A DNA stretch of 64,000 nucleotides from an uncultured Leptolyngbyaceae cyanobacterium (GTDB lineage: Bacteria > Cyanobacteriota > Cyanobacteriia > Leptolyngbyales > Leptolyngbyaceae), in assembly GCA_938023035.1 (NCBI GenBank), contig CALIDI010000014.1:16182-80181 (forward strand), in the 5' to 3' direction. Positions 1 to 64,000 of this stretch are shown one piece after another. A program made the position numbers and the translations under genes. How positions within the stretch are numbered: position 1 is the stretch's first letter; each line of letters opens with the position of its first letter. The notes under the pieces were generated by a model, which saw only the letters and a program-made list of their open reading frames with translations, was not told where the DNA came from and did no database searches.

Positions 1-504
1 GCGCAGGGCGACCGTGGGCAGCTCAACAACCCGCCAATGGGGCTCTTGCTTCATCAGGGCCGTCACACTATCATCAATCAACTCATGGTAAGGATAAGCA
101 AAGCGAAGCCCTTGATGATTCCGAAATAACCGCGATACTAGCGAGTAAGGAGCCTGGGCCGCACCCACTTCTGCCCGCAACAGGTTAATCACAAGAGCAT
201 CTGCAACCTGCATTGCCTGATGCAACCCAGAAATCGCCTCTGGAATTAACGTTTCATCCGCATCTAAAACTAAAATCCAATCCATTTGGGCATACTCCAG
301 GGAAACATTGCGGGCTGCCGCAAAATCATCACACCAGGTGAATGCATATACCCGCGCCCCAAATGTACCCGCAATCTCAACCGTAGCGTCGGTGGAGCCA
401 GTATCAACCACGATGATTTCATCCACAAAGCCTTGCACACTCGTGAGGCAGGCCGGTAACTGATCGGCTTCATCCCGCACAATCATGCAAAGACTAATCG
501 ACAT
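1..504 (-). CDS. Family 2 glycosyltransferase (partial, cut by window edge)
   Basis: The N-terminal 168 residues of a GT-A fold, family 2 glycosyltransferase are visible; the rest lies left of the window. The start MSISLCMIVRDE and the following EIIVVDTGSTDAT stretch are the nucleotide-binding beginning typical of this family. WILVLDADE near residue 70-77 supplies the DxD-type metal/nucleotide-sugar motif. Such proteins in cyanobacteria transfer sugars to lipids, glycans or proteins and often carry C-terminal TPRs, which cannot be checked here. The ATG at 504 was chosen because it opens directly into the conserved motif. Acceptor and sugar are unknown. Confidence 0.85.
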   Translation of the reverse strand, partial: MSISLCMIVRDEADQLPACLTSVQGFVDEIIVVDTGSTDATVEIAGTFGARVYAFTWCDDFAAARNVSLEYAQMDWILVLDADETLIPEAISGLHQAMQVADALVINLLRAEVGAAQAPYSLVSRLFRNHQGLRFAYPYHELIDDSVTALMKQEPHWRVVELPTVALR

Positions 505-853
505 CGCACAAACGCCAGAAAGGACTCAGAACTTGACCCAACTTTTCCATAGTAGGGGATCAAGCCACGCCTCAGATGATCGTCTCTTCCATCGCGCTGG
601 CAAAAAGAGCAGTCGCTGGGCGCAATTAGAAGATCATTTCGGGGGTTCTATTCCCAATGGACTTGGCAACCCGGCGATCGCTACAACGAGCTCCCATCGG
701 GGCGCATGCCACTTTTGCCCTCACCCTCAATCTCGCTCCCAATTTGGGCGCAGGACTTTGAGATGGCTTGGCTCGCCTTTGTCTGGGAGGAAAGGCTGGG
801 AAATGAGGGCATGCAACGGTGACAGGCTCTCTCCCATCGGGAGCGCACGACAC
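505..853. other. Repeat-bearing spacer
   Basis: No gene is supported in this divergent-side spacer. An open frame of 168 codons crosses it, but it overlaps the glycosyltransferase start on the opposite strand and runs through a dispersed repeat, so I do not treat it as coding. The main content is a degenerate copy of the 129-bp dispersed repeat at about 704-824. Confidence 0.6.
704..824 (+). repeat. Dispersed palindromic repeat, family I, copy A
   Basis: This is a diverged copy of the element best seen at 42365-42493. It shares the order GCATG..CACTTTTGCCCTCACCC at the left, a CTCCCAATTTGGG core, GGACTTTGAGAT and a GGTGACA right end. The core palindrome is degraded compared with the 42 kb copy. 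Confidence 0.55.
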
Positions 854-880
854 AAAAACCTCCCGGCGATCGCCAGGAGG
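854..880 (-). terminator. Rho-independent terminator of the DUF4278 gene
   Basis: On the minus strand, 43 bases after the DUF4278 stop, CCTCCTGGCG and CGCCGGGAGG form a GC-rich hairpin whose centre is the HIP1 palindrome. It is followed directly by five T residues. Position and polarity fit termination of the small gene at 923-1096. Confidence 0.7.
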
Positions 881-922
881 GAACGTTGTCAGCAATATCC
901 TAGGAGAACCGTCAAACAGGGA

Positions 923-1096
923 TTAGTGGCGATAGGCAACACCGCGATAGGTCAGTTGGCGATGAGAAGATGCGGTCATCTGCCCTGCTGAGAAGGTCAC
1001 GTTAGCTCCACGATACTTACCTGTTTGCGTTGTGGGAATGTGAGCGACTTCAGTAGTAGTGGCTTGATATCGTTGTCCGAGGAATGTCAGCGTCAT
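923..1096 (-). CDS. DUF4278 family small protein
   Basis: This 57-residue ORF begins MTLTFLGQRYQA and ends with LTYRGVAYRH. The repeated [LF][TF]..G..Y pattern at both ends is the signature of DUF4278, a family of very small, functionally uncharacterised proteins found mainly in cyanobacteria. The start is supported by AGGAG eight bases upstream of the ATG. A terminator hairpin lies 43 bases downstream, so the gene is probably a monocistronic unit. No signal peptide or membrane segment is visible. The function is unknown; the family assignment rests on motif similarity only. Confidence 0.75.
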   Translation of the reverse strand: MTLTFLGQRYQATTTEVAHIPTTQTGKYRGANVTFSAGQMTASSHRQLTYRGVAYRH

Positions 1097-1745
1097 GGGG
1101 CAATCTCCTGAAGGTATGAGCGAGGTTTGTAGGTCGGCTATTGGCCTGATGTCTTAATCATGCCGTCATTCACTGATTTAACAGGTGATAGATACCACTC
1201 AAAACCGGTGCACCGTCGCACCAAAGAAACTGATGGCGATCGCCTCTAAACAGGCACCTTGATCAACACCCTCCCTGCGGCCCGTCATCCAATTGGGTGA
1301 TGACCATCACACTGGCAAAGATCCCTCGCTGGATCAACCGGAACACCTGAAACACTAGGGATTGAAACTGAACCGTGTAAAGCAGCTTTCGAGCGACTCG
1401 TGGTTTCTACCGGAAACCTTGTATTAAGCATCGGCAATCGACAAGGTTGATCTTGATCCTAGAAAAGGTGATTTTTCTATGACGAGTGAGTTTGATTGCA
1501 GCGATTCATCTCACTGTTGCCTTGCAACTTAGGGTCTTAGGATACTAGAAGGATCTTAGGATATAGATAAGTTTTACCAGGTGCTTTCGTTTTCAGAATG
1601 TAGCGGGTAAAGTCAAGGAACTGAAAACCTTAGCATGCCTAACTGCTTCCGCTTAGCCAGATTTCTCAGGCCGATGCGATCGCCCTGGAGGTTGGGTTCT
1701 AAGCTTGCCTGGGAATGCTAACCCTGTGCCGTCACGGAATCAAAC
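1097..1745. other. Intergenic region between DUF4278 and kinase genes
   Basis: This spacer of about 650 bases has divergent genes on its two sides, so it should contain both promoters. I see no clear sigma-70 consensus. It has several HIP1 sites and a short direct repeat of TCTTAGGATA near 1532-1562. No coding frame is convincing. Confidence 0.5.
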
Positions 1746-3698
1746 ATGACCTGCTGCCTCAACCCTGACTGTGAACAGCCCCAAAATCCAGACGACGTTG
1801 AATTTTGTCTGAGCTGTGGAACCAAATTAATTCCCCTAATGCGGGGGCGTTATCGAGTCCTGCGGCCCCTAGGGCAGGGGGGCTTTGGCAAAACTTATCT
1901 AGCCGTTGATGAAGATCGACTCAGCAGCCGCTGCGTGATCAAGCAATTTTCTCCTCAGGTTGAAGGCTCAAAAGCCTTAGAAAAGGCCGTGCGCTTGTTT
2001 GATCAAGAAGCGGTCAGGCTTCATGAATTGGGCGAACACCCCCAAATTCCTACATTACTGGCCTACTTTGAACATGACAAACGGCTTTACCTAGTGCAGC
2101 AGTTTGTTGAAGGAGCCACACTTTTACAAGAAATGCAACAAACTGGCATTTTTAACGAGCAAAAGGTGCGGGCCTTACTGGCAGGCATCCTCCCTGTGCT
2201 CAAATATGTCCATGACCATCAGGTGATCCATCGAGACATTACGCCCTCTAATGTGATTCGCCGAAAATCAGACAACAAACTGGTGCTGATTGACTTCGGT
2301 GTGGCAAAGTTGCTCTCTGCTGAAACGTCTGCCCAGCCCGGCACCAAAATTGGCACGGAGGGCTATGCTCCGATGGAGCAATTGCGTAGTGGTAAGGCCT
2401 ACCCTGCTAGCGATATTTACAGCCTAGGGGCAACTTGCCTTTATCTCATGACTCGCACCAAACCCGATGACCTCTATGACCCTCTGGAGGGGCGCTGGCT
2501 ATGGCAGGAAAAGCTCCATGAACTAGGGATGGCGATTAGCCCAGGGATGGCAAACATCCTAGACAAAATGCTCAAGGATCTGGTGAATGAACGCTACCAG
2601 TCTGCCGATGCCGTCATGCGCGATCTACGGATGGCCTTGTCTCAACCGGTTGCGGCCCTACCCCAAACAGCAGCACTAGGGCAAGCGGCAAGCATTGGCA
2701 GGGGGCGTCCTGCAGCCGTTACCAGCAAGCCCCCAATCTCACAACCGCCACCAATTCCTGTTTCTTCCCCAAATGCGACCCCTCCGCCCTCCCCTATCCC
2801 GATGTCTGGGTCGCAGCGGCGTTGCCTAATGACCTTAACTGACCATACCCGCTGGGTGTTGGCAACCGCCATTAGCCCTGATGGCCAGTTACTAGCAACG
2901 GCTGGGTTAGATGATGTCATCCGGTTGTGGCACTTGCCGACGGGCGATCGCCTGCGCCTTCTCAGTGGTCATACGAAGGCGGTCAACTGCCTAGCTTTTA
3001 GCCCCGATGGGCAATGGTTAGCGAGTGGGAGTGATGACTATACGCTGCGCCTCTGGCATGTGGCATCAGGAAAGGTGCTCAAGGTGCTCATGGGGCACTC
3101 CCGTGATATTACCTCTGTCTGTTTTCATCCCTCTGGGCAAACCCTGGTAAGTGGTAGCGAAGATCGCAGTGCCCGCTCTTGGAATTTGATGACGGGTGAA
3201 ACTGAACGCCTGTTTCCCGAGTTGGCCGGGATTGTTCGCTCAGTTGCTGTTAGCCCCAATGGGCAGGTACTCGTCTGCGGTAAGCTTGATAACCAGCTTA
3301 AGCTCTGGAGCCTAAGCACAGGAGCAGCCCTCAAGGTGTTTGCAAAGGGGCACTTTAATGCCGTAAACGGGGTGCTGATTACGCCGGATGGCAAGAGTGT
3401 CATTAGTGCCAGCAAGGACAAGACGATCAAAATTTGGAACTTAAGTACTGGCGAAGTGATTCGAACCCTAACCGGACATACAGATGCCGTCAATGCGATC
3501 GCCCTCAGTTCCGACGGCAAACGTCTGGTTAGTGGCAGCAGCGATAAAACATTACGCCTCTGGCACATGAGCACGGGTTCTTTACTAGCGACCTTGAGCG
3601 AACATGCCAACGCCATTAACACAGTTGCAATCACTCCTGATGGCCGGGTCGCCGTAAGCGGTAGCTCTGACAATACCGTGCGAGTCTGGCAGATTTAA
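1746..3698 (+). CDS. Ser/Thr protein kinase with N-terminal zinc ribbon and C-terminal WD40 propeller
   Basis: Domains run in order. A Cys4 zinc-ribbon-like motif (Cys4, 9, 21, 24) is followed by a eukaryotic-type kinase domain at about 35-300. A proline-rich linker near 305-355 leads to about seven WD40 repeats to the end, enough for one propeller. The kinase shows the glycine loop GQGGFGKTY, the ATP-binding Lys66 in VIKQF, DFG, and GTEGYAPMEQL in the activation segment. The catalytic loop reads HRDITPSN (His162-Asn169), with Thr in place of the usual Lys. The N-terminal Cys motif recalls SpkB-type cyanobacterial kinases. It is probably a cytosolic signalling kinase scaffolded by its propeller. 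Substrates are unknown, and the ATG has no strong ribosome-binding site. Confidence 0.92.
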   Translation: MTCCLNPDCEQPQNPDDVEFCLSCGTKLIPLMRGRYRVLRPLGQGGFGKTYLAVDEDRLSSRCVIKQFSPQVEGSKALEKAVRLFDQEAVRLHELGEHPQIPTLLAYFEHDKRLYLVQQFVEGATLLQEMQQTGIFNEQKVRALLAGILPVLKYVHDHQVIHRDITPSNVIRRKSDNKLVLIDFGVAKLLSAETSAQPGTKIGTEGYAPMEQLRSGKAYPASDIYSLGATCLYLMTRTKPDDLYDPLEGRWLWQEKLHELGMAISPGMANILDKMLKDLVNERYQSADAVMRDLRMALSQPVAALPQTAALGQAASIGRGRPAAVTSKPPISQPPPIPVSSPNATPPPSPIPMSGSQRRCLMTLTDHTRWVLATAISPDGQLLATAGLDDVIRLWHLPTGDRLRLLSGHTKAVNCLAFSPDGQWLASGSDDYTLRLWHVASGKVLKVLMGHSRDITSVCFHPSGQTLVSGSEDRSARSWNLMTGETERLFPELAGIVRSVAVSPNGQVLVCGKLDNQLKLWSLSTGAALKVFAKGHFNAVNGVLITPDGKSVISASKDKTIKIWNLSTGEVIRTLTGHTDAVNAIALSSDGKRLVSGSSDKTLRLWHMSTGSLLATLSEHANAINTVAITPDGRVAVSGSSDNTVRVWQI

Positions 3699-4372
3699 GG
3701 ATCACCGGGAAGTCGCTGTGTGTTCTGTCTTTAGCCTCATGCACGCAATGGACTAGAAACCTGAGTACCCTACCCCAAGAGACAGGGAGAACACCGAGAG
3801 ATGGCGCTGTGCCTCTGTGACCAGGTTTTAGGTGATAGAATCCTGATTTCTTAGAATCAACAAAATTCAGGTTGAATCAACGGTTTGTTATCGGTATGGC
3901 TGGCCCAATTGGCTGGAGATTGTCTAAATCTGATAACAGTTAAGATAATTTCCTTAACGGAACCAATCAGTATTTTTTAAAGACTCTGGGATTGTGAGGT
4001 TAGGATAGCTAAACGATTGGTACAACTGTCGGATCTAATCTAACAAGCTCTACAATAGGTCAAAATCTGAAGGCGGAGCCGGTTGCAGTTCACTCATGGT
4101 TGCTTCAATAATTAGCCGTTCCATGATTTTTGGGTTTCTGAGCTTCAGCCAGATGTTGTATTTTGAACAATGTTCCTCATGAGTGTTTTGTTTGACTCAC
4201 GCATTGTCGCGGCTCAACCTGGATTAAGGTTAGACAAGTCGTTGGGTTGATTGAGCAATACCTGGTTTTGAGTTGAACTTGGTTTATGTTGGAAAGTGAG
4301 TATGCGCAGGGCATCGGCATCTATTCGTTAATCCCAATGTGCTTTTGTGTGCGCCAGTGAGGCAAATACTTG
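3699..4372. other. Spacer between WD40 kinase and histidine kinase
   Basis: About 670 AT-richer bases separate two genes read in the same direction. It should contain the histidine kinase promoter, but no -35/-10 pair stands out. I see no gene, strong terminator hairpin or repeat copy here. Confidence 0.5.
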
Positions 4373-6601
4373 ATGGCTGTTTTATCAGTGGATGATACCT
4401 ATTTGGGGGCGTTTACGGCGGATGCTGAGGGAAAGCTGCTGACGGTTAGTCACTGTTTAAGCCAGATGCTGGGGTACAGTGCCCAGACAATGCAAGGGCA
4501 GGAGTGGCTCAGTTTTGTGGCGATCGCTGATCATAGTCAGGTCAAAATCGGGTGGGAGGCCTCTCTACAGGCCCAACAGCCCTTTTGCGCTCAATTTCGG
4601 CTAAGGCAGGCAAATGGGGAGTGCCTCTGGGTAGCAGGGCAACTGGTACCAACTTGGACAGAGGATGGTTCGCTACAAACCATTCAGGGCATTTGTTTGC
4701 CCCTCCTGTCACCCCCCAGCCCTCTACCCCAGGTAGAGTGGGAGCAAAAGGTCACTGCGGTTGCCTATTCGATCGGGTGCTCGCTCAACCTGCGGCAGGT
4801 GCTCCATAGTGCCGTGACCGGAGTGCAGCAGCTATTTCAGGTCGAACGAGCGCTGATCTTTCGGTTAGAGCCAACCTGGCGGGGAACGGTGATGACCGAA
4901 GCCGTTAGCTCTGCCTGGTTGTCGATTTTGGATCGGGTGATTGCGGACTCTTGTTTTGCCAGGTTGCACTCCTCCCTCTACCAGGATGGAAAACCGCGGG
5001 TAACCAACGATATTCGCGCAGCCTCTCACCTGTCGCCATGCTATGTCGATTTATTGACCAGCTTTGAAGTGCGGGCCATCTTATCGGCCCCCATTATCCA
5101 AGAGAGGCAACTCTGGGGGCTATTGATTTTGCACCAATGTAGTGGCCCGCGCCAGTGGCAACCCTGGGAGATTGCAGCAGCGCAGCAACTGGCGACCCGC
5201 CTAGGGGTAGCGATTTATCAGTGTGAGCAATTGCAGCAATTGCAGCGGGCAAACGCAGATCTAGAGCGCCAGGTACAAAAAAGCAATGCCCAGCTTAAGC
5301 TGGCGATTGAGTTTGAGGCGACCTTGAAGCGCATTGCTGATCGCGTCCGCGATAGCCTCGACGAGAATCAGATTTTGCAAACAGCCGTACGCGAATTAGC
5401 GATCGCCGCTGGGGTGAGTAACTGCAATGCCTCTCTCTACGACTTAGAGACGCGCACATCGACAGTCTGCTATGAGTACACTACCTTTTTAGAACCAGTG
5501 CAGGGGCGGATTGTGATGATGGACAACTTCCCCGAGGGCTATAGACAACTGCTCCAGGGGCAGTATTTCCAGTTTTGCTCCCTTTTGCCCAACCCCAAGC
5601 GCGGTCGGGTTGCGATGCTGGCGTGCCCAATTGTGGATGACCAAGGAGCCTTGGGGGATTTGTGGCTGATCAGTCAGGAATATCGCGCCTTTAATGAGCA
5701 AGATATTCGTTTGGTGCAGCAGGTGGCCAACCAATGTGCGATCGCCATTCGTCAGGCCCGACTTTATCAAGCGGCCCAGGCTCAGGTCAAAGAACTAGAA
5801 AAGTTGAACCGCCTTAAGGACGATTTTCTCAGCACGGTCTCCCACGAGCTGCGCACCCCCATCTCAAATATCAAAATGGCCACGCAAATGTTGGAACTAG
5901 CTCTGAGTCGGTTAGAACTGCTTGAAGCCAATGAGGCCAACCCGATCAGCCGCTACTTTCGCATTCTCAACGATGAATGCCAGCGCGAGTCACGGCTGAT
6001 CAATGACTTGCTCGATTTATCACGGCTAGAAGTGGTTGAAGATGTCTTAACGTTAACGGATATTGACTTATCGGTGTGGTTACCCCATCTGGTCGCGCCC
6101 TTTGTCGAGCGGGCACGGGGTCACCAGCAGGCGTTAGAACTCGATTTGATGCCAAATTTGCCGTTACTCACCACCGACTTGTCTCGGCTAGAGCGCATTC
6201 TGAATGAATTGCTAAATAACGCCTGCAAATACACGCCCGCCAATGAAACCATTCGAGTAATGGCAAAAAGTGATGGCCATCAGATGTGTCTTAGCATCAC
6301 CAATTCAGGCGTCGAAATCGCTCCGCAAGAATTAGCCCACGTTTTCGATAAGTTCTATCGCATTCCCAATAATGACCCCTGGAAGCATGGAGGCACGGGA
6401 CTTGGGTTGGCTCTAGTGAAACAATTGGTAGAAACCCTGAGGGGGAGCATTCATGCAGTGAGTAGCTGTAATCAGACAAGCTTTGTCTTGCAGTTGCCCC
6501 TGGCGATCGCCGTCCTGCCTGGCATCACACAAACTGCCCCAGAGGCTGGGATAAAGTCAAAACCACTTCCATCGGAGGCACCTTGCGATGCCACACCATA
6601 G
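4373..6601 (+). CDS. Sensor histidine kinase (PAS-GAF-GAF-HisKA-HATPase)
   Basis: This 742-residue soluble sensor kinase has no membrane segment. An N-terminal PAS domain (about 10-110) is followed by a GAF domain (about 130-280), a coiled segment (280-310), a second GAF (about 315-465), HisKA with the phospho-acceptor His491 in FLSTVSHELRTP, and a HATPase_c domain. The ATPase domain shows NELLNNACKYTP and GGTGLGLALV boxes. It should autophosphorylate His491 and pass the phosphate to a response regulator not encoded alongside. The GAF domains might bind a bilin or small ligand, but no chromophore Cys is evident by eye. ATG 4373 was preferred to the in-frame TTG immediately before it. Confidence 0.93.
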   Translation: MAVLSVDDTYLGAFTADAEGKLLTVSHCLSQMLGYSAQTMQGQEWLSFVAIADHSQVKIGWEASLQAQQPFCAQFRLRQANGECLWVAGQLVPTWTEDGSLQTIQGICLPLLSPPSPLPQVEWEQKVTAVAYSIGCSLNLRQVLHSAVTGVQQLFQVERALIFRLEPTWRGTVMTEAVSSAWLSILDRVIADSCFARLHSSLYQDGKPRVTNDIRAASHLSPCYVDLLTSFEVRAILSAPIIQERQLWGLLILHQCSGPRQWQPWEIAAAQQLATRLGVAIYQCEQLQQLQRANADLERQVQKSNAQLKLAIEFEATLKRIADRVRDSLDENQILQTAVRELAIAAGVSNCNASLYDLETRTSTVCYEYTTFLEPVQGRIVMMDNFPEGYRQLLQGQYFQFCSLLPNPKRGRVAMLACPIVDDQGALGDLWLISQEYRAFNEQDIRLVQQVANQCAIAIRQARLYQAAQAQVKELEKLNRLKDDFLSTVSHELRTPISNIKMATQMLELALSRLELLEANEANPISRYFRILNDECQRESRLINDLLDLSRLEVVEDVLTLTDIDLSVWLPHLVAPFVERARGHQQALELDLMPNLPLLTTDLSRLERILNELLNNACKYTPANETIRVMAKSDGHQMCLSITNSGVEIAPQELAHVFDKFYRIPNNDPWKHGGTGLGLALVKQLVETLRGSIHAVSSCNQTSFVLQLPLAIAVLPGITQTAPEAGIKSKPLPSEAPCDATP

Positions 6602-6856
6602 ACTGTAAGACACACCGCCCGCAACAACGATGTCACCCTAGCACCAATTTTGGGTACGATAACCCAGACACGTTTCATCATCGAGCGGTAATTAATGCTA
6701 GCTCCTACCAGCCATGGTAACCTCTGGTAGCCTGATGCCTAAAAACTCTTGCAAGCAATCGCGCTAAGTTGGCACAATACCCGCTACCATAGCCTTGCTG
6801 AGTGAGTAAGATATTTATCCGGTTTGTTTGTTTTCGTCCCCTGTCAAAGGAATCCC

Positions 6857-7468
6857 GTGAGCGTAACGCAGTTGAATCCAGTATCTGCTAAACCAACCCC
6901 CTATCTGCTTGAGAGCCTCGCAGATTTTCCCGTCGGTGAAACAGGGTGCCCACGCCGGGCACGGATGCAGATTGATCTGATGCTGTTAGCGATCGAAGCG
7001 TTAGACTTAAGCGGCTCAGAAGCCATTCTTGCCATGGCACGAGAGTTAGAACTACAGAGTATCATCCCCAATCGAGTTGCCCTCTGGCGCATGCGTAGCT
7101 CTAACCCCCTCCGCCGCTATAGCCAACGTCGTGCTCTGACCCTGCCTGAGGCAAAGGCACTGGTCATTATTGGGGCAAACTTGGCACGGCGTCTCACGGT
7201 CTTAATTCGGCAATTGCTGCTGGCCTATCAACAATTAACAGAAAAACAACTCTCCCTCGACCATCACTTTCGCTTGTCTGATTACCTGGAGCGGTTCCGC
7301 GTCCATTTCCGCGCCCGCATGAATCCCCGCCGTTCGGCAGTGGCTGCCTACACCGATGAGAAACTAAACCAGCTTGCGATAGAACAGTTGACCCAGCTTT
7401 TGTTTTGTACAGGCACCTACGGAATGCAGCGTTTTTGGAATAGTCTGTTTGACGGAGAAGTGGCATGA
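6857..7468 (+). CDS. DUF3038 family protein
   Basis: The 203-residue product matches my recollection of DUF3038, a cyanobacteria-restricted family of unknown function. The protein is basic and helical, with PRRARMQIDLMLLAIEAL near the start and a conserved-looking RFRVHFRARMNPRR segment. GTG at 6857 was chosen because AAAGGA precedes it at proper distance and the result starts MSVTQLNP. An upstream TTG at 6824 has no such site. Its stop overlaps the next start as ATGA, so the two are translationally coupled. No membrane segment is seen. Confidence 0.75.
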   Translation: MSVTQLNPVSAKPTPYLLESLADFPVGETGCPRRARMQIDLMLLAIEALDLSGSEAILAMARELELQSIIPNRVALWRMRSSNPLRRYSQRRALTLPEAKALVIIGANLARRLTVLIRQLLLAYQQLTEKQLSLDHHFRLSDYLERFRVHFRARMNPRRSAVAAYTDEKLNQLAIEQLTQLLFCTGTYGMQRFWNSLFDGEVA

Positions 7469-8892
7469 CAATTCAACGCCAATATAGCTTGCCCAGTTGT
7501 ACGCTCACCTTAGAGGGCTTGGGAGAAACGAAAGTCTCAAATCCGGCAGAAACTCGCCCACTAATGCTGGTGCTGCTGAATGCCTATTGCAAAATTGTGG
7601 GGCAAGAGCCACCGCTAACCGGAGGGCGTGAGTTCTTAGAAAGCCTGATTACAGAAGTGAGTCAATATACTCAGCGGTTACTGAGTGGGGTCAATCCTCA
7701 CCATGCCCCCAATCAGTCAAGCCTGGTGCAGTTGCAGCCTGTAGATAGTGCCCACCACCGGCTAAAAGTGCGGAATGGGGAGGGGACAGAGGAGCGATCG
7801 CTGGATTTGACAACGGTGCAACTCTTTGACCTGGTAGAAGCCCTGGATCAGATGCTGGCGGATCGGCAAACCTTGCCCAACCTATCCCTCAGCTTGCAAC
7901 CCCTTTCACGGCGCTACGTCCGCACCAGCGAGCCTTTCGTTAAGCAAGCGCTCCCGGCAGCAGTTGGCTTTTCTGGCTTAGCCGCGGCCTCCTTGCTGCT
8001 AGCGTTATTGCCAGCCCCCAAAGTGCCACAGCCCCGCTGTCTGTTGCCAACTCCTGAGTGTCGTGCTGAAGGAGCAAAAGAAGAAGAAAAGCGACCGCCG
8101 ACAGTGGCTTCTTCTCCTTCCCCTGCTTCTGGGGCTAGCCCTACCCCCAGTCCTGAGGCAACCAAGCCCTCCCCTGTGCCGCTGAATTCCCCTTCCCCTG
8201 AAACGGCCCCACCACCTGCCAATCCAACGGCTTCTCCCATCAGCAACCCCACCCAGGTTGAAACGTTGCGGCAACAACTACAACAAGAACTGGCAAAGTC
8301 CTGGAAGGGCCAGAATATATCAGAGGATTTGATTTATCGGGTCAGTGTGTCAGAGCAGGGGGTTGTTCGGGGTTATAAGGACGTGAATGATAAGGCGCTG
8401 ACCAATCTTCAGTTAACTCCTCTCCCCAATTTGCTGAAAGTTCCGCAGCCAGGGGAAGCCGCAAACCCAGAAGCACTGGCTGATTTTAAGGTTGTTTTTA
8501 CGCCAACGGGTCTGGTGGAAGTTGCTCCCTGGCAACAGGCAATGGTAACACCCCCTAACGAAAACCCAGAAATTACGAATAGTGATCAGTTAGAAAAGTT
8601 GCTACCCAAGTTGCGATCGCAATTGCGCGATAACTGGCCAAACAAAGACCCCAAATTTGTGAAGCCTCTGGAGTTTCAGGTGCGTGTTACCGCCGATGGC
8701 ACCATCGACGCTTACCGCCCTTACAATCAACCCGCCTTTGATTACGAAGTTGAAACCCCCTTACCCAAAATCGCCCAAAAGTCCACAGGAGAAATTCCGC
8801 CAACGCAACAGCCCCATGCCCTCTTTCGGGTGGTGTTTACTGAAAAAGGAACGATTGAGTTAACCCCCTGGCGTGGGTGGCGTAACGAATAA
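7465..8892 (+). CDS. DUF4335 family membrane-anchored protein
   Basis: The start MTIQRQYSLPSCTLTLEGL is the recognisable beginning of DUF4335, another cyanobacterial family of unknown function that commonly follows DUF3038. In this 475-residue protein the conserved N-terminal domain covers about 1-150. A single hydrophobic segment follows at about 163-182, then a long Pro/Ser-rich linker. The C-terminal half has two related stretches, each reading as a helix ending in KSW or DNW, then VS/VTADGT and LPKI/LPNL motifs. The layout suggests a cytoplasmic N-domain and an exported or lumenal repeat domain. It overlaps the upstream gene by four bases. Confidence 0.75.
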   Translation: MTIQRQYSLPSCTLTLEGLGETKVSNPAETRPLMLVLLNAYCKIVGQEPPLTGGREFLESLITEVSQYTQRLLSGVNPHHAPNQSSLVQLQPVDSAHHRLKVRNGEGTEERSLDLTTVQLFDLVEALDQMLADRQTLPNLSLSLQPLSRRYVRTSEPFVKQALPAAVGFSGLAAASLLLALLPAPKVPQPRCLLPTPECRAEGAKEEEKRPPTVASSPSPASGASPTPSPEATKPSPVPLNSPSPETAPPPANPTASPISNPTQVETLRQQLQQELAKSWKGQNISEDLIYRVSVSEQGVVRGYKDVNDKALTNLQLTPLPNLLKVPQPGEAANPEALADFKVVFTPTGLVEVAPWQQAMVTPPNENPEITNSDQLEKLLPKLRSQLRDNWPNKDPKFVKPLEFQVRVTADGTIDAYRPYNQPAFDYEVETPLPKIAQKSTGEIPPTQQPHALFRVVFTEKGTIELTPWRGWRNE

Positions 8893-9015
8893 AGGGGCAG
8901 GGGAGCCAAGGGCAGTGGCCTTAGCCGGCGGTTCATCCCTGAACCCTAACCTCAATCAAATGACTACGGCTGACTATGGTCACACCAGGAATAGCAGCTT
9001 GAATAAACCTAACGT

Positions 9016-9711
9016 TCACCCCGCCAGGGGAACCTGCTGCGGCCCAGCCCAAATGCTGTTGAGGTACTCTCCGTAGGTAATTGGCACATCCTCATCCGCC
9101 TGCTGGCTGTCACCTGTCAGGTCAACAGCCCAAAGGTGCCAATCGTCTTCCCCCATAGTGCCAGCTCGAAACAGAACGCGACCAGGGTGCTTTTGGCTCC
9201 AACCTAGCAAAATGGCATGGCTATAGTGAACTGGGGTCGGTGCCAGAGTGCTAACAGCATTGTGTTGACAATCGAGCACAACAGCATAATCTGAGGCTAG
9301 GTCGGAACAAAAGATAGACTCAAATTCTCGTGCTAACAGGCGATCGCCCGTTGGTGACCAGGCAATTGGAATCACGATAGAAATCGTGCCGTTGCGATCA
9401 GAAACCGTATCAGCAAAGGGATTATTGGCAAAAGGCGAAGAAGCTGTAATCGCTTGCAAATCTCCAGTGTGTAAGTTTTCAACAAACAGCACACTACTGA
9501 CCTGGCTGCGAAAAATCTCTGACTTTCGATACAACTGGATGCGACTGTAAGCCGCGTAGCAGTGGTCAGGGGAAATCAGAGATTGACTTCGATAGTAAAA
9601 GGTTTGTTCACCTACCCCGATATTTTCTGTAGAGAAGGTGGCCATCACCCAATTCCAGGGAACTGGATGGGGACTGTTTAACGGATCGACCTGGACGAAC
9701 GGATCTATCAT
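9016..9711 (-). CDS. Conserved hypothetical protein, possible beta-propeller fragment
   Basis: I do not recognise a named family. The 231-residue product is rich in short beta-type segments, and SPTGDRLLAREF resembles a WD40/TolB-like propeller blade, but no complete repeat set is visible. There is no signal peptide or membrane segment. A start at the internal Met23 (MATFSTENIG) is possible, because neither start has a clear ribosome-binding site. It converges with DUF4335 and leaves 123 bases between the stops. Confidence 0.6.
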   Translation of the reverse strand: MIDPFVQVDPLNSPHPVPWNWVMATFSTENIGVGEQTFYYRSQSLISPDHCYAAYSRIQLYRKSEIFRSQVSSVLFVENLHTGDLQAITASSPFANNPFADTVSDRNGTISIVIPIAWSPTGDRLLAREFESIFCSDLASDYAVVLDCQHNAVSTLAPTPVHYSHAILLGWSQKHPGRVLFRAGTMGEDDWHLWAVDLTGDSQQADEDVPITYGEYLNSIWAGPQQVPLAG

Positions 9712-10444
9712 GACAGCTTACAAAATATGGACAAAAGTTCATCAGCTTGTGGCGAAGCTGAGGAGGCAAACGCCGATTTTGCCGACGGGATCACCACGAG
9801 TTTTCCCATCCCAGCAGTCAACGGTTAGGCACTAGCTAACAAAACCGCGACTCCAGGTGCACTCATCACAACACCAAGGAAGAACCCCTACCACTTACCT
9901 AAACCTGCAACAGAAAACACCATTGACGACTGGCTAAACTGAAGCGTTCTATTAAAAGGTTTAGAGTGATTTGTTCATTGGGTCGCCTAGAGCAACTTGC
10001 CCCCTTGACCCTCACGCTTCTATCTCTTGGGCATCCCTTAAAAACCCGACAACCAAAATCAGGAATGCTATAGAGTAGACTAGCTTACGTTTTGCGCCAA
10101 GCTGGAGTTACATTTTGTAGCCTGCCAACCCATCATTCATCTGTTGGTAGGCTATAGACACCGAGCCTCCCCCACTCAATAAAAGCCTCAAAACCAAGTT
10201 CTGAGCGCTTCTCCCAACTACTTCATAGAGCTTAGAAGTTACCTCAGAGCTGATCAGGAAAAGAGGGAAATCAATGCCAGAGTCAGATGAGCCATCGCCC
10301 CCGATGGCTTGAGGCAACACCCTCAATGAAGCTAGGTTGATTGCTGGAAAAGTTAGGGTCAATGCCTTATGTATAGCAGTTGAAAGCGAGAATGGGCGGG
10401 ATTTTTGGTAACTTTCAAAATACTTAACGTTCTCTCTAAACTCT
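9712..10444. other. Spacer upstream of fmt
   Basis: About 730 bases lie between two divergently transcribed genes. A 119-codon frame on the minus strand (10108-10467) runs into the fmt start and has no recognisable motif, so I leave it uncalled. No clear repeat copy or promoter consensus was found. Confidence 0.45.
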
Positions 10445-11437
10445 ATGAAAATTGTCTTTTTTGGCACCCCCCTGTTTGCGGTTCCTAGCCTTGAACGTCT
10501 GCATCACCACGCTGGGTTTGATGTAGTAGCGGTTGTCACCCAACCAGACAAGCGCCGAGGCCGGGGGAGTGAGCGGTTACCTGCGCCGATTAAACAGGTT
10601 GCAATGGCCTATCAGATTCCTGTATGGCAACCACGCCGGGTTAAAAAAGATCTAGAAACCCTTGATCAATTACGCCAGACCCGTGCCGATGCGTTTGTTG
10701 TGGTTGCCTATGGGCAAATTTTATCTCAAGAAATTTTAGATATGCCGCGTCTTGGCTGCATTAATGCCCATGGTTCGATTTTGCCGGCCTATCGTGGGGC
10801 GGCTCCGATTCAGTGGAGCCTGTACCATGGCGAAATTGAGACGGGGGTGACCACTATGCTGATGGATGCTGGCATGGATACTGGCCCCGTGCTGCTCACA
10901 GGTCGCACTTCCATCGCCCTGTTAGAAAATACCGAGGATCTGGCGGCACGCCTGTCTCAAATGAGTGCTGAACTCCTGGTCGAAACCTTGCTTCAGCTGG
11001 ATCAGGGGAAAATTCAACCGCAACCTCAAAATGATGCCGATGCCACCTATGCGCCGCTAATTCAAAAAGAAGATTATCGATTGGATTGGAGCAAGGTTGC
11101 AATCGCTCTGCATAACCAAATTCGTGGCTTTTATCCGAACTGTCTCACGTCTCTGCGTGGTCAAGCGCTCAAAGTGCTGGCCAGTGCACCGCTACGGCCA
11201 GAAGATTGGCCGGCCTTACCCCCTGAGCTGCAAGCACTGCGATCGCAGGTGTCGACACTTTCCTCTGCTCAGCCTCCGGGAAGTGTTGTGGCGATCGCCA
11301 AGGGGCATGGCCCAATTGTGCAAACGGGCGAGGGTCTCCTCCTCCTGCGGCAGGTTAAGCCAGCCGGTAAGCGGATTCAATCGGGTTGGGATTTTGCCAA
11401 CGGTAGCCACTTGTTAGCGGGTGAGGTATTGGGTTGA
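10445..11437 (+). CDS. fmt: Methionyl-tRNA formyltransferase
   Basis: Formylates initiator Met-tRNA using 10-formyltetrahydrofolate. The N-terminal Rossmann-type formyltransferase domain begins [16 protein letters not shown]. Residues near 105-145 carry [19 protein letters not shown] and the GMDTGPVL stretch, covering the catalytic Asn-His and Asp region. The C-terminal tRNA-binding domain starts near 210 (IRGFYPNC) and ends [11 protein letters not shown]. Its length of 330 is normal for the family. The ATG at 10445 opens directly into the conserved beta strand. Confidence 0.97.
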
Positions 11438-11448
11438 GTGCAGGGGCA

Positions 11449-11607
11449 ATGGTTTGGGCTAGCGTGGCGGAGCAGTGGGATGTTTACTGGGGCGTTTGCG
11501 ATTGGCAGCGTCTTGCTCAAGGAACGAATGCCCTGCTGCAAAGATGGATAGTCGCAAAGACCAACCACCCAAATCTCAATGCTTGGGGTCAGAATGCGGC
11601 ACAATAG
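11449..11607 (+). CDS. Possible small Trp-rich ORF (doubtful)
   Basis: A 52-codon frame lies in the 200-base gap between fmt and the GT-C gene. It begins MVWASVAEQW and ends WGQNAAQ, with several Trp residues. An AGGGG stretch sits just ahead of the ATG but closer than is usual. I recognise no family, and it may be chance. Confidence 0.2.
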   Translation: MVWASVAEQWDVYWGVCDWQRLAQGTNALLQRWIVAKTNHPNLNAWGQNAAQ

Positions 11608-11638
11608 GCCTGTTGCGTACTGGTTTTGAGTTTCATCA

Positions 11639-13018
11639 ATGGCGAAGTCAGCCGCCCTGCCCGCGATCGCTCTTGCTCTGGCTTTTTGCCTGTGTGCGGA
11701 GCTAACCATTTTAGGGATTGACAAGTTTCATTACATTCAAGCGGGGGGTGCCAAGTTTGCGACATTTCCCCACCTTGCGGCTCAACTGAGGATTGGTGGT
11801 CTCTACAGTCTGTTACAACTGGTGTACTTTAGGTGGCTCTGGCAAGCCCCAACGATGCGCTGGGGCACTTCCTGGAAGGACTGTCTACGCCAGAGTGCTC
11901 CCTTCGTTCTGTTAGGTTTTTTAGCCTATCCCCTGGGCAACGATGGGTATCTCTATCTCCACTCCGGTTTAATGAATTTAGCGGGAGTCAACCCCTTCAT
12001 CACCCCAGCGGCGGCCTTTATCAGTCGGCTTTCTCCCTTTGTTGACTGGGGTCAGACATCGACCTATGGGCCTTGTTCACAACTACTGTTTAGTATGGCG
12101 GCGATCGCGGTTCCCATTCATCCATTGTTGGGGATTTACCTGTTTAAGGGGTTATGTGGAGGGCTGCATCTACTCAACGGTTATCTGGTGTGGCAATTAC
12201 ACGACTCTGAAGAACACAAGTGGTGGGCGATCGCCTATCTGGTCAATCCACTCTTGCTGATGGAGCAGGTTGGCTCTGGGCATGTGGATGTACTCGTCAG
12301 CAGTAGTTTTCTGCTCCTGGCAAGCTTGTTGCGCAGTCAGCACTATGTTCTGGTCTTTTGGGTCGTGTGGGCCGGTTTTTTGGCAAAAACGCTACCTATT
12401 TTGTGGCTCCCCTTGGTCGTGGTGTTTCTTCTTCGACAGCGGTGCTGGAGCCAATGCCTGGTAGGTCTGGGGCTTTCTTGCTTGCTGCTGGTCGATCTAG
12501 CACTGACCATTTTACCCACCTTAGAAGCGTGGCGCAGTCTGCTCAATCCAGGGGTCGTTGGGCAGTATCGGGCTTCGCTACATGAATTTGTGCAATTCAG
12601 CTTGAATGTGATCCAGGGGGTAATGGCGCATCCCCTGGCGCTGGCGGAGGAGCGATCGCTCTTACAACGGGCCAGTCAATACCTGACGGGTAGTTATCTC
12701 CTGATTTACACCTGGTTTCTACTCCACAGCTTAATGCAGCCAGTCTACAAGCGGCCCCATTTGCTCAGTGATATCGGTTGGGTCACTCTGATTCTTTTTT
12801 GGGTTGCCATCCCCTGGGTCATGCCCTGGTATGCCTCTAGCGTGATCACGATCGCCGTTGTTTCGCCCTGCGATCGGCTGCGCTGGGCCAGCTTTGCCTA
12901 TAGCTTTACCAGTACGCTGCAATATCTGCTCCACGGCTTTCCGGGGCTGAATAGTTTGATTATGATTGGGGTGCCGCTACTGGTGTTACTCCTGCGACCA
13001 AGGCCACTAACGGCGTAG
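11639..13018 (+). CDS. GT-C type membrane glycosyltransferase (GT87-like)
   Basis: The 459-residue integral membrane protein has about ten hydrophobic helices. The features resemble polyprenol-phosphate-dependent GT-C mannosyltransferases of the GT87/DUF2029 type: an extracytoplasmic loop with PLGNDGYLYL, then the sequence INPFITP-like GVNPFITPAAAF, a STYGPCSQLLFS loop, and GSGHVDVLV. It probably adds a sugar from a lipid-phosphate donor to an envelope glycan or lipid on the outer face of the membrane. The gene overlaps the convergent murJ by 12 bases at the 3 prime ends. Donor and acceptor are inferred from family only. Confidence 0.75.
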   Translation: MAKSAALPAIALALAFCLCAELTILGIDKFHYIQAGGAKFATFPHLAAQLRIGGLYSLLQLVYFRWLWQAPTMRWGTSWKDCLRQSAPFVLLGFLAYPLGNDGYLYLHSGLMNLAGVNPFITPAAAFISRLSPFVDWGQTSTYGPCSQLLFSMAAIAVPIHPLLGIYLFKGLCGGLHLLNGYLVWQLHDSEEHKWWAIAYLVNPLLLMEQVGSGHVDVLVSSSFLLLASLLRSQHYVLVFWVVWAGFLAKTLPILWLPLVVVFLLRQRCWSQCLVGLGLSCLLLVDLALTILPTLEAWRSLLNPGVVGQYRASLHEFVQFSLNVIQGVMAHPLALAEERSLLQRASQYLTGSYLLIYTWFLLHSLMQPVYKRPHLLSDIGWVTLILFWVAIPWVMPWYASSVITIAVVSPCDRLRWASFAYSFTSTLQYLLHGFPGLNSLIMIGVPLLVLLLRPRPLTA

Positions 13019-14710
13019 CAGCTTTTGCCGGAGCCGCACGGCAAACTGGTTCACCTCAGGCAGCTTGAGTTGAAACGCCATCACTCCATAGACGAGCAAC
13101 CCCACCGTACCCGCGGTCGCCAATTGTAACAGCAACACCCCCAGCCCCCTGGAGCCTAGCCACTGTTCACTCAGATGCAATGCTCCCCAGCTTGTCAACC
13201 CGGCCACCCCACTGGCGATCGCCAATCCTCCAATGGGGACACTCCAACCAAGGAGGGGCAGACCTCCCAAGCGACGATGCAAAATCAGCAGCAGCACCAC
13301 CAGAGAAACGACATTAACGCCCACAGTTGCCAGCACCAGCCCCGGGGCGCCAAAGGGTAAAAGCAAGTAATCCAGCAAAGCATTTAAGAAAATATTGACC
13401 ACGCTAATGCGAAAGGGGGTGTCCCCATCGCCCAAGCCATAAAAGACGCGCACAGCAACATCGCGCCCCAGATAAACAAACATGCCAACGGCATAGGCTA
13501 TCAACACAGACGCGGTCAGATAGGCATCCTCTAGTCGAAAGGCATAACGCTCGTACACCACCCGCGAGATTGGTACTGCCAGCACAATCATCAGCGCACT
13601 CATGGGTAGCATCGTCAATGCCGTCATCAATAACCCCTGGCGAATCCGTAATTTCAGCTCGGGCCAGTTGTCTGGAGTAGACAACCGGGAAAAGAGGGGC
13701 ATCAGGGGCACCAGAATCATATTAGAGAGAATACCTACCGGAGTTTGTACTAAGAGTCCGGCGTAGCCCATGGCCGAAACTGCGGCGGCGGCATTGGGAA
13801 TAAAGGAAGCAAAAAATAAGTCTGTCCAGACATTAATTTGCATCATGCCGGAGGAAAAGGTTGCCGGCCCCATCACCCGGATCACCTCCTGCACCTCAGG
13901 CTGGCGAAAATTAAAGCGGGGGCGAAACCCTCCTAGACCTGCTTTCCACTGGGCTGGAAGTTGCATTAACCACTGCAACACTCCACCTGCCAGGGTTGAC
14001 CAAGCTAAAACAACGCCGCCCAGCATCGCGTTTTCCGGTAGGCTGATTTTCTCACCCAGATAAAGGGCTAGCCCCCCTAGGCCTATCAGAACAGTGAGGC
14101 TAGAAAAGATTGGGCTGAGGGACGGCAGCCAGTAGAGATCGGCGGCATTCAGCGCCCCAAAACCGATGCCAATTAACCCCGCCAATATTGCCATGGGTGC
14201 CATGATCCGGAGTTGCTGAATGGCAATTTCGCGGGTAACTTGTAGAGTTTGATAGGCGGCGATCGCCTGCTCCGCCGTAAGGTTCCCTTCTGCCTGCACC
14301 TGCGCTGGGGTGAGAAATAGCCCTGGTGCAATCAGGCGAGTCATTGGCTCTGCAAACACAATCAACAACAGCGTCACGACCAGCAAAATGCCACACACCA
14401 GGGTAGAAATACTTTCTAGGATGGGGGCTGCTTCCTCGCGTTTGCGTTTGGCCAACACACTGACAATAGCACTATGAAAAGGGCCGTTGATGCCCCCCAG
14501 CAGGATCAGCAAAAAGCCCGGAATCACGTAGGAGAAGTTGTAAGCCCCAAAGGCTGGCCCTACACCAAAAGCTGCCGCAATTGCCTGCTGGCGGAAAAGA
14601 CCAAACAGTTTACTGATCAGGGTGGCGATCGCCACAATCGTGGCAATTCCCATTAGTGATCGGGCCGCTCGGCGGCGATTTTCGGGAGGGGTCGGGTTCG
14701 CTTCAGACAC
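13007..14710 (-). CDS. murJ: Lipid II flippase MurJ/MviN
   Basis: A MATE-like MOP-superfamily exporter of about 14 helices that flips undecaprenyl-linked peptidoglycan precursor across the plasma membrane. Recognition rests on the N-terminal helix pair ending SKLFGLFRQQAIAAAFGVG, on GGINGPFHSAIVSVLAKR, and on the GLGDGDTPFRISV segment in the C-terminal half. A GTG at 14710 (MSEANPTPP) is used; a TTG 27 bases further upstream is also open, and neither has a strong ribosome-binding site. Its 3 prime end overlaps the GT-C gene. Confidence 0.92.
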   Translation of the reverse strand: MSEANPTPPENRRRAARSLMGIATIVAIATLISKLFGLFRQQAIAAAFGVGPAFGAYNFSYVIPGFLLILLGGINGPFHSAIVSVLAKRKREEAAPILESISTLVCGILLVVTLLLIVFAEPMTRLIAPGLFLTPAQVQAEGNLTAEQAIAAYQTLQVTREIAIQQLRIMAPMAILAGLIGIGFGALNAADLYWLPSLSPIFSSLTVLIGLGGLALYLGEKISLPENAMLGGVVLAWSTLAGGVLQWLMQLPAQWKAGLGGFRPRFNFRQPEVQEVIRVMGPATFSSGMMQINVWTDLFFASFIPNAAAAVSAMGYAGLLVQTPVGILSNMILVPLMPLFSRLSTPDNWPELKLRIRQGLLMTALTMLPMSALMIVLAVPISRVVYERYAFRLEDAYLTASVLIAYAVGMFVYLGRDVAVRVFYGLGDGDTPFRISVVNIFLNALLDYLLLPFGAPGLVLATVGVNVVSLVVLLLILHRRLGGLPLLGWSVPIGGLAIASGVAGLTSWGALHLSEQWLGSRGLGVLLLQLATAGTVGLLVYGVMAFQLKLPEVNQFAVRLRQKLLRR

Positions 14711-15121
14711 AGCGCATCTTGGATGAATTGGCTTCAACTATTTAACCGTAGAAAGAAGCGAAAAGCTTGCAGCCCGCCACCGAGATTGGCGACTGATGGA
14801 GTATCGCGATCGCCAGCTTACTGAATACACCAGGGTTAAGGGCATCTAGATGCGCCAACCCCCCACCAAAGACTTCACCCCTGCAACGCTCTTTCCTCTC
14901 TTCTCTCTTCTCTTTTCTCTCTCCTAGTTCGGCAAAACAACGAACTGGCAGAATAAACAAGCGTTGAAGTCATAGAGGCCAGAGGTGGTTTAGATGAGAC
15001 AACTTCATCATCTGTAACAGTCTTAGCTCGATTTCGCACTCTGCTCAGCGACCCACTACGGTAATGTGGGTAGAGTGACTTTACCCGCATGGTTTTCCTT
15101 CCTAGTTTTCTTTTCTAAAGT
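14711..15121. other. Divergent promoter spacer with polypyrimidine tract
   Basis: This is the region between divergent murJ and hemC. A run made almost only of C and T occupies about 14889-14926, similar in character to the run at 54900-54955. No -35/-10 consensus is obvious ahead of hemC, and no gene is supported. Confidence 0.5.
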
Positions 15122-16102
15122 ATGACCCTGACCGCATCCCCTGAAACGGCTTCCTCAACTCGCATTATTCGGATTGGCTCTCGTAAAAGCCAGCTTGCCC
15201 TGGTGCAAACTCACTGGGTGCAGGCAGAGCTGCAAAAAGCCTTCCCTAATCGCACCTTTGAAGTCCACACAATGAGCACCCAGGGAGACAAGATTCTGGA
15301 TGTAGCTCTGGCAAAAATCGGCGATAAGGGCCTGTTTACCAAAGAGCTAGAAGTTGGGATGCTCGCTGGGGAAATCGACTTTGCCGTTCACTCCCTTAAG
15401 GATTTACCGACGCGCTTGCCAGAGGGTCTGGTGCTGGGATGTGTGACAGAGCGCGAAAACCCTGCCGATGCCCTGGTGGTACACCCTCAACATCGGGATA
15501 AACAGCTAGATACTCTGCCAGCGGGAGCCGTAGTGGGTACGTCTTCTCTGCGGCGTTTGGCTCAACTGCGGCATTACTATCCCCATCTCGTGTTTAAGGA
15601 TGTGCGGGGCAATCTCAATACCCGCCTGGCTAAGTTAGATGCCGGGGAGTATGATGCCTTGATTTTGGCGGTAGCGGGCTTGCAGCGTTTGGGCATGGGC
15701 GATCGCGTCCATCAAGTAATTCCTGCCGAGGTGTCGCTCCATGCTGTGGGGCAGGGCGCTTTGGGAATCGAGTGCCGCGCTGATGATGAGGAGGTATTAG
15801 AACTCCTACAAGCCTTGCAACACCCGGAGACAGCAGCCCGTTGTTATGCTGAACGGGCCTTTCTGCGAGATCTGGAAGGAGGTTGCCAGGTTCCAATTGG
15901 AGTTGACACCACAATTACAGACAACACCCTCACACTCAAGGGAGTTGTGGCCAGTCTAGATGGCCAAACCCTGGTAAAGGATAGTGTCTCTGGCCCGGTG
16001 AGTGAAGCGGAGAGCCTTGGCACAGCCTTAGCCCAAAAGCTGCGCCAGCAGGGTGCGCAATCGATTCTAGATGAGATTTTTGCCACCCTGGAACGAGGAT
16101 AA
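15122..16102 (+). CDS. hemC: Porphobilinogen deaminase (hydroxymethylbilane synthase)
   Basis: Condenses four porphobilinogens into hydroxymethylbilane in tetrapyrrole synthesis, feeding heme, chlorophyll and bilins. Visible motifs are the N-terminal [24 protein letters not shown] in the catalytic cleft, [12 protein letters not shown], and [10 protein letters not shown], whose Cys attaches the dipyrromethane cofactor. At 326 residues it has the usual cyanobacterial length with a short N-terminal extension. It is monocistronic by layout. Confidence 0.97.
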
Positions 16103-16183
16103 TTTGGCGCGGACTTATTCACTCCCTCATAATCTACGCCCTCATACAGGACGTGTTGCCGCATCTGGAGATGAATCAGCATT

Positions 16184-16300
16184 AACCCTCACCTTAGCTC
16201 TAGCCCAAAGGGAAAGAAAACAGAATTTTTAGCACCCTTCTTTCCCTTGGAGAAGGGCATACCCCTGACAGATATTCAAGAGAAAGGAGGTGAAGACACT
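16184..16300 (+). repeat. Dispersed repeat, family II, copy 1
   Basis: The right half, with GGGCATACCCCTGACAGA then ATTCAAGAGAAAGG, aligns in the same orientation with 22990-23045, where the string is GGGTATAACCCTAACGAG then ATTCAAGAAAAGGG. Both lie in spacers downstream of a gene. Confidence 0.5.
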
Positions 16301-16381
16301 TCATCCCTCCGTTAAGCAACGCCCCCCATACAGAGGGCGTCCAAGCTTGATCGTTCTAGTTCTATGAGAGCGTCAGGCAGA

Positions 16382-16409
16382 AACGAGGTTTCCAGGGTAA
16401 AACCTCGTT
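16382..16409. other. Perfect inverted repeat (stem-loop)
   Basis: AACGAGGTTT and AAACCTCGTT form a perfect 10-bp stem around an 8-base loop, 280 bases beyond hemC. There is no T tract on either side, so it is not a classical terminator. It could protect a 3 prime end. Confidence 0.5.
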
Positions 16410-16641
16410 CAACTTCGATTACACCTCACCAGTACAGCAGCGTAGTTCAAACCACAATCCCACAGCAGGATGATTGAGTAAAGTCTGCCCGTCTAGTGAT
16501 CTGCTAAGCCTATCAATCAGGGTGGTATTCTCACAAGCAAGTCAAGTGCTTCCAGAAAGGCCAGTCCCAAAATCAAGACTTACCACAAATCAAGGCTTAC
16601 CACTGCACTAGGTTAACCCGTGATTCCATTCACACCCTGAT

Positions 16642-16798
16642 TGACTGACAAAAACTAGGCACCGGGCGGTCGAAACTGTTGCGACATCAACGCAGTCGGC
16701 CTGCGTCAGATCTCTACCCTTACCGAAAACCTGCGTAGGCGGGTTTTGCCTCTGTAGGCACGGCTTCGAGCCGCCAGCAAGAAAAGTTTTGTCAGTCA
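16642..16798. mobile_element. Putative MITE-like element
   Basis: A 157-bp segment has imperfect inverted ends: TGACTGACAAAAACT at 16642 and AGTTTTGTCAGTCA at 16785-16798 are reverse complements apart from one base. No coding capacity is seen inside and no target-site duplication is obvious. The assignment as a miniature transposable element is an inference from the inverted ends. Confidence 0.45.
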
Positions 16799-16833
16799 GC
16801 AAACATTCGCACCTCACTAAAAGGGGGAAAGGC

Positions 16834-17382
16834 CTAGACGGTAGTGATGTCTTTTTCTTTTTCTGCTAATAGCTCTTCGATTTTGACTGTGTACTTGTCG
16901 GTCAGTTTTTGAATTTTGTCTTGGAGATCCTTTGACTGATCCTCAGACAATTCCCCCGCTTTTTCTTGTTTGCGTACACTATCTACTGCATCCCGGCGAA
17001 TATTCCGCACAGAGACCTTGCCCTCTTCAGCGTACTTCGCGGCCAGCTTCACCAGTTCTTTGCGGCGATCGCTGGTCAAGGGTGGAATATTCAGCCGAAT
17101 CACGACCCCGTCATTGCTTGGTGTCAGGCCCAAATCAGACATCGAGATGGCTTTCTCAATCAGATTTAAGCTGCCCTTATCAAAGGGCTGAATGACAATT
17201 GTGCTAGCATCCGGGGTGCTAATGTTGGCTAGCGACTTCAGGGGCGTGGGCGCTCCGTAGTACTCAACCGTCACCTTATCGAGCAGTGAGGGGTTGGCTC
17301 GCCCAGTCCGAATCGTATTAAACGCCCGCTGAGTTGCCTCAACCGACTTTGACATGTGGTCTTCTACATCAGCTAACTTCAC
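16834..17382 (-). CDS. frr: Ribosome recycling factor
   Basis: Splits post-termination ribosomes together with EF-G. The 182-residue length and the conserved body ([16 protein letters not shown] near the start, [16 protein letters not shown] in the middle, VRNIRRDA near 130) match RRF. GTG at 17382 was chosen because GGGAGG lies six bases upstream and the protein then begins [10 protein letters not shown]. The gene overlaps the 3 prime end of pyrH by 14 bases, so the pair is one operon, a conserved bacterial order. Confidence 0.97.
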
Positions 17383-18097
17383 AAGAACCTCCCACAAGCG
17401 TTCCTATCGGGTCACCCATCACCGCTCGCTTGACATTACCTCTTACATTCAAATCAAACACGATGATGGGAATATTGTTGTCCTTACATAAGGATATGGC
17501 AGTACTGTCCATCACCCGCAAATCTTGCGTCAGAATATGTCCATAGGTGAGGGTCTGATAGCGCTTCGCGTCTGGATTTTTGCTGGGGTCAGAGTCATAG
17601 ACTCCATCTACTTTCGTGGCCTTAAACAACACATCGGCACCGATCTCCGCCGCACGCAGGGCAGCCGTCGTATCGGTTGTAAAAAAGGGATTGCCTGACC
17701 CCGCGCCAAAAATCACCACCCTCCCTTTTTCTAGATGGCGCATTGCCCGTCGCCGGATATAAGGCTCGGCAACCTCCTGCATGGAGATCGCTGTTTGCAC
17801 CCGAGTAGGTACATTGGCCCGTTCCAGTGCATCTTGCAGAGTCATGGCATTCATCACTGTGGCGATCATGCCAATATAGTCGGCGGTTGCCCGATCCATG
17901 CCAGAGGCCGCCCCCTTCACTCCACGAAAAATGTTACCGCCACCGACCACAATTGCCACCTGAACACCACTGGCAACCACATCGGCCACTTCTTGGGCAA
18001 TACTGGTAACCACCGCCGGGTCAATGCCGTAGGAAAGTTCACCCATGAGGGCTTCGCCACTTAATTTCAGCAGAACTCGCTGGTATGTTAATCCCAT
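17369..18097 (-). CDS. pyrH: UMP kinase
   Basis: Phosphorylates UMP to UDP for pyrimidine nucleotide supply. It is an amino-acid-kinase-fold protein, seen from [11 protein letters not shown] at the start, [11 protein letters not shown] near 50, the [10 protein letters not shown] stretch, and [15 protein letters not shown] [12 protein letters not shown] near 130. At 242 residues it has normal length. It is the first gene of the pyrH-frr pair and its ribosome-binding site is weak. It diverges from the methyltransferase gene, with 125 bases between the starts. Confidence 0.97.
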
Positions 18098-18222
18098 GCA
18101 GTGATGACTTGAATGAAGAATAATGTGAATCTGGTTCCAATCTAAAATACTCCCTGGCCAGACCAGTCAGCAAGCCAGTTTGTTTCTCCTTTATCACTTT
18201 CTCGTTGGGGGCTTCCGGAAAA

Positions 18223-18867
18223 ATGACCACCATTCTGCGCGATTGGAGCTATCAACACCAGTGGCTTTATGATACCGTTTCCTGGTTTGCGACTTTGAGC
18301 GTGGGGGGTGCACAGAAGTTTCGTCAACTACCTCTGACCGGGTTAGTCATTCGACCTGAGACCCAAATACTGGATCTTTGCTGTGGGTCTGGGCAAACGA
18401 CACGCCTCTTGTTGCAATACTCCCAGCAGGTAACTGGGCTGGATGCCTCGCCTAAAGCGTTGGAGCGGGCACGTCAACAGGCACCGGCTGCGACCTATGT
18501 CGAAGCGTTTGCGGAGCAAATGCCCTTCGCCGACCATACGTTTGACTTGGTGCATAGCAGTGCTGCCATGCATGAGATGGCTCCCAATCAGCTTCAACAA
18601 ATCTTTAAGGAAGTTTATCGCGTGCTAAAGCCAGGGGGCATCTTCGCTATGGTTGATATCCATCGGGCAAACAATCTCTGGATGGGGGTTGGCCTGGCGG
18701 TGTTTATCACATTGTTTGAGACCGAGACTGCCTGGCAGTTATTAGCGACAGATTTGCCGCAACAACTGGCCAAAATCGGCTTCCAGCCGGTGCAGCAATG
18801 GTTCTATGCGGGCAAAAGTGTTCAGGTGATTCAAGCGGTAAAGCCGTCGCGCTCAGATGCCGCATGA
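18223..18867 (+). CDS. Class I SAM-dependent methyltransferase
   Basis: The Rossmann methyltransferase core is clear: motif I ILDLCCGSGQTT, motif II acidic residue in TGLDASPKAL, then AEQMPFADHTFDLVHSS, and VLKPGGIFAMVD. At 214 residues it is a compact UbiE/type-11-like enzyme. The substrate is unknown; quinone or lipid methylation is possible but not shown. The ATG at 18223 is used, as the in-frame TTG six codons upstream has no better ribosome-binding site. It stands alone between divergent pyrH and the convergent kinase gene. Confidence 0.85.
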   Translation: MTTILRDWSYQHQWLYDTVSWFATLSVGGAQKFRQLPLTGLVIRPETQILDLCCGSGQTTRLLLQYSQQVTGLDASPKALERARQQAPAATYVEAFAEQMPFADHTFDLVHSSAAMHEMAPNQLQQIFKEVYRVLKPGGIFAMVDIHRANNLWMGVGLAVFITLFETETAWQLLATDLPQQLAKIGFQPVQQWFYAGKSVQVIQAVKPSRSDAA

Positions 18868-18948
18868 GGTCAGGGGGTTGAGGGAGGGGTAGGCTAGCCT
18901 AGAAATTTTTGCCTTGCTGTACTAGGAGTCTAAACCGAGTTGAGTGCT

Positions 18949-20040
18949 TTATGAACTGCTGTAGGTAATGCGGGGGCTAGGGCGATCGCTCTTAATCTGT
19001 CGTGCTCGCAAGCGCTGCCGCCAATCGCGGATGGCACTAGCCCGGCGCACAAGCGGTGGCACATAGCCCGTTTCATCCCAGGTCTCAACTGGGTCTTTAA
19101 CATAGGGCTTGGGGTTCACATTCATGCAGTGGGCCAGGCTATCTACGTAGGGTTCCAAATCTAACGCCCGCATCACATCCTGAGCAGAGCTATAGCGATC
19201 GCGGGGAGCGATCTTCAACATCCGACTCAACACCTTTGCAAAGTGAGGGCTGAGGGCCACCTGATCTTGCCAGCGCACTTCCCCACTCACAAATTCGTAG
19301 TCAAAATCCAGCGGTGAGCGCCCAGTCAATAGATAGAGACAGGTTATTCCCAGGGCGTAGATATCGCTCGAAAACACAGGACGAGAAGCCAACTGTTCCG
19401 GTGGTGCAAACCCAACCGTGCCGACAAACTGGGTTGAAGTATGACGGGTCGAAGCTCCGGTAACAAGCAAGTACTCTTTAACCGCCCCAAAGTCAATCAA
19501 TACCAGGCGGCCATCATCCTTACAGCGGATGATGTTAGTTGGTTTGATATCGCGGTGAATCACCCGATTTTGATGCACATAGTGCAAAAGGGGTAAAAAC
19601 TCCCGCAGAAACCGCTTGACTTGGTGTTCTGAAAAGGGGCCTTTTTGCTTCAACTCCCTCACCAGAGTGACACCCCGCACATATTCCTGCACCAGGTAAA
19701 ACTCACCCGCCGCTTCAAAATAATCAAGTAACTGGGGAATCTGGGCATGGCTGCCAAGCCGACTCAGCATCTTTGCCTCTTGCTCAAATCGCTGACGCGC
19801 CCGTTGTAGGGAGGCAGTATCATCAACTTTGGGGCAAAGTTGCTTGATGACACAGAATGGCTCTCCTGGCAAACCCTGATCGCGCACCAGAAAGGTGATG
19901 CCAAAGCCGCCTCGGCCCAGGATTTTGAGAACTTCATAGCGATCGCGAAACCGCTGTCCAGAACCGCACATCTGTGCCAGCAGCACCTCATCGACACCAT
20001 GGCGATGGGCAGAAGAAAAGTCAACAACTGGAGGATTCAT
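18949..20040 (-). CDS. Serine/threonine protein kinase
   Basis: A 363-residue eukaryotic-type kinase of the cyanobacterial Spk group. The glycine loop is GRGGFGITF and the ATP Lys sits in VIKQL. The catalytic loop HRDIKPTNII is intact, followed by LIDFGAVKEYL and the activation segment GTVGFAPPEQL. The kinase domain covers about 35-300, with a basic, Arg-rich tail of some 60 residues and no membrane helix or sensor domain. Unlike the kinase at 1746-3698 it lacks the zinc ribbon and WD40 repeats. The signal and targets are unknown. Confidence 0.92.
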   Translation of the reverse strand: MNPPVVDFSSAHRHGVDEVLLAQMCGSGQRFRDRYEVLKILGRGGFGITFLVRDQGLPGEPFCVIKQLCPKVDDTASLQRARQRFEQEAKMLSRLGSHAQIPQLLDYFEAAGEFYLVQEYVRGVTLVRELKQKGPFSEHQVKRFLREFLPLLHYVHQNRVIHRDIKPTNIIRCKDDGRLVLIDFGAVKEYLLVTGASTRHTSTQFVGTVGFAPPEQLASRPVFSSDIYALGITCLYLLTGRSPLDFDYEFVSGEVRWQDQVALSPHFAKVLSRMLKIAPRDRYSSAQDVMRALDLEPYVDSLAHCMNVNPKPYVKDPVETWDETGYVPPLVRRASAIRDWRQRLRARQIKSDRPSPRITYSSS

Positions 20041-20636
20041 TCAAACACCTGCGTAAGCGCTTCAGAGGCCCCATGCTCCTAGTCTAGAAAGAATCAGCTG
20101 CCACCCGATAAAATCTTTACACTTTCTAGATGTTGAGCACCAGGTCAAGCCGATATTTCGACCCCGCGATGATAGGTATTGTGTATCAGCACTTCAGATA
20201 ATGACATCCCCCATCCGGAGAATTAACCCAGGAATTCACGCAAAATTTTGACAACAACCGGCAGGAGCCACCAGGGCAGTACGGAGCAAAATTAGGACAG
20301 CCTCCAGAAAGGATAAAGTACCTTACCACGGCAGAAACCCCCACAGTCCCTTTTGCGCCAACGCCCTAACCCACTGGCATCGCACGATACTGGCTGGGAA
20401 ACCGGCCTACAAGGACAGCATAGAGGTTTGTGAACACTAAGGGGGCCTACCTGCATGATAGGGGCTATCCCTTCTATCTATAAAAATGCTGATAATAAAA
20501 TAAGCGCACCTGAATAACTCAGTGCGCTTAGTATCCCTAACCCTTTCGGTGCAACGTACCCGTTTGTTCTTGGAATTAGATTAATAGGTATTTTTGGCAG
20601 AGGGCTGTAGATTTAGATATTCTTTAGGATTTTGGC
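20041..20636. other. Divergent spacer between kinase and ferredoxin genes
   Basis: About 600 bases contain promoters for two divergent genes, none obvious by consensus. The notable structure is the hairpin at 20492-20530. No coding frame is convincing. Confidence 0.5.
20492..20530 (-). terminator. Hairpin with T-rich tail on the minus strand
   Basis: TAAGCGCAC and GTGCGCTTA make a perfect 9-bp stem with a 12-base loop (20501-20530). Read on the minus strand it is followed by TTTTATTAT, as in an intrinsic terminator. It would stop transcripts running antisense through the ferredoxin gene, for example read-through from the response regulator. On the plus strand it would sit in the ferredoxin leader. 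Confidence 0.45.
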
Positions 20637-20876
20637 ATGAGCGTACAAATTCTATTTCTGCCAGATGAAGTTACGGTGACGGCCGAGCCAGGAGAGGCAT
20701 TGCTAGCAGTCGCTGCCCGCGCTGGGATTACCATCCCTACCGGGTGCTTGATGGGGTCTTGCCATGCCTGCGAAGTGGAGCTAGACGATGGCACCAGTGT
20801 CTGTAGCTGTATTACATCCGTTCCCCTAGGGCGCGATCGCCTGACGATTAACCTCTACAGCGATCCTAATTGGTAG
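20637..20876 (+). CDS. Short 2Fe-2S ferredoxin-like protein
   Basis: The 79-residue product has a plant-type ferredoxin fold: an EPGEALLAVAARAGI helix region, then GCLMGSCHAC with Cys37, Cys42 and Cys45 in the CX4CX2C pattern. The fourth ligand is probably Cys56 or Cys58, much closer than the roughly 29-residue spacing of photosynthetic ferredoxins. It is therefore a compact relative, not the main PetF. It is probably cytosolic and carries electrons, but its partner cannot be told from this monocistronic context. Confidence 0.88.
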   Translation: MSVQILFLPDEVTVTAEPGEALLAVAARAGITIPTGCLMGSCHACEVELDDGTSVCSCITSVPLGRDRLTINLYSDPNW

Positions 20877-21017
20877 CCCTCAACAGCCCTCACGAGGATC
20901 GCGAGACTGAATCGCTTCCGGTTCGTTCCTCGTCCCTTAGATCGCAATCCCGATTGGGATAACACCATGGGTTCATAGCATTGGATCAGGAGGAGGCCCT
21001 ATCCTCCTGCACAGCCC

Positions 21018-21737
21018 TTAGCTCTCCTTTGCACCGGTGTGGTCAGGAGCCTCAAACTTATAGCCTACGCCCCGCACCGTTTGAATTAACGCCGGCTGAC
21101 TAGTGTCAATTTCAATCTTTTTACGAATCTGCCCAATGTGGACATCCACAACCCGCTGATCGCCCACATACTCATACTCCCAAACTTCCTGAATCAGCTC
21201 TGAACGCCGCCATACTCGCCCCGGATTGCGCGCCAGGAAATGGAGCAAATCAAACTCCAGCGCTGTCAGAGGCACCATATCGTTATTTAACTTCACCTCA
21301 CGCCGCACCGGGTCAATCACCAACTTATCAAAGGTGAGGCACTGCTGTTCTGCCGTTGATACAGAGCGCTGCCGCTTTAAAATAGCTCCTACCCGCACCC
21401 CTAACTCTTGCAGGCTAAAGGGTTTTGTGATGTAGTCATCGGCTCCCTGGGTAAAACCCTTAATTTTATCGGCTTCATCGGTACGACTGGTTAACATCAG
21501 CACAAACACCCCTGTGCGCCCTTGCATTTCCTGACAGAGGGTATAACCATTGGCATCGGGCAAATTTACATCCAAGATCACCAGGTCTGGGTTGAACTGC
21601 TCAAACACATCCATCGCAGTTTTCCCATCAGCAGCAGACTCCATTTGGTAATTCTGCTGCGTTAAAAAGCGGTGAATCAAGTTCCGAATTGCAGGATCGT
21701 CATCAACAACGAGAATCTTGGCAGGAGCCATAGCCAT
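21018..21737 (-). CDS. OmpR/PhoB-family response regulator
   Basis: An N-terminal receiver domain (about 7-120) has the acidic pocket in VVDDD, the phospho-acceptor Asp in LVILDVNLPDANG, Thr/Ser in MLTSRT, and Lys in ITKPF. A C-terminal winged helix (about 140-232) follows, with LTALEFDLLHFLARNPGRV and VVDVHIGQIRKKIE. It is a DNA-binding transcription factor of 239 residues. A second ATG two codons in (21731) has a better-spaced AAGG and may be the real start. No histidine kinase is adjacent. I could not assign it to RpaA, RpaB or NblR. Confidence 0.93.
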   Translation of the reverse strand: MAMAPAKILVVDDDPAIRNLIHRFLTQQNYQMESAADGKTAMDVFEQFNPDLVILDVNLPDANGYTLCQEMQGRTGVFVLMLTSRTDEADKIKGFTQGADDYITKPFSLQELGVRVGAILKRQRSVSTAEQQCLTFDKLVIDPVRREVKLNNDMVPLTALEFDLLHFLARNPGRVWRRSELIQEVWEYEYVGDQRVVDVHIGQIRKKIEIDTSQPALIQTVRGVGYKFEAPDHTGAKES

Positions 21738-22156
21738 AACCTTGTGTCTTCTGAAGGCGCTGTTTAAAGTCTGTGCAAAGCAATCTCAGAGTGCTATCGA
21801 CAACTCTGACAAGAGAAAAGCCGTTTCCCATACTCATGCATATTTTCACCTAGGCTTTTAACCTCTGCTGTGATCAGCGTCGTCATCACCCAGGAATTTA
21901 CAGGCTGAGCAAAGGATCACACTAGTTTCTTTCTTCTATCTCAAAATGAGAAATCAGTACTATCAGGTCTAGTATGCCGCAGCTTTGCAAAAAGGTATCA
22001 GAGAAGCCCTAGAGTTACGGAGGAATCTTAATTCGCTCTGGGCAAAGTCTCTATGGTAGGGTTTGACCATGAGATCTGCCGATTTGCTGCCATTTCATCA
22101 GGAGCGACCGGCTCATTAGAAACCGCAAGCCGCTATACTGAGGCTAACTTAAGGGA
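21738..22156. other. Divergent promoter spacer, regulator and leuD
   Basis: About 420 bases between divergent starts. I see no repeat copy, hairpin with T tract or consensus promoter, and no gene. Confidence 0.45.
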
Positions 22157-22768
22157 ATGAATGTCATTACTATGGTCAGCGAAGTGAAATTGGTGTCGGG
22201 CAAGGGTATTCCTCTATCAGGCAATGATATTGATACGGATCGGATTATCCCAGCACGGTTTCTTCGCTGCGTCACCTTTGAAGGACTGGGTGCCCAGGTT
22301 TTTGCCGACGATCGCCGGCAGGCGGGGGGAGCACATCCTTTTGATCAGCTCCATTATCAAGGGGCAGAGGTGCTCGTGGTGAACGCCAACTTTGGTTGCG
22401 GCTCCTCCCGTGAGCATGCACCCCAGGCACTTGCGAAATGGGGGATTCGTGCTGTGGTTGGAGAAAGCTTTGCTGAAATTTTTTTTGGTAATTGTGTGGC
22501 GATGGGCATCCCCTGTGTAACGGCTTCTCCTATTGTGATTCAGCAATTACAGCAGCGTTTACAGCAGGCTCACTCTGTGCAAATCCAGGTAGATCTGGAG
22601 CACATGACCGTTACCTGTGATGATTTTGTTAGCCCAATTACAATGCCTGCGGGTGCTCGACAAATGATGCTAAGCGGCACCTGGGATGCCTGTGGTCAGT
22701 TAGTTGCTCAGCAAGAACAGATCCGCAAGACTGCTGCCCAATTGCCCTATTTTGCTTGGGCAGTGTAA
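22157..22768 (+). CDS. leuD: 3-isopropylmalate dehydratase small subunit
   Basis: With LeuC it isomerises 2- to 3-isopropylmalate in leucine synthesis. The swivel domain is clear: [15 protein letters not shown] near the start, [14 protein letters not shown] near 80, and [18 protein letters not shown]. At 203 residues it has the normal size. An internal ATG at 22172 (MVSEVKL) matches the usual family start better, while AAGGGA lies directly against the first ATG. LeuC is not in the window, so the subunits are encoded apart. Confidence 0.96.
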
Positions 22769-23110
22769 CGGATGGATCTGCCGCTGCTGGGGTTGGGCCT
22801 AGTTACTACCCTCGGCACTTGTTGCTTCGTTGCGCGATCATCCTCAATAGGAAGCTAGTTCTTGCTGCCAGGTATTCGTACAGCAACGCAAAGGTTTACA
22901 GCAAGGCAGAGATTTCTAGACTAGCCTAAGCCCCTTATCCTCCATTCCCCGCTCCCTTTAAGGGAAGCAGGAGAGCCAGCTCGAAGTTCTTCTCCGACTC
23001 TGGGAAAGGGGTATAACCCTAACGAGCATTCAAGAAAAGGGTGAGGGTAACCAGACTAATGCCTTCGTCTATTCGTCGATCAAAGCACAGCGATGAATCA
23101 GGCAGATGAC
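22769..23110. other. Convergent spacer with family II repeat
   Basis: The spacer between leuD and the Ycf66 gene holds a second copy of the family II repeat at about 22925-23055. Nothing else is recognised. Confidence 0.5.
22925..23055 (+). repeat. Dispersed repeat, family II, copy 2
   Basis: Contains the internal palindrome CTCCCTTTAAGGGAAG and then GGGTATAACCCTAACGAG plus ATTCAAGAAAAGGG. The latter aligns with the copy at 16184-16300. Confidence 0.5.
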
Positions 23111-24352
23111 CTACCAGTTGCTGGTTTCAGCTTCAGAGTCTGGAATCGGAGGAGTCATTGGCAGGTGTTTGGCTTCGGCATCGTGCGGGGCGGCTTCAAA
23201 CGGCTCTGTGGAGGGCGGATGAAGGGGGGCGGCGGATGAGTGGAGGGTGTCGGGTGGGGGGGCCTGTTCAGGGATGGCGTGATCTGCATCAGAGTTGCCA
23301 ATGCTCTTGGGGGTCGGTGCGGTGGTTTCCTCAAACCAATCTGCGGCACTCTCGGCGATCGCTGCTGGTGACTCAACCATGACATCCTGATCTGTCTCTT
23401 GGGGATTGGTTACAGGCTCAGGAGTGAGATCTAGCCAGTCCTCTGCATCATCCTGCGTTCGTTCCTCGATCGGAGCCGTCACTTCGACGGTCGTTTCCTC
23501 TACGGTCGTCTCTCCTGCTGTCTGGCGATATTCCTTACGCACATAGGTCGGCTGGCTTACTTTGGGCTTCATGAATCCCTTGCCCACTTCCACCAGCGCG
23601 ACTACCAGGGCTACAGCCTTTTCAGGAAGCTGGGCGATCGCGCTCTTAGCTCCCCTCGCACCCACGCGAGCCGCACGGGCAACATCCTGAGAAACCCCAT
23701 CTACCGTCACTGCGATATCCGTCGAAATCACCCCAGCCGTTGTCTTCACCTTTTCTGTAGCCGCCTCCAGGGCAGCCTGAGCCTCTTCAACCACCACCTC
23801 TAGATCCGCTTCCTCCGGTTCAATGTCTTTGAGAGAAGCGCGGTTAATAGAGCCTGACTCAGCACGCAAAGGTTGTTGGCCCACAGAGGCAAAATCCTCC
23901 CGCTTGAGGGGCACATAAGGATCATCATCCGGCACCGCAGGAAAAGGATCAGGGGCTTTTTTAGCCGTCACCGTGGCAAATAGGGCCAGCACCCAATCAG
24001 CCATCTGCCTAGCAACACGACCGACCCCCTCAGGACTGAGCAACGCAATAGCCGCCGCTTGAAGCTGACTCGAACTGGGTAGGGGCGTTTGTTGATCGAC
24101 CGGTGCCACCTGCCGCCGCAGGCTTAGCGTTTGCCAGACAAACCAGCCCAACAGCGCCACCGCAGCGAGTTGTCCTAACAGCAACCCACCACGAATTTGG
24201 CCAGCGCAGACCCAAAGCACCAAGGCATAAAACAAACCCACACCACTCCAAGCCAGGTCATGTTTGCGATGAACTTCAGGAAAAAAGAACGCCGCCATAT
24301 ACAGGGCAAAACTACCTAAACCGACCGCCAGTGCCAGGAAATAAGCCAGCAT
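23111..24352 (-). CDS. ycf66: Ycf66 family membrane protein
   Basis: The first 85 residues, starting MLAYFLALAVGLGSFALYMAAF and containing three hydrophobic helices with FPEVHRKHDL, look like Ycf66, a cyanobacterial and plastid membrane protein of unknown role. A long hydrophilic tail follows (about 90-413), acidic and Ala/Glu/Thr/Pro-rich and probably disordered, with one helical stretch near 200-260. The start ATG at 24352 follows GAGGGGAG with seven bases between; the adjacent ATG at 24355 is also possible. The tail makes this copy much longer than plastid Ycf66. Confidence 0.8.
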   Translation of the reverse strand: MLAYFLALAVGLGSFALYMAAFFFPEVHRKHDLAWSGVGLFYALVLWVCAGQIRGGLLLGQLAAVALLGWFVWQTLSLRRQVAPVDQQTPLPSSSQLQAAAIALLSPEGVGRVARQMADWVLALFATVTAKKAPDPFPAVPDDDPYVPLKREDFASVGQQPLRAESGSINRASLKDIEPEEADLEVVVEEAQAALEAATEKVKTTAGVISTDIAVTVDGVSQDVARAARVGARGAKSAIAQLPEKAVALVVALVEVGKGFMKPKVSQPTYVRKEYRQTAGETTVEETTVEVTAPIEERTQDDAEDWLDLTPEPVTNPQETDQDVMVESPAAIAESAADWFEETTAPTPKSIGNSDADHAIPEQAPPPDTLHSSAAPLHPPSTEPFEAAPHDAEAKHLPMTPPIPDSEAETSNW

Positions 24353-24633
24353 CATGCTGCTCCCCTCTTGCCAACAACATTTATCTCTCTTCACTCTACT
24401 GTGCAGAAAGATTTTAGGTTTGAGTTTTTAAGATTTGAATCTGTAATCAAGCCCAGTGAACTTTTAGCCTTCCCGCCCTAGACTGATGAATCTCCGCATA
24501 TCTAGCCAATGCCCCCGGCTTAAGATTGCTAGCTAGATGACAGCTTAAGAAAATCTTTCTGGTTAAGTTTAGTTGACCGGGATAGTCTAAGAGGCGAATG
24601 CCCCAATCATTTTGCAGAGTTGAAGAAAATCTT

Positions 24634-26079
24634 ATGGCACAGAGCTTCGGTGTGATTGGTCTAGCTGTGATGGGTGAAAACCTAGCGCTAAACGTCGAGC
24701 GCAACGGGTTTCCCATCGCTGTCTATAACCGCAGTCGGGAAAAAACAGACGAATTTATGGCAAACCGCGCCCAGGGCAAAAATTGTGTCGCGACCTATTC
24801 GCTCGAAGAATTCGTGGCAGCCCTGGAGAAGCCCCGGAAGATTTTGATCATGGTGAAAGCGGGTGCACCCGTTGATGCTGTGATTGACCAGCTCAAGCCC
24901 TTACTAGATGAAGGCGACATTTTAATTGATGGGGGCAACTCCCTGTTTACCGATACAGAACGCCGCGCCAAAGATTTGGAATCGGCCAAATTTACTTTCA
25001 TCGGGATGGGGGTTAGTGGCGGAGAAGAAGGGGCGCTGAATGGCCCCAGCTTGATGCCTGGTGGCACTGAGCGCGCTTACCAATATCTAGAACCCATCCT
25101 GACTAAGATTGCAGCTCAGGTCGATGATGGCCCCTGTGTTACCTACATTGGCCCTGGGGGAGCTGGGCATTACGTCAAGATGGTGCACAACGGCATTGAA
25201 TATGGCGATATGCAATTGATTGCCGAAGCCTACGACCTATTGAAAAATATTGGGGGGCTGAGTGCGGCAGAGTTGCAATCTGTTTTTGCCGAATGGAATA
25301 CAACCGATGAACTCAACTCTTACCTGATTGAAATTACCGCAGATATCTTTAAGGTGAAGGATCCTGACACTGGCGCGCCCCTGGTCGATATGATTCTGGA
25401 TGCCGCCGGGCAAAAGGGCACAGGCCGCTGGACCGTTGAAACGGCCATGGAGTTGGGGGTGCCGATTCCTACTATTATTGCTGCTGTGACGGCGCGGGTA
25501 ATGTCTTCTTACAAGCAGGAGCGGGTAGAAGCTTCAAAGCAATTGATGGGGCCAAGCGGGGTTAGTTTTGAAGGCGATAAGCAAGCCTTTGTTGATAAGG
25601 TGCGAGATGCGCTCTATTGCTCGAAGATGTGCTCTTATGCCCAGGGTATGGCGTTGCTGAAGAAGGCATCAGAAACCTATGGGTTTAACTTAAATCTGGG
25701 TGAGTGTGCTCGCATCTGGAAGGGGGGATGCATCATCCGGGCAGGCTTTTTAAACAAGATTAAGAAGGCTTTTGATGAAAACGCAGCTTTAGCCAATTTG
25801 CTGCTCGCTCCTGAATTCAAGCAAACGATTTTGGATCGCCAGGCGGCCTGGAGAGAGGTCGTGGCCCTCGCGGCGAAGTCAGGGATTCCTGTGCCCGCTT
25901 TTAGCGCTTCGCTGGACTACTTTGACAGTTACCGGCGCGATCGCCTGCCCCAAAACCTGACTCAGGCTCAGCGCGACTACTTTGGTGCCCATACCTACGA
26001 GCGTGTAGATAAGCCCGGCAGCTATCACACGGATTGGATCCATGTTGTCGATCAGCCGGAAGCGGCTTTGGCAAAGTAG
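24634..26079 (+). CDS. gnd: 6-phosphogluconate dehydrogenase, decarboxylating
   Basis: Oxidises 6-phosphogluconate to ribulose 5-phosphate with NADP in the oxidative pentose phosphate pathway. The NADP fold begins [41 protein letters not shown] near 130 and [20 protein letters not shown], which carries the catalytic Lys, are intact, as is the C-terminal [19 protein letters not shown]. The ATG at 24634 gives 481 residues, the usual length; an upstream in-frame start adds 12 residues without family support. Confidence 0.97.
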
Positions 26080-26129
26080 ATGGATCGCTGCATCGAGGGC
26101 AATTTCCAGGCAAGATTTGACTCTTCACG

Positions 26130-26160
26130 GTAGCGCCTTTGACTTTGCTCAGGGCGCTAC
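26130..26160. other. Stem-loop downstream of gnd
   Basis: GTAGCGCC and GGCGCTAC form a perfect 8-bp stem with a 15-base loop, 50 bases after the gnd stop. No T tract follows. It may act in 3 prime processing or weak termination. Confidence 0.4.
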
Positions 26161-26345
26161 TAATTGAGTAATAACCAAGGATAATTGCTTCAGTCGGGGG
26201 TAGGTAAAGCCTGCCCATTTTTTGTGCCAATTTGGTGGGTGTCACCGCAACTGATAGTCTAGAGGCAAGCCAGGGAAGGCTAATCAGTGGCTTCTGTTTG
26301 TTAACAAAAACTATCTAAATCATGACTGCCCAGGAGGTGCAGACA

Positions 26346-27503
26346 ATGGCGCAAAGTATGAAACAGTTGGTAACAGGCTTTGCCACAACGGTACTTCTTC
26401 TAGGAGCGATCGCCCCATTAACGGCAGCGCCCATCGTCCTAAAAGAGGGTGAAACCACCAGCGGCTTTATTCGCAACACATCCCCCGTGCTCCGGTTTCG
26501 GAATCAGGCAAAAACTGGGGCACCACTTGAATCAACAGTCGGTCAGGATTATACATTTAACGCCCAGCGCGGCGACAGCCTAGAAATTTCAGTCGATGTG
26601 GAAGATGGCAGTACCCTCAAACCCATTCTGGTTTTGATCAACCCCCAAGGGCGGCAAGTTAGCTTTGACTCTACCCTTGGTCTGCTGAAGTATCGGGTTC
26701 CTACGGCTGGCAAATACACCCTGATGGTGCTAGCGCAGGGTAAGACCCGTGGACGTTATACAGTTAATCTAGTAGGACTAACGGCTCCCACCCAAGTAGC
26801 CGAAGCCGATCAGGTGATGACGAATGTGCTGAAACTACGCATCATTGGTTGTGGCGTTCCCAATGTGGCCGTCATCAAAATTGGGGATGCCGAGCGCTGC
26901 ACTCGCGATATTGAACCAGGGCAATATCTCTATAATGCAACGACTAAACGCATTACCCTCGTGGATACCCGGCGCGAACTCCTGGCTCAGCGATTGCAAC
27001 TGACCCTGCTAGACCAGTGCCCCACTCCAGCCACGTCGGTGGTTCAGATTTTGGTGCAAGACCCCAATGATAAGAAGGATTACACCTACTGTGCTACCCC
27101 CAATCGTTATGTGAGCAGTGGTCTTTACCGTTATGACATCGCTACAGACAAACTCAGCCCCGCAACCGTTGCTACCACGCCGGCCACGCCCACACCAGCC
27201 ACGCCCACACCAGCCACGCCTACGCCGGCTACGCCGCCAGTGACAAAAGAGGCCGACCCGCGTCGCGAATTGTTGCAGAAGGAATATGGCCTGAGTGTTA
27301 TGGAATCTTGCCCCGCTGCCCGCACCCGACTGGTGGTTGTCAACTTTCTAGAAGAAGGACAAGTCTACACCTACTGCGCTCAACCAAATCGATTGGTGAC
27401 GGCTGGGGAATATGTCTATAACCGTCAGAGCGATCGCCTGGAAGTTGCCCGCAAAACACCCGATTGCACCATTTCCATTGGGGGCATTTGCGTGTTGAAG
27501 TAG
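26346..27503 (+). CDS. Secreted repeat protein with pre-peptidase-like domain
   Basis: A signal peptide is evident at residues 1-28 (MAQSMKQLVTGFATTVLLL and an Ala-rich end). A beta-rich domain at about 30-150 resembles bacterial pre-peptidase C-terminal (PPC) domains, with GDSLEISVDVEDG and AGKYTLMVLAQGK. Two or three Cys-containing modules follow; the clearest pair have DTRRELL..CP and YCA.PNR....G.Y.Y in the same order. The last two modules are separated by a TPATP tandem linker. AGGAGG eight bases before ATG 26346 fixes this start over one 24 bases upstream. The function is unknown; it is probably periplasmic or extracellular. Confidence 0.75.
   Translation: MAQSMKQLVTGFATTVLLLGAIAPLTAAPIVLKEGETTSGFIRNTSPVLRFRNQAKTGAPLESTVGQDYTFNAQRGDSLEISVDVEDGSTLKPILVLINPQGRQVSFDSTLGLLKYRVPTAGKYTLMVLAQGKTRGRYTVNLVGLTAPTQVAEADQVMTNVLKLRIIGCGVPNVAVIKIGDAERCTRDIEPGQYLYNATTKRITLVDTRRELLAQRLQLTLLDQCPTPATSVVQILVQDPNDKKDYTYCATPNRYVSSGLYRYDIATDKLSPATVATTPATPTPATPTPATPTPATPPVTKEADPRRELLQKEYGLSVMESCPAARTRLVVVNFLEEGQVYTYCAQPNRLVTAGEYVYNRQSDRLEVARKTPDCTISIGGICVLK
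27180..27237 (+). repeat. In-gene tandem repeat coding TPATP units
   Basis: About five imperfect 12-15 bp units encode a Thr-Pro-Ala-Thr-Pro linker between Cys modules of the secreted protein. Slippage here could change linker length. Confidence 0.7.
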
Positions 27504-27558
27504 GACACCTGTAGAGGAGAGGGCTGGGGCATGATAGAAGTAGGAGACTGTTTTAAGG

Positions 27559-27605
27559 GGTGAGTGTGGCGGGGCAGCGCCCAAAGAAAACCTGACCCAC
27601 TCACC
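27559..27605. other. Nested inverted repeat after the secreted protein gene
   Basis: GGTGAGTG and CACTCACC pair perfectly around a second small hairpin (GGCG/CGCC). It lies 55 bases beyond the stop of the secreted protein gene. There is no T tract. Confidence 0.4.
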
Positions 27606-27692
27606 TCTATCTTTGCTCAACGGCTCAACCTATTCTTTCATCACCCCATCCCTCGATTAATCTAGAGATGGATTGTTCTCTCTGGTTTTTCT

Positions 27693-28916
27693 ATGGCCAG
27701 CCAACCTACTTTGGTGAAGCACAGCAATTTGATTCATCGCCTCGTCATTGATCGCAAGACGATGGAAACGGTTGGGCGAGTCGAAGTCCTATGGATGTAT
27801 CCCCCCGCCCACAAGGTGTTGGGGTTTGTTTGTCAATCGGGACTGCTAGGGACGCAAAAAACAGCCTTTACCCTGCGCCAGGTTCATGCCCTGGGACAAA
27901 GCAGTATTCTGGTGGGTTCTGCGGGGCAAGAAACAGATGGCGATCGCGTCAGCCAATTAGAGTCTCTGGTTGGTTGTGAAGTTTGGAGTGATGCTGGCGG
28001 CAAAGCAGGGAAGATTGTGGATTACCTGTTTGACTTAAAAACAGGCGAAGTCTCCGCCTATCTGTTGACAGAAGGGCGACTGGCCGTATTAACCGACGGG
28101 ATTTTGCAGCTCGCTCCCAGCCAAATTCTGAAGATTGGGCGCAGTCGGGTACTGATTGCTGATGCGAGTGCGCGATCGCTGATTCCCTATCAGCCAGGTA
28201 TTCGCCAACGGCTGGTGGAAGTCGGGGAGAAAGTCAGCGAAACCCTGATTGAGGAATATCAGGAAGTGACTGACAAAACTCAGACCATCGCCCAGCAGAC
28301 CCGGCAGCGCCTCCAAGGTTTAGCTGAACAGGCCAGAGCAACGGTACGTCATTTGAGTGAGCAGTTTTTAGAAAGTACCCAATCGCTTACAGAGCAGGCC
28401 GCTGAAAAAAGTCATGGTTGGGTAGACCAAATGCGCCATCAGGCAGAGCAAATGGGGGAACACTGGCAAGCCTTGGTGCAAGAGAGCTTGAGCCATCCTA
28501 CCGTTGACGGAAGCGCAGGAGAGGATGCAGAACCACTAATCGACACCTCGCCAGATCTGGAGGATGTTTGGGGGCATCCGGCTGAGCCGGTATCCATACC
28601 CATGGCTCCTTCACAGGGGCAGCCAGCAGTTTCTGCCCCTGTTTCTCCACCGCCCGTACCTTCAGACCCACTCCACCCGGCTACACCTACAGAAGATGAC
28701 CCCTGGGCAGATTGGTCTGAGGCCCCTGAGCCTGCGGCCACTGTGGATGCGGTTAGGGTCGCAAGCTCAGAAGCAGAAGTTTCGTCTCTAAAGGAGGCTG
28801 TTGACTCCCTTGACTGGGATATTGAAGTGCCTCCAGAGGGGGATACCCTCCCAAAACGAACAACTCCTTTGATTGATCAACAAGAGGATATTTGGGGTGA
28901 TCCAGTTGACGGCTAA
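27693..28916 (+). CDS. PRC-barrel domain protein
   Basis: Two PRC-barrel-like units occupy about 10-80 and 88-160: VIDRKTMETVGRVEVLWM, then LVGCEVWSDAGGKAGKIVDYLFDLKTGEVSA-type wording around residues 90-120. A helical, Gln/Glu-rich region at about 165-265 with a heptad-like pattern may form a coiled coil. The rest is acidic and Pro-rich with repeated DPWADW/DIWGD motifs, probably disordered. PRC barrels in photosynthetic bacteria act in reaction-centre assembly and as general binding modules. The role here is not known. No membrane segment is seen. Confidence 0.85.
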   Translation: MASQPTLVKHSNLIHRLVIDRKTMETVGRVEVLWMYPPAHKVLGFVCQSGLLGTQKTAFTLRQVHALGQSSILVGSAGQETDGDRVSQLESLVGCEVWSDAGGKAGKIVDYLFDLKTGEVSAYLLTEGRLAVLTDGILQLAPSQILKIGRSRVLIADASARSLIPYQPGIRQRLVEVGEKVSETLIEEYQEVTDKTQTIAQQTRQRLQGLAEQARATVRHLSEQFLESTQSLTEQAAEKSHGWVDQMRHQAEQMGEHWQALVQESLSHPTVDGSAGEDAEPLIDTSPDLEDVWGHPAEPVSIPMAPSQGQPAVSAPVSPPPVPSDPLHPATPTEDDPWADWSEAPEPAATVDAVRVASSEAEVSSLKEAVDSLDWDIEVPPEGDTLPKRTTPLIDQQEDIWGDPVDG

Positions 28917-29027
28917 CCCTTACAGGGAATTACAGGGAAAGGGTGCGTCAGCAGACCAAACTTGAAGTAGTTTTGCTGTCTGGGCTGAGCCTGTCTACGC
29001 CACCCTTCTTTAACGACCCTCGCATGA

Positions 29028-31562
29028 CTACACTCGCAAGTAGGCGATCGTCACACCCGAACCACCTTCTTCCCGTGGGGCTAGCTCAAATCGCTCGACC
29101 AGGGGGTGCGTTTGCAAAAAGGTGTGAACACCCTGACGCAGCTTGCCGGTACCCTGTCCATGAATGATCCAAACAGCGGAGCCAGGGGCGCTGTTAAGGG
29201 CCTTCTCAATCACAGGTTCAGCATCGGCTACCCGACTGCCGCGAATATCGATGGTATTTTGTGAGGTGCGGACAGGGAGGATAGGAGTTGCCCCAGGAGG
29301 ATCCAAATTGGAGGAGGGGCTAGCGCTGCCAGATTTTGGCGGTGGCGCTGATGAAGCGGTGGGTTGACGGCGAGGGGGGGAAGAGGCCACCTCGATGACT
29401 GCTTTTTCTCCTGCAAGAGATTCCACTTCGGCCAGGGAAATTGTCATTTTCATCAGGCCAAAGCGCACTACGATTTCGTGATTGTCATTCGCCGTCGTTA
29501 ATACTTCGGCCACTTGACCCAGGCGAGGAATCCGGACGCGATCGCCCACTTGGGGCCGAAAGCCCTTGGGCACCGCTGGTTTTGTAGCCTGAGCCGGAAG
29601 ATGTTGCGCCGCGAGCTGATGCAACTGCTCTGTGGCTTGCTGGGCAGCTTGGGCGGTCGGGGTACCTTTTTGCAACTGGCGAATCACCTGAGCAATTTCC
29701 TGACGGGCCTCCGCGATCGCAGCCTGCACAGCCTGTTCCTGGGCTAGTTGTAGTTCGCGTTCTCGCTGTTTCAGCGCTTCAGCCCTATGGGTCAGTTCCT
29801 GGTGCAACCGCTCGGCCTGGGCTAACAGGTTCCCCGCTTCTTGGGATTTTTTCTCCTGGCGACGGCGTTGTGCTTCTAACCCAGCAATCACCTCGTTCAC
29901 TTCCTGAGAAGCCCCGCCTACAAGCATCTGAGCCTGCTCCACAATCGCTGGAGTTAAGCCTAAACGACGGGCGATCGAGAGCGCATTGGAGCGGCCTGGA
30001 ATCCCCCATAACAACCGATAGGTGGGGGAAAGACTAGCCTCATCAAACTCGACAGAGGCATTTTCAAACCGTTTATCCTGGTATTTCAGCGCTTTTAGCT
30101 CACCGTAGTGAGTGGTGGCCATGGTCAGAGCATTTTGGTTCGCCAAGTGCTGTAGCAGAGAGATCGCCAGAGCACTGCCCTCCGAGGGGTCTGTGCCTGC
30201 GCCGACTTCATCCAGCAATACTAGGGAAGGCGCTGGAGGGGCCGTTGCTTCTATGGGCGACGATCCTAGGGCAGCCAAAATTCTAACAATCCGGCGAATA
30301 TGGCCAGAAAAGGTGGAGAGGCTTTGCTCTATCGATTGCTCATCACCAATATCGGCCAGGATTTGCTCAAACCAGGGCAACTCCACCGGCTCGCGGGCGG
30401 GTATAAACAGGCCAACTTTAGCCATCAGTGCAGCTAGGCCCAGGGTTTTGAGGGTGACAGTTTTGCCACCCGTATTCGGGCCGGTAATCGCTACTACGCG
30501 AATTTCTGGTTGAATCACCAGGTCAATCGGTACTACAGGCCGACCCTGTTCGTGTTGCTGCTGCCACACCAGCAAAGGATGGCGGAGTTGCCGCAGGGTA
30601 ATGGGGGCTGGGCAAGCTGGAAGGAAGTCCGATTCTGGCTGCGCTTCTGAGGAGGTGCCGCCGGGAAGGGGGCTAGCTGGCTCCAGCAAATGGGGAGGAT
30701 TCGCCTCTAGCCAGAGACTATAGCGGGCACGGGCAGTGGCCAAATCCAGGGTCGTGGCGATCGCCAGCAGGTATTCCAACTCTTCCTTAACAGCGGCGAC
30801 CTTTTCGGTCAGGGTACGGCGCACGGCCTCGGCTTCTGCCGCTTCCTGTCGTTGTAGTTGGCGTAACTGGTTGTTAGCTTCCACCGTGGCGTGAGGCTCG
30901 ACATAAAGCGTGGCACCGGTCATGGAGGTATCATGCACAATCCCCGGAATGTGATCGCGGTGGCTAGCTTTCACCGGCACTACAAACCGCTCAGAGCGCT
31001 GAGTGATGAGGTGTTCCTGAATCGCGTTTGCCTTGCGTTGCAGAATATGTTGCAACAAGCTGTAGACGCGATCGCGCCCCTGTCGTAGCTTTTGCCGCAC
31101 TTCAGCGAGTTTAGGGCTGGCCCGGTCGGCAACATCGCCATTGTCATCAATGCAATGGTGGATCTCCTGCTCCAGCTCAGGGTAGGTACGCAGATCCGCC
31201 ACCAAGCGATTTAGAATGAGCAGATCCGGATGGGCATCAATCACCCGTCGCAGGTTACGGGTGCCCGCGAGGGTCGTGGCGATGGCTAGCAGTTCTTCCC
31301 CAGACAGGGTACCATGCCGCTCTGCTCGCTCCAGGGCTTCGCCAATATCCTCCACCCCTTCAAACTGCAAACCCGTAGCCAAGCGCGTTTCCAGGGTATA
31401 TACTTCACGGGTTTGGGCCAGCAGTTCTTGGGTTTCCAACCGAGTTGAGGGAATCGGCAGTTGCCGCGCTGCGATCGCACCTAACTTCGTCGCAGCAAAG
31501 GTTGCCAGATGTTGGCATAAACGCGGCCATTCCAAAAGTTCAAGGGTTTCAGCCTGAATCAA
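29028..31562 (-). CDS. mutS2: Endonuclease MutS2
   Basis: An 844-residue MutS2, an ATPase linked to suppression of recombination and to stalled-ribosome rescue in other bacteria. The MutS core/lever helices cover about 1-300. The ABC-type ATPase has Walker A GPNTGGKTVTLKTLG and LVLLDEVGAGTDPSEG. A long coiled coil near 520-640 precedes a KOW-like segment (GDRVRIPRLGQVAEV) and a C-terminal Smr nuclease domain with IDIRG and HGQGTGKLRQGV. All key motifs are intact. Confidence 0.96.
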   Translation of the reverse strand: MIQAETLELLEWPRLCQHLATFAATKLGAIAARQLPIPSTRLETQELLAQTREVYTLETRLATGLQFEGVEDIGEALERAERHGTLSGEELLAIATTLAGTRNLRRVIDAHPDLLILNRLVADLRTYPELEQEIHHCIDDNGDVADRASPKLAEVRQKLRQGRDRVYSLLQHILQRKANAIQEHLITQRSERFVVPVKASHRDHIPGIVHDTSMTGATLYVEPHATVEANNQLRQLQRQEAAEAEAVRRTLTEKVAAVKEELEYLLAIATTLDLATARARYSLWLEANPPHLLEPASPLPGGTSSEAQPESDFLPACPAPITLRQLRHPLLVWQQQHEQGRPVVPIDLVIQPEIRVVAITGPNTGGKTVTLKTLGLAALMAKVGLFIPAREPVELPWFEQILADIGDEQSIEQSLSTFSGHIRRIVRILAALGSSPIEATAPPAPSLVLLDEVGAGTDPSEGSALAISLLQHLANQNALTMATTHYGELKALKYQDKRFENASVEFDEASLSPTYRLLWGIPGRSNALSIARRLGLTPAIVEQAQMLVGGASQEVNEVIAGLEAQRRRQEKKSQEAGNLLAQAERLHQELTHRAEALKQRERELQLAQEQAVQAAIAEARQEIAQVIRQLQKGTPTAQAAQQATEQLHQLAAQHLPAQATKPAVPKGFRPQVGDRVRIPRLGQVAEVLTTANDNHEIVVRFGLMKMTISLAEVESLAGEKAVIEVASSPPRRQPTASSAPPPKSGSASPSSNLDPPGATPILPVRTSQNTIDIRGSRVADAEPVIEKALNSAPGSAVWIIHGQGTGKLRQGVHTFLQTHPLVERFELAPREEGGSGVTIAYLRV

Positions 31563-31808
31563 GGTCGTGCTCTAGCAAAGGGATTCTCTTTTATTCTAAG
31601 GATTGTTGCCGGTAAAGCGGCGCTACCCATCGGCTAACGTTGCCACCCCCCGGTTGATTCGGGTTTCAGTTTTGCTCACAAATCAAAAGTTGACGCAGCC
31701 CCAATCCACCAGACTAGAAATCAGCTAATTCTTCAACAAGAAGGAAATATGGGCACACTCTGCGCTTTTCATTTTGAATTCCGCATAGCTGAATTCCGCG
31801 TAACGGTA

Positions 31809-32270
31809 TTAGTTCCAGGAGTCTTCAGTGACAAAGCCACGTTGACGCACATTTTCGGGAATGGGCCAGTCGGCGTTTTCTCCACCAATGATCAAGGTTT
31901 CTAGGCTAACATAGTCACGACTAAACTGGCGCAAAGCGTTGATCAGAACGTCGAGAGCGATCGCATCACTCGTACCCAGATCAAACCAGCACCGTGCCCA
32001 GAGGCCATCATACTCAACTTCTCCCATATTGTGCATCAGCGCAACAATGCCACTGTCCGCAGCATCTTCTTCATACTCCATATAACTAATATCTAAACCC
32101 ATCTCCTGTACCTGTAAATTTTCAGCATTAAACCCACCTAGCTTTCCTAGAAAAAACCAGGAGCTAAAAACCTCCTCTAAATACTGTTTTTCAATTTCAG
32201 AAGGCACGGTGCTGAACTCTAACCAAAACCAAACATTAAACGGGTCAAATTCACGAAATTGAATATTCAT
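31809..32270 (-). CDS. DUF3531 family protein
   Basis: The 153-residue product matches DUF3531, shared by cyanobacteria and plant chloroplasts. It starts MNIQFREFDPFNVWFW and contains FSSWFFLGKLGGFNAENLQVQ and CWFDLGTSDAIALDVLINALRQ. It is acidic and has no signal peptide, so it is probably soluble in the cytosol. AAGGT precedes the ATG. It begins 21 bases after the stop of the upstream ABC permease on the same strand, so the two are likely co-transcribed. The function is unknown. Confidence 0.85.
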   Translation of the reverse strand: MNIQFREFDPFNVWFWLEFSTVPSEIEKQYLEEVFSSWFFLGKLGGFNAENLQVQEMGLDISYMEYEEDAADSGIVALMHNMGEVEYDGLWARCWFDLGTSDAIALDVLINALRQFSRDYVSLETLIIGGENADWPIPENVRQRGFVTEDSWN

Positions 32271-32291
32271 AGGACCTTAAAGCATCAGACA

Positions 32292-33149
32292 TTAGAGAAC
32301 ATCAGCAAAAGCAGGACGCAGTCGTCGATAAATGTGCCAACCTACGATGAAGATGACAAAGGCAATGACATAGCTCAGGAGTAAATCATGGCGATGAGCA
32401 AACGTACCTATCAGCAGCAAATCGCGGTAGCTTTCAATAATGGCGGTTAGAGGGTTCAGCCGAAAAACCCAAACCTGTAGATTTTCTGGAATGACACTCG
32501 CGGGGTAAATCACAGGAGTCGCATAAAACCAGAGGCTAAGAATCACACCCACGGTCTGGGCAACATCTCGCAGAAAAACCGTCAACCCTGCAACCAGATA
32601 GCCCAACCCAATGGTTAGAAGGAGTTGGGGAATCCAGACAATGGGCAGAAGCAACAGGGTTGTGTGCAATGTTTGAGTCGTAAATACCAGAGCCACCAGC
32701 AGGATCATGAGGCCAACAGAGCTTTCGACAAAGGTGGCAAAAATTGGCACTAGCGGTAACACCCCTAGGGGAAAAACCACCTTCTTCACCAGGTTGGGTT
32801 GATTAATCACCGAGGTTGTTGCCTGGGATAGCCCGGCTGAAACAGCATTCCAGGGTATTAACCCAGCAAAGAGCCAGAGGCCATAGGTCAGGTCATTCGT
32901 GGGAAGCCCCTTGAGGCTAAGCTTAACCTGGAGTACAACAGAAAACACGTAAGTAAAGATCAGCAACTGCAAGAGTTGGTTCGCTACCGTCCAAAAGTTA
33001 CCCAGCATGGAACCCTGATAACGGGCCTGGAGATCTCTTTGAACCAGTGTTTTGAGTAAGTCGAGATGCAGCCATTGCTTTTCGCTGAGCGGTAACCCTT
33101 GCCCCAGACGCTTGAGTTTAGCAAAAGGAAATTTCAGAACGTTGGGCAC
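32292..33149 (-). CDS. ABC-2 type permease for polysaccharide/O-antigen export
   Basis: A membrane subunit of about six helices, resembling Wzm/TagG/KpsM permeases that export lipid-linked glycans. Family markers are the N-terminal LVQRDLQARYQGSMLGNFW, LFAGLIPWNAVSAGL, the VVFPLGVLPLVPI segment, and the C-terminal LNPLTAIIESYRDLLL. GTG at 33149 was chosen because GAGG lies eight bases upstream, giving 285 residues. The partner ATPase (Wzt/TagH type) is not adjacent; the downstream neighbour is DUF3531. Confidence 0.88.
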   Translation of the reverse strand: MPNVLKFPFAKLKRLGQGLPLSEKQWLHLDLLKTLVQRDLQARYQGSMLGNFWTVANQLLQLLIFTYVFSVVLQVKLSLKGLPTNDLTYGLWLFAGLIPWNAVSAGLSQATTSVINQPNLVKKVVFPLGVLPLVPIFATFVESSVGLMILLVALVFTTQTLHTTLLLLPIVWIPQLLLTIGLGYLVAGLTVFLRDVAQTVGVILSLWFYATPVIYPASVIPENLQVWVFRLNPLTAIIESYRDLLLIGTFAHRHDLLLSYVIAFVIFIVGWHIYRRLRPAFADVL

Positions 33150-33410
33150 AGCATTGTCCTCACACAGGGAAAATAGCAAAACGCAGACACCGGTTAATAA
33201 CGGGTATCTGCATCTTAGGGCGGATTGATGCAAAGCTAAGTACTGGTAGCCGAGGCAATCAATTCGGCAACGTTCGTAAGCACGACTTTAGTCGCGTCTG
33301 GCTAAGGCCAGCCTTATAAACATTACAAGGCTTCCCCTTCACGGTAGGGGTAAATGGCGCAACCAGTACCGCCTGCGATCGCTCATTCTAACCTGTTAAG
33401 AAGACGGTTG

Positions 33411-34115
33411 TTAGGCCAAGTCAAACAGTAACACTTCTGCTTCCCCATCCAGGGCTGTCAATGTCAGAAGCGCCCTTTCACCACTAATAGCCACCCCATC
33501 TCCCGCAGCGATTTGGGTTTGGTTCAATTGCAAGTTTCCCCGCACAACCTGCACCCAGGCAGAGCGATCGCACTTGAGCACATAGGTACGAACTTGATCG
33601 GGTGGCAAAATCGTGGCATACAGCACCGCATTCTGATGCAGCTTCACTGACCCATCGCTGGCATCCGGGCTGGCAATTTTGAGCCATTGTTGCCGCTTAG
33701 CTGCGGCTGAAAATTGCTTTTGCTCATAGCTGGGGGCAATTCCCTGGCGGTCAGGAATGATCCAAATTTGCAGAAGATGCAACCGATCAGTATGGGAAGG
33801 GTTAAATTCACTGTGGGTAATCCCCGTGCCCGCAGAAAATCGTTGTACCCCGTGAGCGCCGACAACTTCAGTATTACCTAAACTATCCCGATGAGCCACA
33901 GCCCCCTCAATTACATAGGTGAGAATCTCCATATCTCGATGGGGGTGGGTGGGAAAACCCATCCTAGGGTCGATCCGATCTTCGTTGATAACCCGCAGAC
34001 TGCGAAAGTTAATGTGCTGAGGGTCGTAGTAGTTGGCAAAGGAAAAGGTGTGGTAAGAATCTAGCCAACCATGGTTGGCATGTCCCCGTTCGGCTGATTT
34101 ACGCAATGTCAACAT
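33411..34115 (-). CDS. Pirin family protein
   Basis: A bicupin of 234 residues. The N-terminal cupin carries the metal ligands in FPTHPHRDMEILTYV and in the GTGITHSEFN segment (two His, then His and Glu). The C-terminal half has the degenerate second cupin with GDGVAISGE. Bacterial relatives such as YhhW show quercetin 2,3-dioxygenase activity, and cyanobacterial pirins have been linked to stress and nitrogen metabolism. Repeated operator-like sequences lie 205-247 bases upstream of the start. Confidence 0.93.
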   Translation of the reverse strand: MLTLRKSAERGHANHGWLDSYHTFSFANYYDPQHINFRSLRVINEDRIDPRMGFPTHPHRDMEILTYVIEGAVAHRDSLGNTEVVGAHGVQRFSAGTGITHSEFNPSHTDRLHLLQIWIIPDRQGIAPSYEQKQFSAAAKRQQWLKIASPDASDGSVKLHQNAVLYATILPPDQVRTYVLKCDRSAWVQVVRGNLQLNQTQIAAGDGVAISGERALLTLTALDGEAEVLLFDLA

Positions 34116-34319
34116 GGTGAGAATCTCTAAATAAAGCGGATGCTAAGAGTAAGGGTTCTTGGCAGACCACGAGCTGCACCACAGCTAAAATCAGCCGTGT
34201 GTTTAGGAAGCCTGAAACACAAACGCACTTTGCACTCTACATTTGGCGTAGCTGCACTCGTGGTTGGTCAAATTTTTTGACGGAACATGAGCCTGCGCAA
34301 AAGATAAGTAAACAAACTA

Positions 34320-34362
34320 TTTGCGTACAAACAATATAGCAAAAAGTTTGCATACGAACAAT
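34320..34362. promoter_or_regulatory. Candidate operator pair upstream of pirin
   Basis: TTTGCGTACAAACAAT and TTTGCATACGAACAAT are 16-bp direct repeats starting 27 bp apart. Each unit contains an imperfect palindrome (TTTG-N4-CAAA and GTTTGCATACGAAC). Such an arrangement suits a dimeric regulator bound twice on the same helix face or slightly offset. The protein is unknown. Confidence 0.4.
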
Positions 34363-34391
34363 CTGGTGGCTTCCTTTAGCGATCGCGCCGG

Positions 34392-34441
34392 TTAGAATCG
34401 CCCCGTTCCCCACTTATTAGAATCGCTCCGTTCCCCACTTA
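34392..34441. repeat. 25-bp tandem duplication
   Basis: Two adjacent 25-bp units starting TTAGAATCGC and ending CCCCACTTA differ at one base only. Confidence 0.85.
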
Positions 34442-34587
34442 AAAGTAGGGGCTGCGCTCCCAGGCAGGGGGTTCTACCCTTCTACTCCCAAAAGCGCTGC
34501 CATTGAGTTGCGCCGACCTTCTGATAGCCACGCCTTCAGCTGTCAGGGCTACCAGAAAATCGGCGGTTAAAACAGCCGCTCCGGTCT

Positions 34588-35373
34588 TTAGGCAGAAATC
34601 ATGTCTGCTTCGAGCATAGGCGTATCTGACTCAACAGGTGCCCCATCTCGCACCAGTGAGGGCAGATTGCCATTGTGCTGCAAAAACTGTCCGACCATCG
34701 CCAGCATGGCGTTGACCTTGCGATCGCGCCATTCATCAATGAGTCGCTCTACCCTGGCGGCAGGCAACAACCGCTCCATCGCCTCTTTAAGATAGGCAGC
34801 ATGGCGCATTTCATCCTCAGCCACACTCACCATCCCCAGCTTGAGGCTCCGATCCTGGGGGGTCGCATCGGGTAGGGCTGCCGCCATCCGCCGAAAATCC
34901 TTGCTGGCATCCCGTTCTAAAATGTAGGTGCTGGCCAAAAATACTTCCCAGGCAATCATTTCAGCCCCTAACTGTGCCCGGCTGTAGTCCTTAAAATAGG
35001 CCTCAAAGAAAGGGCTACGGCGACGTTCATCGGGTTTGCCATCCGCCGTTTTTTCAGGAATATCCTGCAAACGAATGGCTTGTTTATTCAGTTGCTTTAG
35101 AGCATGGGCAAAGATCTGACCATGCCGGCGCTCATCATCTGCATGGCGGCTGAGTTGGGTAGCCAACCAGTCTTTGCCCTCAGCGGCAGCGCGGGCACTC
35201 AGTTGTTCTAAAAAGGGCACCGAACCTGACTCTGCTAGTTGTAACCCCGCGAGAGTGTTAGGACGAGTTTGTAGATCTCGCAGGTTGCGGGCAGAGATAT
35301 AGGCAACTGCACCAGAACCGATAATCTGCAAAAGTTGAGTGAAAAGCTTCATCGTTTTTGCTAAAGAGGGCAT
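34588..35373 (-). CDS. Ferritin-like domain protein
   Basis: A four-helix ferritin-like protein of 261 residues. Acidic and His ligands typical of di-iron sites occur as DDERRHGQIF, IAWEVFLAST and EDEMRHAAYL, in the Glu-X2-His spacing, with AESGSVPFLE for the first helix. It resembles rubrerythrin/MiaE-like diiron proteins; the reaction is unknown. The N-terminus KLFTQLLQIIGSGAVAYI is hydrophobic and may be a short membrane anchor. A second ATG at 35352 (MKLFTQ) is an equally good start. Confidence 0.8.
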   Translation of the reverse strand: MPSLAKTMKLFTQLLQIIGSGAVAYISARNLRDLQTRPNTLAGLQLAESGSVPFLEQLSARAAAEGKDWLATQLSRHADDERRHGQIFAHALKQLNKQAIRLQDIPEKTADGKPDERRRSPFFEAYFKDYSRAQLGAEMIAWEVFLASTYILERDASKDFRRMAAALPDATPQDRSLKLGMVSVAEDEMRHAAYLKEAMERLLPAARVERLIDEWRDRKVNAMLAMVGQFLQHNGNLPSLVRDGAPVESDTPMLEADMISA

Positions 35374-35502
35374 AGAGCTGATTGTAGCGAGCAGAGTCGG
35401 ATTTAGATAGGTTAGAAGGAATTTAGGTTTCCTGATTCTGCGGTTGCGAAGACAGGGAATTCACTACACTATTTCTCGGAAGCCCTTGCGAGGAAACGGT
35501 CA

Positions 35503-37116
35503 GTGCGTGTCTTTACTACCATCGCTGGACTGCGCTGTTATCTGGATTTACACCGATCCAGTTCCTACCGGGTAAAGGAACTCAGCGACACCAGCGTGCG
35601 CGATCGCGCGATCGCCTATGAGTCATCGCCCTTGGGGGTGATTCCAGAAATCGGGTTTGTGCCAACCATGGGAGCGTTACACAAAGGGCACCTGAGTCTG
35701 ATTCAACGGGCACGACGAGAAAACAAGCAGGTCGTCGTCAGTATTTTTGTTAACCCCTTGCAGTTTGGCCCCCAGGAAGACCTGGCCCAATACCCGCGCA
35801 CCCTGGCCAGCGATTGTCAAATGTGTGAACAGGCAGGGGTCGATGTTGTGTTTGCACCAACGGCAGAAACGTTAGGAATTGAAGCAGTAGTGACGCAAGT
35901 TGCCCCACCTGCTACGATGACTAGCGGGCTTTGTGGGCGATCGCGCCGGGGCCACTTCCAGGGGGTGGCAACCATCGTCACCAAATTGCTCAATATCGTC
36001 CAGCCCAACCGTGCCTACTTTGGGCAGAAAGACGCTCAACAACTTGCAATTATTCAACGGCTTGTGAACGACCTGAATCTACCGACCGAAATTGTGGCCT
36101 GTCCTACGGTGCGAGAGCCGAGCGGGCTGGCCTGTAGTTCTCGCAATCAATACCTGACCGCTGCAGAGCAAGAACAGGCGGCGGTGCTTTATCGCAGCTT
36201 GCAGCGGGCTGAGCAGGCTTTTCGCCAAGGCGAACAGTGTAGCCAGACCTTAATTGCACTGGTAGAGACGGAGTTAGCCACCGTTGCCGAGCTTGCCCCC
36301 GAATATGTGGAGCTAGTGCATCCGACGACGCTGGCCCCCCTAGAAACAGTGGAAGAAGCGGGTTTGCTAGCGATCGCGGCCCGGTTGGGTACCACTCGCC
36401 TAATCGACAACCTGCTACTACAACGACGACAGCCAATTGTGGCAATCGATGGACCAGCGGGTGCGGGCAAATCGACCGTGGCTCGCCAGGTGGCCCAGGC
36501 TCTGGGACTGCTTTATCTCGACACAGGGGCCATGTATCGCGCTCTAACTTGGCAGGTGATGCAGGCCGGCATTGCGATCGAGGATGAACCCGCCGTTGCC
36601 GAGTTAGTCAGCCAGTACGACATTGCCATTAGTGGTAGCCCCGAAGCTCTCAGGGTGCAAATCAATGGGCAAGACATCACGAGTGAAATTCGGAATCTCG
36701 CCGTAACCGCCAACGTATCGACCATTGCCGCCCAACCGACTGTGCGCCATGAGTTAGTACGACAGCAGCGCCGCTATGGTCAGAAGGGCGGAATTGTCAT
36801 TGAAGGGCGCGACATTGGCACCAATGTGTTTCCCGATGCAGAGGTCAAGGTTTACCTGACGGCTTCTGTGCAAGAGCGGGCGCGGCGACGACAACTTGAC
36901 CTAAAAAAGCAGGGTCAAGGGGAAATCAGCCTGGATGAATTGGAGCAATCCATCTACGATCGCGATCGTAAAGACAGCACCCGTACCCTTGCCCCCCTGC
37001 GCAAAGCGATAGATGCGGTCGAGATTCAAACGGATGGGTTAAGCATTGCTCAGGTGGTTGACCAGATTGTGCAGCTTTACCAGCAAGCCATCAGAAGCAA
37101 TCATCTAAGCCGGTAA
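35503..37116 (+). CDS. panC/cmk: Bifunctional pantoate-beta-alanine ligase / cytidylate kinase
   Basis: Residues about 1-300 are PanC, which joins pantoate and beta-alanine with ATP: FVPTMGALHKGHLSLI contains the HxGH-type motif, followed by VNPLQFGPQEDL, GRSRRGHFQGVATIV and SSRNQYL. Residues about 310-535 are cytidylate kinase: the P-loop is IDGPAGAGKSTVARQV, followed by LYLDTGAMYRALTW and GRDIGTNVFPDA. Fusion of the two is a known cyanobacterial arrangement. GTG at 35503 follows GAGGAAAC. An N-terminal insertion of about 30 residues precedes the PanC core. Confidence 0.96.
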   Translation: MRVFTTIAGLRCYLDLHRSSSYRVKELSDTSVRDRAIAYESSPLGVIPEIGFVPTMGALHKGHLSLIQRARRENKQVVVSIFVNPLQFGPQEDLAQYPRTLASDCQMCEQAGVDVVFAPTAETLGIEAVVTQVAPPATMTSGLCGRSRRGHFQGVATIVTKLLNIVQPNRAYFGQKDAQQLAIIQRLVNDLNLPTEIVACPTVREPSGLACSSRNQYLTAAEQEQAAVLYRSLQRAEQAFRQGEQCSQTLIALVETELATVAELAPEYVELVHPTTLAPLETVEEAGLLAIAARLGTTRLIDNLLLQRRQPIVAIDGPAGAGKSTVARQVAQALGLLYLDTGAMYRALTWQVMQAGIAIEDEPAVAELVSQYDIAISGSPEALRVQINGQDITSEIRNLAVTANVSTIAAQPTVRHELVRQQRRYGQKGGIVIEGRDIGTNVFPDAEVKVYLTASVQERARRRQLDLKKQGQGEISLDELEQSIYDRDRKDSTRTLAPLRKAIDAVEIQTDGLSIAQVVDQIVQLYQQAIRSNHLSR

Positions 37117-37366
37117 AATCCTGAGCGTTTAAGCCAGATGAGCAGAGAGGAATGAGCAAAGCGAATAAAACGCTCAAGGGGAAAAGCCCTTAGCCGCAGG
37201 CAATGACCAAATGAGAAGGGAGGAAGAAGCAATGAGAAATAACCCCTCACCCCCCGAATGACTCAGTAACCGCGCGATCGCGACAAATGTTGAGGCCCTG
37301 AAATCTAGCCAACGCTTTCAGACAGAACATCAGGAGCATTGATTAAACACCACTTCAGCCATGCCC

Positions 37367-38017
37367 CTACTGAAGCGAATCTTCCAAGGTATCTTTGAGC
37401 ACCGTGCGAGCAGCGAGATGGTTGCGCGTCGAAGTCAAAATTTCTACCTCTCGGTTCAATCGCGCAGCGGTATCTCGCATCTCCAATAAGGTCTGTTGCT
37501 CTTCTGCCACGCCATAGAGATTGCTCGCCACCCAGTAAGATAGCTCCGTCGGCAACTCTGGCATAGTTTCTGGCAATTCAATCTCCTGCCCGGTTAACTT
37601 CCCTGACAGACGCACCACATCCTTCAGCAGTTGCTCAACGGTGCGGGCAATGGGGAATAAATCCGCTGTCGGGGGGTCATCCTCAATCCACTCGACTAGC
37701 CCAACACGGTAGGGCTTCTCGCGGATATAATCCAGCACGCGAAAGCGCTGCTGGCCAATCGTCAAAATCTTCATCCGGTCATCGGGGAGGCGCTGGCACT
37801 GGATAATTTCGGCACAGCAGCCAACATCGGTTGGTTTTCCCTGTACCTGATCCCACATCTGCACGCCAAAACGGCGATCGCCTTCGAGGACAGTATTCAT
37901 CAAAATTCGATAACGAAACTCAAAGATGTGAAGTGGTAAGGGTCGGCCCGGAAATAGAACCACCTCTGGGAGAGGAAACAAAGGTAATTCTCGCACCGCA
38001 ATTGAAGATGATGCCAT
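37367..38017 (-). CDS. Lon substrate-binding (LON-N) domain protein
   Basis: The 216-residue protein consists of the PUA-like N-terminal domain of Lon protease without ATPase or protease parts. Markers are ELPLFPLPEVVLFPGRPLPLHIFE, then FRYRILMN, VGCCAEIIQ and GQQRFRVLDYI, with a helical C-terminal bundle from about 120. Stand-alone forms are common in cyanobacteria and their role is not established. It is monocistronic, transcribed away from the gene at 38436. Confidence 0.92.
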   Translation of the reverse strand: MASSSIAVRELPLFPLPEVVLFPGRPLPLHIFEFRYRILMNTVLEGDRRFGVQMWDQVQGKPTDVGCCAEIIQCQRLPDDRMKILTIGQQRFRVLDYIREKPYRVGLVEWIEDDPPTADLFPIARTVEQLLKDVVRLSGKLTGQEIELPETMPELPTELSYWVASNLYGVAEEQQTLLEMRDTAARLNREVEILTSTRNHLAARTVLKDTLEDSLQ

Positions 38018-38435
38018 TGTCCGTTGGAAGAACGACAGTAAAGTAACTTAATACTTGTATCTACTTTATCGCATTCCCCCCAATTTAGGCTGGATGGCTA
38101 TCCTAGGATCAAAGCCATTAGCCACTGCCCATTTGGCCCTTAAAGGAAGATGAAAGCGTGGCAGAAGCCCGGCAGCACTGAGCACTTAATCGGGTATCGG
38201 GGGATTCTTTGTTGATATAGCCGTTGGATATAGCCATCGCCGCCTGCCTGATTGGAGCTAGAGCCTGGCTGGGGGCAGCGCCCCCTTAACCCCAAGGGGA
38301 CTTAGCAACCGGGCGATCGCGTTGGTCAAAAAATTGCGACCAAAACCAACCTCTTTCTCATCGTTTTGCTTGACAAGACAGTCTTAACAAACATAGGGCA
38401 TGATGAAATGAGAACCGTTGTAACTTTTACTACCC
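38018..38435. other. Divergent spacer with family III repeat
   Basis: About 420 bases. A copy of a dispersed repeat lies at about 38266-38335 (GGCTGGGGGCAGCGCCCCC then AGCAACCGGGCGATCGCG). No gene is seen. Confidence 0.5.
38266..38335 (+). repeat. Dispersed repeat, family III, copy 38 kb
   Basis: Shares CTGGCTGGGGGCA and then CAACCGGGCGATCGCG with 60718-60782. Shorter related right ends occur at about 37257-37290 and 44017-44047. Confidence 0.5.
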
Positions 38436-38738
38436 ATGCGTCGTTCTGAGTCTAATCCAGACCCGTTCCCTTTGACGGAAGAAGAACTCAGCCAGTTACT
38501 CGCCGATATGGATATTGACCAATGGCTGGAAACGCTGCGTCATTCTGATCGCTCGCTGTACAACCTTATGGCGCTGGAAGTGTGGTCTATTGCAAAAACA
38601 ATGGATGCCCTCATCCCAGGGTTTTGGAATCGGTTTATGGCAAACCGGCAGATATCGCTGAAACAATTTATTCGGCAACAACAAGCTGCCAATGGAGATC
38701 CGCAAGCGCCTGCTCCAGGTGAGGCTGAGGGGGAGTAG
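38436..38738 (+). CDS. Conserved small hypothetical protein
   Basis: A 100-residue acidic protein starting MRRSESNPDPFPLTEEEL, with a helical core (DIDQWLETLRHSD, then LEVWSIAKTMDALIPGFWNRFM) and a Pro/Ala/Glu tail. The wording recalls a small protein widespread in cyanobacteria, but I know of no domain name or function. It is probably cytosolic. No ribosome-binding site is clear. The region immediately downstream is decayed. Confidence 0.7.
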   Translation: MRRSESNPDPFPLTEEELSQLLADMDIDQWLETLRHSDRSLYNLMALEVWSIAKTMDALIPGFWNRFMANRQISLKQFIRQQQAANGDPQAPAPGEAEGE

Positions 38739-38929
38739 GTGGCACCAGATGCGATCGCCCCCGAGTTTTTAGCGCAATGATCTGCTGGCTGCTGGAAACT
38801 TTTAGAGAATGGCGGGGATTTTCCCTGGCAGCAGTGAAGGAGTATGCTAGAACCCGGCAAGTTTCGTTCTCCCTATCTGAATCGCACCCTGCTGGAGCCT
38901 ATCGATGTCAAGCGATCGCCTACACCAGA

Positions 38930-39280
38930 TTGAACACACTAGCGATCACGATCTATCGGGCGGCGGGCGCTCGGCTGGGCGAAGCCAACAGCTTGCTTAG
39001 TTTGGGTGCTTTACTATTGGGTGCTTTACTAAAAGACCCTGCCCAGGCAATGGCGCAGTTTGAGGCGGCACAACAGATTTTTATTGAGATTGGCGATCGC
39101 TACAACCAGGGGCGCAACCTGTTGCTGTTTATTGCGCCCCGCCAAGTCTAACAGGGAGATTGGGAAAGGGCGATTCACGCTTTGTAAGAAGCGCAGGCGA
39201 TTGGGATTGAGAGTAGGTGGGAACCAATGCAACAATATGCCGAGCAGTTGCTCGCTCGGCGCGTTAGGGGCAAACCCATA
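38930..39280 (+). pseudogene. Decayed TPR protein fragment
   Basis: One reading frame shows consecutive TPR-like helices: IYRAAGARLGEANSLLSLG, then DPAQAMAQFEAAQQIF, IEIGDRYNQGRNLL and WEPMQQYAEQLL. It is broken by in-frame stops at 39149-39151 and 39185-39187 and has no matching N-terminus. A perfect 15-bp tandem duplication at 39002-39031 adds LGALL inside it. This is the tail of a once larger TPR protein. Confidence 0.7.
39002..39031 (+). repeat. 15-bp tandem duplication
   Basis: TTGGGTGCTTTACTA occurs twice head to tail within the TPR pseudogene, keeping the frame. Confidence 0.9.
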
Positions 39281-39296
39281 GGGGGTCAGTTGCCAA

Positions 39297-39359
39297 TGGC
39301 TCCCCCCTTCTCGCAGTAGGAGCAGGGCTGGGGGATGAGGGCCTGAAAAGGTGACATGC
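39297..39359 (+). repeat. Dispersed repeat, family I, right half (copy D)
   Basis: CTGGGGGATGAGGGCCTG and GGTGACATGC match the right end of the 42365-42493 element. The left half is missing. Confidence 0.6.
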
Positions 39360-39460
39360 TCCCAGTGGGATGGCTATGTTAGGGGTTAGAGTACTCCTAG
39401 ATTTATGGATAGGCGCTTTAGAATAAAGTTGTAGTTTCTACACTTGCCACTCACCTGTCT

Positions 39461-40136
39461 ATGACGATCGCCCAACCCCACCCCCCCATCTAGACTTCAG
39501 CCCCAGCCTACCAATGGCAATGGCGACTGGCAACCTGAGAGGAATATGTCGCGATCGCCGATGCCTCAGAAACCGAGAAGGCAAAGTTTTATTACTTTGA
39601 TCTCAAAATGCTGGTGGAAGACATGGGTGCGGGGCCAGACCATGCGATCGAGAATGCATTATACATTGATCACCTTAGCGATTGGTCTTTTTTGCATGGT
39701 GAAGCAAATCCCCAATCGGGGTTTGACCACCGCCAGCTATCGTCGAACAAACGTCAGACAGGCTCAGCCAGATTTATCCTATTACCTGAATGAGCATGTT
39801 CAAACACTGCCGGAAGGCAATCAGGCCGTCGATCTTGATATTTATCCAGCACCAGATTGGGTCGTTGAAATTGCAGCGACTTCCTTCAGTGATGATTTGG
39901 GCAATCAGCGGCTGTTGTATGAGGCACTGGGAGTCAAAGAATATTGGGTGGTGGATATTAAAAACTCACAGATTATTGCGTTTGAGGTCTATGATCGCGG
40001 TAGTAAGCGCATCATGACTTCGATGGTGTTACCGGGTTTAGCCATGAGTACGCTGGAAAAAGCCTTGCGCGATCGCACAACCCAAGACGATAGCCAGATT
40101 ATGGTAGCACTGATGCAACAGTTTCAGGCAGCTTAG
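39461..40136 (+). pseudogene. Uma2 family (DUF820) endonuclease pseudogene
   Basis: The C-terminal two thirds (from about 39670) read as a Uma2 PD-(D/E)XK-fold protein: YRRTNVRQAQPDLSYYL, WVVEIAATSFSDDL, LYEALGVKEYWVVD. The N-terminus lies in another frame: MTIAQPHPPI, a TAG at 39491, then a TGA at 39536 where a Trp is expected, then EEYVAIADASE and KFYYFD...MLVEDMGAGPDHAIENA. A frameshift near 39650-39665 joins the halves. A 196-codon open frame from 39546 exists but begins out of frame with the family N-terminus. Confidence 0.8.
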
Positions 40137-40774
40137 AGGTAGCCGCGCCACTCACTCCACAAACCTTATACGGCGGCGATCGCTCCTCGGCGAGCAGCAT
40201 CTCGCTGTTGCCACTCGTCTCCACAATTTGGCATCTCTTTTTTTCTCAGGGCCGCTACGGTGGCAGCGTCCGGCACTGTTTAGGCATTGTTTAGCAGAAG
40301 GGATGAATGGCCCTCAACTCTCGCAGTAGGAGAAGAATGCAACCGATCCGGTTCTCGCTCCTGTGGAAGAGGGCCGGGGTGAGGGCGCATGGGGTGATTC
40401 CTACCCAAAGTTAGCCCCGTCGCCACCCCCTGCTCTAACCTGTCATGACTATGTGGTGGTTTCAGTTGGGTGCTGCCTACATACAGCAGAGTTTGGCAAT
40501 CTTGCAGCCAGCGATAGGACGCTCGATGTAAACACCTGCACGCTGGTGGGATGGGTGCAGGTCACTTTTGCCCTCTCCCTCAATCCCTCTCCCAAGGAGG
40601 GATTAAGACTTTGAATCTGGCTCCTCCGCGCCCATTTTGAAAGAAGGCACTGAGGCTTGAACAACCCGGTCGGGTGTCGGATTCCCAAGGGTTCTGCGAG
40701 GAGACCAGTAGATTGAGCCGGCAGGGTATCGTCGTTCTCTACTGTGAATATCCTACCGGTAAGGAATGTTCTGA
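40137..40774. other. Repeat-rich convergent spacer
   Basis: No gene is supported. It holds a truncated family I repeat at 40557-40647 and a degenerate stretch at about 40310-40400 sharing CTCGCAGTAGGAG with copy D. It joins the Uma2 pseudogene and the CbiG-type gene at their 3 prime ends. Confidence 0.5.
40557..40647 (+). repeat. Dispersed repeat, family I, left part (copy C)
   Basis: GCAGGTCACTTTTGCCCTC, CCTCAATCCCTCTCCC and GACTTTGAATCTGGCTCC match the left two thirds of the 42 kb and 54 kb copies. Confidence 0.6.
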
Positions 40775-41239
40775 TCAAGGGTTGCGCAATGCTGCCCGAG
40801 CGATCGCCAGTGTCAGGCATCCCCCCTCGGCAGCGAGCTGAATCACCTGTTTGGGCACGGCTAAGGAACTGGTGGCCATCTGGCTGTGTTGTTGTGCGGC
40901 CAATAGGGCGGCGGCCTCAGCGACGCTAGCAACCCCGACTGCCTGGGCAACCGCTGCTGCTGGCGTGGGTACAACAACCGTTGCCAGGGCTGCCGGAGTA
41001 AAGTACACCAGGGGTAAGTGATGCTCCTGGCAATAGTCCCGAATACCGATTTCTGCTGCTTTGCGGTCAATAGTGGCAACTCCCGCTACCATGGCCAAGC
41101 TCCAGCCGTGTTGGTGCAGTAATTGGTTGATGCCCGTTGCGATCGCCAGCTTTGGGGTATGACGCTTACAACCAAGGCCAACCCAAAGCACCGTGTCAGT
41201 CTGCGTTGGCTTTCGTTCGATCTGCCCTGGGTCTGGCAA
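40775..41239 (-). CDS. CbiG C-terminal domain / CobE-like cobalamin protein
   Basis: The product of about 154 residues matches the CbiG C-terminal (CobE) domain: VLWVGLGCKRHTP near the start, the ALATID-like segment VAGVATIDRKAAEIG, and VVVPTPAAAVAQAVGVASVAEAAAL. In CbiG the N-terminal and core parts open the cobalt-precorrin-5A lactone ring; this piece alone corresponds to CobE-type proteins. The TTG at 41239 is chosen because AGGGG lies upstream and it starts four bases after the GvpG-like stop. The long open frame further upstream overlaps that gene and lacks family similarity. Confidence 0.75.
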   Translation of the reverse strand: MPDPGQIERKPTQTDTVLWVGLGCKRHTPKLAIATGINQLLHQHGWSLAMVAGVATIDRKAAEIGIRDYCQEHHLPLVYFTPAALATVVVPTPAAAVAQAVGVASVAEAAALLAAQQHSQMATSSLAVPKQVIQLAAEGGCLTLAIARAALRNP

Positions 41240-41243
41240 GACC

Positions 41244-41498
41244 TTACCCCTCTTCTTCAATGGTCTCTGACGTTGCCCGTTCCTGGTCTGCGATTTCTTG
41301 CAGCGCCAGCAATAGGGCTTCCTCCTGGGCTTCAAATTCAGCTTCTTCAATATCACCCATATCAAAAGCGAGTTGCAGGGTCAGCAGCTGCTTTTGCAAG
41401 TTTTCCTTCACATCCATTTCAGCATCAACCCGTTCCTGAATCTGTTCAGCGATCCAGGTGAGGCCAGTAATAGGAGCAAACAGTAGACGGAGAAGCAT
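41244..41498 (-). CDS. GvpG-like small protein
   Basis: An 84-residue acidic protein starting MLLRLLFAPITGLTWIAEQI. It contains LQKQLLTLQLAFDMGDIEEAEFEAQEE-type wording at about 30-58, which is the GvpG pattern: a hydrophobic amphipathic N-terminus, then a Leu/Glu helix. GvpG is an accessory protein of gas vesicles, but no gvpA, gvpC, gvpN or other vesicle gene is in the window, so the role may be different. ATG 41498 is used because similarity starts there; no strong ribosome-binding site is seen. Its stop lies four bases before the CbiG-type start. Confidence 0.65.
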   Translation of the reverse strand: MLLRLLFAPITGLTWIAEQIQERVDAEMDVKENLQKQLLTLQLAFDMGDIEEAEFEAQEEALLLALQEIADQERATSETIEEEG

Positions 41499-41954
41499 AG
41501 GCACTAATAAATGAAGCGATGCTAGCACCGATTTAACCAAAGAATACAGCAGATACTCAATTAAACACTTGGGGTTGCCGGGCCTCTGCTAGCCACAATC
41601 ACTAAACCAAAATCACAAATCGTTTGACAGGATCCCCACACGTCCAAAATTCAAAATCAGGGATTGCTTGATGACCAAGCTTACCGGATACAGACAAACT
41701 TTGCCACTCAACCAATATCTTACGGCATCCCAGTGCAGCAACTTGTTAGTCCTCATGCTTTTCCCCAGACTTCTACCAACTTTGTCTAGCTTGACCAACT
41801 TTTAGCCATGCAAAGATTTGTTGTGGAGTTAGTGTCAACTAAACCCCTGCAATTACCTTAAGCTCGCAATTCCCTCTGCAAACTTCTGGCTCTTGTTGGG
41901 GGAGTCAACATTAAAACAGAATCATCATCTGGATCAAGCATCCACCCTAACTGA

Positions 41955-41984
41955 CTGCCATGTTTTAAGCTGCCATGCTTTAAA
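41955..41984. repeat. 15-bp tandem duplication
   Basis: CTGCCATGTTTTAAG is followed at once by CTGCCATGCTTTAAA, with two differences. Confidence 0.75.
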
Positions 41985-42364
41985 CAGTGTAAGGTGTCGT
42001 CAATGACATGTTTTACCCTATTGATACAGGTGAAAATTGATCAGGTGAAAGAATTTCGATAGCCCAATTGGGTGATTCAGTAAGGGCATCCTCCGGCTCG
42101 CCTGATTCGTTCGGATTCCTTAGATTCTACGCAATGACTGCAACATTAGGAACGACCGAACGCCTACCGAAGGTACAGCGCAACTCAGGCAAAGCTATAT
42201 ACCAGTCGGCTTGCTGTCAACCTCAGCCATAAGACGTTTCTGTAGGGTAGAGTGTCGAGCCTCAGGCAGGGGATTCGGAATAACAACTCCGTCCACATAT
42301 TCTCATGCTGGAAAATCCTTCAAATATGGCAATTTGAGAAAACCTTCAAGGGTGAGAACCGGAT

Positions 42365-42493
42365 GCATGTCGCTTTTGCTCTCACCCTAAATCCCTCTCC
42401 CAATTTGGGAGAGGGACTTTGAGATAGCTCGGCTCTCCTGCTCCGAGGTTGGGAGAAGGTTCTGGGGGATGAGAGCCTGTAAAGGTGACATGC
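42365..42493 (+). repeat. Dispersed palindromic repeat, family I, best copy B
   Basis: A 129-bp element. Its ends are imperfect inverted repeats of about 30 bp: GCATGTCGCTTTTGCTCTCA at the left against GCATGTCACCTTTACAGGCT read from the right. Near the left is a perfect palindrome, CCCTCTCCCAA and TTGGGAGAGGG around one base. It has no coding capacity. Copies or parts lie near 704, 39297, 40557 and, inverted, 54661. Confidence 0.75.
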
Positions 42494-42678
42494 GCTCTGA
42501 GAATCTCTGTCAAGGAAGCCGTCATTGGTTCAAGCAAAGGCTTGATTTTGTGACTCCGTTGTAGCGGCAGAGACGTGCTCAACACTGGGTGGAGTTTGCC
42601 CACCCAAGTTATCAGTTTACTCATGGCGATCGCTCCGATGAATGGCGACCTGGAGACAATATCACCTCAGTTCTACAA

Positions 42679-43554
42679 CTAAGCTGGCTCAGGAATTTTT
42701 AAGGCCTCCCTGGCCTTGGCGAGAGCATCTCGATAGCGATAACTTGCGGTCACAATTGCTCGCCGCTGTTCAGTACTTAAAGTGCTATATGGCTTAGCTG
42801 CAATTCTTCCAGGATTAAAGAAAGGTTTTACAGTGTTGAGACATTGTTGATAGGCGCTTTCCACCTCAGCGACTAATTCAGCACTCAGCTTGGATTTGTA
42901 TGGCTCAAACTGGCTGTGAATACCCATCCAGTTATGCTTAAAAATCAGTAGACTCTGATCAGACCAGGTTTCTTCCTCGCCAGATATTTTTTTGGCCGGC
43001 ACCTCCGTTGCAAGGTTCAACATTCCTTTAAAGTTTAAGGCTGCATTAAAGTTGGCTGGTTCATCTAGCTTCTGAATCAGGGACTTAACCGATTTAACTA
43101 AACCTTCGGCGTAGGGGATCGCCGCTTTGAGATTACCATCCCGAAATAGGAGAGCTTCTACTCGATGAAAACTCCGAAACTCTGGAGATGTTTCTCCCCC
43201 ATCAATCGCGTAGGGACGTGCATCAATATCCGCATCCTCCTGTTCAAAACTCAGGGCGTAAACTTCTATCTCCTCATAAGGTGGACGAGCATTGATATAG
43301 GCTTCTTTCGCTTGCGCCAAGTTACCGCTTTTCAGGGCATCTAGCATTGTTTCTGTGAGAGATAACTGAGCGATCGCCTGCTTTTTGAAGTAATCGACCC
43401 CTGTTGCTACAGCTTCTGGGTATAGGGCTTCTGAAACTGACGGCAGGGTAGCTGACTGCGGAGTCTGACTTGGGCCTGGTTGAGTTGTGGCGCAACTAAT
43501 GATGAGCAGAGCCATCACCAAACCCATTGCGAATAATGACATCAACTTTTTCAT
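42679..43554 (-). CDS. EfeO/imelysin-like lipoprotein
   Basis: A 291-residue exported protein. Its N-terminus, MKKLMSLFAMGLVMALLIISCATT, is a lipoprotein signal with a lipobox-like IISC. The mature part resembles the EfeO/EfeM and imelysin (M75) family of periplasmic iron-uptake helpers: YINARPPYEEIEVYALSFEQEDADIDAR-type wording near 85-115, then the FRSFHRVEALLF segment carrying the HxxE motif. It would bind iron or heme at the envelope. GGGAAAA supports ATG 43554. No EfeU permease or EfeB peroxidase lies next to it. Confidence 0.82.
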   Translation of the reverse strand: MKKLMSLFAMGLVMALLIISCATTQPGPSQTPQSATLPSVSEALYPEAVATGVDYFKKQAIAQLSLTETMLDALKSGNLAQAKEAYINARPPYEEIEVYALSFEQEDADIDARPYAIDGGETSPEFRSFHRVEALLFRDGNLKAAIPYAEGLVKSVKSLIQKLDEPANFNAALNFKGMLNLATEVPAKKISGEEETWSDQSLLIFKHNWMGIHSQFEPYKSKLSAELVAEVESAYQQCLNTVKPFFNPGRIAAKPYSTLSTEQRRAIVTASYRYRDALAKAREALKIPEPA

Positions 43555-44196
43555 AATTTTTCCCAACGTATTGCACTACAAGGCTCTATTTTTTGCAGTA
43601 ACATTGCTCTAATACTAGATCTTATTGAGAAAAATAATCAAGAAATTGAGCGGCAAATGAAGAGGAGAAACAGCCATACCAGAGCTAAATCTCGATGGTA
43701 TAACTTGGTATAACTTCGTCTCAGTGGTTGTCATCAGGCGCCTAGCCAACGACTGTAGGGTAAGCCAAGGCCCGCGTTCCCATTCCCCGGTGGCCCTGGC
43801 GACTCAAGTTGCGGCTGTACAGAAGAGACACCAGCCTTCACAGGTTGTAGCTACTAGTTCGCGAATACGTTCTATGGAGGTTAGAAAAACCCCACAGACG
43901 AGACCAGATCTCGCAGGTTGTAGAAAATGTTGATATGGCCATAGCTACCTAATTGTGGCAGGGGTGCAGGGTTCCACCCCTAGCAAGTGGCATCGCCCCA
44001 CGCACCGCTTCACCCTGAATGGACTCCGTAACCAGGAGATCGCGATACATCGAGTCGGTGGAGGCAGGCTTCAGTTATCTAAGCACAACGTTAATCTAAG
44101 CACAACGTTAATTGTCCGCTTAAAGGACAAAACACCAGGGATTTGAGTCATTTTGTCAGCCCATCAAGAGCCAGTCCTTAAGCTGAAGGGCGCGTG
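43555..44196. other. Spacer upstream of the lipoprotein gene
   Basis: About 640 bases with no supported gene. It contains a GGTATAACTT direct repeat near 43694-43714, a perfect 17-bp tandem duplication at 44079-44112, and a family III-like right end at about 44017-44047. Confidence 0.5.
44079..44112. repeat. 17-bp tandem duplication
   Basis: CTAAGCACAACGTTAAT occurs twice, head to tail, without mismatch. Confidence 0.9.
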
Positions 44197-46812
44197 CTAA
44201 ATAGAGACAAAGTGGTTAATGCCCCTAACCCGATAACCACTATCGGCCAGCATGGCATAGTCTAGCTCGCTTGGCGCAGGCAGCCGGTAAAGGTAGCCGT
44301 AGGACATAATCGACTGAACCCGGTCTGCTGGATGGGCCAGATCTCCCCCATCCTGAGACTGCATCGGAATCGGTGCCCCATAGAGCCGGGTGGAATAGGG
44401 GCCATTAAATGTTGCAGTGCGCAGATTGGTTGAGTCAATCAAGTTATAGCCTTGCCAGTTTAAGCCTAACAAACCCAGCACATGGCCGATTTCGTGGCTT
44501 ACCACCTGATACAGCACCTCATCGGAAAATTGCGTGTAAATCGTGGGATTAACAAAGATCTGCCCGACTCTGGGCATTTGCTCTGGGGAGGTGATCCAGC
44601 CGCCAAACTCGTAGTCGGGGCCGCCTAAGGCTGCCTCAAACCTATTGCTATCGGCTGAAACATTGACAAACACCAAGACGTCATCTACGTAGCGTTTGCT
44701 GGTAAAAGGAACTGTCCGCCCGGCAAAGGTGTCGAGCCGATTCAGCGTCGCGTTGAGGGTGAAGTCTGACCACTCATTGGCAATGCGGTTGGCCCAGTCA
44801 TCGGCGGCTCTTTGGGCGATCGCCTGCCGCTCTAGAGTCCAAAACCCAAGGTAATCATTGCGAAAATCCAGGTCAATGTTAAAGCGTGTGGGGTCGGGGG
44901 CATAGGTGTTGACCACTGTCCCCAAGTCATAGGTAACACTGGCAAAGGGGGCGGGGGTCAGGCCATTGGCGAGGGAGAAGTTAACCCAGTTCCCCAAGAC
45001 GCGATCAGTGCTCACTCCATCCACTTCGGCAATAAAGGCAATAGTCTGAAACTGATTCCAATTATCGGAGGTAAAAATCAGTTGATTTTGAAACCCATCC
45101 TGAACCTTGGCATTGGCATCGACGACCAAAAAGTCAGCGGTTTCTAGCGTGACCGTCCACGGAGTGGTGGGCGCTTCCCGCAGGCGAATTTGCAGGGTGC
45201 CAGTGTCTCCCTCTAGGCCACTAAAGGAAAGGTTTGCGATTTCAATAGGGGCGGTGGGTGTTGCCAGAGGGGCCTGAAGGGCGACTGGCCAATTTACCCT
45301 GAATGGGTCTAGGAGTCGCACGGCCTGACTAAACAGCGAATCTGGCAAGCGGAAGGAGGCAGTCGTGCCTGTTTCAGCAAAAACTGCTGTGAAAGAGTCA
45401 TGGGTCTCTGCTTCGACGATCGCGGCCAGGTGACAGTTCAGCACGCTTGAGGGAATTGCCAGCGGCAGGTTACTCATTCCCGCATTTAGTGAGGGGACAG
45501 AGCTAGGCTCCGGGATGGCAACAGGGGTGATTGGCTCAATGGGCGCAACAGGGGCGATTAGCTCAATGGGTGCAACAGAAGCAATTGGCAAGCCAGCAAT
45601 CGCAGCCACACTTTCAGGGGCTGTCAGCAAAGCCGACATCACAGCGCCCAGTTGCGGTGTCTTGGCAAGGCGAGTAGCAGCTTCTACAGGGGCTTGTTTC
45701 CATTCTTCAACCTCTATCGATGCGATAGCCGATGCGATAGCGGGTAGGGTCGGAGCCAGAGTATTCACCAAGGGAGTCAAAGTATTTGCCACTGGTTCAG
45801 TCGGCACTGGTTCGGCCACTAGTTCAACAGCAGAAACCACGGGATTCACCACGGTCTCAGCAGGCACAGTTAACACAGCTGGAGCGATCGCTAGTGGATT
45901 AGGCGCAGCCCCAGCGAGAAAGGCAGTAAGAACCGTCGCCCAATCTGACGACGCTTGCGAAACCTGGAATGTAAGAGGCACCGCCTCTGTTGACAACACC
46001 GTCAGCCCGTTCATCCACCAGATCGCACTTCGCCCTGTGAGGCTGTTTTGCCAAAGAATATCAACACTGCCACTTCGATTAAAATCTCCAACCGCTCGAA
46101 TCGAGAGGTTAATGCCCGGAACCGTGGGCAAAAATGATTCCTGAACCGCAAAGTCTGCGCCGGTAATTTGCCAGATCTTATTTTCACCGGTGTAAGGGTT
46201 ACGCCAGAGCAAACCAACGCCAGTGGTGCTAAAGGCACCCGTTGCTTCTAAGCGATATCCCGCTCCGGCTGAGGGCAAACTCACAACCCGCTGAAACTCA
46301 GTTCCTGCCATCAGCCAGATCACGGTCTCGCCCGTAATCTGGTTATACCAGAGCAGGTCGGGGTTGTTATCTAAGTTAAAATCTTCTACGCCACGAATGC
46401 GCCAACCGGGCCTAACCACGGATGGTAAGGAGACATTGCCAAGCACACCGGTTTCACCCAGGAGCCAGATTTTGACTTCACTGGTGATAGGGTCATGCCA
46501 GGGCAAATCAACCCAGCCATCCCCATTAAAATCTCCCGGGCGTCTCAAACTGACGGGTGATAACTCAGTGGAATCACTGGAGCGGGCCACTTCGATATCC
46601 AGGGGCAGTGAAACTTCAGTAGCAGCGGGCAAACTGCTGGCAGTAGTGTGAATACTGGGTTGACGAATCGGAGTAATCGTTAAAGGCGCAACTGAATCAG
46701 ATGCAGCACTAGGAGCCACTAGTGCAGGCAATGGGCCAGAAAGATTAGAACTCAGTTGCAAGGCGCGAGCTAACAGGTTGGCGCTAGAAGTTTTAAGTAA
46801 ATCCAGTGACAT
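44197..46812 (-). CDS. FG-GAP repeat protein with metzincin-type metalloprotease domain
   Basis: An 871-residue protein in three parts. Residues about 90-275 have four FG-GAP/VCBS-like repeats (GDFNGDGWVDL, EDFNLDNNPDLLW, GDFNRSGSVDILW, each followed by I.W). Residues about 300-470 are a low-complexity Ala/Val/Pro linker. A beta-domain at about 510-640 (SGLEGDTGTLQIRL) precedes a zinc protease domain with HEIGHVLG (His773, Glu774, His777) and an IMSYG Met-turn near 835. It is probably secreted, but no classical signal peptide is visible; type I export would be one explanation. No ribosome-binding site is clear. Confidence 0.8.
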   Translation of the reverse strand: MSLDLLKTSSANLLARALQLSSNLSGPLPALVAPSAASDSVAPLTITPIRQPSIHTTASSLPAATEVSLPLDIEVARSSDSTELSPVSLRRPGDFNGDGWVDLPWHDPITSEVKIWLLGETGVLGNVSLPSVVRPGWRIRGVEDFNLDNNPDLLWYNQITGETVIWLMAGTEFQRVVSLPSAGAGYRLEATGAFSTTGVGLLWRNPYTGENKIWQITGADFAVQESFLPTVPGINLSIRAVGDFNRSGSVDILWQNSLTGRSAIWWMNGLTVLSTEAVPLTFQVSQASSDWATVLTAFLAGAAPNPLAIAPAVLTVPAETVVNPVVSAVELVAEPVPTEPVANTLTPLVNTLAPTLPAIASAIASIEVEEWKQAPVEAATRLAKTPQLGAVMSALLTAPESVAAIAGLPIASVAPIELIAPVAPIEPITPVAIPEPSSVPSLNAGMSNLPLAIPSSVLNCHLAAIVEAETHDSFTAVFAETGTTASFRLPDSLFSQAVRLLDPFRVNWPVALQAPLATPTAPIEIANLSFSGLEGDTGTLQIRLREAPTTPWTVTLETADFLVVDANAKVQDGFQNQLIFTSDNWNQFQTIAFIAEVDGVSTDRVLGNWVNFSLANGLTPAPFASVTYDLGTVVNTYAPDPTRFNIDLDFRNDYLGFWTLERQAIAQRAADDWANRIANEWSDFTLNATLNRLDTFAGRTVPFTSKRYVDDVLVFVNVSADSNRFEAALGGPDYEFGGWITSPEQMPRVGQIFVNPTIYTQFSDEVLYQVVSHEIGHVLGLLGLNWQGYNLIDSTNLRTATFNGPYSTRLYGAPIPMQSQDGGDLAHPADRVQSIMSYGYLYRLPAPSELDYAMLADSGYRVRGINHFVSI

Positions 46813-47302
46813 GACGTTAAATGAGTAGGGGCTGAAGATGCATCCCTATCTAGTTCTAATATCTGTCTGATATCAAAACCAACAAAAGCCGGCAAGGGGA
46901 AAGGGTATTAAACACAACAGACACTTTCCAAGCTATAGCGGAATTTCCTGAACGTCCAGTCAGCTCACGGTTTCTTAATCACTTCTTTAGAGGGAATTTT
47001 CGTAGAACCCTTAGGTTCGCCTTAGATTTTATCTGGATGATGGGGGGTACCTCAGCGGCTGCAACAAGATGTCTACGTAAAATCCCCGAAACCTTAAAGA
47101 TTCCGGGGATTTGGGAGAAGCGCTTGTGGTTTACTAACCAGAGTTTGCATGGCCATAGCCCCTGCAAAACCCAGCAAATTGGTTTGCTCTAGGCTAAGTT
47201 TAGAGACCGGGCTAAGTTTCTTTGATAACCCCCTAGAGTGCGGTCAGATAGCGTTGTTAGAAAAACAATCGTTTGTTCAACTAACTGCTAACTAGGGCCA
47301 CG
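46813..47302. other. Spacer downstream of glgP
   Basis: About 490 bases lie between glgP and the metalloprotease start. The only structure noted is the terminator-like hairpin at 47076-47112. No gene is seen. Confidence 0.5.
47076..47112 (-). terminator. Probable terminator of the tal-glgP operon
   Basis: AAATCCCCG and CGGGGATTT form a 9-bp stem (47080-47112). On the minus strand the last T residues run into TTTTACG. It lies about 190 bases after the glgP stop. Confidence 0.5.
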
Positions 47303-49864
47303 TTAATAGTTCATGGGTAGGGGCTTTTCTGCCTGTAAGAGCGCACTCATCTGAACGTATTCGCCAATTTCAACAGGGACCGAGGAAATTTTCCAGAAGT
47401 CGTTCTGGTAATCGCTGATGGAGCGATCGCTAGAGAACTTGCCCATGCGCGCCACATTCAAAATCGACATTCGCGTCCAGTGATTTTGATCGCGGAAGGC
47501 TAATCCCACTTGATCCTGACAATCAATGTAAGACTGATAATCGGCAAAGAGCAGATATTCGTCATGGTTAAGCAGGTTATTAACCAGAGGTTGAAACAGA
47601 TCGGAATTGCCATGGGAGAAGAAGCCTGAGGCAATGCGGTCAATCGCCAAGCGCAGTTCTGCATTGGTATCGTAGTACTCACGGGGATTGTAGCCTGCTG
47701 CTTTCTTAGCGTAAACTTCCTCTGCCGTTAGCCCAAACAGAAAGAAGTTTTCGGCTCCTACCTCCTCGCGGATCTCCACATTAGCCCCATCTAGGGTGCC
47801 GATGGTGAGTGCCCCATTCATAGCAAACTTCATATTGCCCGTCCCCGAGGCTTCTTTACCGGCCGTCGAAATCTGCTCCGACAAGTCTGCCGCCGGGTAA
47901 ACGCGCTGGGCAAATTTGACATTGTAGTCTTTTAAGAAAAGCACCTTGATGCGATCGCGCACATCTGGATCACGATTGACCACATCCCCAATCGAACTGA
48001 TCAACTTAATAATCAACTTAGCAATGTAATAGCCAGGGGCGGCCTTACCACCAAACAAAAAGGTACGCGGAGTGATATCCAGATTAGGATTAGCTTTGAT
48101 CCGGTTATACAGAGTCACAATGTGCAAAGCATTCAAATGCTGCCGCTTATACTCGTGAATCCGCTTTGACTGAATGTCGAACATCGAATAGGGGTCAACC
48201 GTGATGTCATAATCGCGTTTGATCTGGTTCGCCAAATCCTGCTTCAGAGCGATTTTGATCCGACGAAACTCCTCTCGAAAGCCAGAGTCTTCCACATACT
48301 GTTCAATTTGGCGAATATCTTGCAGGTGCTTAATCCAGCTATCGCCAATCTTAGAGCTGACTAACTGAGTCAAGCGAGGATTACTCAACACAATAAAGCG
48401 CCGGGGCGTAACGCCATTCGTCTTATTGTTGAACTTATGGGGATAGAACTCGTAAAAGTCTCTCAGTACATCCTTCTTCAACAATTCGCTGTGCAGGGCC
48501 GCCACCCCATTGATGGCATAACTTCCGACACAGGCCAAGTGCGCCATGCGCACATAGCGCTCACCACTTTCGTCAATAATCGACAGGCGCTGCACCCTTG
48601 CCGGATCGTCGGGATAACGAATCCGCACATCATCCAGGAACCGCGCATTGATTTCAAAAATAATCTCTAGATGCCGGGGCAATAATTCCTGAAATAGGGG
48701 CAGCGGCCAGCGCTCCAGAGCTTCGGGTAACAGCGTATGGTTGGTGTAAGCAAAGGTTTTGGTGGTAATGCCCCAGGCCTGATCCCAGTCCAATCCATGC
48801 TCATCCACCAGCAGACGCATCAACTCAGCAACGGCCACGGAAGGGTGGGTATCGTTGAGCTGAATCACAAATTTCTCATGGAAGCGGGTCAGAGGAATAT
48901 TCTGCCGTTTCATGATGTGGATCATGTCTTGCAGAGAGCAAGAAACGAAGAAGATTTGCTGCGCCAACCGCAGCCGCTTCCCCTGGGAAATGTTGTCGTT
49001 GGGGTAGAGCACCTTAGAGAGGGTTTCAGAAACCATCTTCTCCTGCACGGCCCCCACGTAGTCTCCTGAGTTGAAGGCACCAAAGTCGAAGGATTCCGGT
49101 GCTTCCGCCGCCCAGAGTCGCAGGGTATTGCAGGTATTGACTTTGTAGCCCAAAATCGGCGTGTCGTAGGGAATACCTTTGACGATTTGATGGGGAAACC
49201 ACCGCACGCGATACCGCCCCTGTTCGTCAGTGTAGCCTTCGGTATGGCCGCCTAGCTTAACCTCTACCGCCCATTCCGGGCGGGCAATTTCCCAGGGGTT
49301 GCCAAACCGTAACCACTTATCGGTGACTTCTACTTGCCAGCCATCGCGAATATCCTGGTCGAAAATGCCAAATTCGTAGCGAATGCCATAGCCGATCGCC
49401 GGAATTTCGAGCGTTGCCATCGAATCCAGATAGCAAGCCGCCAGACGCCCCAAACCGCCATTACCCAGCCCCGGTTCTTCTTCCTGATTCAGCAAGTCAT
49501 CTAAATTCAGCCCCAATTCTTCAATGGCCTGCTTCACCTGGTCGTAAATGCCCAGATTGATTAGGTTATTCCCCAAATGCGGCCCCATGAGAAACTCCGC
49601 AGAAAGGTAGCAGGCCGTCCGCGACTGCTTTTGGGCGTAGGTATGGGCGGTGCTGAGCCAGCGCTGGAGCAGGCGATCGCGAACAACATAGGCCAATGCC
49701 ATGTAATAGTCATTTTGAGTGGCAATTTCAGGAAACTTGCCCTGAAGGTAAAACAAGTGGTCTAGAAATGCCCGCTTAAGTGTTTCAACACTCAAGCCGG
49801 TGCGGTCATCTTCCACCTGTACCGTTGGGCAACCGGGCGGAATCTGGTTCTCAAGCGTTTGCAT
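47303..49864 (-). CDS. glgP: Glycogen phosphorylase
   Basis: Removes glucose 1-phosphate from glycogen with pyridoxal phosphate as cofactor. At 853 residues it has full length. Conserved blocks include YLSAEFLMGPHLGNNL, EEEPGLGNGGLGRLAACYLDS, QLNDTHPSVAVAELMR, and the cofactor-binding EASGTGNMKFAMNGALTIG. AGAGGA precedes the ATG by seven bases. It starts 39 bases after tal on the same strand, so the two probably form one operon linking glycogen breakdown to the pentose phosphate pathway. Confidence 0.97.
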   Translation of the reverse strand: MQTLENQIPPGCPTVQVEDDRTGLSVETLKRAFLDHLFYLQGKFPEIATQNDYYMALAYVVRDRLLQRWLSTAHTYAQKQSRTACYLSAEFLMGPHLGNNLINLGIYDQVKQAIEELGLNLDDLLNQEEEPGLGNGGLGRLAACYLDSMATLEIPAIGYGIRYEFGIFDQDIRDGWQVEVTDKWLRFGNPWEIARPEWAVEVKLGGHTEGYTDEQGRYRVRWFPHQIVKGIPYDTPILGYKVNTCNTLRLWAAEAPESFDFGAFNSGDYVGAVQEKMVSETLSKVLYPNDNISQGKRLRLAQQIFFVSCSLQDMIHIMKRQNIPLTRFHEKFVIQLNDTHPSVAVAELMRLLVDEHGLDWDQAWGITTKTFAYTNHTLLPEALERWPLPLFQELLPRHLEIIFEINARFLDDVRIRYPDDPARVQRLSIIDESGERYVRMAHLACVGSYAINGVAALHSELLKKDVLRDFYEFYPHKFNNKTNGVTPRRFIVLSNPRLTQLVSSKIGDSWIKHLQDIRQIEQYVEDSGFREEFRRIKIALKQDLANQIKRDYDITVDPYSMFDIQSKRIHEYKRQHLNALHIVTLYNRIKANPNLDITPRTFLFGGKAAPGYYIAKLIIKLISSIGDVVNRDPDVRDRIKVLFLKDYNVKFAQRVYPAADLSEQISTAGKEASGTGNMKFAMNGALTIGTLDGANVEIREEVGAENFFLFGLTAEEVYAKKAAGYNPREYYDTNAELRLAIDRIASGFFSHGNSDLFQPLVNNLLNHDEYLLFADYQSYIDCQDQVGLAFRDQNHWTRMSILNVARMGKFSSDRSISDYQNDFWKISSVPVEIGEYVQMSALLQAEKPLPMNY

Positions 49865-49903
49865 GGTAAGTCCTCTGTGAATCTTCCGACAAAATCTCTG
49901 ACA

Positions 49904-51079
49904 TTAGCTAACCTCAGCTAAATGAAAGGCTGCTCCTAGCCCTGCACCTAACTCATCGGGGGTTATTTTGCCGTCTTTATTTACATCCAGCGCATCAAAC
50001 ACTGCGTCTGACCCCATCCACTCTTCGCGCGTGATAAAGCCATCTCCATCCAGGTCATAGGTCTGGAAAATGTCCTCAGCCGCATGGCTAATTACCGCTT
50101 CTCCTTCCAGATAAGCCAGGCGATTCGCCAATAATTTTTCCAGAGCGACTAACGCCTTGGTAAAACCAGTAATCCCTTCATCTAGCTTTTGGGAAGCCAT
50201 GCGATCAGCCGCGTGCATTTTATCAAAGGTGGCCTTGTCAATCGTGAGCTTTTCAATATCCAGGCTGGCGGCCTTTGTTGGGTCAAGTTTGCGCGGCAAC
50301 TCGCCCTCGGTAGCTTGTAGTTGGCCGAGCAGAGTAGGGGAAATGGTGAGTAAGTCACAACCCGCCAGTTCAGTGATTTCGCCAATGTTACGGAAGCTCG
50401 CCCCCATCACCTCCGTGGCATACCCAAACTTCTTGTAATAGTTATAAATCTGAGTGACTGACAAAACTCCTGGATCTTCAGCGGGTGCATATTCTTTCCC
50501 AGTTTCTGCCTTGTACCAGTCGAGAATACGGCCAACAAAGGGAGAAATCAAAGTCACTTTGGCTTCGGCACAGGCGATCGCCTGATGCAGCCCAAATAGA
50601 AGGGTAAGGTTGCAATGAATCCCTTCCTTTTCTAAAACTTCGGCCGCTTTGATGCCCTCCCAAGTAGAGGCAATTTTAATTAAGACGCGATCGCGCGAAA
50701 CACCAGCTTTTTCATATTCTGAGATAAGAAACCGAGCCTTCTCAATCGTCGCCTCAGTGTCATAGGACAAACGCGCATCCACCTCTGTGGAAACTCGCCC
50801 TGGCACAATCTCTAGAATACGCTGACCAAACGCCACCGCCAGCCGATCAAACGCTAGGGAAAGCACCTGCTCATCGGTACCAGAACTCGCATCCCGCTTT
50901 GCCTGTTTTAGCGTTTCATCCACAATTTCCTGATACTCCGGCATTTGAGCAGCCGCGGTAATCAATGAGGGGTTAGTGGTGGTGTCGCGGGGCTTATATT
51001 TTGCGATCGCCTGAATATCTCCCGTATCCGCAACTACGACCGTCATCTCGCGTAGCTGCTCAAGCAGATTCTTAACCAT
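49904..51079 (-). CDS. tal: Transaldolase with C-terminal EF-hand pair
   Basis: Transfers dihydroxyacetone units between sugar phosphates. The TIM-barrel part (about 1-325) shows [21 protein letters not shown], the Schiff-base Lys in [11 protein letters not shown], and [18 protein letters not shown]. Residues about 340-385 contain two EF-hand loops, [13 protein letters not shown] and [13 protein letters not shown], each with Asp/Asn at the calcium positions and a final Glu. This extension is known in cyanobacterial transaldolases of about 391 residues. GGAG precedes the ATG by six bases. First gene of the tal-glgP unit. Confidence 0.97.
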
Positions 51080-51674
51080 TCTTCACTCCAGCCGTTGCAA
51101 GAAGTTTGCATCATTATCTGCAAAAGCCCTGGTCGTGTAAGTCGCCTGTGCAACGCTTCACCAAACAGAGGCTATCTACCGATTTACCGTCATACTAGCC
51201 AGAATTTTGGAAAAGCCGCCGCATCTCCCAAAAGCCTTAAGCTCTGCGCGAATACCAGGAGTGAATAAATTCCCCCCAAGCGTCTTCAGGGCAGGTTTCG
51301 AGCGGTCTCAATCGGCTCCAGTCTGAAACGAACAGTTTTATTGATTGGGTCAATAGCAACCCCATCGGCTGCACGCTGAAGTAGCTAGAGCTGGCGTTTA
51401 AAAAACGTTTCGACCAAAGTCTAATTCTCGCGGCCTGGGGCCTGCGCTTAACCTGAAACGACAGTCAGCAAATGGGCTGAGTGCCGCATTCATCCCACAT
51501 TCATCCCATTAGTGCTGTGTATTTTTTATCGCGATCGCCAAGTTCGTCAGAACATAGGGCCTCCACCAAGTATGAGGGCATCACTCTAGGGCAAAGCTTT
51601 CCCCCTGCATTCTGCCCTGATACTCCGGCGGATAGCGATACCTATCTATGCCCTTTAACCCAAGGAGAAATGCG
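51080..51674. other. Divergent spacer upstream of the contractile-system genes
   Basis: About 595 bases separate tal and the sheath gene. It must hold the promoter of the sheath operon, but I see no clear consensus pair. No repeat copy or gene was recognised. Confidence 0.45.
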
Positions 51675-53321
51675 ATGCCGAGACTTGATTATTTTGCTCC
51701 CGGTGTTTATATCGAAGAAATTGACCGGGGCAGCCGGCCAATTGACGGCGTCCAAACCAACATTGGCGGATTCATCGGCTTTACCGAAGATGTTCGGGGT
51801 GGTGCAGAACTCTACAAACCCATGCTAGTCACCAGTTGGAACCAGTACTTACAGTACTTTTCCAAACAGGGATCGGATGGCTTCACCGACTTCAACGCCT
51901 ATCTTCCCTTTGCGGTGAATGGTTGGTTTTTGAATGGCGGTGGTCGCTGCTGGGTCATGAGTATTGGCACCCAACTCCCTGGCACTAAAGCCCCTGCCCT
52001 GGTAGAGAGCGGCCTCAAGCTAACAACGCGCAGTAACCGGCCAGCCTTGGGCTTTTCCCTGAAACCAGAAGAACATGAAAATGGACGCCTTGAAGTGCGG
52101 ATTGAAGAAAGCACTCCCCTGCCGCCCGAAGATCCCGATGCGGAACCACCCATTGACACAGGCGAGTTTTTCAGCGTCGTGATTAGCCGTAATGGCGAAG
52201 AATTAGAGCGCCACGATCACCTAACCATGAACCCAGAGGCTGATGCCAGCACCGGCATTTATGTCGTTGAAGCTCTGCGAGAGTCAGAATTTATTCTGGC
52301 TGTGGATATGTCTCAGTCGGGTCAACCCCTAGCCCGTCGCCCTGCCAATGGCAACTATGAACTCAACCCCCCCATTCTCCCATCTTCCCCTGAGCGCTTC
52401 TCTCGCGATATTCAAGGAGTTAGGGATGACCGCACCGGGGTACAGGGCTTGTGCGAAATCGATGAAATCACAATGATGGCCTGCCCCGATTTAATGCGGG
52501 TTTATCAGGCCGGTTTGATGGATCTCGATCAAGTCCACGGGATTATGGAGTTGATGATCAGCCTGTGCGAAAATTCCACCCCTAACCCGGCCAACCGCAT
52601 GGTGGTGCTCGACACCCCACCCGACAAGATTAAGCCTCAGCAAGTGGCGAACTGGCTACAGAATGAATTCAATCGGCGCTCGATGTACGCGGCCCTCTAT
52701 TACCCCTGGATTAAGGTGCCCAATCCCCGTAATGGTGGCCGTCCAATTCTGATTCCGCCTTCGGGTCACATGATGGGGGTATGGTCTCGCACCGATGAAA
52801 CCCGTGGCATCTATAAAGCCCCGGCAAACGAAACGCCTCGAGGTGTGATTGGGTTGGCCTATGAAACCAACTTCCGCGAGCAGGAGTTACTCAACCCAAT
52901 TGGGATTAACTGCATCCGCACCTTCCCCAACCGGGGCATTAAAATCTGGGGTGCTCGCACTCTGGTTGAGCCAGAGAAAACCGAGTGGCGTTATATCAAT
53001 GTGCGCCGCCTGATCAGCTACATCGAGAAATCGATTGAGCTAGGTACTCAATGGGTGGTGTTTGAGCCAAACGACGAAGAACTGTGGGCACGGGTGCGTC
53101 GCACAGTCAGCAACTTTTTAGAGCGGCTCTGGCGGGAAGGTGCTCTGTTTGGCAGCACTCCAGAGGAAGCGTTCTATGTCAAGTGTGATGGGGATATCAA
53201 TACTCCCGACACGATGATTCTAGGCCGTCTCTATGTCGAAGTGGGGATCTGCCCGGTGCGTCCAGCAGAGTTTGTCGTCTTCCGCATCAGCCAGTGGAAC
53301 AGCCAGGAGGATGAGGGCTAA
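51675..53321 (+). CDS. Contractile tail sheath protein (phage tail / injection-system type)
   Basis: The 548-residue protein begins MPRLDYFAPGVYIEEIDRGSRPI, the standard start of tail sheath proteins; the Val/Ile-rich strand donates to a neighbouring subunit. The C-terminal sheath domain is clear: YINVRRLISYIEKSI near 445, QWVVFEPND, LWREGALFGSTPEEAFYVKCD, then VGICPVRPAEFVVFRI. The middle (about 115-240) is a variable insertion domain. In eCIS and phage tails this protein polymerises around the tube and contracts to drive it. AGGAG seven bases upstream fixes ATG 51675, not the earlier ATG at 51648. Confidence 0.95.
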   Translation: MPRLDYFAPGVYIEEIDRGSRPIDGVQTNIGGFIGFTEDVRGGAELYKPMLVTSWNQYLQYFSKQGSDGFTDFNAYLPFAVNGWFLNGGGRCWVMSIGTQLPGTKAPALVESGLKLTTRSNRPALGFSLKPEEHENGRLEVRIEESTPLPPEDPDAEPPIDTGEFFSVVISRNGEELERHDHLTMNPEADASTGIYVVEALRESEFILAVDMSQSGQPLARRPANGNYELNPPILPSSPERFSRDIQGVRDDRTGVQGLCEIDEITMMACPDLMRVYQAGLMDLDQVHGIMELMISLCENSTPNPANRMVVLDTPPDKIKPQQVANWLQNEFNRRSMYAALYYPWIKVPNPRNGGRPILIPPSGHMMGVWSRTDETRGIYKAPANETPRGVIGLAYETNFREQELLNPIGINCIRTFPNRGIKIWGARTLVEPEKTEWRYINVRRLISYIEKSIELGTQWVVFEPNDEELWARVRRTVSNFLERLWREGALFGSTPEEAFYVKCDGDINTPDTMILGRLYVEVGICPVRPAEFVVFRISQWNSQEDEG

Positions 53322-53449
53322 AAACCCAGGTTCATTGCATTTCTGTAATTTATTCCGGGAGGGTCGGGGCGATCGCCGAAAACATAACCAAAACTGGTGA
53401 TCTGAATCTTCAACCCTTCCCCCAACTATCCATTCTTAGGTAACGCGCT

Positions 53450-53926
53450 ATGGCAAATCAGAAAGAAGTTTTAGTCGGTTGTCGATTTTACTTTGAGGCT
53501 TCTCCAGGAGTCACTGAAAAGATGATCCTGGAAGTCTCTGGCTTGAGTGCAGAATCTCCTGCTGCTGGCGGTGACAAAGTTCTTGGTTCGGGCAAGGGGG
53601 CAATCAACCTGCGGCAAGCCGCCCCCACCCGGGTTAAGTTTTCGCCAGTAGTGGTTAAGATTGTCGCTACTGAAGAACGAGATCTCTATGAGTGGTATGC
53701 CCAGTGCAACAAAAATGAAGGGGGCGGCAACTCTTGGTCTAACCAAAATCGCAAAGAAGCCTCGATTAGTGTCCTAGATCAGGAAGGTAAAATCCGCGCT
53801 CGTTGGGAGATTATTAATGCTTATCCCACAAAATATGAAGGCCCTAAATTAGAAGCGAGTTCTAACGATGTGGCCAACGAGACGATTACCCTTGTCCACG
53901 AGGGAATTAAGCGCGTCCCTGTCTAG
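53450..53926 (+). CDS. Contractile-system tube protein A (gp19 family)
   Basis: A 158-residue inner-tube protein of the phage T4 gp19 type. It opens VGCRFYFEASPGVTEKMIL and has EVSGLSAESP, then VVVKIVATEERDLYEWYAQC and RARWEIINAYPTKYEGPKLEASSNDVANETI-type wording at the end, the normal hexameric-ring fold. It lies 128 bases after the sheath gene on the same strand. Its sequence differs clearly from tube B, so the pair is probably specialised, as in eCIS clusters with two tube paralogues. Confidence 0.92.
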   Translation: MANQKEVLVGCRFYFEASPGVTEKMILEVSGLSAESPAAGGDKVLGSGKGAINLRQAAPTRVKFSPVVVKIVATEERDLYEWYAQCNKNEGGGNSWSNQNRKEASISVLDQEGKIRARWEIINAYPTKYEGPKLEASSNDVANETITLVHEGIKRVPV

Positions 53927-54093
53927 AATTTACTCAGACAGTTACTCAAGGGTGCGTCTTTTACCATTTTGGATTTTTGACTCTGGCAATGCGCTAATTG
54001 AGGCATAAGGGAGTTTGAATCAACGTCAGTCTGTGCAGGCACTCTTTTTCGCAAATCTGGTGCTGTTGCTGAAACGAAAGTCTAGCCCTTTGC

Positions 54094-54114
54094 AAAGATG
54101 CGATCGCATCTTTT
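54094..54114 (+). promoter_or_regulatory. Perfect HIP1-centred palindrome ahead of tube B
   Basis: AAAGATGCGATCGCATCTTT is a perfect 20-bp palindrome with one further T, ending seven bases before the tube B ATG. As RNA it forms an 8-bp stem with a GAUC loop across the place where a ribosome-binding site should be. It may control tube B translation or stop part of the transcripts. Confidence 0.5.
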
Positions 54115-54120
54115 ACCACA

Positions 54121-54609
54121 ATGCCAACTGCAGGTAACCTGCCCGAAATTTTAACCAATTGCCGCTTTTATTTAGAGCTGAAGCTTGATGGCGGCGACGC
54201 CCCTGTCGATGCCTATTTTTTAGAGTGTCGGGGATTCAAGGTAACCCAAGATGTGGTGGAATTTTGTGAGGCCACCGCTCAGCAATGGGGCAACGCTAAA
54301 CATGGCAATATTGTGCGAACCAAAGTCCCCGGTAATGTCAAGGTCAACAACATTGCGCTGAAACGGGGGATGACCCAATCTATTGCTATCTGGAACTGGT
54401 TTAAAGCGGTACAGGAGGGCAAGTGGGGTGAACAGCGCCGCAATGGGTCTTTGTTTATTTATGACCAGGATGGTGCAATTCAAGCCATTTTTGATTTCTT
54501 TGGAGCCTTCCCCACTAGCTATACCCTGGCGGATGTTAACTCTAGCAGCAACGAGGTGGAGATTGAAGAAATGGAGATTGCTTGCGAGAAATTAGTACGA
54601 AAAAAATAA
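54121..54609 (+). CDS. Contractile-system tube protein B (gp19 family)
   Basis: A 162-residue second tube protein. It starts LPEILTNCRFYLELKLDGGDAP and continues ECRGFKVTQDVVEF. A VKVNNIALKRGMTQSIAIWNWF segment and RRNGSLFIYDQDGAIQAIFDFFGAFPTSY-type wording follow; LKRG plus IWNW is the usual gp19-family signature. It lies 194 bases after tube A, with a palindrome in place of a ribosome-binding site. One paralogue may form the tube tip or contact the baseplate. Confidence 0.92.
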   Translation: MPTAGNLPEILTNCRFYLELKLDGGDAPVDAYFLECRGFKVTQDVVEFCEATAQQWGNAKHGNIVRTKVPGNVKVNNIALKRGMTQSIAIWNWFKAVQEGKWGEQRRNGSLFIYDQDGAIQAIFDFFGAFPTSYTLADVNSSSNEVEIEEMEIACEKLVRKK

Positions 54610-54961
54610 TCTACGTTGATTTAACCCTTAGCAGCTACTGCGATCGCCAATTTGCTAGGGTGCATTTCACTTTTGCAAGTTGCCCCATCCTGCAGAAAAC
54701 AGAGCGCTCTGTCCCCCAACGCTTTTCCCAAAATGGGCGCAAGGGGAGCTAGATTCAAAGTCCCTCTCCCTCCTTAGGAGAGGGATTTAGGGTGTAACTT
54801 GCTTCCCACAGAGTGGGTTACGAAACTGGGATGCAGTCGTTTGCTAAGTCCATTGCGGCTAAGGAGATGTGTGAGCGCCAGAGGCTTCACCCCGATAACT
54901 CTCTCTTCTCTTTCCTCTCTTCTCTTTACCCTCTTCTCTTGTCTTCTTTCATCTACCTACC
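54610..54961. other. Spacer with inverted family I repeat and polypyrimidine tract
   Basis: The gap inside the contractile-system cluster holds a full-length inverted family I repeat (54661-54802) and a CT-rich run at about 54900-54955 just before the next ATG. No gene is seen. Confidence 0.6.
54661..54802 (-). repeat. Dispersed palindromic repeat, family I, inverted copy E
   Basis: On the minus strand it reads GCAAGTTACACCCTAAATCC, then CCTCTCCTAAGGAGGGAGAGGG, GACTTTGAATCTAGCTCC and finally CAAAAGTGAAATGCA. This follows the order of the 42 kb element, so insertion has occurred inside the sheath/tube gene cluster. Confidence 0.65.
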
Positions 54962-55261
54962 ATGTTTCAAACCGAGTTTGAATTCACTCTACCTAAGGGC
55001 TATTTAGATGCCGATGGCCTTTTGCATCGTCAAGGCATTATGCGGCTTTCTCGCACGATGGATGAAATTGTGCCCCTGCGAGATCCGCGGGTAAAAACCA
55101 ATCCGGCCTACGCCACAGTGATTATTTTGTCGCGGGTGATTACACAACTCGAAGGGTTAGATGAAGTGACCCCGGCGGTGATTGAGGGTATGTTTGCCTG
55201 CGATTTGAACTATTTGCAACAGTTCTACCGTCGGATTAATGAACTAGAGCCAGCAGAATAG
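54962..55261 (+). CDS. Phage tail assembly-type small protein
   Basis: A 99-residue protein beginning MFQTEFEFTLPKGYLDADG, with IMRLSRTMDEIVPLRDPRV, NPAYATVIILSRVIT and DLNYLQQFYRRINELE. This resembles the small tail-assembly proteins that follow the tube genes in phage-like and eCIS clusters, where they probably act as assembly chaperones. It is the last gene on this strand before a convergent gene. No strong ribosome-binding site precedes the ATG; a pyrimidine run does. Confidence 0.75.
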   Translation: MFQTEFEFTLPKGYLDADGLLHRQGIMRLSRTMDEIVPLRDPRVKTNPAYATVIILSRVITQLEGLDEVTPAVIEGMFACDLNYLQQFYRRINELEPAE

Positions 55262-55367
55262 CCAGCATCAAGCCTGCCCAGCATTGATGTTTGAGCGCTT
55301 GGTTGTGGTCTCAGCTTTCTAAGCAAAGTACTTCCCGACGAGTCTCTTAAGGGGGCGTGTGCAAGCA

Positions 55368-58300
55368 CTACGGTGCCTCAATAGCTCCTAAATTTTTTAG
55401 GGCTGCTTTTTGGGCATCGGTTAAGCCCGTTACTCCCGAGATGTTCATGCCTTCGTAGGGCCGTTTTGCCCGTAAAACCTGCTGGCATTCGCCCGTATCT
55501 ACCCGCCAAAGGCGAATGGTTTCATCTTTGCTGCCGCTGGCTAGGAGCATACCATCTTCACTAAAGGCGACTGATCGCACCCAACCGGTATGCCCTGAAA
55601 ATCTCCGAATTTCTTTGTTTGTCTTGATATCCCAAAGGGTGACTGAGTTATCTTCACCACCACAGGCCAGGGTTTGACTATCGGGACTAAAGGCTAGCGA
55701 TCTCACCCTGACCGCATAGTCAGAAAGCGTTTGAGTAGTCTGGTAGGTTTGCAAATCCCACAATCGCACGGTGCGATCGCCGCTACTACTGGCCAGCCAT
55801 CGCCCATCAGGACTAAACACCACCGATCGCACCCAGTTTTGGTGCCCTGTTAAACACCGCAGTTGGCTTTGGTCTTTAACACGCCAGAGCCGCACCGTGC
55901 CATCCCCGCTGCCGCTGGCTAGGATCGTACTGTCGGGGCTAAAGGCGACGGCCCAAACCCAATCCTTATGCTGTTCGAGATGCCAACACGTGCGATCGAC
56001 AAGGCGGCAGAGATAGATAGTTTTATCATCGCTGCCACTGGCCAGCCATTGCCCATCGGGGCTAAAGGCCACTGAGCGCACCCAATTTTGATGGGCCGGT
56101 AAGACATCCAGGCAACGCCCAGTTTCAACCTCCCATAGCCGCACAGTCTGGTCATCGCTGCCGCTAGCCAGCGTCTTACCATCGGGGCTAAAGGCAACAG
56201 CCCAAACCCGGCTATTGTGCCCCACCAGCGATTGAATGCATTCTCCTGTTACCCCATCCCAAATTCGGACAGTCTGGTCATCGCTCCCACTAGCGAGCAA
56301 TAATCGCCCTGACAGTTGCTCTGGGGCAAAGGCCACTGAGCGAATGCTGCGACTGTAGCCTTGCAGGGTTTGAATCGGAGAGATATGATCGACTTCGCTC
56401 ACATCCCAGAGACGAATGGTCTGGTCATCACTACTGCTCACTAGGGTCTGTACTGTTTTTCCCTGGGCTTCATCAGACAGAGAAGTGAAGGCCACTGACC
56501 AGACACGACTGGTATGTTCTTTGAGTGTATGTAATCGTTTACCTGACTCAACGTCCCAAAGGCAGACGGTTTGATCATCCCCCCCGCTGGCAAGGAGCTT
56601 GCCGTCTGCGCTAAAGGCAACCGTCCAGACGCGATCGCTGTGTTCTTTTAAGATATGCAGGCATTTACCAGAGTCGATATCCCATAATCGCACCGTGCGA
56701 TCGCTACTAGAACTGGCTAAAAGGGTGTCATTTTGGGGGCTAAAAGCAACAGAGCGCACCCCACGGGTATGCCCAGTTAGGGCGCGAATACACTGACCAC
56801 TCTCTGAATCCCAAAGTTTGATGGTGCGATCCTGACTGCCACTGGCCAGCAGTTGACCATTCTGGTGAAACACTAGCGACCGCACCCCACTCTCATGGGT
56901 TTCGCTTAGCTCGCGACAGATGCTAGTTTCCACATCCCAAAGGCAAATTGTGCGATCCATACTGCCGCTAGCCAATGTCTTACCATCAGGACTAAAGCTA
57001 ATCGCCCTGACACCATCTTTATGGTGCTTGAGGGTCAGGCGGCATTGTTTACGCTCAAGATCCCACAGTCGAATCGTATGGTCATCACTGCCACTGGCTA
57101 GGGTCTGACCATCAGGGCTAAAGGCGATCGCCCGCACCCATTCCGAATGGCCATTCGAGAAGGTGAGTAAAGGCTCATTATCAGTCATATTCCAGACTCG
57201 AATCTCGCCCTTAGTGTCCCCCATGGCCAGTTGATCACCTTTGGTGTTAAAGGCAACGGTCAAGATGCTGCTGAAGGTTTCGTTGAAAACAGACTTTGAC
57301 AGGTTAGAGCGGGCAAAATTTAAATCGTGCAGTTCCATACCCTGAAGGTATGCCTGCCAAATTGTGAGATCCGAAAAATCATAATGACTCCCGCTTAAGT
57401 TGAGACGGAGTTCTCGCAGCAGGTTTAAGGCATTACCTCCGGCATAGCCCATTTGCATTACAGACTTTGCCCGAATGCGGTGGAGTAATTGCTTGAGGGT
57501 CTGGCCTACGGCTTCTTCACTTCCTAGAATGTGAATTAACTGTTGCAGCAGGGGCTTGAGAATTTCCTCAATTTGTCTTTGCCGAATGTAATCCTTCGCT
57601 TGAGCTTTGATCAAAGCATGACTGCGAAATAAGGGAGCGGGCAGGGGCGCCAGCGAACTAGCTGGTAAAGGGGGATCCGGCAGTGAATCTGTTTTGGCAT
57701 CGAGTAACGTTAGGCTCTCATCAACAAGCTCTCGACCAACTTCTTCAATCAGGGTTTGGGTAACATACTCCATCACAACAGAGTGGAGTGAAAATCGCCC
57801 CCCATTTTTTTGAATCAGCGATCGCTGATTCAGAGACTTTAGGGTTTCCAGTAACTCGATCTGAAGAAAGGGGCGCGTTTCAGGCGGCAAAATATCCTGC
57901 TGTAACTCTTGCAGAGACACCTGCTCTTCACGGTTAATGGCTAGCCAATACATCACCGTTTTTTCGAACGGGGTGAGTCGATTAAATTGTTGATCTAACA
58001 GATTACGAATACCGCTGAAAATAAAGGAGCTTTGCTTCAGAAAGTCAGCAATTTTATCACCAAACAATTCATGAATCGTTGTTGCAACTAGCTTCAATGC
58101 TAGGGGATTGCCGATATAGCGGTTGACCAATTGCCGTTTTTCTTCCTCGCTGCCCTCTAGTCCTCTGGCCGCTAGAATTTCGTAGGACTCTGTTTTTAAC
58201 CCCTGAAGTTGTAAAGCCCGCACGGGAAGATTTTCTCCTGCTTGGTCAGCAATCTCTCGCGGCTTTTCGCGGCTGGTAATGAGCAGACAACTGTGGTGCA

Positions 58301-59039
58301 GTGCCTGCCCCATACGCCCTAACCCTACCCACTGGAAAAGCTTGCCATAGTCGGTGTAGTCGCTCTGGTATTGCCCAGTGAGGGCCGCGGGTTTTAACAC
58401 CGACTCAAAGTTATCTAGCACGATTAGACAACGCCGTTGTTGCATGCAATCAATCAACCGATCTAGAGCATCCTCAACGTTGCTAGATATCGTTTCATGA
58501 TTCTCTTTGCCATCAGAGAGAAAGGAGAGAATGTCTGCTAATAGATTGATCAACGGCTGACCGCTTCGGAGCGATCGCCAGATCACCCGATCAAACTTGT
58601 GCTGAATTCGATCGGCCAGCTTCAACGCCAGCGCCGTCTTGCCAATGCCCCCCATGCCCAACAGCAGCACCAACCGACATTTCTGCACCACTATCCAGTC
58701 TTCAAGGGTACTCAACTCCGCCGTCCGCCCATAAAAATCAGCCGCATTATCAAAGGCGCTCCCCCAATCTTGTTGGATTGCCGGAGCAGACGACTGCACT
58801 GTCAAGCGCTGTTTTAGGGTGGCTAGCTTGCCAGGACCTCTCCCCCCAATGTTGAACTTTTTATAAACTTCGCCCAATCGCTTTCGCACAGCCACCTCAC
58901 TAATACCGAGATGTTGGGCAATATCCGCGATCGGCTTCCCCTGAAGTGCAAATGTTACCACCTGCCACTCTGCATCAGAGACCCCTTTCTCATCCGCCAA
59001 ACGTCGCAAAAGGTCATTGGGAGGCTTGAGGGTAGCCAT
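55368..59039 (-). CDS. STAND protein: HTH, NB-ARC NTPase and 14 WD40 repeats
   Basis: A 1223-residue protein. Residues about 15-70 form a LuxR-like HTH ([38 protein letters not shown]). The NB-ARC NTPase at about 100-390 has Walker [18 protein letters not shown], Walker [11 protein letters not shown], and [10 protein letters not shown] helical region and short pentapeptide-like stretch ([11 protein letters not shown]) precede 14 WD40 repeats from about 590 to 1190, enough for two seven-blade propellers. It ends [21 protein letters not shown], a common tail of cyanobacterial WD40 proteins. It is probably an NTP-driven sensor-switch. ATG 59039 was preferred to a GTG five codons upstream. Confidence 0.93.
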
Positions 59040-59444
59040 ACGCTTCTCTCTCACAAAGAAATAGATTGTTATATCAGGTGAGATCTATCACACATCAACG
59101 CATCAAAAAGATGAATCCGCACCTTCTAGAAAGCTCTGTATCCTAAGAGACTGAAGCCCCAAAATGCGTAACCAACACTACTAAAAATCAAGGCAAGATC
59201 GATTCCTGAAGCAGAACCCTGCTGTCAGGTTATAACACAGGAGCTCCAAATCCCTTCAAAAGGTGGCACACATCATGAAAAAACATGGTTGACAGATTAC
59301 TGGTAGAGATATATATAATTTATGTGAGCATAAGTGATGTAATTATACAACTTTCTGCAAGTCGCAGTATTTTTGGGTTTAGATCCATAGGTATTTCTCA
59401 CTTGGCTTTGGTTTGCTATTCTTACACGTCTGAGAGGAAATCCT
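59040..59444. other. Divergent spacer with promoter
   Basis: About 400 AT-rich bases between the STAND gene and the small gene at 59445. The near-consensus promoter at 59289-59319 is the only clear signal. Confidence 0.5.
59289..59319 (+). promoter_or_regulatory. Near-consensus sigma-70 promoter
   Basis: TTGACA at 59289 is followed after 17 bases by TATATA (59312) and after 19 by TATAAT (59314-59319). It would drive the small gene at 59445 with a leader of about 120 bases. Confidence 0.55.
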
Positions 59445-59672
59445 ATGGCAACTTCCCCAGAACCAATGGAAATGGCCTCGATTAGTGAGATTATTTCTCA
59501 CATTGAGCGATTACTCTACTCCGCATGGTGTGAGACAGGTTATGGTCAGCTCATTATTGAGAATCATCGCATCCAGCATGGCCATGTGCGTGTGGTTTTA
59601 CGCGGCTCTACTCATTACAAATACGTGGTCAGTTCCGATCTCATTCAATTGTTACGAGACTCTAGGCAATAG
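59445..59672 (+). CDS. Small hypothetical protein
   Basis: A 75-residue ORF with GAGAGGA six bases before its ATG and a near-consensus promoter upstream, so I consider it real. It starts MATSPEPMEMASISEIISHIERLL, then has a compact beta-type core: GYGQLIIENHRIQHGHVRVVLRG, STHYKYVVS. There are no Cys pairs, signal peptide or membrane helix. I recognise no named family. It is transcribed away from the STAND gene and may end at the terminator near 60009. Confidence 0.65.
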   Translation: MATSPEPMEMASISEIISHIERLLYSAWCETGYGQLIIENHRIQHGHVRVVLRGSTHYKYVVSSDLIQLLRDSRQ

Positions 59673-60365
59673 CTTCAAGCTGAAGACTCACAAAGTTTTC
59701 GGTAGTACTAAATAGCCGTACGAATTGGAACGAAGGCTTTAACGTGAGGCTCAAGCGAACGTTTCAATTCATACAAATCAATTCATACCCAAAATGAGCA
59801 CCACTCCGTTTTCTGGATGAAATGTTTTGTGAGCCACTTGTTTATTTGATGAGCGGATCCATGATTTCAATTCAGAGCACAACAGTTTTATTGCCCGGCC
59901 AATTCAGACCAGTGTTTTAGTTGAAATCGCGCTCATTTCGCCAACTGGTCAGCCAACTCAGTGCCAAACTCAAATCCTAAAGCCGGTTTTGATGGGTTAA
60001 ATTCCCACAGACCGGGGAGTCAGCCAAGGATTCCTCGGTCTTGTTTGTTTTTTTGATAAACAACGACCTGATGCTGACTGATTTTTCTAATCGCTTGAAT
60101 ATAGCCGTCTCCATAGTTCTGATGGCGACCACGAGTCATCCCGATTGAAGCAAAGCATGCGGCGATACCCGATTAAACGCTTGGCATTGTGGGGCTTCTG
60201 CTAGTCAAAATTGCCAAGTGTTCGACCTGCTCACCACCAGTTCAAAATCCAAAATGCAATCAGAGAGGCGACCCAGCATGAGCGGTTAAGCAATGGGTTT
60301 TGTCCTCAGCGTTCTGACCAAAGCGATCGCTGCAACCCCCTCTAACCTCACCCGGAGATCAATCC
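59673..60365. other. Spacer with strong terminator
   Basis: About 690 bases. The first 340 lead from the small gene to a strong terminator at 60009-60054. The second part holds a family IV repeat at about 60180-60265 (CTTGGCATTGTGGGGCTTC, GCTAGTCAAAATTGCC, TTCAAAATCCAAAATGC). No protein gene is seen. Confidence 0.55.
60009..60054 (+). terminator. Strong rho-independent terminator
   Basis: AGACCGGGGAGTC and GATTCCTCGGTCT pair over 13 bp, allowing two G-U pairs, around a 7-base loop. TTGTTTGTTTTTTT follows. It is the clearest plus-strand terminator in the window, 340 bases after the nearest upstream stop. Confidence 0.8.
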
Positions 60366-60629
60366 ATGAATCAACTGAATTGTAATCAGGACTGTGATCG
60401 CTGCCCCTTTGTCACCGATCCTTACGACCCCCAGCGCTATGTTTGCCTGAAGTGCGGTAAAGAATACTCCTTTCGCTCAGTGGATGCCATTACTGCCGCT
60501 GTGGTAGCCGTGGGGATTCTCTTTATTCTGCTGCTGCTGTACACCGAGTTGCGATCGCCAGAGGCCCCCAATCGGCCCCTGCAACGTGCGCCAAAGATCA
60601 CGCTGTATCGCCATCGCCATCTGATTTAG
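60366..60629 (+). CDS. Small zinc-ribbon membrane protein
   Basis: An 87-residue protein. Residues 6-31 contain two Cys pairs (CNQDCDRCP and CLKCGKEY) that could bind zinc. A single hydrophobic helix follows at about 41-59 (ITAAVVAVGILFILLLLYT), and then a basic tail with RHRHL. The topology would place the zinc knuckle on one side and the basic tail on the other. GGAG eight bases upstream supports the ATG. No family name is known to me, and it stands alone. Confidence 0.7.
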   Translation: MNQLNCNQDCDRCPFVTDPYDPQRYVCLKCGKEYSFRSVDAITAAVVAVGILFILLLLYTELRSPEAPNRPLQRAPKITLYRHRHLI

Positions 60630-60717
60630 GCCGGGGTGCAGAGATTCTACCCTTGGCTGGGGGCACTACCCAGAAGAGAAGGAAAGAGAAGCAAGAAAGG
60701 AGAATTGCGGGGAGAAC

Positions 60718-60782
60718 CTCTGGCTGGGGGCACTAACCCCCGCATCCTCCAATGGACTCTCAGCAACCGGGCGATCGCGTAT
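60718..60782 (+). repeat. Dispersed repeat, family III, copy 60 kb
   Basis: CTGGCTGGGGGCACTAACCC and, after a gap, CAGCAACCGGGCGATCGCG match the copy near 38266-38335. Confidence 0.55.
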
Positions 60783-60793
60783 CAAAAGAATAA

Positions 60794-62191
60794 CTAAAAT
60801 TCAATTTCCTGGGGTGCACGGGGAAAGGGGATGACATCACGAATGTTGCTCATTCCCGTCATAAACTGCACCAACCGCTCAAAACCAAGACCAAAGCCAG
60901 CGTGGGGCACTGTGCCATAGCGCCGCAGGTCAAGATACCACCAGTAAGGGGCTGGGTCTAGGCCAACCTGTTGAATGCGGTTTTCTAGCACATCCAACCG
61001 TTCTTCCCGTTGGGAACCACCAATAATTTCGCCAATCTTGGGGGCCAGCACATCCATGGCGGCGACGGTTTTTTCATCATCATTTAATCGCATGTAAAAG
61101 GCTTTGATCTGAGCTGGATAGTCTGTGACAATCGTTGGCTTTTTGAATAAGTCTTCTGCTAGGTAGCGCTCGTGCTCCGATTGCAAATCCACGCCCCACT
61201 TCACTGGAAATTCAAAGGTCTTGTCTGCCTTTTCTAACAGGGCGATCGCCTCCGTATAAGTGACACGGGCAAACTCGTTATCAATAATATTGCTGGCTGT
61301 TGCCAGTACAGAAGGCTCGATCCGCTGGTTAAAAAACTCCATATCTTCGGGACAGGTTTCCAACACAGAACGAAAAATATGCTTAAGAAACGCTTCAGCG
61401 AGTTCCATGTCCCCCAGCAGGTCACAAAACGCCATCTCCGGTTCGACCATCCAAAATTCGGCTAAATGACGAGAGGTGTTGGAGTTCTCGGCGCGAAAAG
61501 TTGGCCCAAAAGTGTAGACATTGCTAAAGGCCATCGCCATAATCTCTGCTTCAAGTTGGCCACTAACACTAAGAAAGGCCTGTTTACCAAAAAAATCCTG
61601 GCTAAAGTCAACCCTTTTTTTGTCTTCTGTGAGCGCCGGCTGATTTAAATCAAAGCCCGTCACGGTAAACATTTCCCCCGCCCCCTCGCAATCGCTGGCG
61701 CTAATGATAGGGGTGTGAACCCATAGAAAGCCGCGCTCTTGAAAGAATTGGTGAATTGCCGCAGAGGCAGCGTTGCGCACCCGAAATACCGCTCCCAGGG
61801 TATTGGTGCGAGCACGCAGATGGGCAATATCACGTAAAAACTCAAAGGAGTGCCGCTTTTTTTGCAGGGGGTAGGTTTCAGGATCGGCTTCACCAAATAC
61901 CTGAAAAGCCTCAGCCTTAAGCTCAATCCGTTGCCCCTTCGCGGGGGATTCTACGAGTGTGCCATTCACCTCAATCGAGGCACCCGTGCTGATGCGCTTT
62001 ATCGTATCAGCATAGCCAGCGACATCCCGAGGGATTACCACCTGTAGCCCAGCTAAAGAGGAACCATCGTTAACCTCAACAAAGCTAAATTCCTTTTGTT
62101 CACGTTTAGTGCGTACCCAGCCCTTGACGGTAACCGTTTCGTTGGGTTGTCCGTGGCGGAGCAGGTCGAGGATACGGCGAGTGGTTGGCAT
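60794..62191 (-). CDS. asnS: Asparaginyl-tRNA synthetase
   Basis: Charges tRNA-Asn with asparagine. An N-terminal OB-fold anticodon-binding domain ([25 protein letters not shown]) is followed by a class II catalytic core: motif 1 near 130-160, motif 2 [25 protein letters not shown], and motif 3 [12 protein letters not shown] near the end. It ends [18 protein letters not shown] 62191 aligns with the family start and gives 465 residues; an upstream ATG at 62224 is in frame. The presence of AsnRS means Asn-tRNA need not come only from the amidotransferase route. Confidence 0.96.
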
Positions 62192-62469
62192 GGCTGAGTC
62201 AGGTAAGGTTTCAATCAACTGCATCTGAGTGTAGCAAAGTCGGGAGGAGAGTTTTACGTGCAGTGTGAGAAGTCAGGGCGGTGGGCTGGGCAGTCTCTTC
62301 GGGAGTAGCTATGAGGAAGAGTCAATGCCGATTCAACAGAGGCTAAGGCAGATGCCCGCTTGAATGCTCTGTGCTGCTGAGATTCTCCAATCTCAAATCG
62401 CAGATTGTGCAACAAGCTCACTACACGTCCAAAAATTCAAACTGGTATAACTACACTCGGTGAGTTGAG

Positions 62470-64000
62470 ATGATGACCGCAAGCAAGGTTGGTGCGATCG
62501 CGCTGTTTACCCTACTACTGACCCTCCAGCCACCCCTTCCAGGGATGACCTTCCCGATGATGTTAGCCAGTGGCGACGGCAGACAACTCGCCAGGGATAT
62601 CAAACAAACGCCGGGTAACGTGTTAGAACCAGCTAAAATTCAGCGGCTGGCGGAGCAGGCAGCTAAGACCACGGTACAGGCGGAGCAGGCCCTAGAGCAA
62701 GGACGCTACGACTCGGCGATCGCCCTGTTTCAGCAGGCTCAGCAACTATTTCAGCAGTTACCACCCCAAGTTTTTAACGAGCAGGTGCGCGATTGTCGCG
62801 AAGGAATCGCCAAAGCCTACCTGCTCAAGGGAGAGAGTCAAACGGCTTTGAGTCTGCTGGAGCCGCTGCTGATTGAGCGACAGCAGGCGGATGAGGCGAC
62901 CGTGCGCTTTATCGGCCTGCTGGCCTTGGCCTATTACGAAGTCGGCAACTACGCCAAGGCAGAGCAACTCTCCCGCCAGTTGGTCAATCGCTGGGAAGCC
63001 TTGCGCCGCCAAGGGGATAGCGATGACCAAAGTCGGATCACTCTGGCGGATCAACTCGGTTATATCTATCGCCTGTTACAAAAGGCTCTGGTGGCACAGG
63101 GTAAGACCGATGCAGCCCTAGAAGTAGCTGAACTCACCCGTGCCCGCGCCCTGGTTGCGCTGCTTTCCCAACGGCAGCAGCAACCGACGCCCCCTCCTAC
63201 CCTAGAGCAACTCCGCCAGATTGCCCGCAGTCAAAACTCAACCCTGGTGATGTATTCCATCGTGGGGCGCGAGATGAGGGTACTAAACATTGAACCGCGG
63301 GATGAAACGGATATTTACATTTGGGTGATAACTCCAGGGGGGGCGATTACCTTTCGCCCAGTGAATCTACCAAAAGCGGGTGTTCAATCTCTCAGAGCGT
63401 TGGTCTTGGCTACGCGAGAGCAAGGGATTGGGGTACGCGGGCGTGGCCTAGGGGTGGTGGCTACAGGCAGCAGCCGTGATCCGGTTCGGGGAACGAATCC
63501 CACCCGCCATCATGCCTCGCTGCAGAAACTACATCAGCTTTTAATCGCCCCAATTGCTGATTTACTACCCGGAGAGGCAACGGCCCATCTCACGTTGATT
63601 CCTGAAAGTTCTTTGTTGCTGGTGCCGTTTGCGGCGCTGCCCAACGAGGCAGGGCGCTATCTGATTGAACGCCATACTCTGCGGGTTTCTCCTTCAATCC
63701 AACTGCTAGAACTAACACGACAGCAACAGCAGCGGCAAGGTCCGAGTCGTTTGGTCTTTGCCCCAGAAACAGCATTAATTGTGGGTAATCCGGTGATGCC
63801 CAGTTTACCCCCTCAAGCGAATCAGCCCATCCAGCCGCTAGATGCGCTGCCAGAGGCAGAGCGAGAAGCACGGGCGATCGCCAGCCTCCTCAAAACCCAA
63901 CCGCTTTTGGGTCAGCAAGCCACCAAACAGGCTGTTGTCCAGCGCTTACCTCAGGCCAGCTTGATTCATTTGGCGACCCATGGCCTGCTGGATCTGGATG
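62470..64000 (+). CDS. TPR-CHAT domain protein (partial, cut by window edge)
   Basis: The first 510 codons are present. A signal-like hydrophobic N-terminus at about 8-32 (GAIALFTLLLTLQPPLPG) is followed by TPR-type helices at about 55-230 (AEQALEQGRYDSAIALFQQAQQLF, ALAYYEVGNYAKAEQLSRQL). The CHAT caspase-like domain begins near 240. It shows LRQIARSQNSTLVMYSIV, LTLIPESSLLLVPFAAL, and the catalytic-type His in LIHLATHG at about residue 502. The catalytic Cys would lie beyond the window. In cyanobacteria such proteins are related to HetF and to cell-surface or stress proteolysis. Confidence 0.88.
   Translation, partial: MMTASKVGAIALFTLLLTLQPPLPGMTFPMMLASGDGRQLARDIKQTPGNVLEPAKIQRLAEQAAKTTVQAEQALEQGRYDSAIALFQQAQQLFQQLPPQVFNEQVRDCREGIAKAYLLKGESQTALSLLEPLLIERQQADEATVRFIGLLALAYYEVGNYAKAEQLSRQLVNRWEALRRQGDSDDQSRITLADQLGYIYRLLQKALVAQGKTDAALEVAELTRARALVALLSQRQQQPTPPPTLEQLRQIARSQNSTLVMYSIVGREMRVLNIEPRDETDIYIWVITPGGAITFRPVNLPKAGVQSLRALVLATREQGIGVRGRGLGVVATGSSRDPVRGTNPTRHHASLQKLHQLLIAPIADLLPGEATAHLTLIPESSLLLVPFAALPNEAGRYLIERHTLRVSPSIQLLELTRQQQQRQGPSRLVFAPETALIVGNPVMPSLPPQANQPIQPLDALPEAEREARAIASLLKTQPLLGQQATKQAVVQRLPQASLIHLATHGLLDLD

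Follow-up and report, generated by a model that had tools for sequence, protein, structure and literature searches.

A cyanobacterial sheath/tube cassette that probably belongs to a class IId-like contractile injection system encoded in dispersed segments

Four genes lie together on the + strand of the window (the whole 64,000-nucleotide stretch analysed, part of contig C14), and all four reading frames are open (frames were listed for 46–60 kb of the window). The first gene (51675..53321, +) encodes a Cis2-type sheath protein of 548 aa with the Pfam domains Phage_sheath_1 (E 1e-14) and Phage_sheath_1C (E 1e-17). Its best PDB match is 8bky, the sheath of the contractile injection system (CIS) of Streptomyces coelicolor (E 3e-122, residues 5–543). 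The start at 51675 is supported by comparison, as 12 of 14 cyanobacterial sheath frames have their first start codon exactly at its residue 1; an in-frame ATG is present upstream at 51648. The next two genes encode gp19-type tube proteins, A (158 aa; 53450..53926, +) and B (162 aa; 54121..54609, +), each matching Phage_T4_gp19 (E 1e-30) and TIGR02241. The fourth gene (54962..55261, +) encodes a protein of 99 aa. The frames and the Pfam matches confirm the earlier note, in which four intact frames together on one strand had been read as genes for a sheath, a pair of gp19 tube proteins and a tail-assembly-type protein.

The 99-aa protein has no match in Pfam or NCBIfam and a weak PHROG match to phrog_508, 'tail assembly chaperone' (E 0.0027). 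However, it has 2552 database relatives, one of them named for Nostoc sp. PCC 7107, and it is 52% identical over 92 aa to a counterpart in a Streptomyces CIS that is encoded two genes past the sheath, at the same place in the cluster. Therefore, the frame is a real gene, and its sequence matches suggest that the product is a probable tail assembly chaperone. The structure model of the protein (pLDDT 68) gave no PDB match with E < 0.001. A WD40 gene further downstream (55368–59054) was considered as a member of the locus and dropped, because it has no counterpart in the compared stretches of the nearest species. The contig ends at the right end of the window, 8.7 kb beyond the cassette.

The earlier note had supposed, as one of its options, that the missing parts must be elsewhere, and searches indeed located gp25, spike, baseplate, AAA ATPase and cap genes on other contigs. 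Contig C44 encodes a Cis5-type tube protein, a long Pro/Ala-rich protein, a Cis7-type (hub) protein, a spike and a PAAR protein, as well as a histidine kinase and a response regulator followed by a kinase-like membrane protein and a 111-aa protein. The baseplate segment on C56 comprises gp25, baseplate J and a Cis12-type protein of 383 aa. C1 encodes an AAA ATPase and a cap protein, C21 a DUF4159 protein and two one-helix, effector-like proteins, and C23 an eCIS_core protein. The C-terminal 61 residues of a 1289-aa protein and the 111-aa protein, both of which may be Cis6-like spike plugs, gave nothing useful when searched against the PDB. Sheath, tube, hub/spike, gp25, baseplate J and cap/AAA proteins in one genome, together with the lack of a head gene of the HK97-type capsid family PF05065 (the capsid family searched, with no match in the whole genome), place the system among the CISs.

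Genome-wide, there is one match each for the sheath, gp25, TIGR02243 and the cap, one strong AAA match, and three gp19 matches. These single copies, beside the three gp19 proteins, indicate a single system made up of the scattered parts. The structural segments are located on five contigs of a draft genome rather than in the contiguous cluster typical of class IId, and in this assembly the contig order is not fixed, such that no more than about 8 kb may separate some of the segments. Non-CIS genes flank each structural segment on both sides. One after another, the segments reproduce the gene order of relatives, whose clusters are still largely united. We name the system class IId-like, because it comes in five segments and not in a contiguous cluster, yet its gene order is that of the clusters.

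By sequence, the closest counterparts of the sheath, of baseplate J (best PDB match 9gtp, from the S. coelicolor CIS; E 1e-109) and of the 99-aa protein are found in the cytoplasmic class IId CISs of Streptomyces. These nearest studied systems, whose behaviour is described in PMC10066040, PMC12237407, PMC12998442 and PMC10020575, were not named in the earlier note. In Streptomyces plasmid CIS clusters, the same gene run is found, including the 99-aa protein. The S. coelicolor system differs in that the gene set here is split into five segments and includes three gp19 proteins. The sheath tree was built with 14 cyanobacterial sheath frames (L021, L022 and L152, which have no full C-terminal match, were dropped), and in it the monophyly of the cyanobacterial clade with the Streptomyces sheaths is weak (support 85/71, with long-branch warnings). 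The third PDB match of the sheath is the Halogeometricum borinquense CIS (E 5e-92), but the sheath of that system groups beside the branch of the thylakoid-anchored CISs (tCISs), apart from the present clade. Unlinked parts may likewise occur in the Amoebophilus system. Chloroflexota and Deinococcota CISs have been assigned to lineage IId in PMC12998442, and a Deinococcus plasmid cluster includes a membrane Ser/Thr kinase; that kinase, however, has HGD and FHA and no PBP (periplasmic-binding-protein-like) domain match.

Taken together, the cassette probably represents the sheath/tube part of a single class IId-like CIS that appears complete, has its other segments on at least four other contigs and is likely assembled in the cytoplasm and docked to a membrane to fire. 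A released, extracellular CIS, in which the particle is set free to attack other cells, would account for the eCIS_core protein on C23 and the PAAR spike tip on C44. However, the nearest studied relatives act within the producing cell, as reported in PMC10066040, PMC12237407 and PMC12998442, and no tail-fibre gene was recognised among the neighbours of the C56 baseplate genes, which were read by eye. Release is therefore unlikely.

The host is a cyanobacterium, and the studied cyanobacterial CIS, that of Anabaena, is a tCIS that Cis12, Cis13 and Cis19 anchor in thylakoid membranes (PMC8894136). The tCIS of Anabaena PCC 7120 (all3313–all3327) has counterparts of the sheath, the gp19 tubes, Cis7/8/9/11/12, the cap and the AAA protein, and the present machine, too, might dock at the thylakoid. 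Nevertheless, the tree places the sheath outside the tCIS (All3325) clade, and the tCIS sheath aligns strongly over the C-terminal third only. In addition, the Cis12-type protein ends at 383 aa, whereas PMC8894136 describes a tCIS Cis12 extension at residues 610–1100 and a single contiguous cluster, which is split here. A tCIS, one of the two kinds of system proposed earlier, is thus not supported by the sheath clade or by the Cis12-type protein, which lacks the long extension, and we regard it as improbable.

Dispersal itself could mean that the system has been lost and the segments are what is left of it. In line with such decay, the spike of the sheath lineage is interrupted by stops in the family genome G009, which has no sheath match of that lineage, and G016 has a baseplate and no sheath match. 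In the genome studied, however, the matches to the structural parts searched for contain no stop codon. Moreover, the second species within the genus retains the system, and there the sheath is 90% and transaldolase 89% identical. Comparison of 15 CIS genes with the same-genus genome gives dN values of 0.06–0.28, with dS above 1 in nine and saturated in six; by these sequence comparisons, the comparable genes are under purifying selection. There is accordingly little probability of a decaying relic. The remaining parts of one system are encoded at other places and conserved, so that neither 'remnant' nor 'minimal' or 'specialised cassette', as had been suggested, is supported as a description of the locus. 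A prophage or tailocin tail, to which the homology of sheath and tube with phage tails might point, is very improbable, since the genome has no PF05065 capsid gene and phage matches are distant (all <60% identity and at most 156 bits among the matches listed, compared with 786 bits for cyanobacterial plasmids), in agreement with the earlier placement of this sheath/tube core outside a prophage.

For the class IId-like CIS proposed here, the membrane protein on C44 is a candidate partner. It contains a kinase-like domain, one membrane helix and a PBP-like domain, the last with support from Pfam only; the structure model is poor (pLDDT 61). The catalytic loop of the kinase-like domain has HGN, and the domain is predicted to be inactive. 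The protein is found in 14/14 family genomes with the sheath lineage and in 2/28 without it (raw counts), and in 8 of those 14 it is encoded on a different contig from the sheath. Four matches to it contain a stop (G008, G014, G016 and the second copy in G041). The S. coelicolor CIS likewise has a one-helix membrane protein as partner, the zinc-ribbon protein CisA. The possibility that the kinase-like protein is a CisA homologue was rejected, as hhalign against a profile of two CisA-like sequences gave a probability of 0.1%, i.e., no detectable homology. We propose, by analogy, that the kinase-like/PBP protein serves as dock and trigger, as an analogue of CisA rather than a detectable homologue of it.

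Rather than a decayed virus, the system would be a machine that likely acts within the cell, at a membrane, and is probably triggered by the kinase-like membrane protein. The products of the separate segments would come together in trans as a single particle, and the machine would likely assemble in the cytoplasm, dock to the membrane and fire. The membrane protein would sense a ligand outside the cytoplasm and recruit or release the particle, as CisA in Streptomyces. The one-helix proteins of C21 and the eCIS_core protein would be cargo, and the C44 two-component pair would control expression. By analogy with the Streptomyces class IId CIS, cell death under stress would be the most likely outcome.

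A broader, tentative possibility, which we hold to be doubtful, is a further mode of cyanobacterial CIS: a cytoplasmic class IId-like machine of unlinked segments, armed by a membrane pseudokinase–solute-binding fusion that reads a small molecule outside the cytoplasm and firing at the cell's own membrane. Such a machine would make cell death dependent on a ligand that signals nutrients or stress, and its pseudokinase would be a CisA counterpart of independent origin.

The machine is of a known kind, and its dispersal and its kinase-like/PBP partner look new; the open-licence titles and abstracts surveyed gave no CIS spread over several loci and no CIS-associated pseudokinase. A large CIS survey (PMC8213781) defined systems by linkage, requiring genes to lie within 12 kb and each locus to have at least 10 core genes. 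Under such criteria, a split system would escape detection or pass for a remnant, so that counts of cyanobacterial CISs may be too low. The kinase-like/PBP protein, whose gene could be deleted, offers a concrete candidate for the means by which a CIS with no recognised fibre locates its membrane and senses when to fire, which is likewise a question for the Streptomyces system.

The sheath/tube cassette lies on the plus strand and consists of genes for a sheath (51675–53321), two gp19-type tube proteins (53450–53926 and 54121–54609) and a 99-aa protein (54962–55261). All four reading frames claimed in the earlier note are present; sheath and tube proteins are upheld by Pfam, and the 99-aa protein has a weak chaperone match. 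The latter has 2552 database relatives, the best 120 of which show at least 78% identity. The cassette is flanked by two minus-strand genes, one for a transaldolase (49904–51079, Pfam), which carries EF-hand motifs at its C-terminal end, and one for a 1228-aa protein with many WD40 repeats (55368–59054). By eye, the WD40 protein has an N-terminal helix-turn-helix and an ATPase part, and its counterpart is absent from the compared stretches of the second genome of the genus (G002). Contig C14 ends where the window ends.

We searched the whole genome for parts of a contractile injection system (CIS). It encodes one sheath, three gp19 proteins, one gp25, one TIGR02243 baseplate protein, one spike, one Pvc16_N cap, one eCIS_core protein, one strongly matching CIS AAA ATPase (E 4e-213; second-best 2e-16) and one DUF4159 protein, whose place in relatives is after the baseplate genes. 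Including the window, the parts are spread over six contigs. C44 encodes a histidine kinase (3108–4235), a GerE-type response regulator (4351–5028), a 900-aa kinase-like membrane protein (5189–7891), a 111-aa protein (7902–8237), a Cis5-type tube (8234–8791), a 1289-aa Pro/Ala-rich protein (8868–12737, locus L006), a Cis7-type CIS_tube protein (12829–13446), the spike (13584–15407) and PAAR (15455–15952). By eye, short Gln-Lys/Arg motifs recur in the Pro/Ala-rich protein, and the protein at the same place in relatives differs in length (844 aa in G020, 1893 aa in G035). C56 encodes gp25 (6211–6633), baseplate J (7006–9252) and a Cis12-type Tail_P2_I/TIGR02242 protein (9274–10425). The AAA+WHD ATPase and cap are on C1, the DUF4159 protein and two proteins with one hydrophobic helix (756 aa, with WD40 repeats; 822 aa, with a strong helix) on C21, and the eCIS_core protein on C23. 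The guess that the missing parts sit elsewhere in the genome thus proves right for hub/spike, baseplate and cap/AAA, and a minimal system is not supported. Within its contig, each structural segment is flanked by non-CIS genes on both sides. Measured to the contig ends of the draft, the smallest possible gap between two segments is ~8 kb, and the true gaps may be larger.

Along its entire length, the sheath can be aligned with that of the Streptomyces coelicolor CIS (8bky; E 3e-122), named Cis2 in a passage of PMC11566945; with the thylakoid-anchored (tCIS) sheath of Anabaena, it aligns strongly in the C-terminal third only (E 1e-53). The sole PDB match of baseplate J at a threshold of E 0.001 is 9gtp (E 1e-109), an accession occurring in the S. 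coelicolor CIS paper PMC12237407 and sharing its sheath sequence with 8bky. In a tree of 62 rows, built on the C-terminal part of the sheath with phage rows absent, the sheath and 14 cyanobacterial rows form one clade (support 100/100). The tCIS sheath All3325 falls outside this clade and groups with the second sheaths that three family genomes carry (95/62; 100/99 with 9qgl), which argues against a tCIS. The clade joins the sheaths of S. coelicolor, an Anaerolineaceae and ten more rows weakly (85/71, with a long-branch warning from the program). Phage sheath matches are distant in a direct search. A plasmid cluster of Streptomyces sp. NBC_01324 has the order sheath-tube-chaperone-DUF6760-long protein-tube-LysM-VgrG-PAAR, followed by gp25-J-tail protein-zinc-ribbon membrane protein. 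The chaperone of this cluster shares 52% identity with the 99-aa protein of the window. PMC10020575 already mentions that filamentous cyanobacteria have class IId (cytoplasmic Streptomyces-type) systems.

G002 has counterparts on C105 (sheath), C375 (hub end), C361 (kinase-like protein), C226 (baseplate), C370 (AAA and cap) and C11 (DUF4159). C105, C226, C370 and C11 each reproduce the matching segment; for C44, three of the nine genes (Cis7, spike and PAAR) are comparable, since C375 begins there. Most other neighbour genes differ in the stretches compared. Exceptions are transaldolase and glycogen phosphorylase beside the cassette, and ParA-like and CHASE2 genes at the cap segment. In the first genome, PAAR adjoins a gene judged by eye to be phosphate acetyltransferase-like (L006:15999–18272); in G002 (C105), ~5 kb separates this gene from that of the sheath, suggesting that the sheath and hub/PAAR segments were once neighbours and that this gene is a trace of the older linkage. 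For 15 CIS genes compared between the two genomes, dN is 0.06–0.28, and dS exceeds 1 in nine and is saturated in six. The dN/dS, where computable, is 0.02–0.13, ratios that are rough because dS is high or saturated, with saturation in both control genes too; these substitution patterns clearly indicate purifying selection. The cassette and other segments recur in G002 under such selection, so a remnant is not supported.

The common order in relatives is cap-AAA, then sheath-tubes-chaperone-(111-aa)-Cis5-long protein-Cis7-spike-(PAAR), then gp25-J-Cis12-type-DUF4159-helix proteins. Three genomes (G020, G028 and G035) have most of it within a single 40–70 kb stretch; within these stretches, no match is found for AAA in G020, PAAR in G028, or the kinase-like protein, PAAR and last helix protein in G035. 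We compared 16 named cyanobacterial sheath loci with flanks of up to 10 kb. Sheath-tube-tube-chaperone-kinase-like-Cis5 is consecutive on one strand in nine (L011–L017, L019, L020). The second half is adjoining but divergent in two (L018, L024), linkage is not seen within the fetched stretch in two (L010, L023), and three run into the end of their contig on one side (L021, L022, L025). The 99-aa protein has no match in L021–L025.

The sheath lineage is present in 14 of the 42 family genomes, own included (E 2.4e-160 or better; next best 1.2e-75). In nine of these, at most 20 kb separates sheath and spike, and in four (own, G002, G021, G041) the two are on separate contigs; no spike is found in G006. 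Baseplate J lies no more than 30 kb from the sheath in three (G020, G028, G035), far away on the same contig in two and on another contig in nine, among them G031, whose match is partial and borders a contig edge. Many of these genomes are fragmented drafts, in which separate contigs are no proof of distance. Distance is proved by G014 (three contigs; ~125 kb) and G018 (four contigs; 4.3 Mb on a sheath contig of 6.24 Mb, or 1.9 Mb the other way round if circular). Therefore, a detached baseplate segment is frequent in the family. Both genomes of the genus have the cassette apart from the hub, as do two more on draft evidence. Sheaths of the lineage (64–71% identity) are also plasmid-borne in Brasilonema, Pseudanabaena and Kovacikia (L158, L159, NZ_CP083583.1). 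Several family genomes carry at least two different sheath lineages; cells with more than one CIS type are therefore common in the family.

The 900-aa protein of C44 combines one hydrophobic helix with two domains that score below the cut-off (curated for Pkinase), one kinase-like (Pkinase, E 3e-5) and one PBP-like (E 8e-4). The PBP-like domain is above the cut-off in L018 and Brasilonema relatives and below it in L013. The own protein and those of L018, L024 and Brasilonema carry a CxxC zinc-ribbon-like motif; none is evident in the eight others that were aligned. All 11 aligned kinase-like proteins have HGN in the catalytic loop, in place of the HxD of active kinases; a pseudokinase is therefore predicted. 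For the L018 relative, an AlphaFold model of low confidence (pLDDT 61) matches Ser/Thr kinases in Foldseek; the best 50 rows are all kinases, leaving the PBP part without structural support in this model.

A profile search of the 42 genomes gave matches in 19, of which we counted the 16 with both halves covered, excluding G017, G022 and G023 (kinase part only). The 16 comprise all 14 sheath-lineage genomes, G016, which keeps the baseplate and AAA of the lineage, and G009, which keeps spike pieces with stops. The matches of G008, G014 and G016 have one stop each. Co-occurrence with the sheath has a Fisher P of 2e-9, ignoring the kinship of the genomes, and the two genes are on different contigs in eight of the 14. 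On the Brasilonema plasmid, the kinase-like gene lies within the cluster, with a histidine kinase, a response regulator and an FHA protein. A CIS cluster on a Deinococcus plasmid encodes an FHA-Ser/Thr kinase of 1592 aa, which has HGD and a single membrane helix (L156:11631–16409, minus strand).

The layout is similar to that of Streptomyces CisA, which PMC12237407 describes as a one-helix membrane protein whose outer domain, likened to substrate-binding domains, is required for contraction; a passage of PMC10020575 compares this domain with carbohydrate-degrading ones. The CisA-like protein of NBC_01324, named by place and layout, matches an F5/8-type family. Profile comparison of the kinase-like protein with two CisA-like proteins detected no sequence relation.

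Sco4256–4258 are, according to a passage of PMC10066040, single-helix effectors associated with the S. coelicolor CIS, whose loss phenocopies CIS loss. In both the 756- and the 822-aa protein of C21, a long N-terminal part precedes a strong hydrophobic helix, and proteins of these types follow the baseplate genes in relatives; from this layout and place, we infer that they may have a similar role. GerE regulators are described in a portion of PMC8213781 as known neighbours of extracellular CIS loci, some with a histidine kinase upstream, a pattern shared by the two-component pair that precedes the kinase-like gene. The pair would turn the segments on, and the AAA ATPase and the 99-aa chaperone would help the particle to assemble in the cytoplasm. 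It would then be recruited by the kinase-like/PBP membrane protein, which, upon a ligand signal, would permit firing at the cell's own membrane. The machine is of a known kind; the dispersal of its genes is unusual, and the candidate membrane partner appears to be new.
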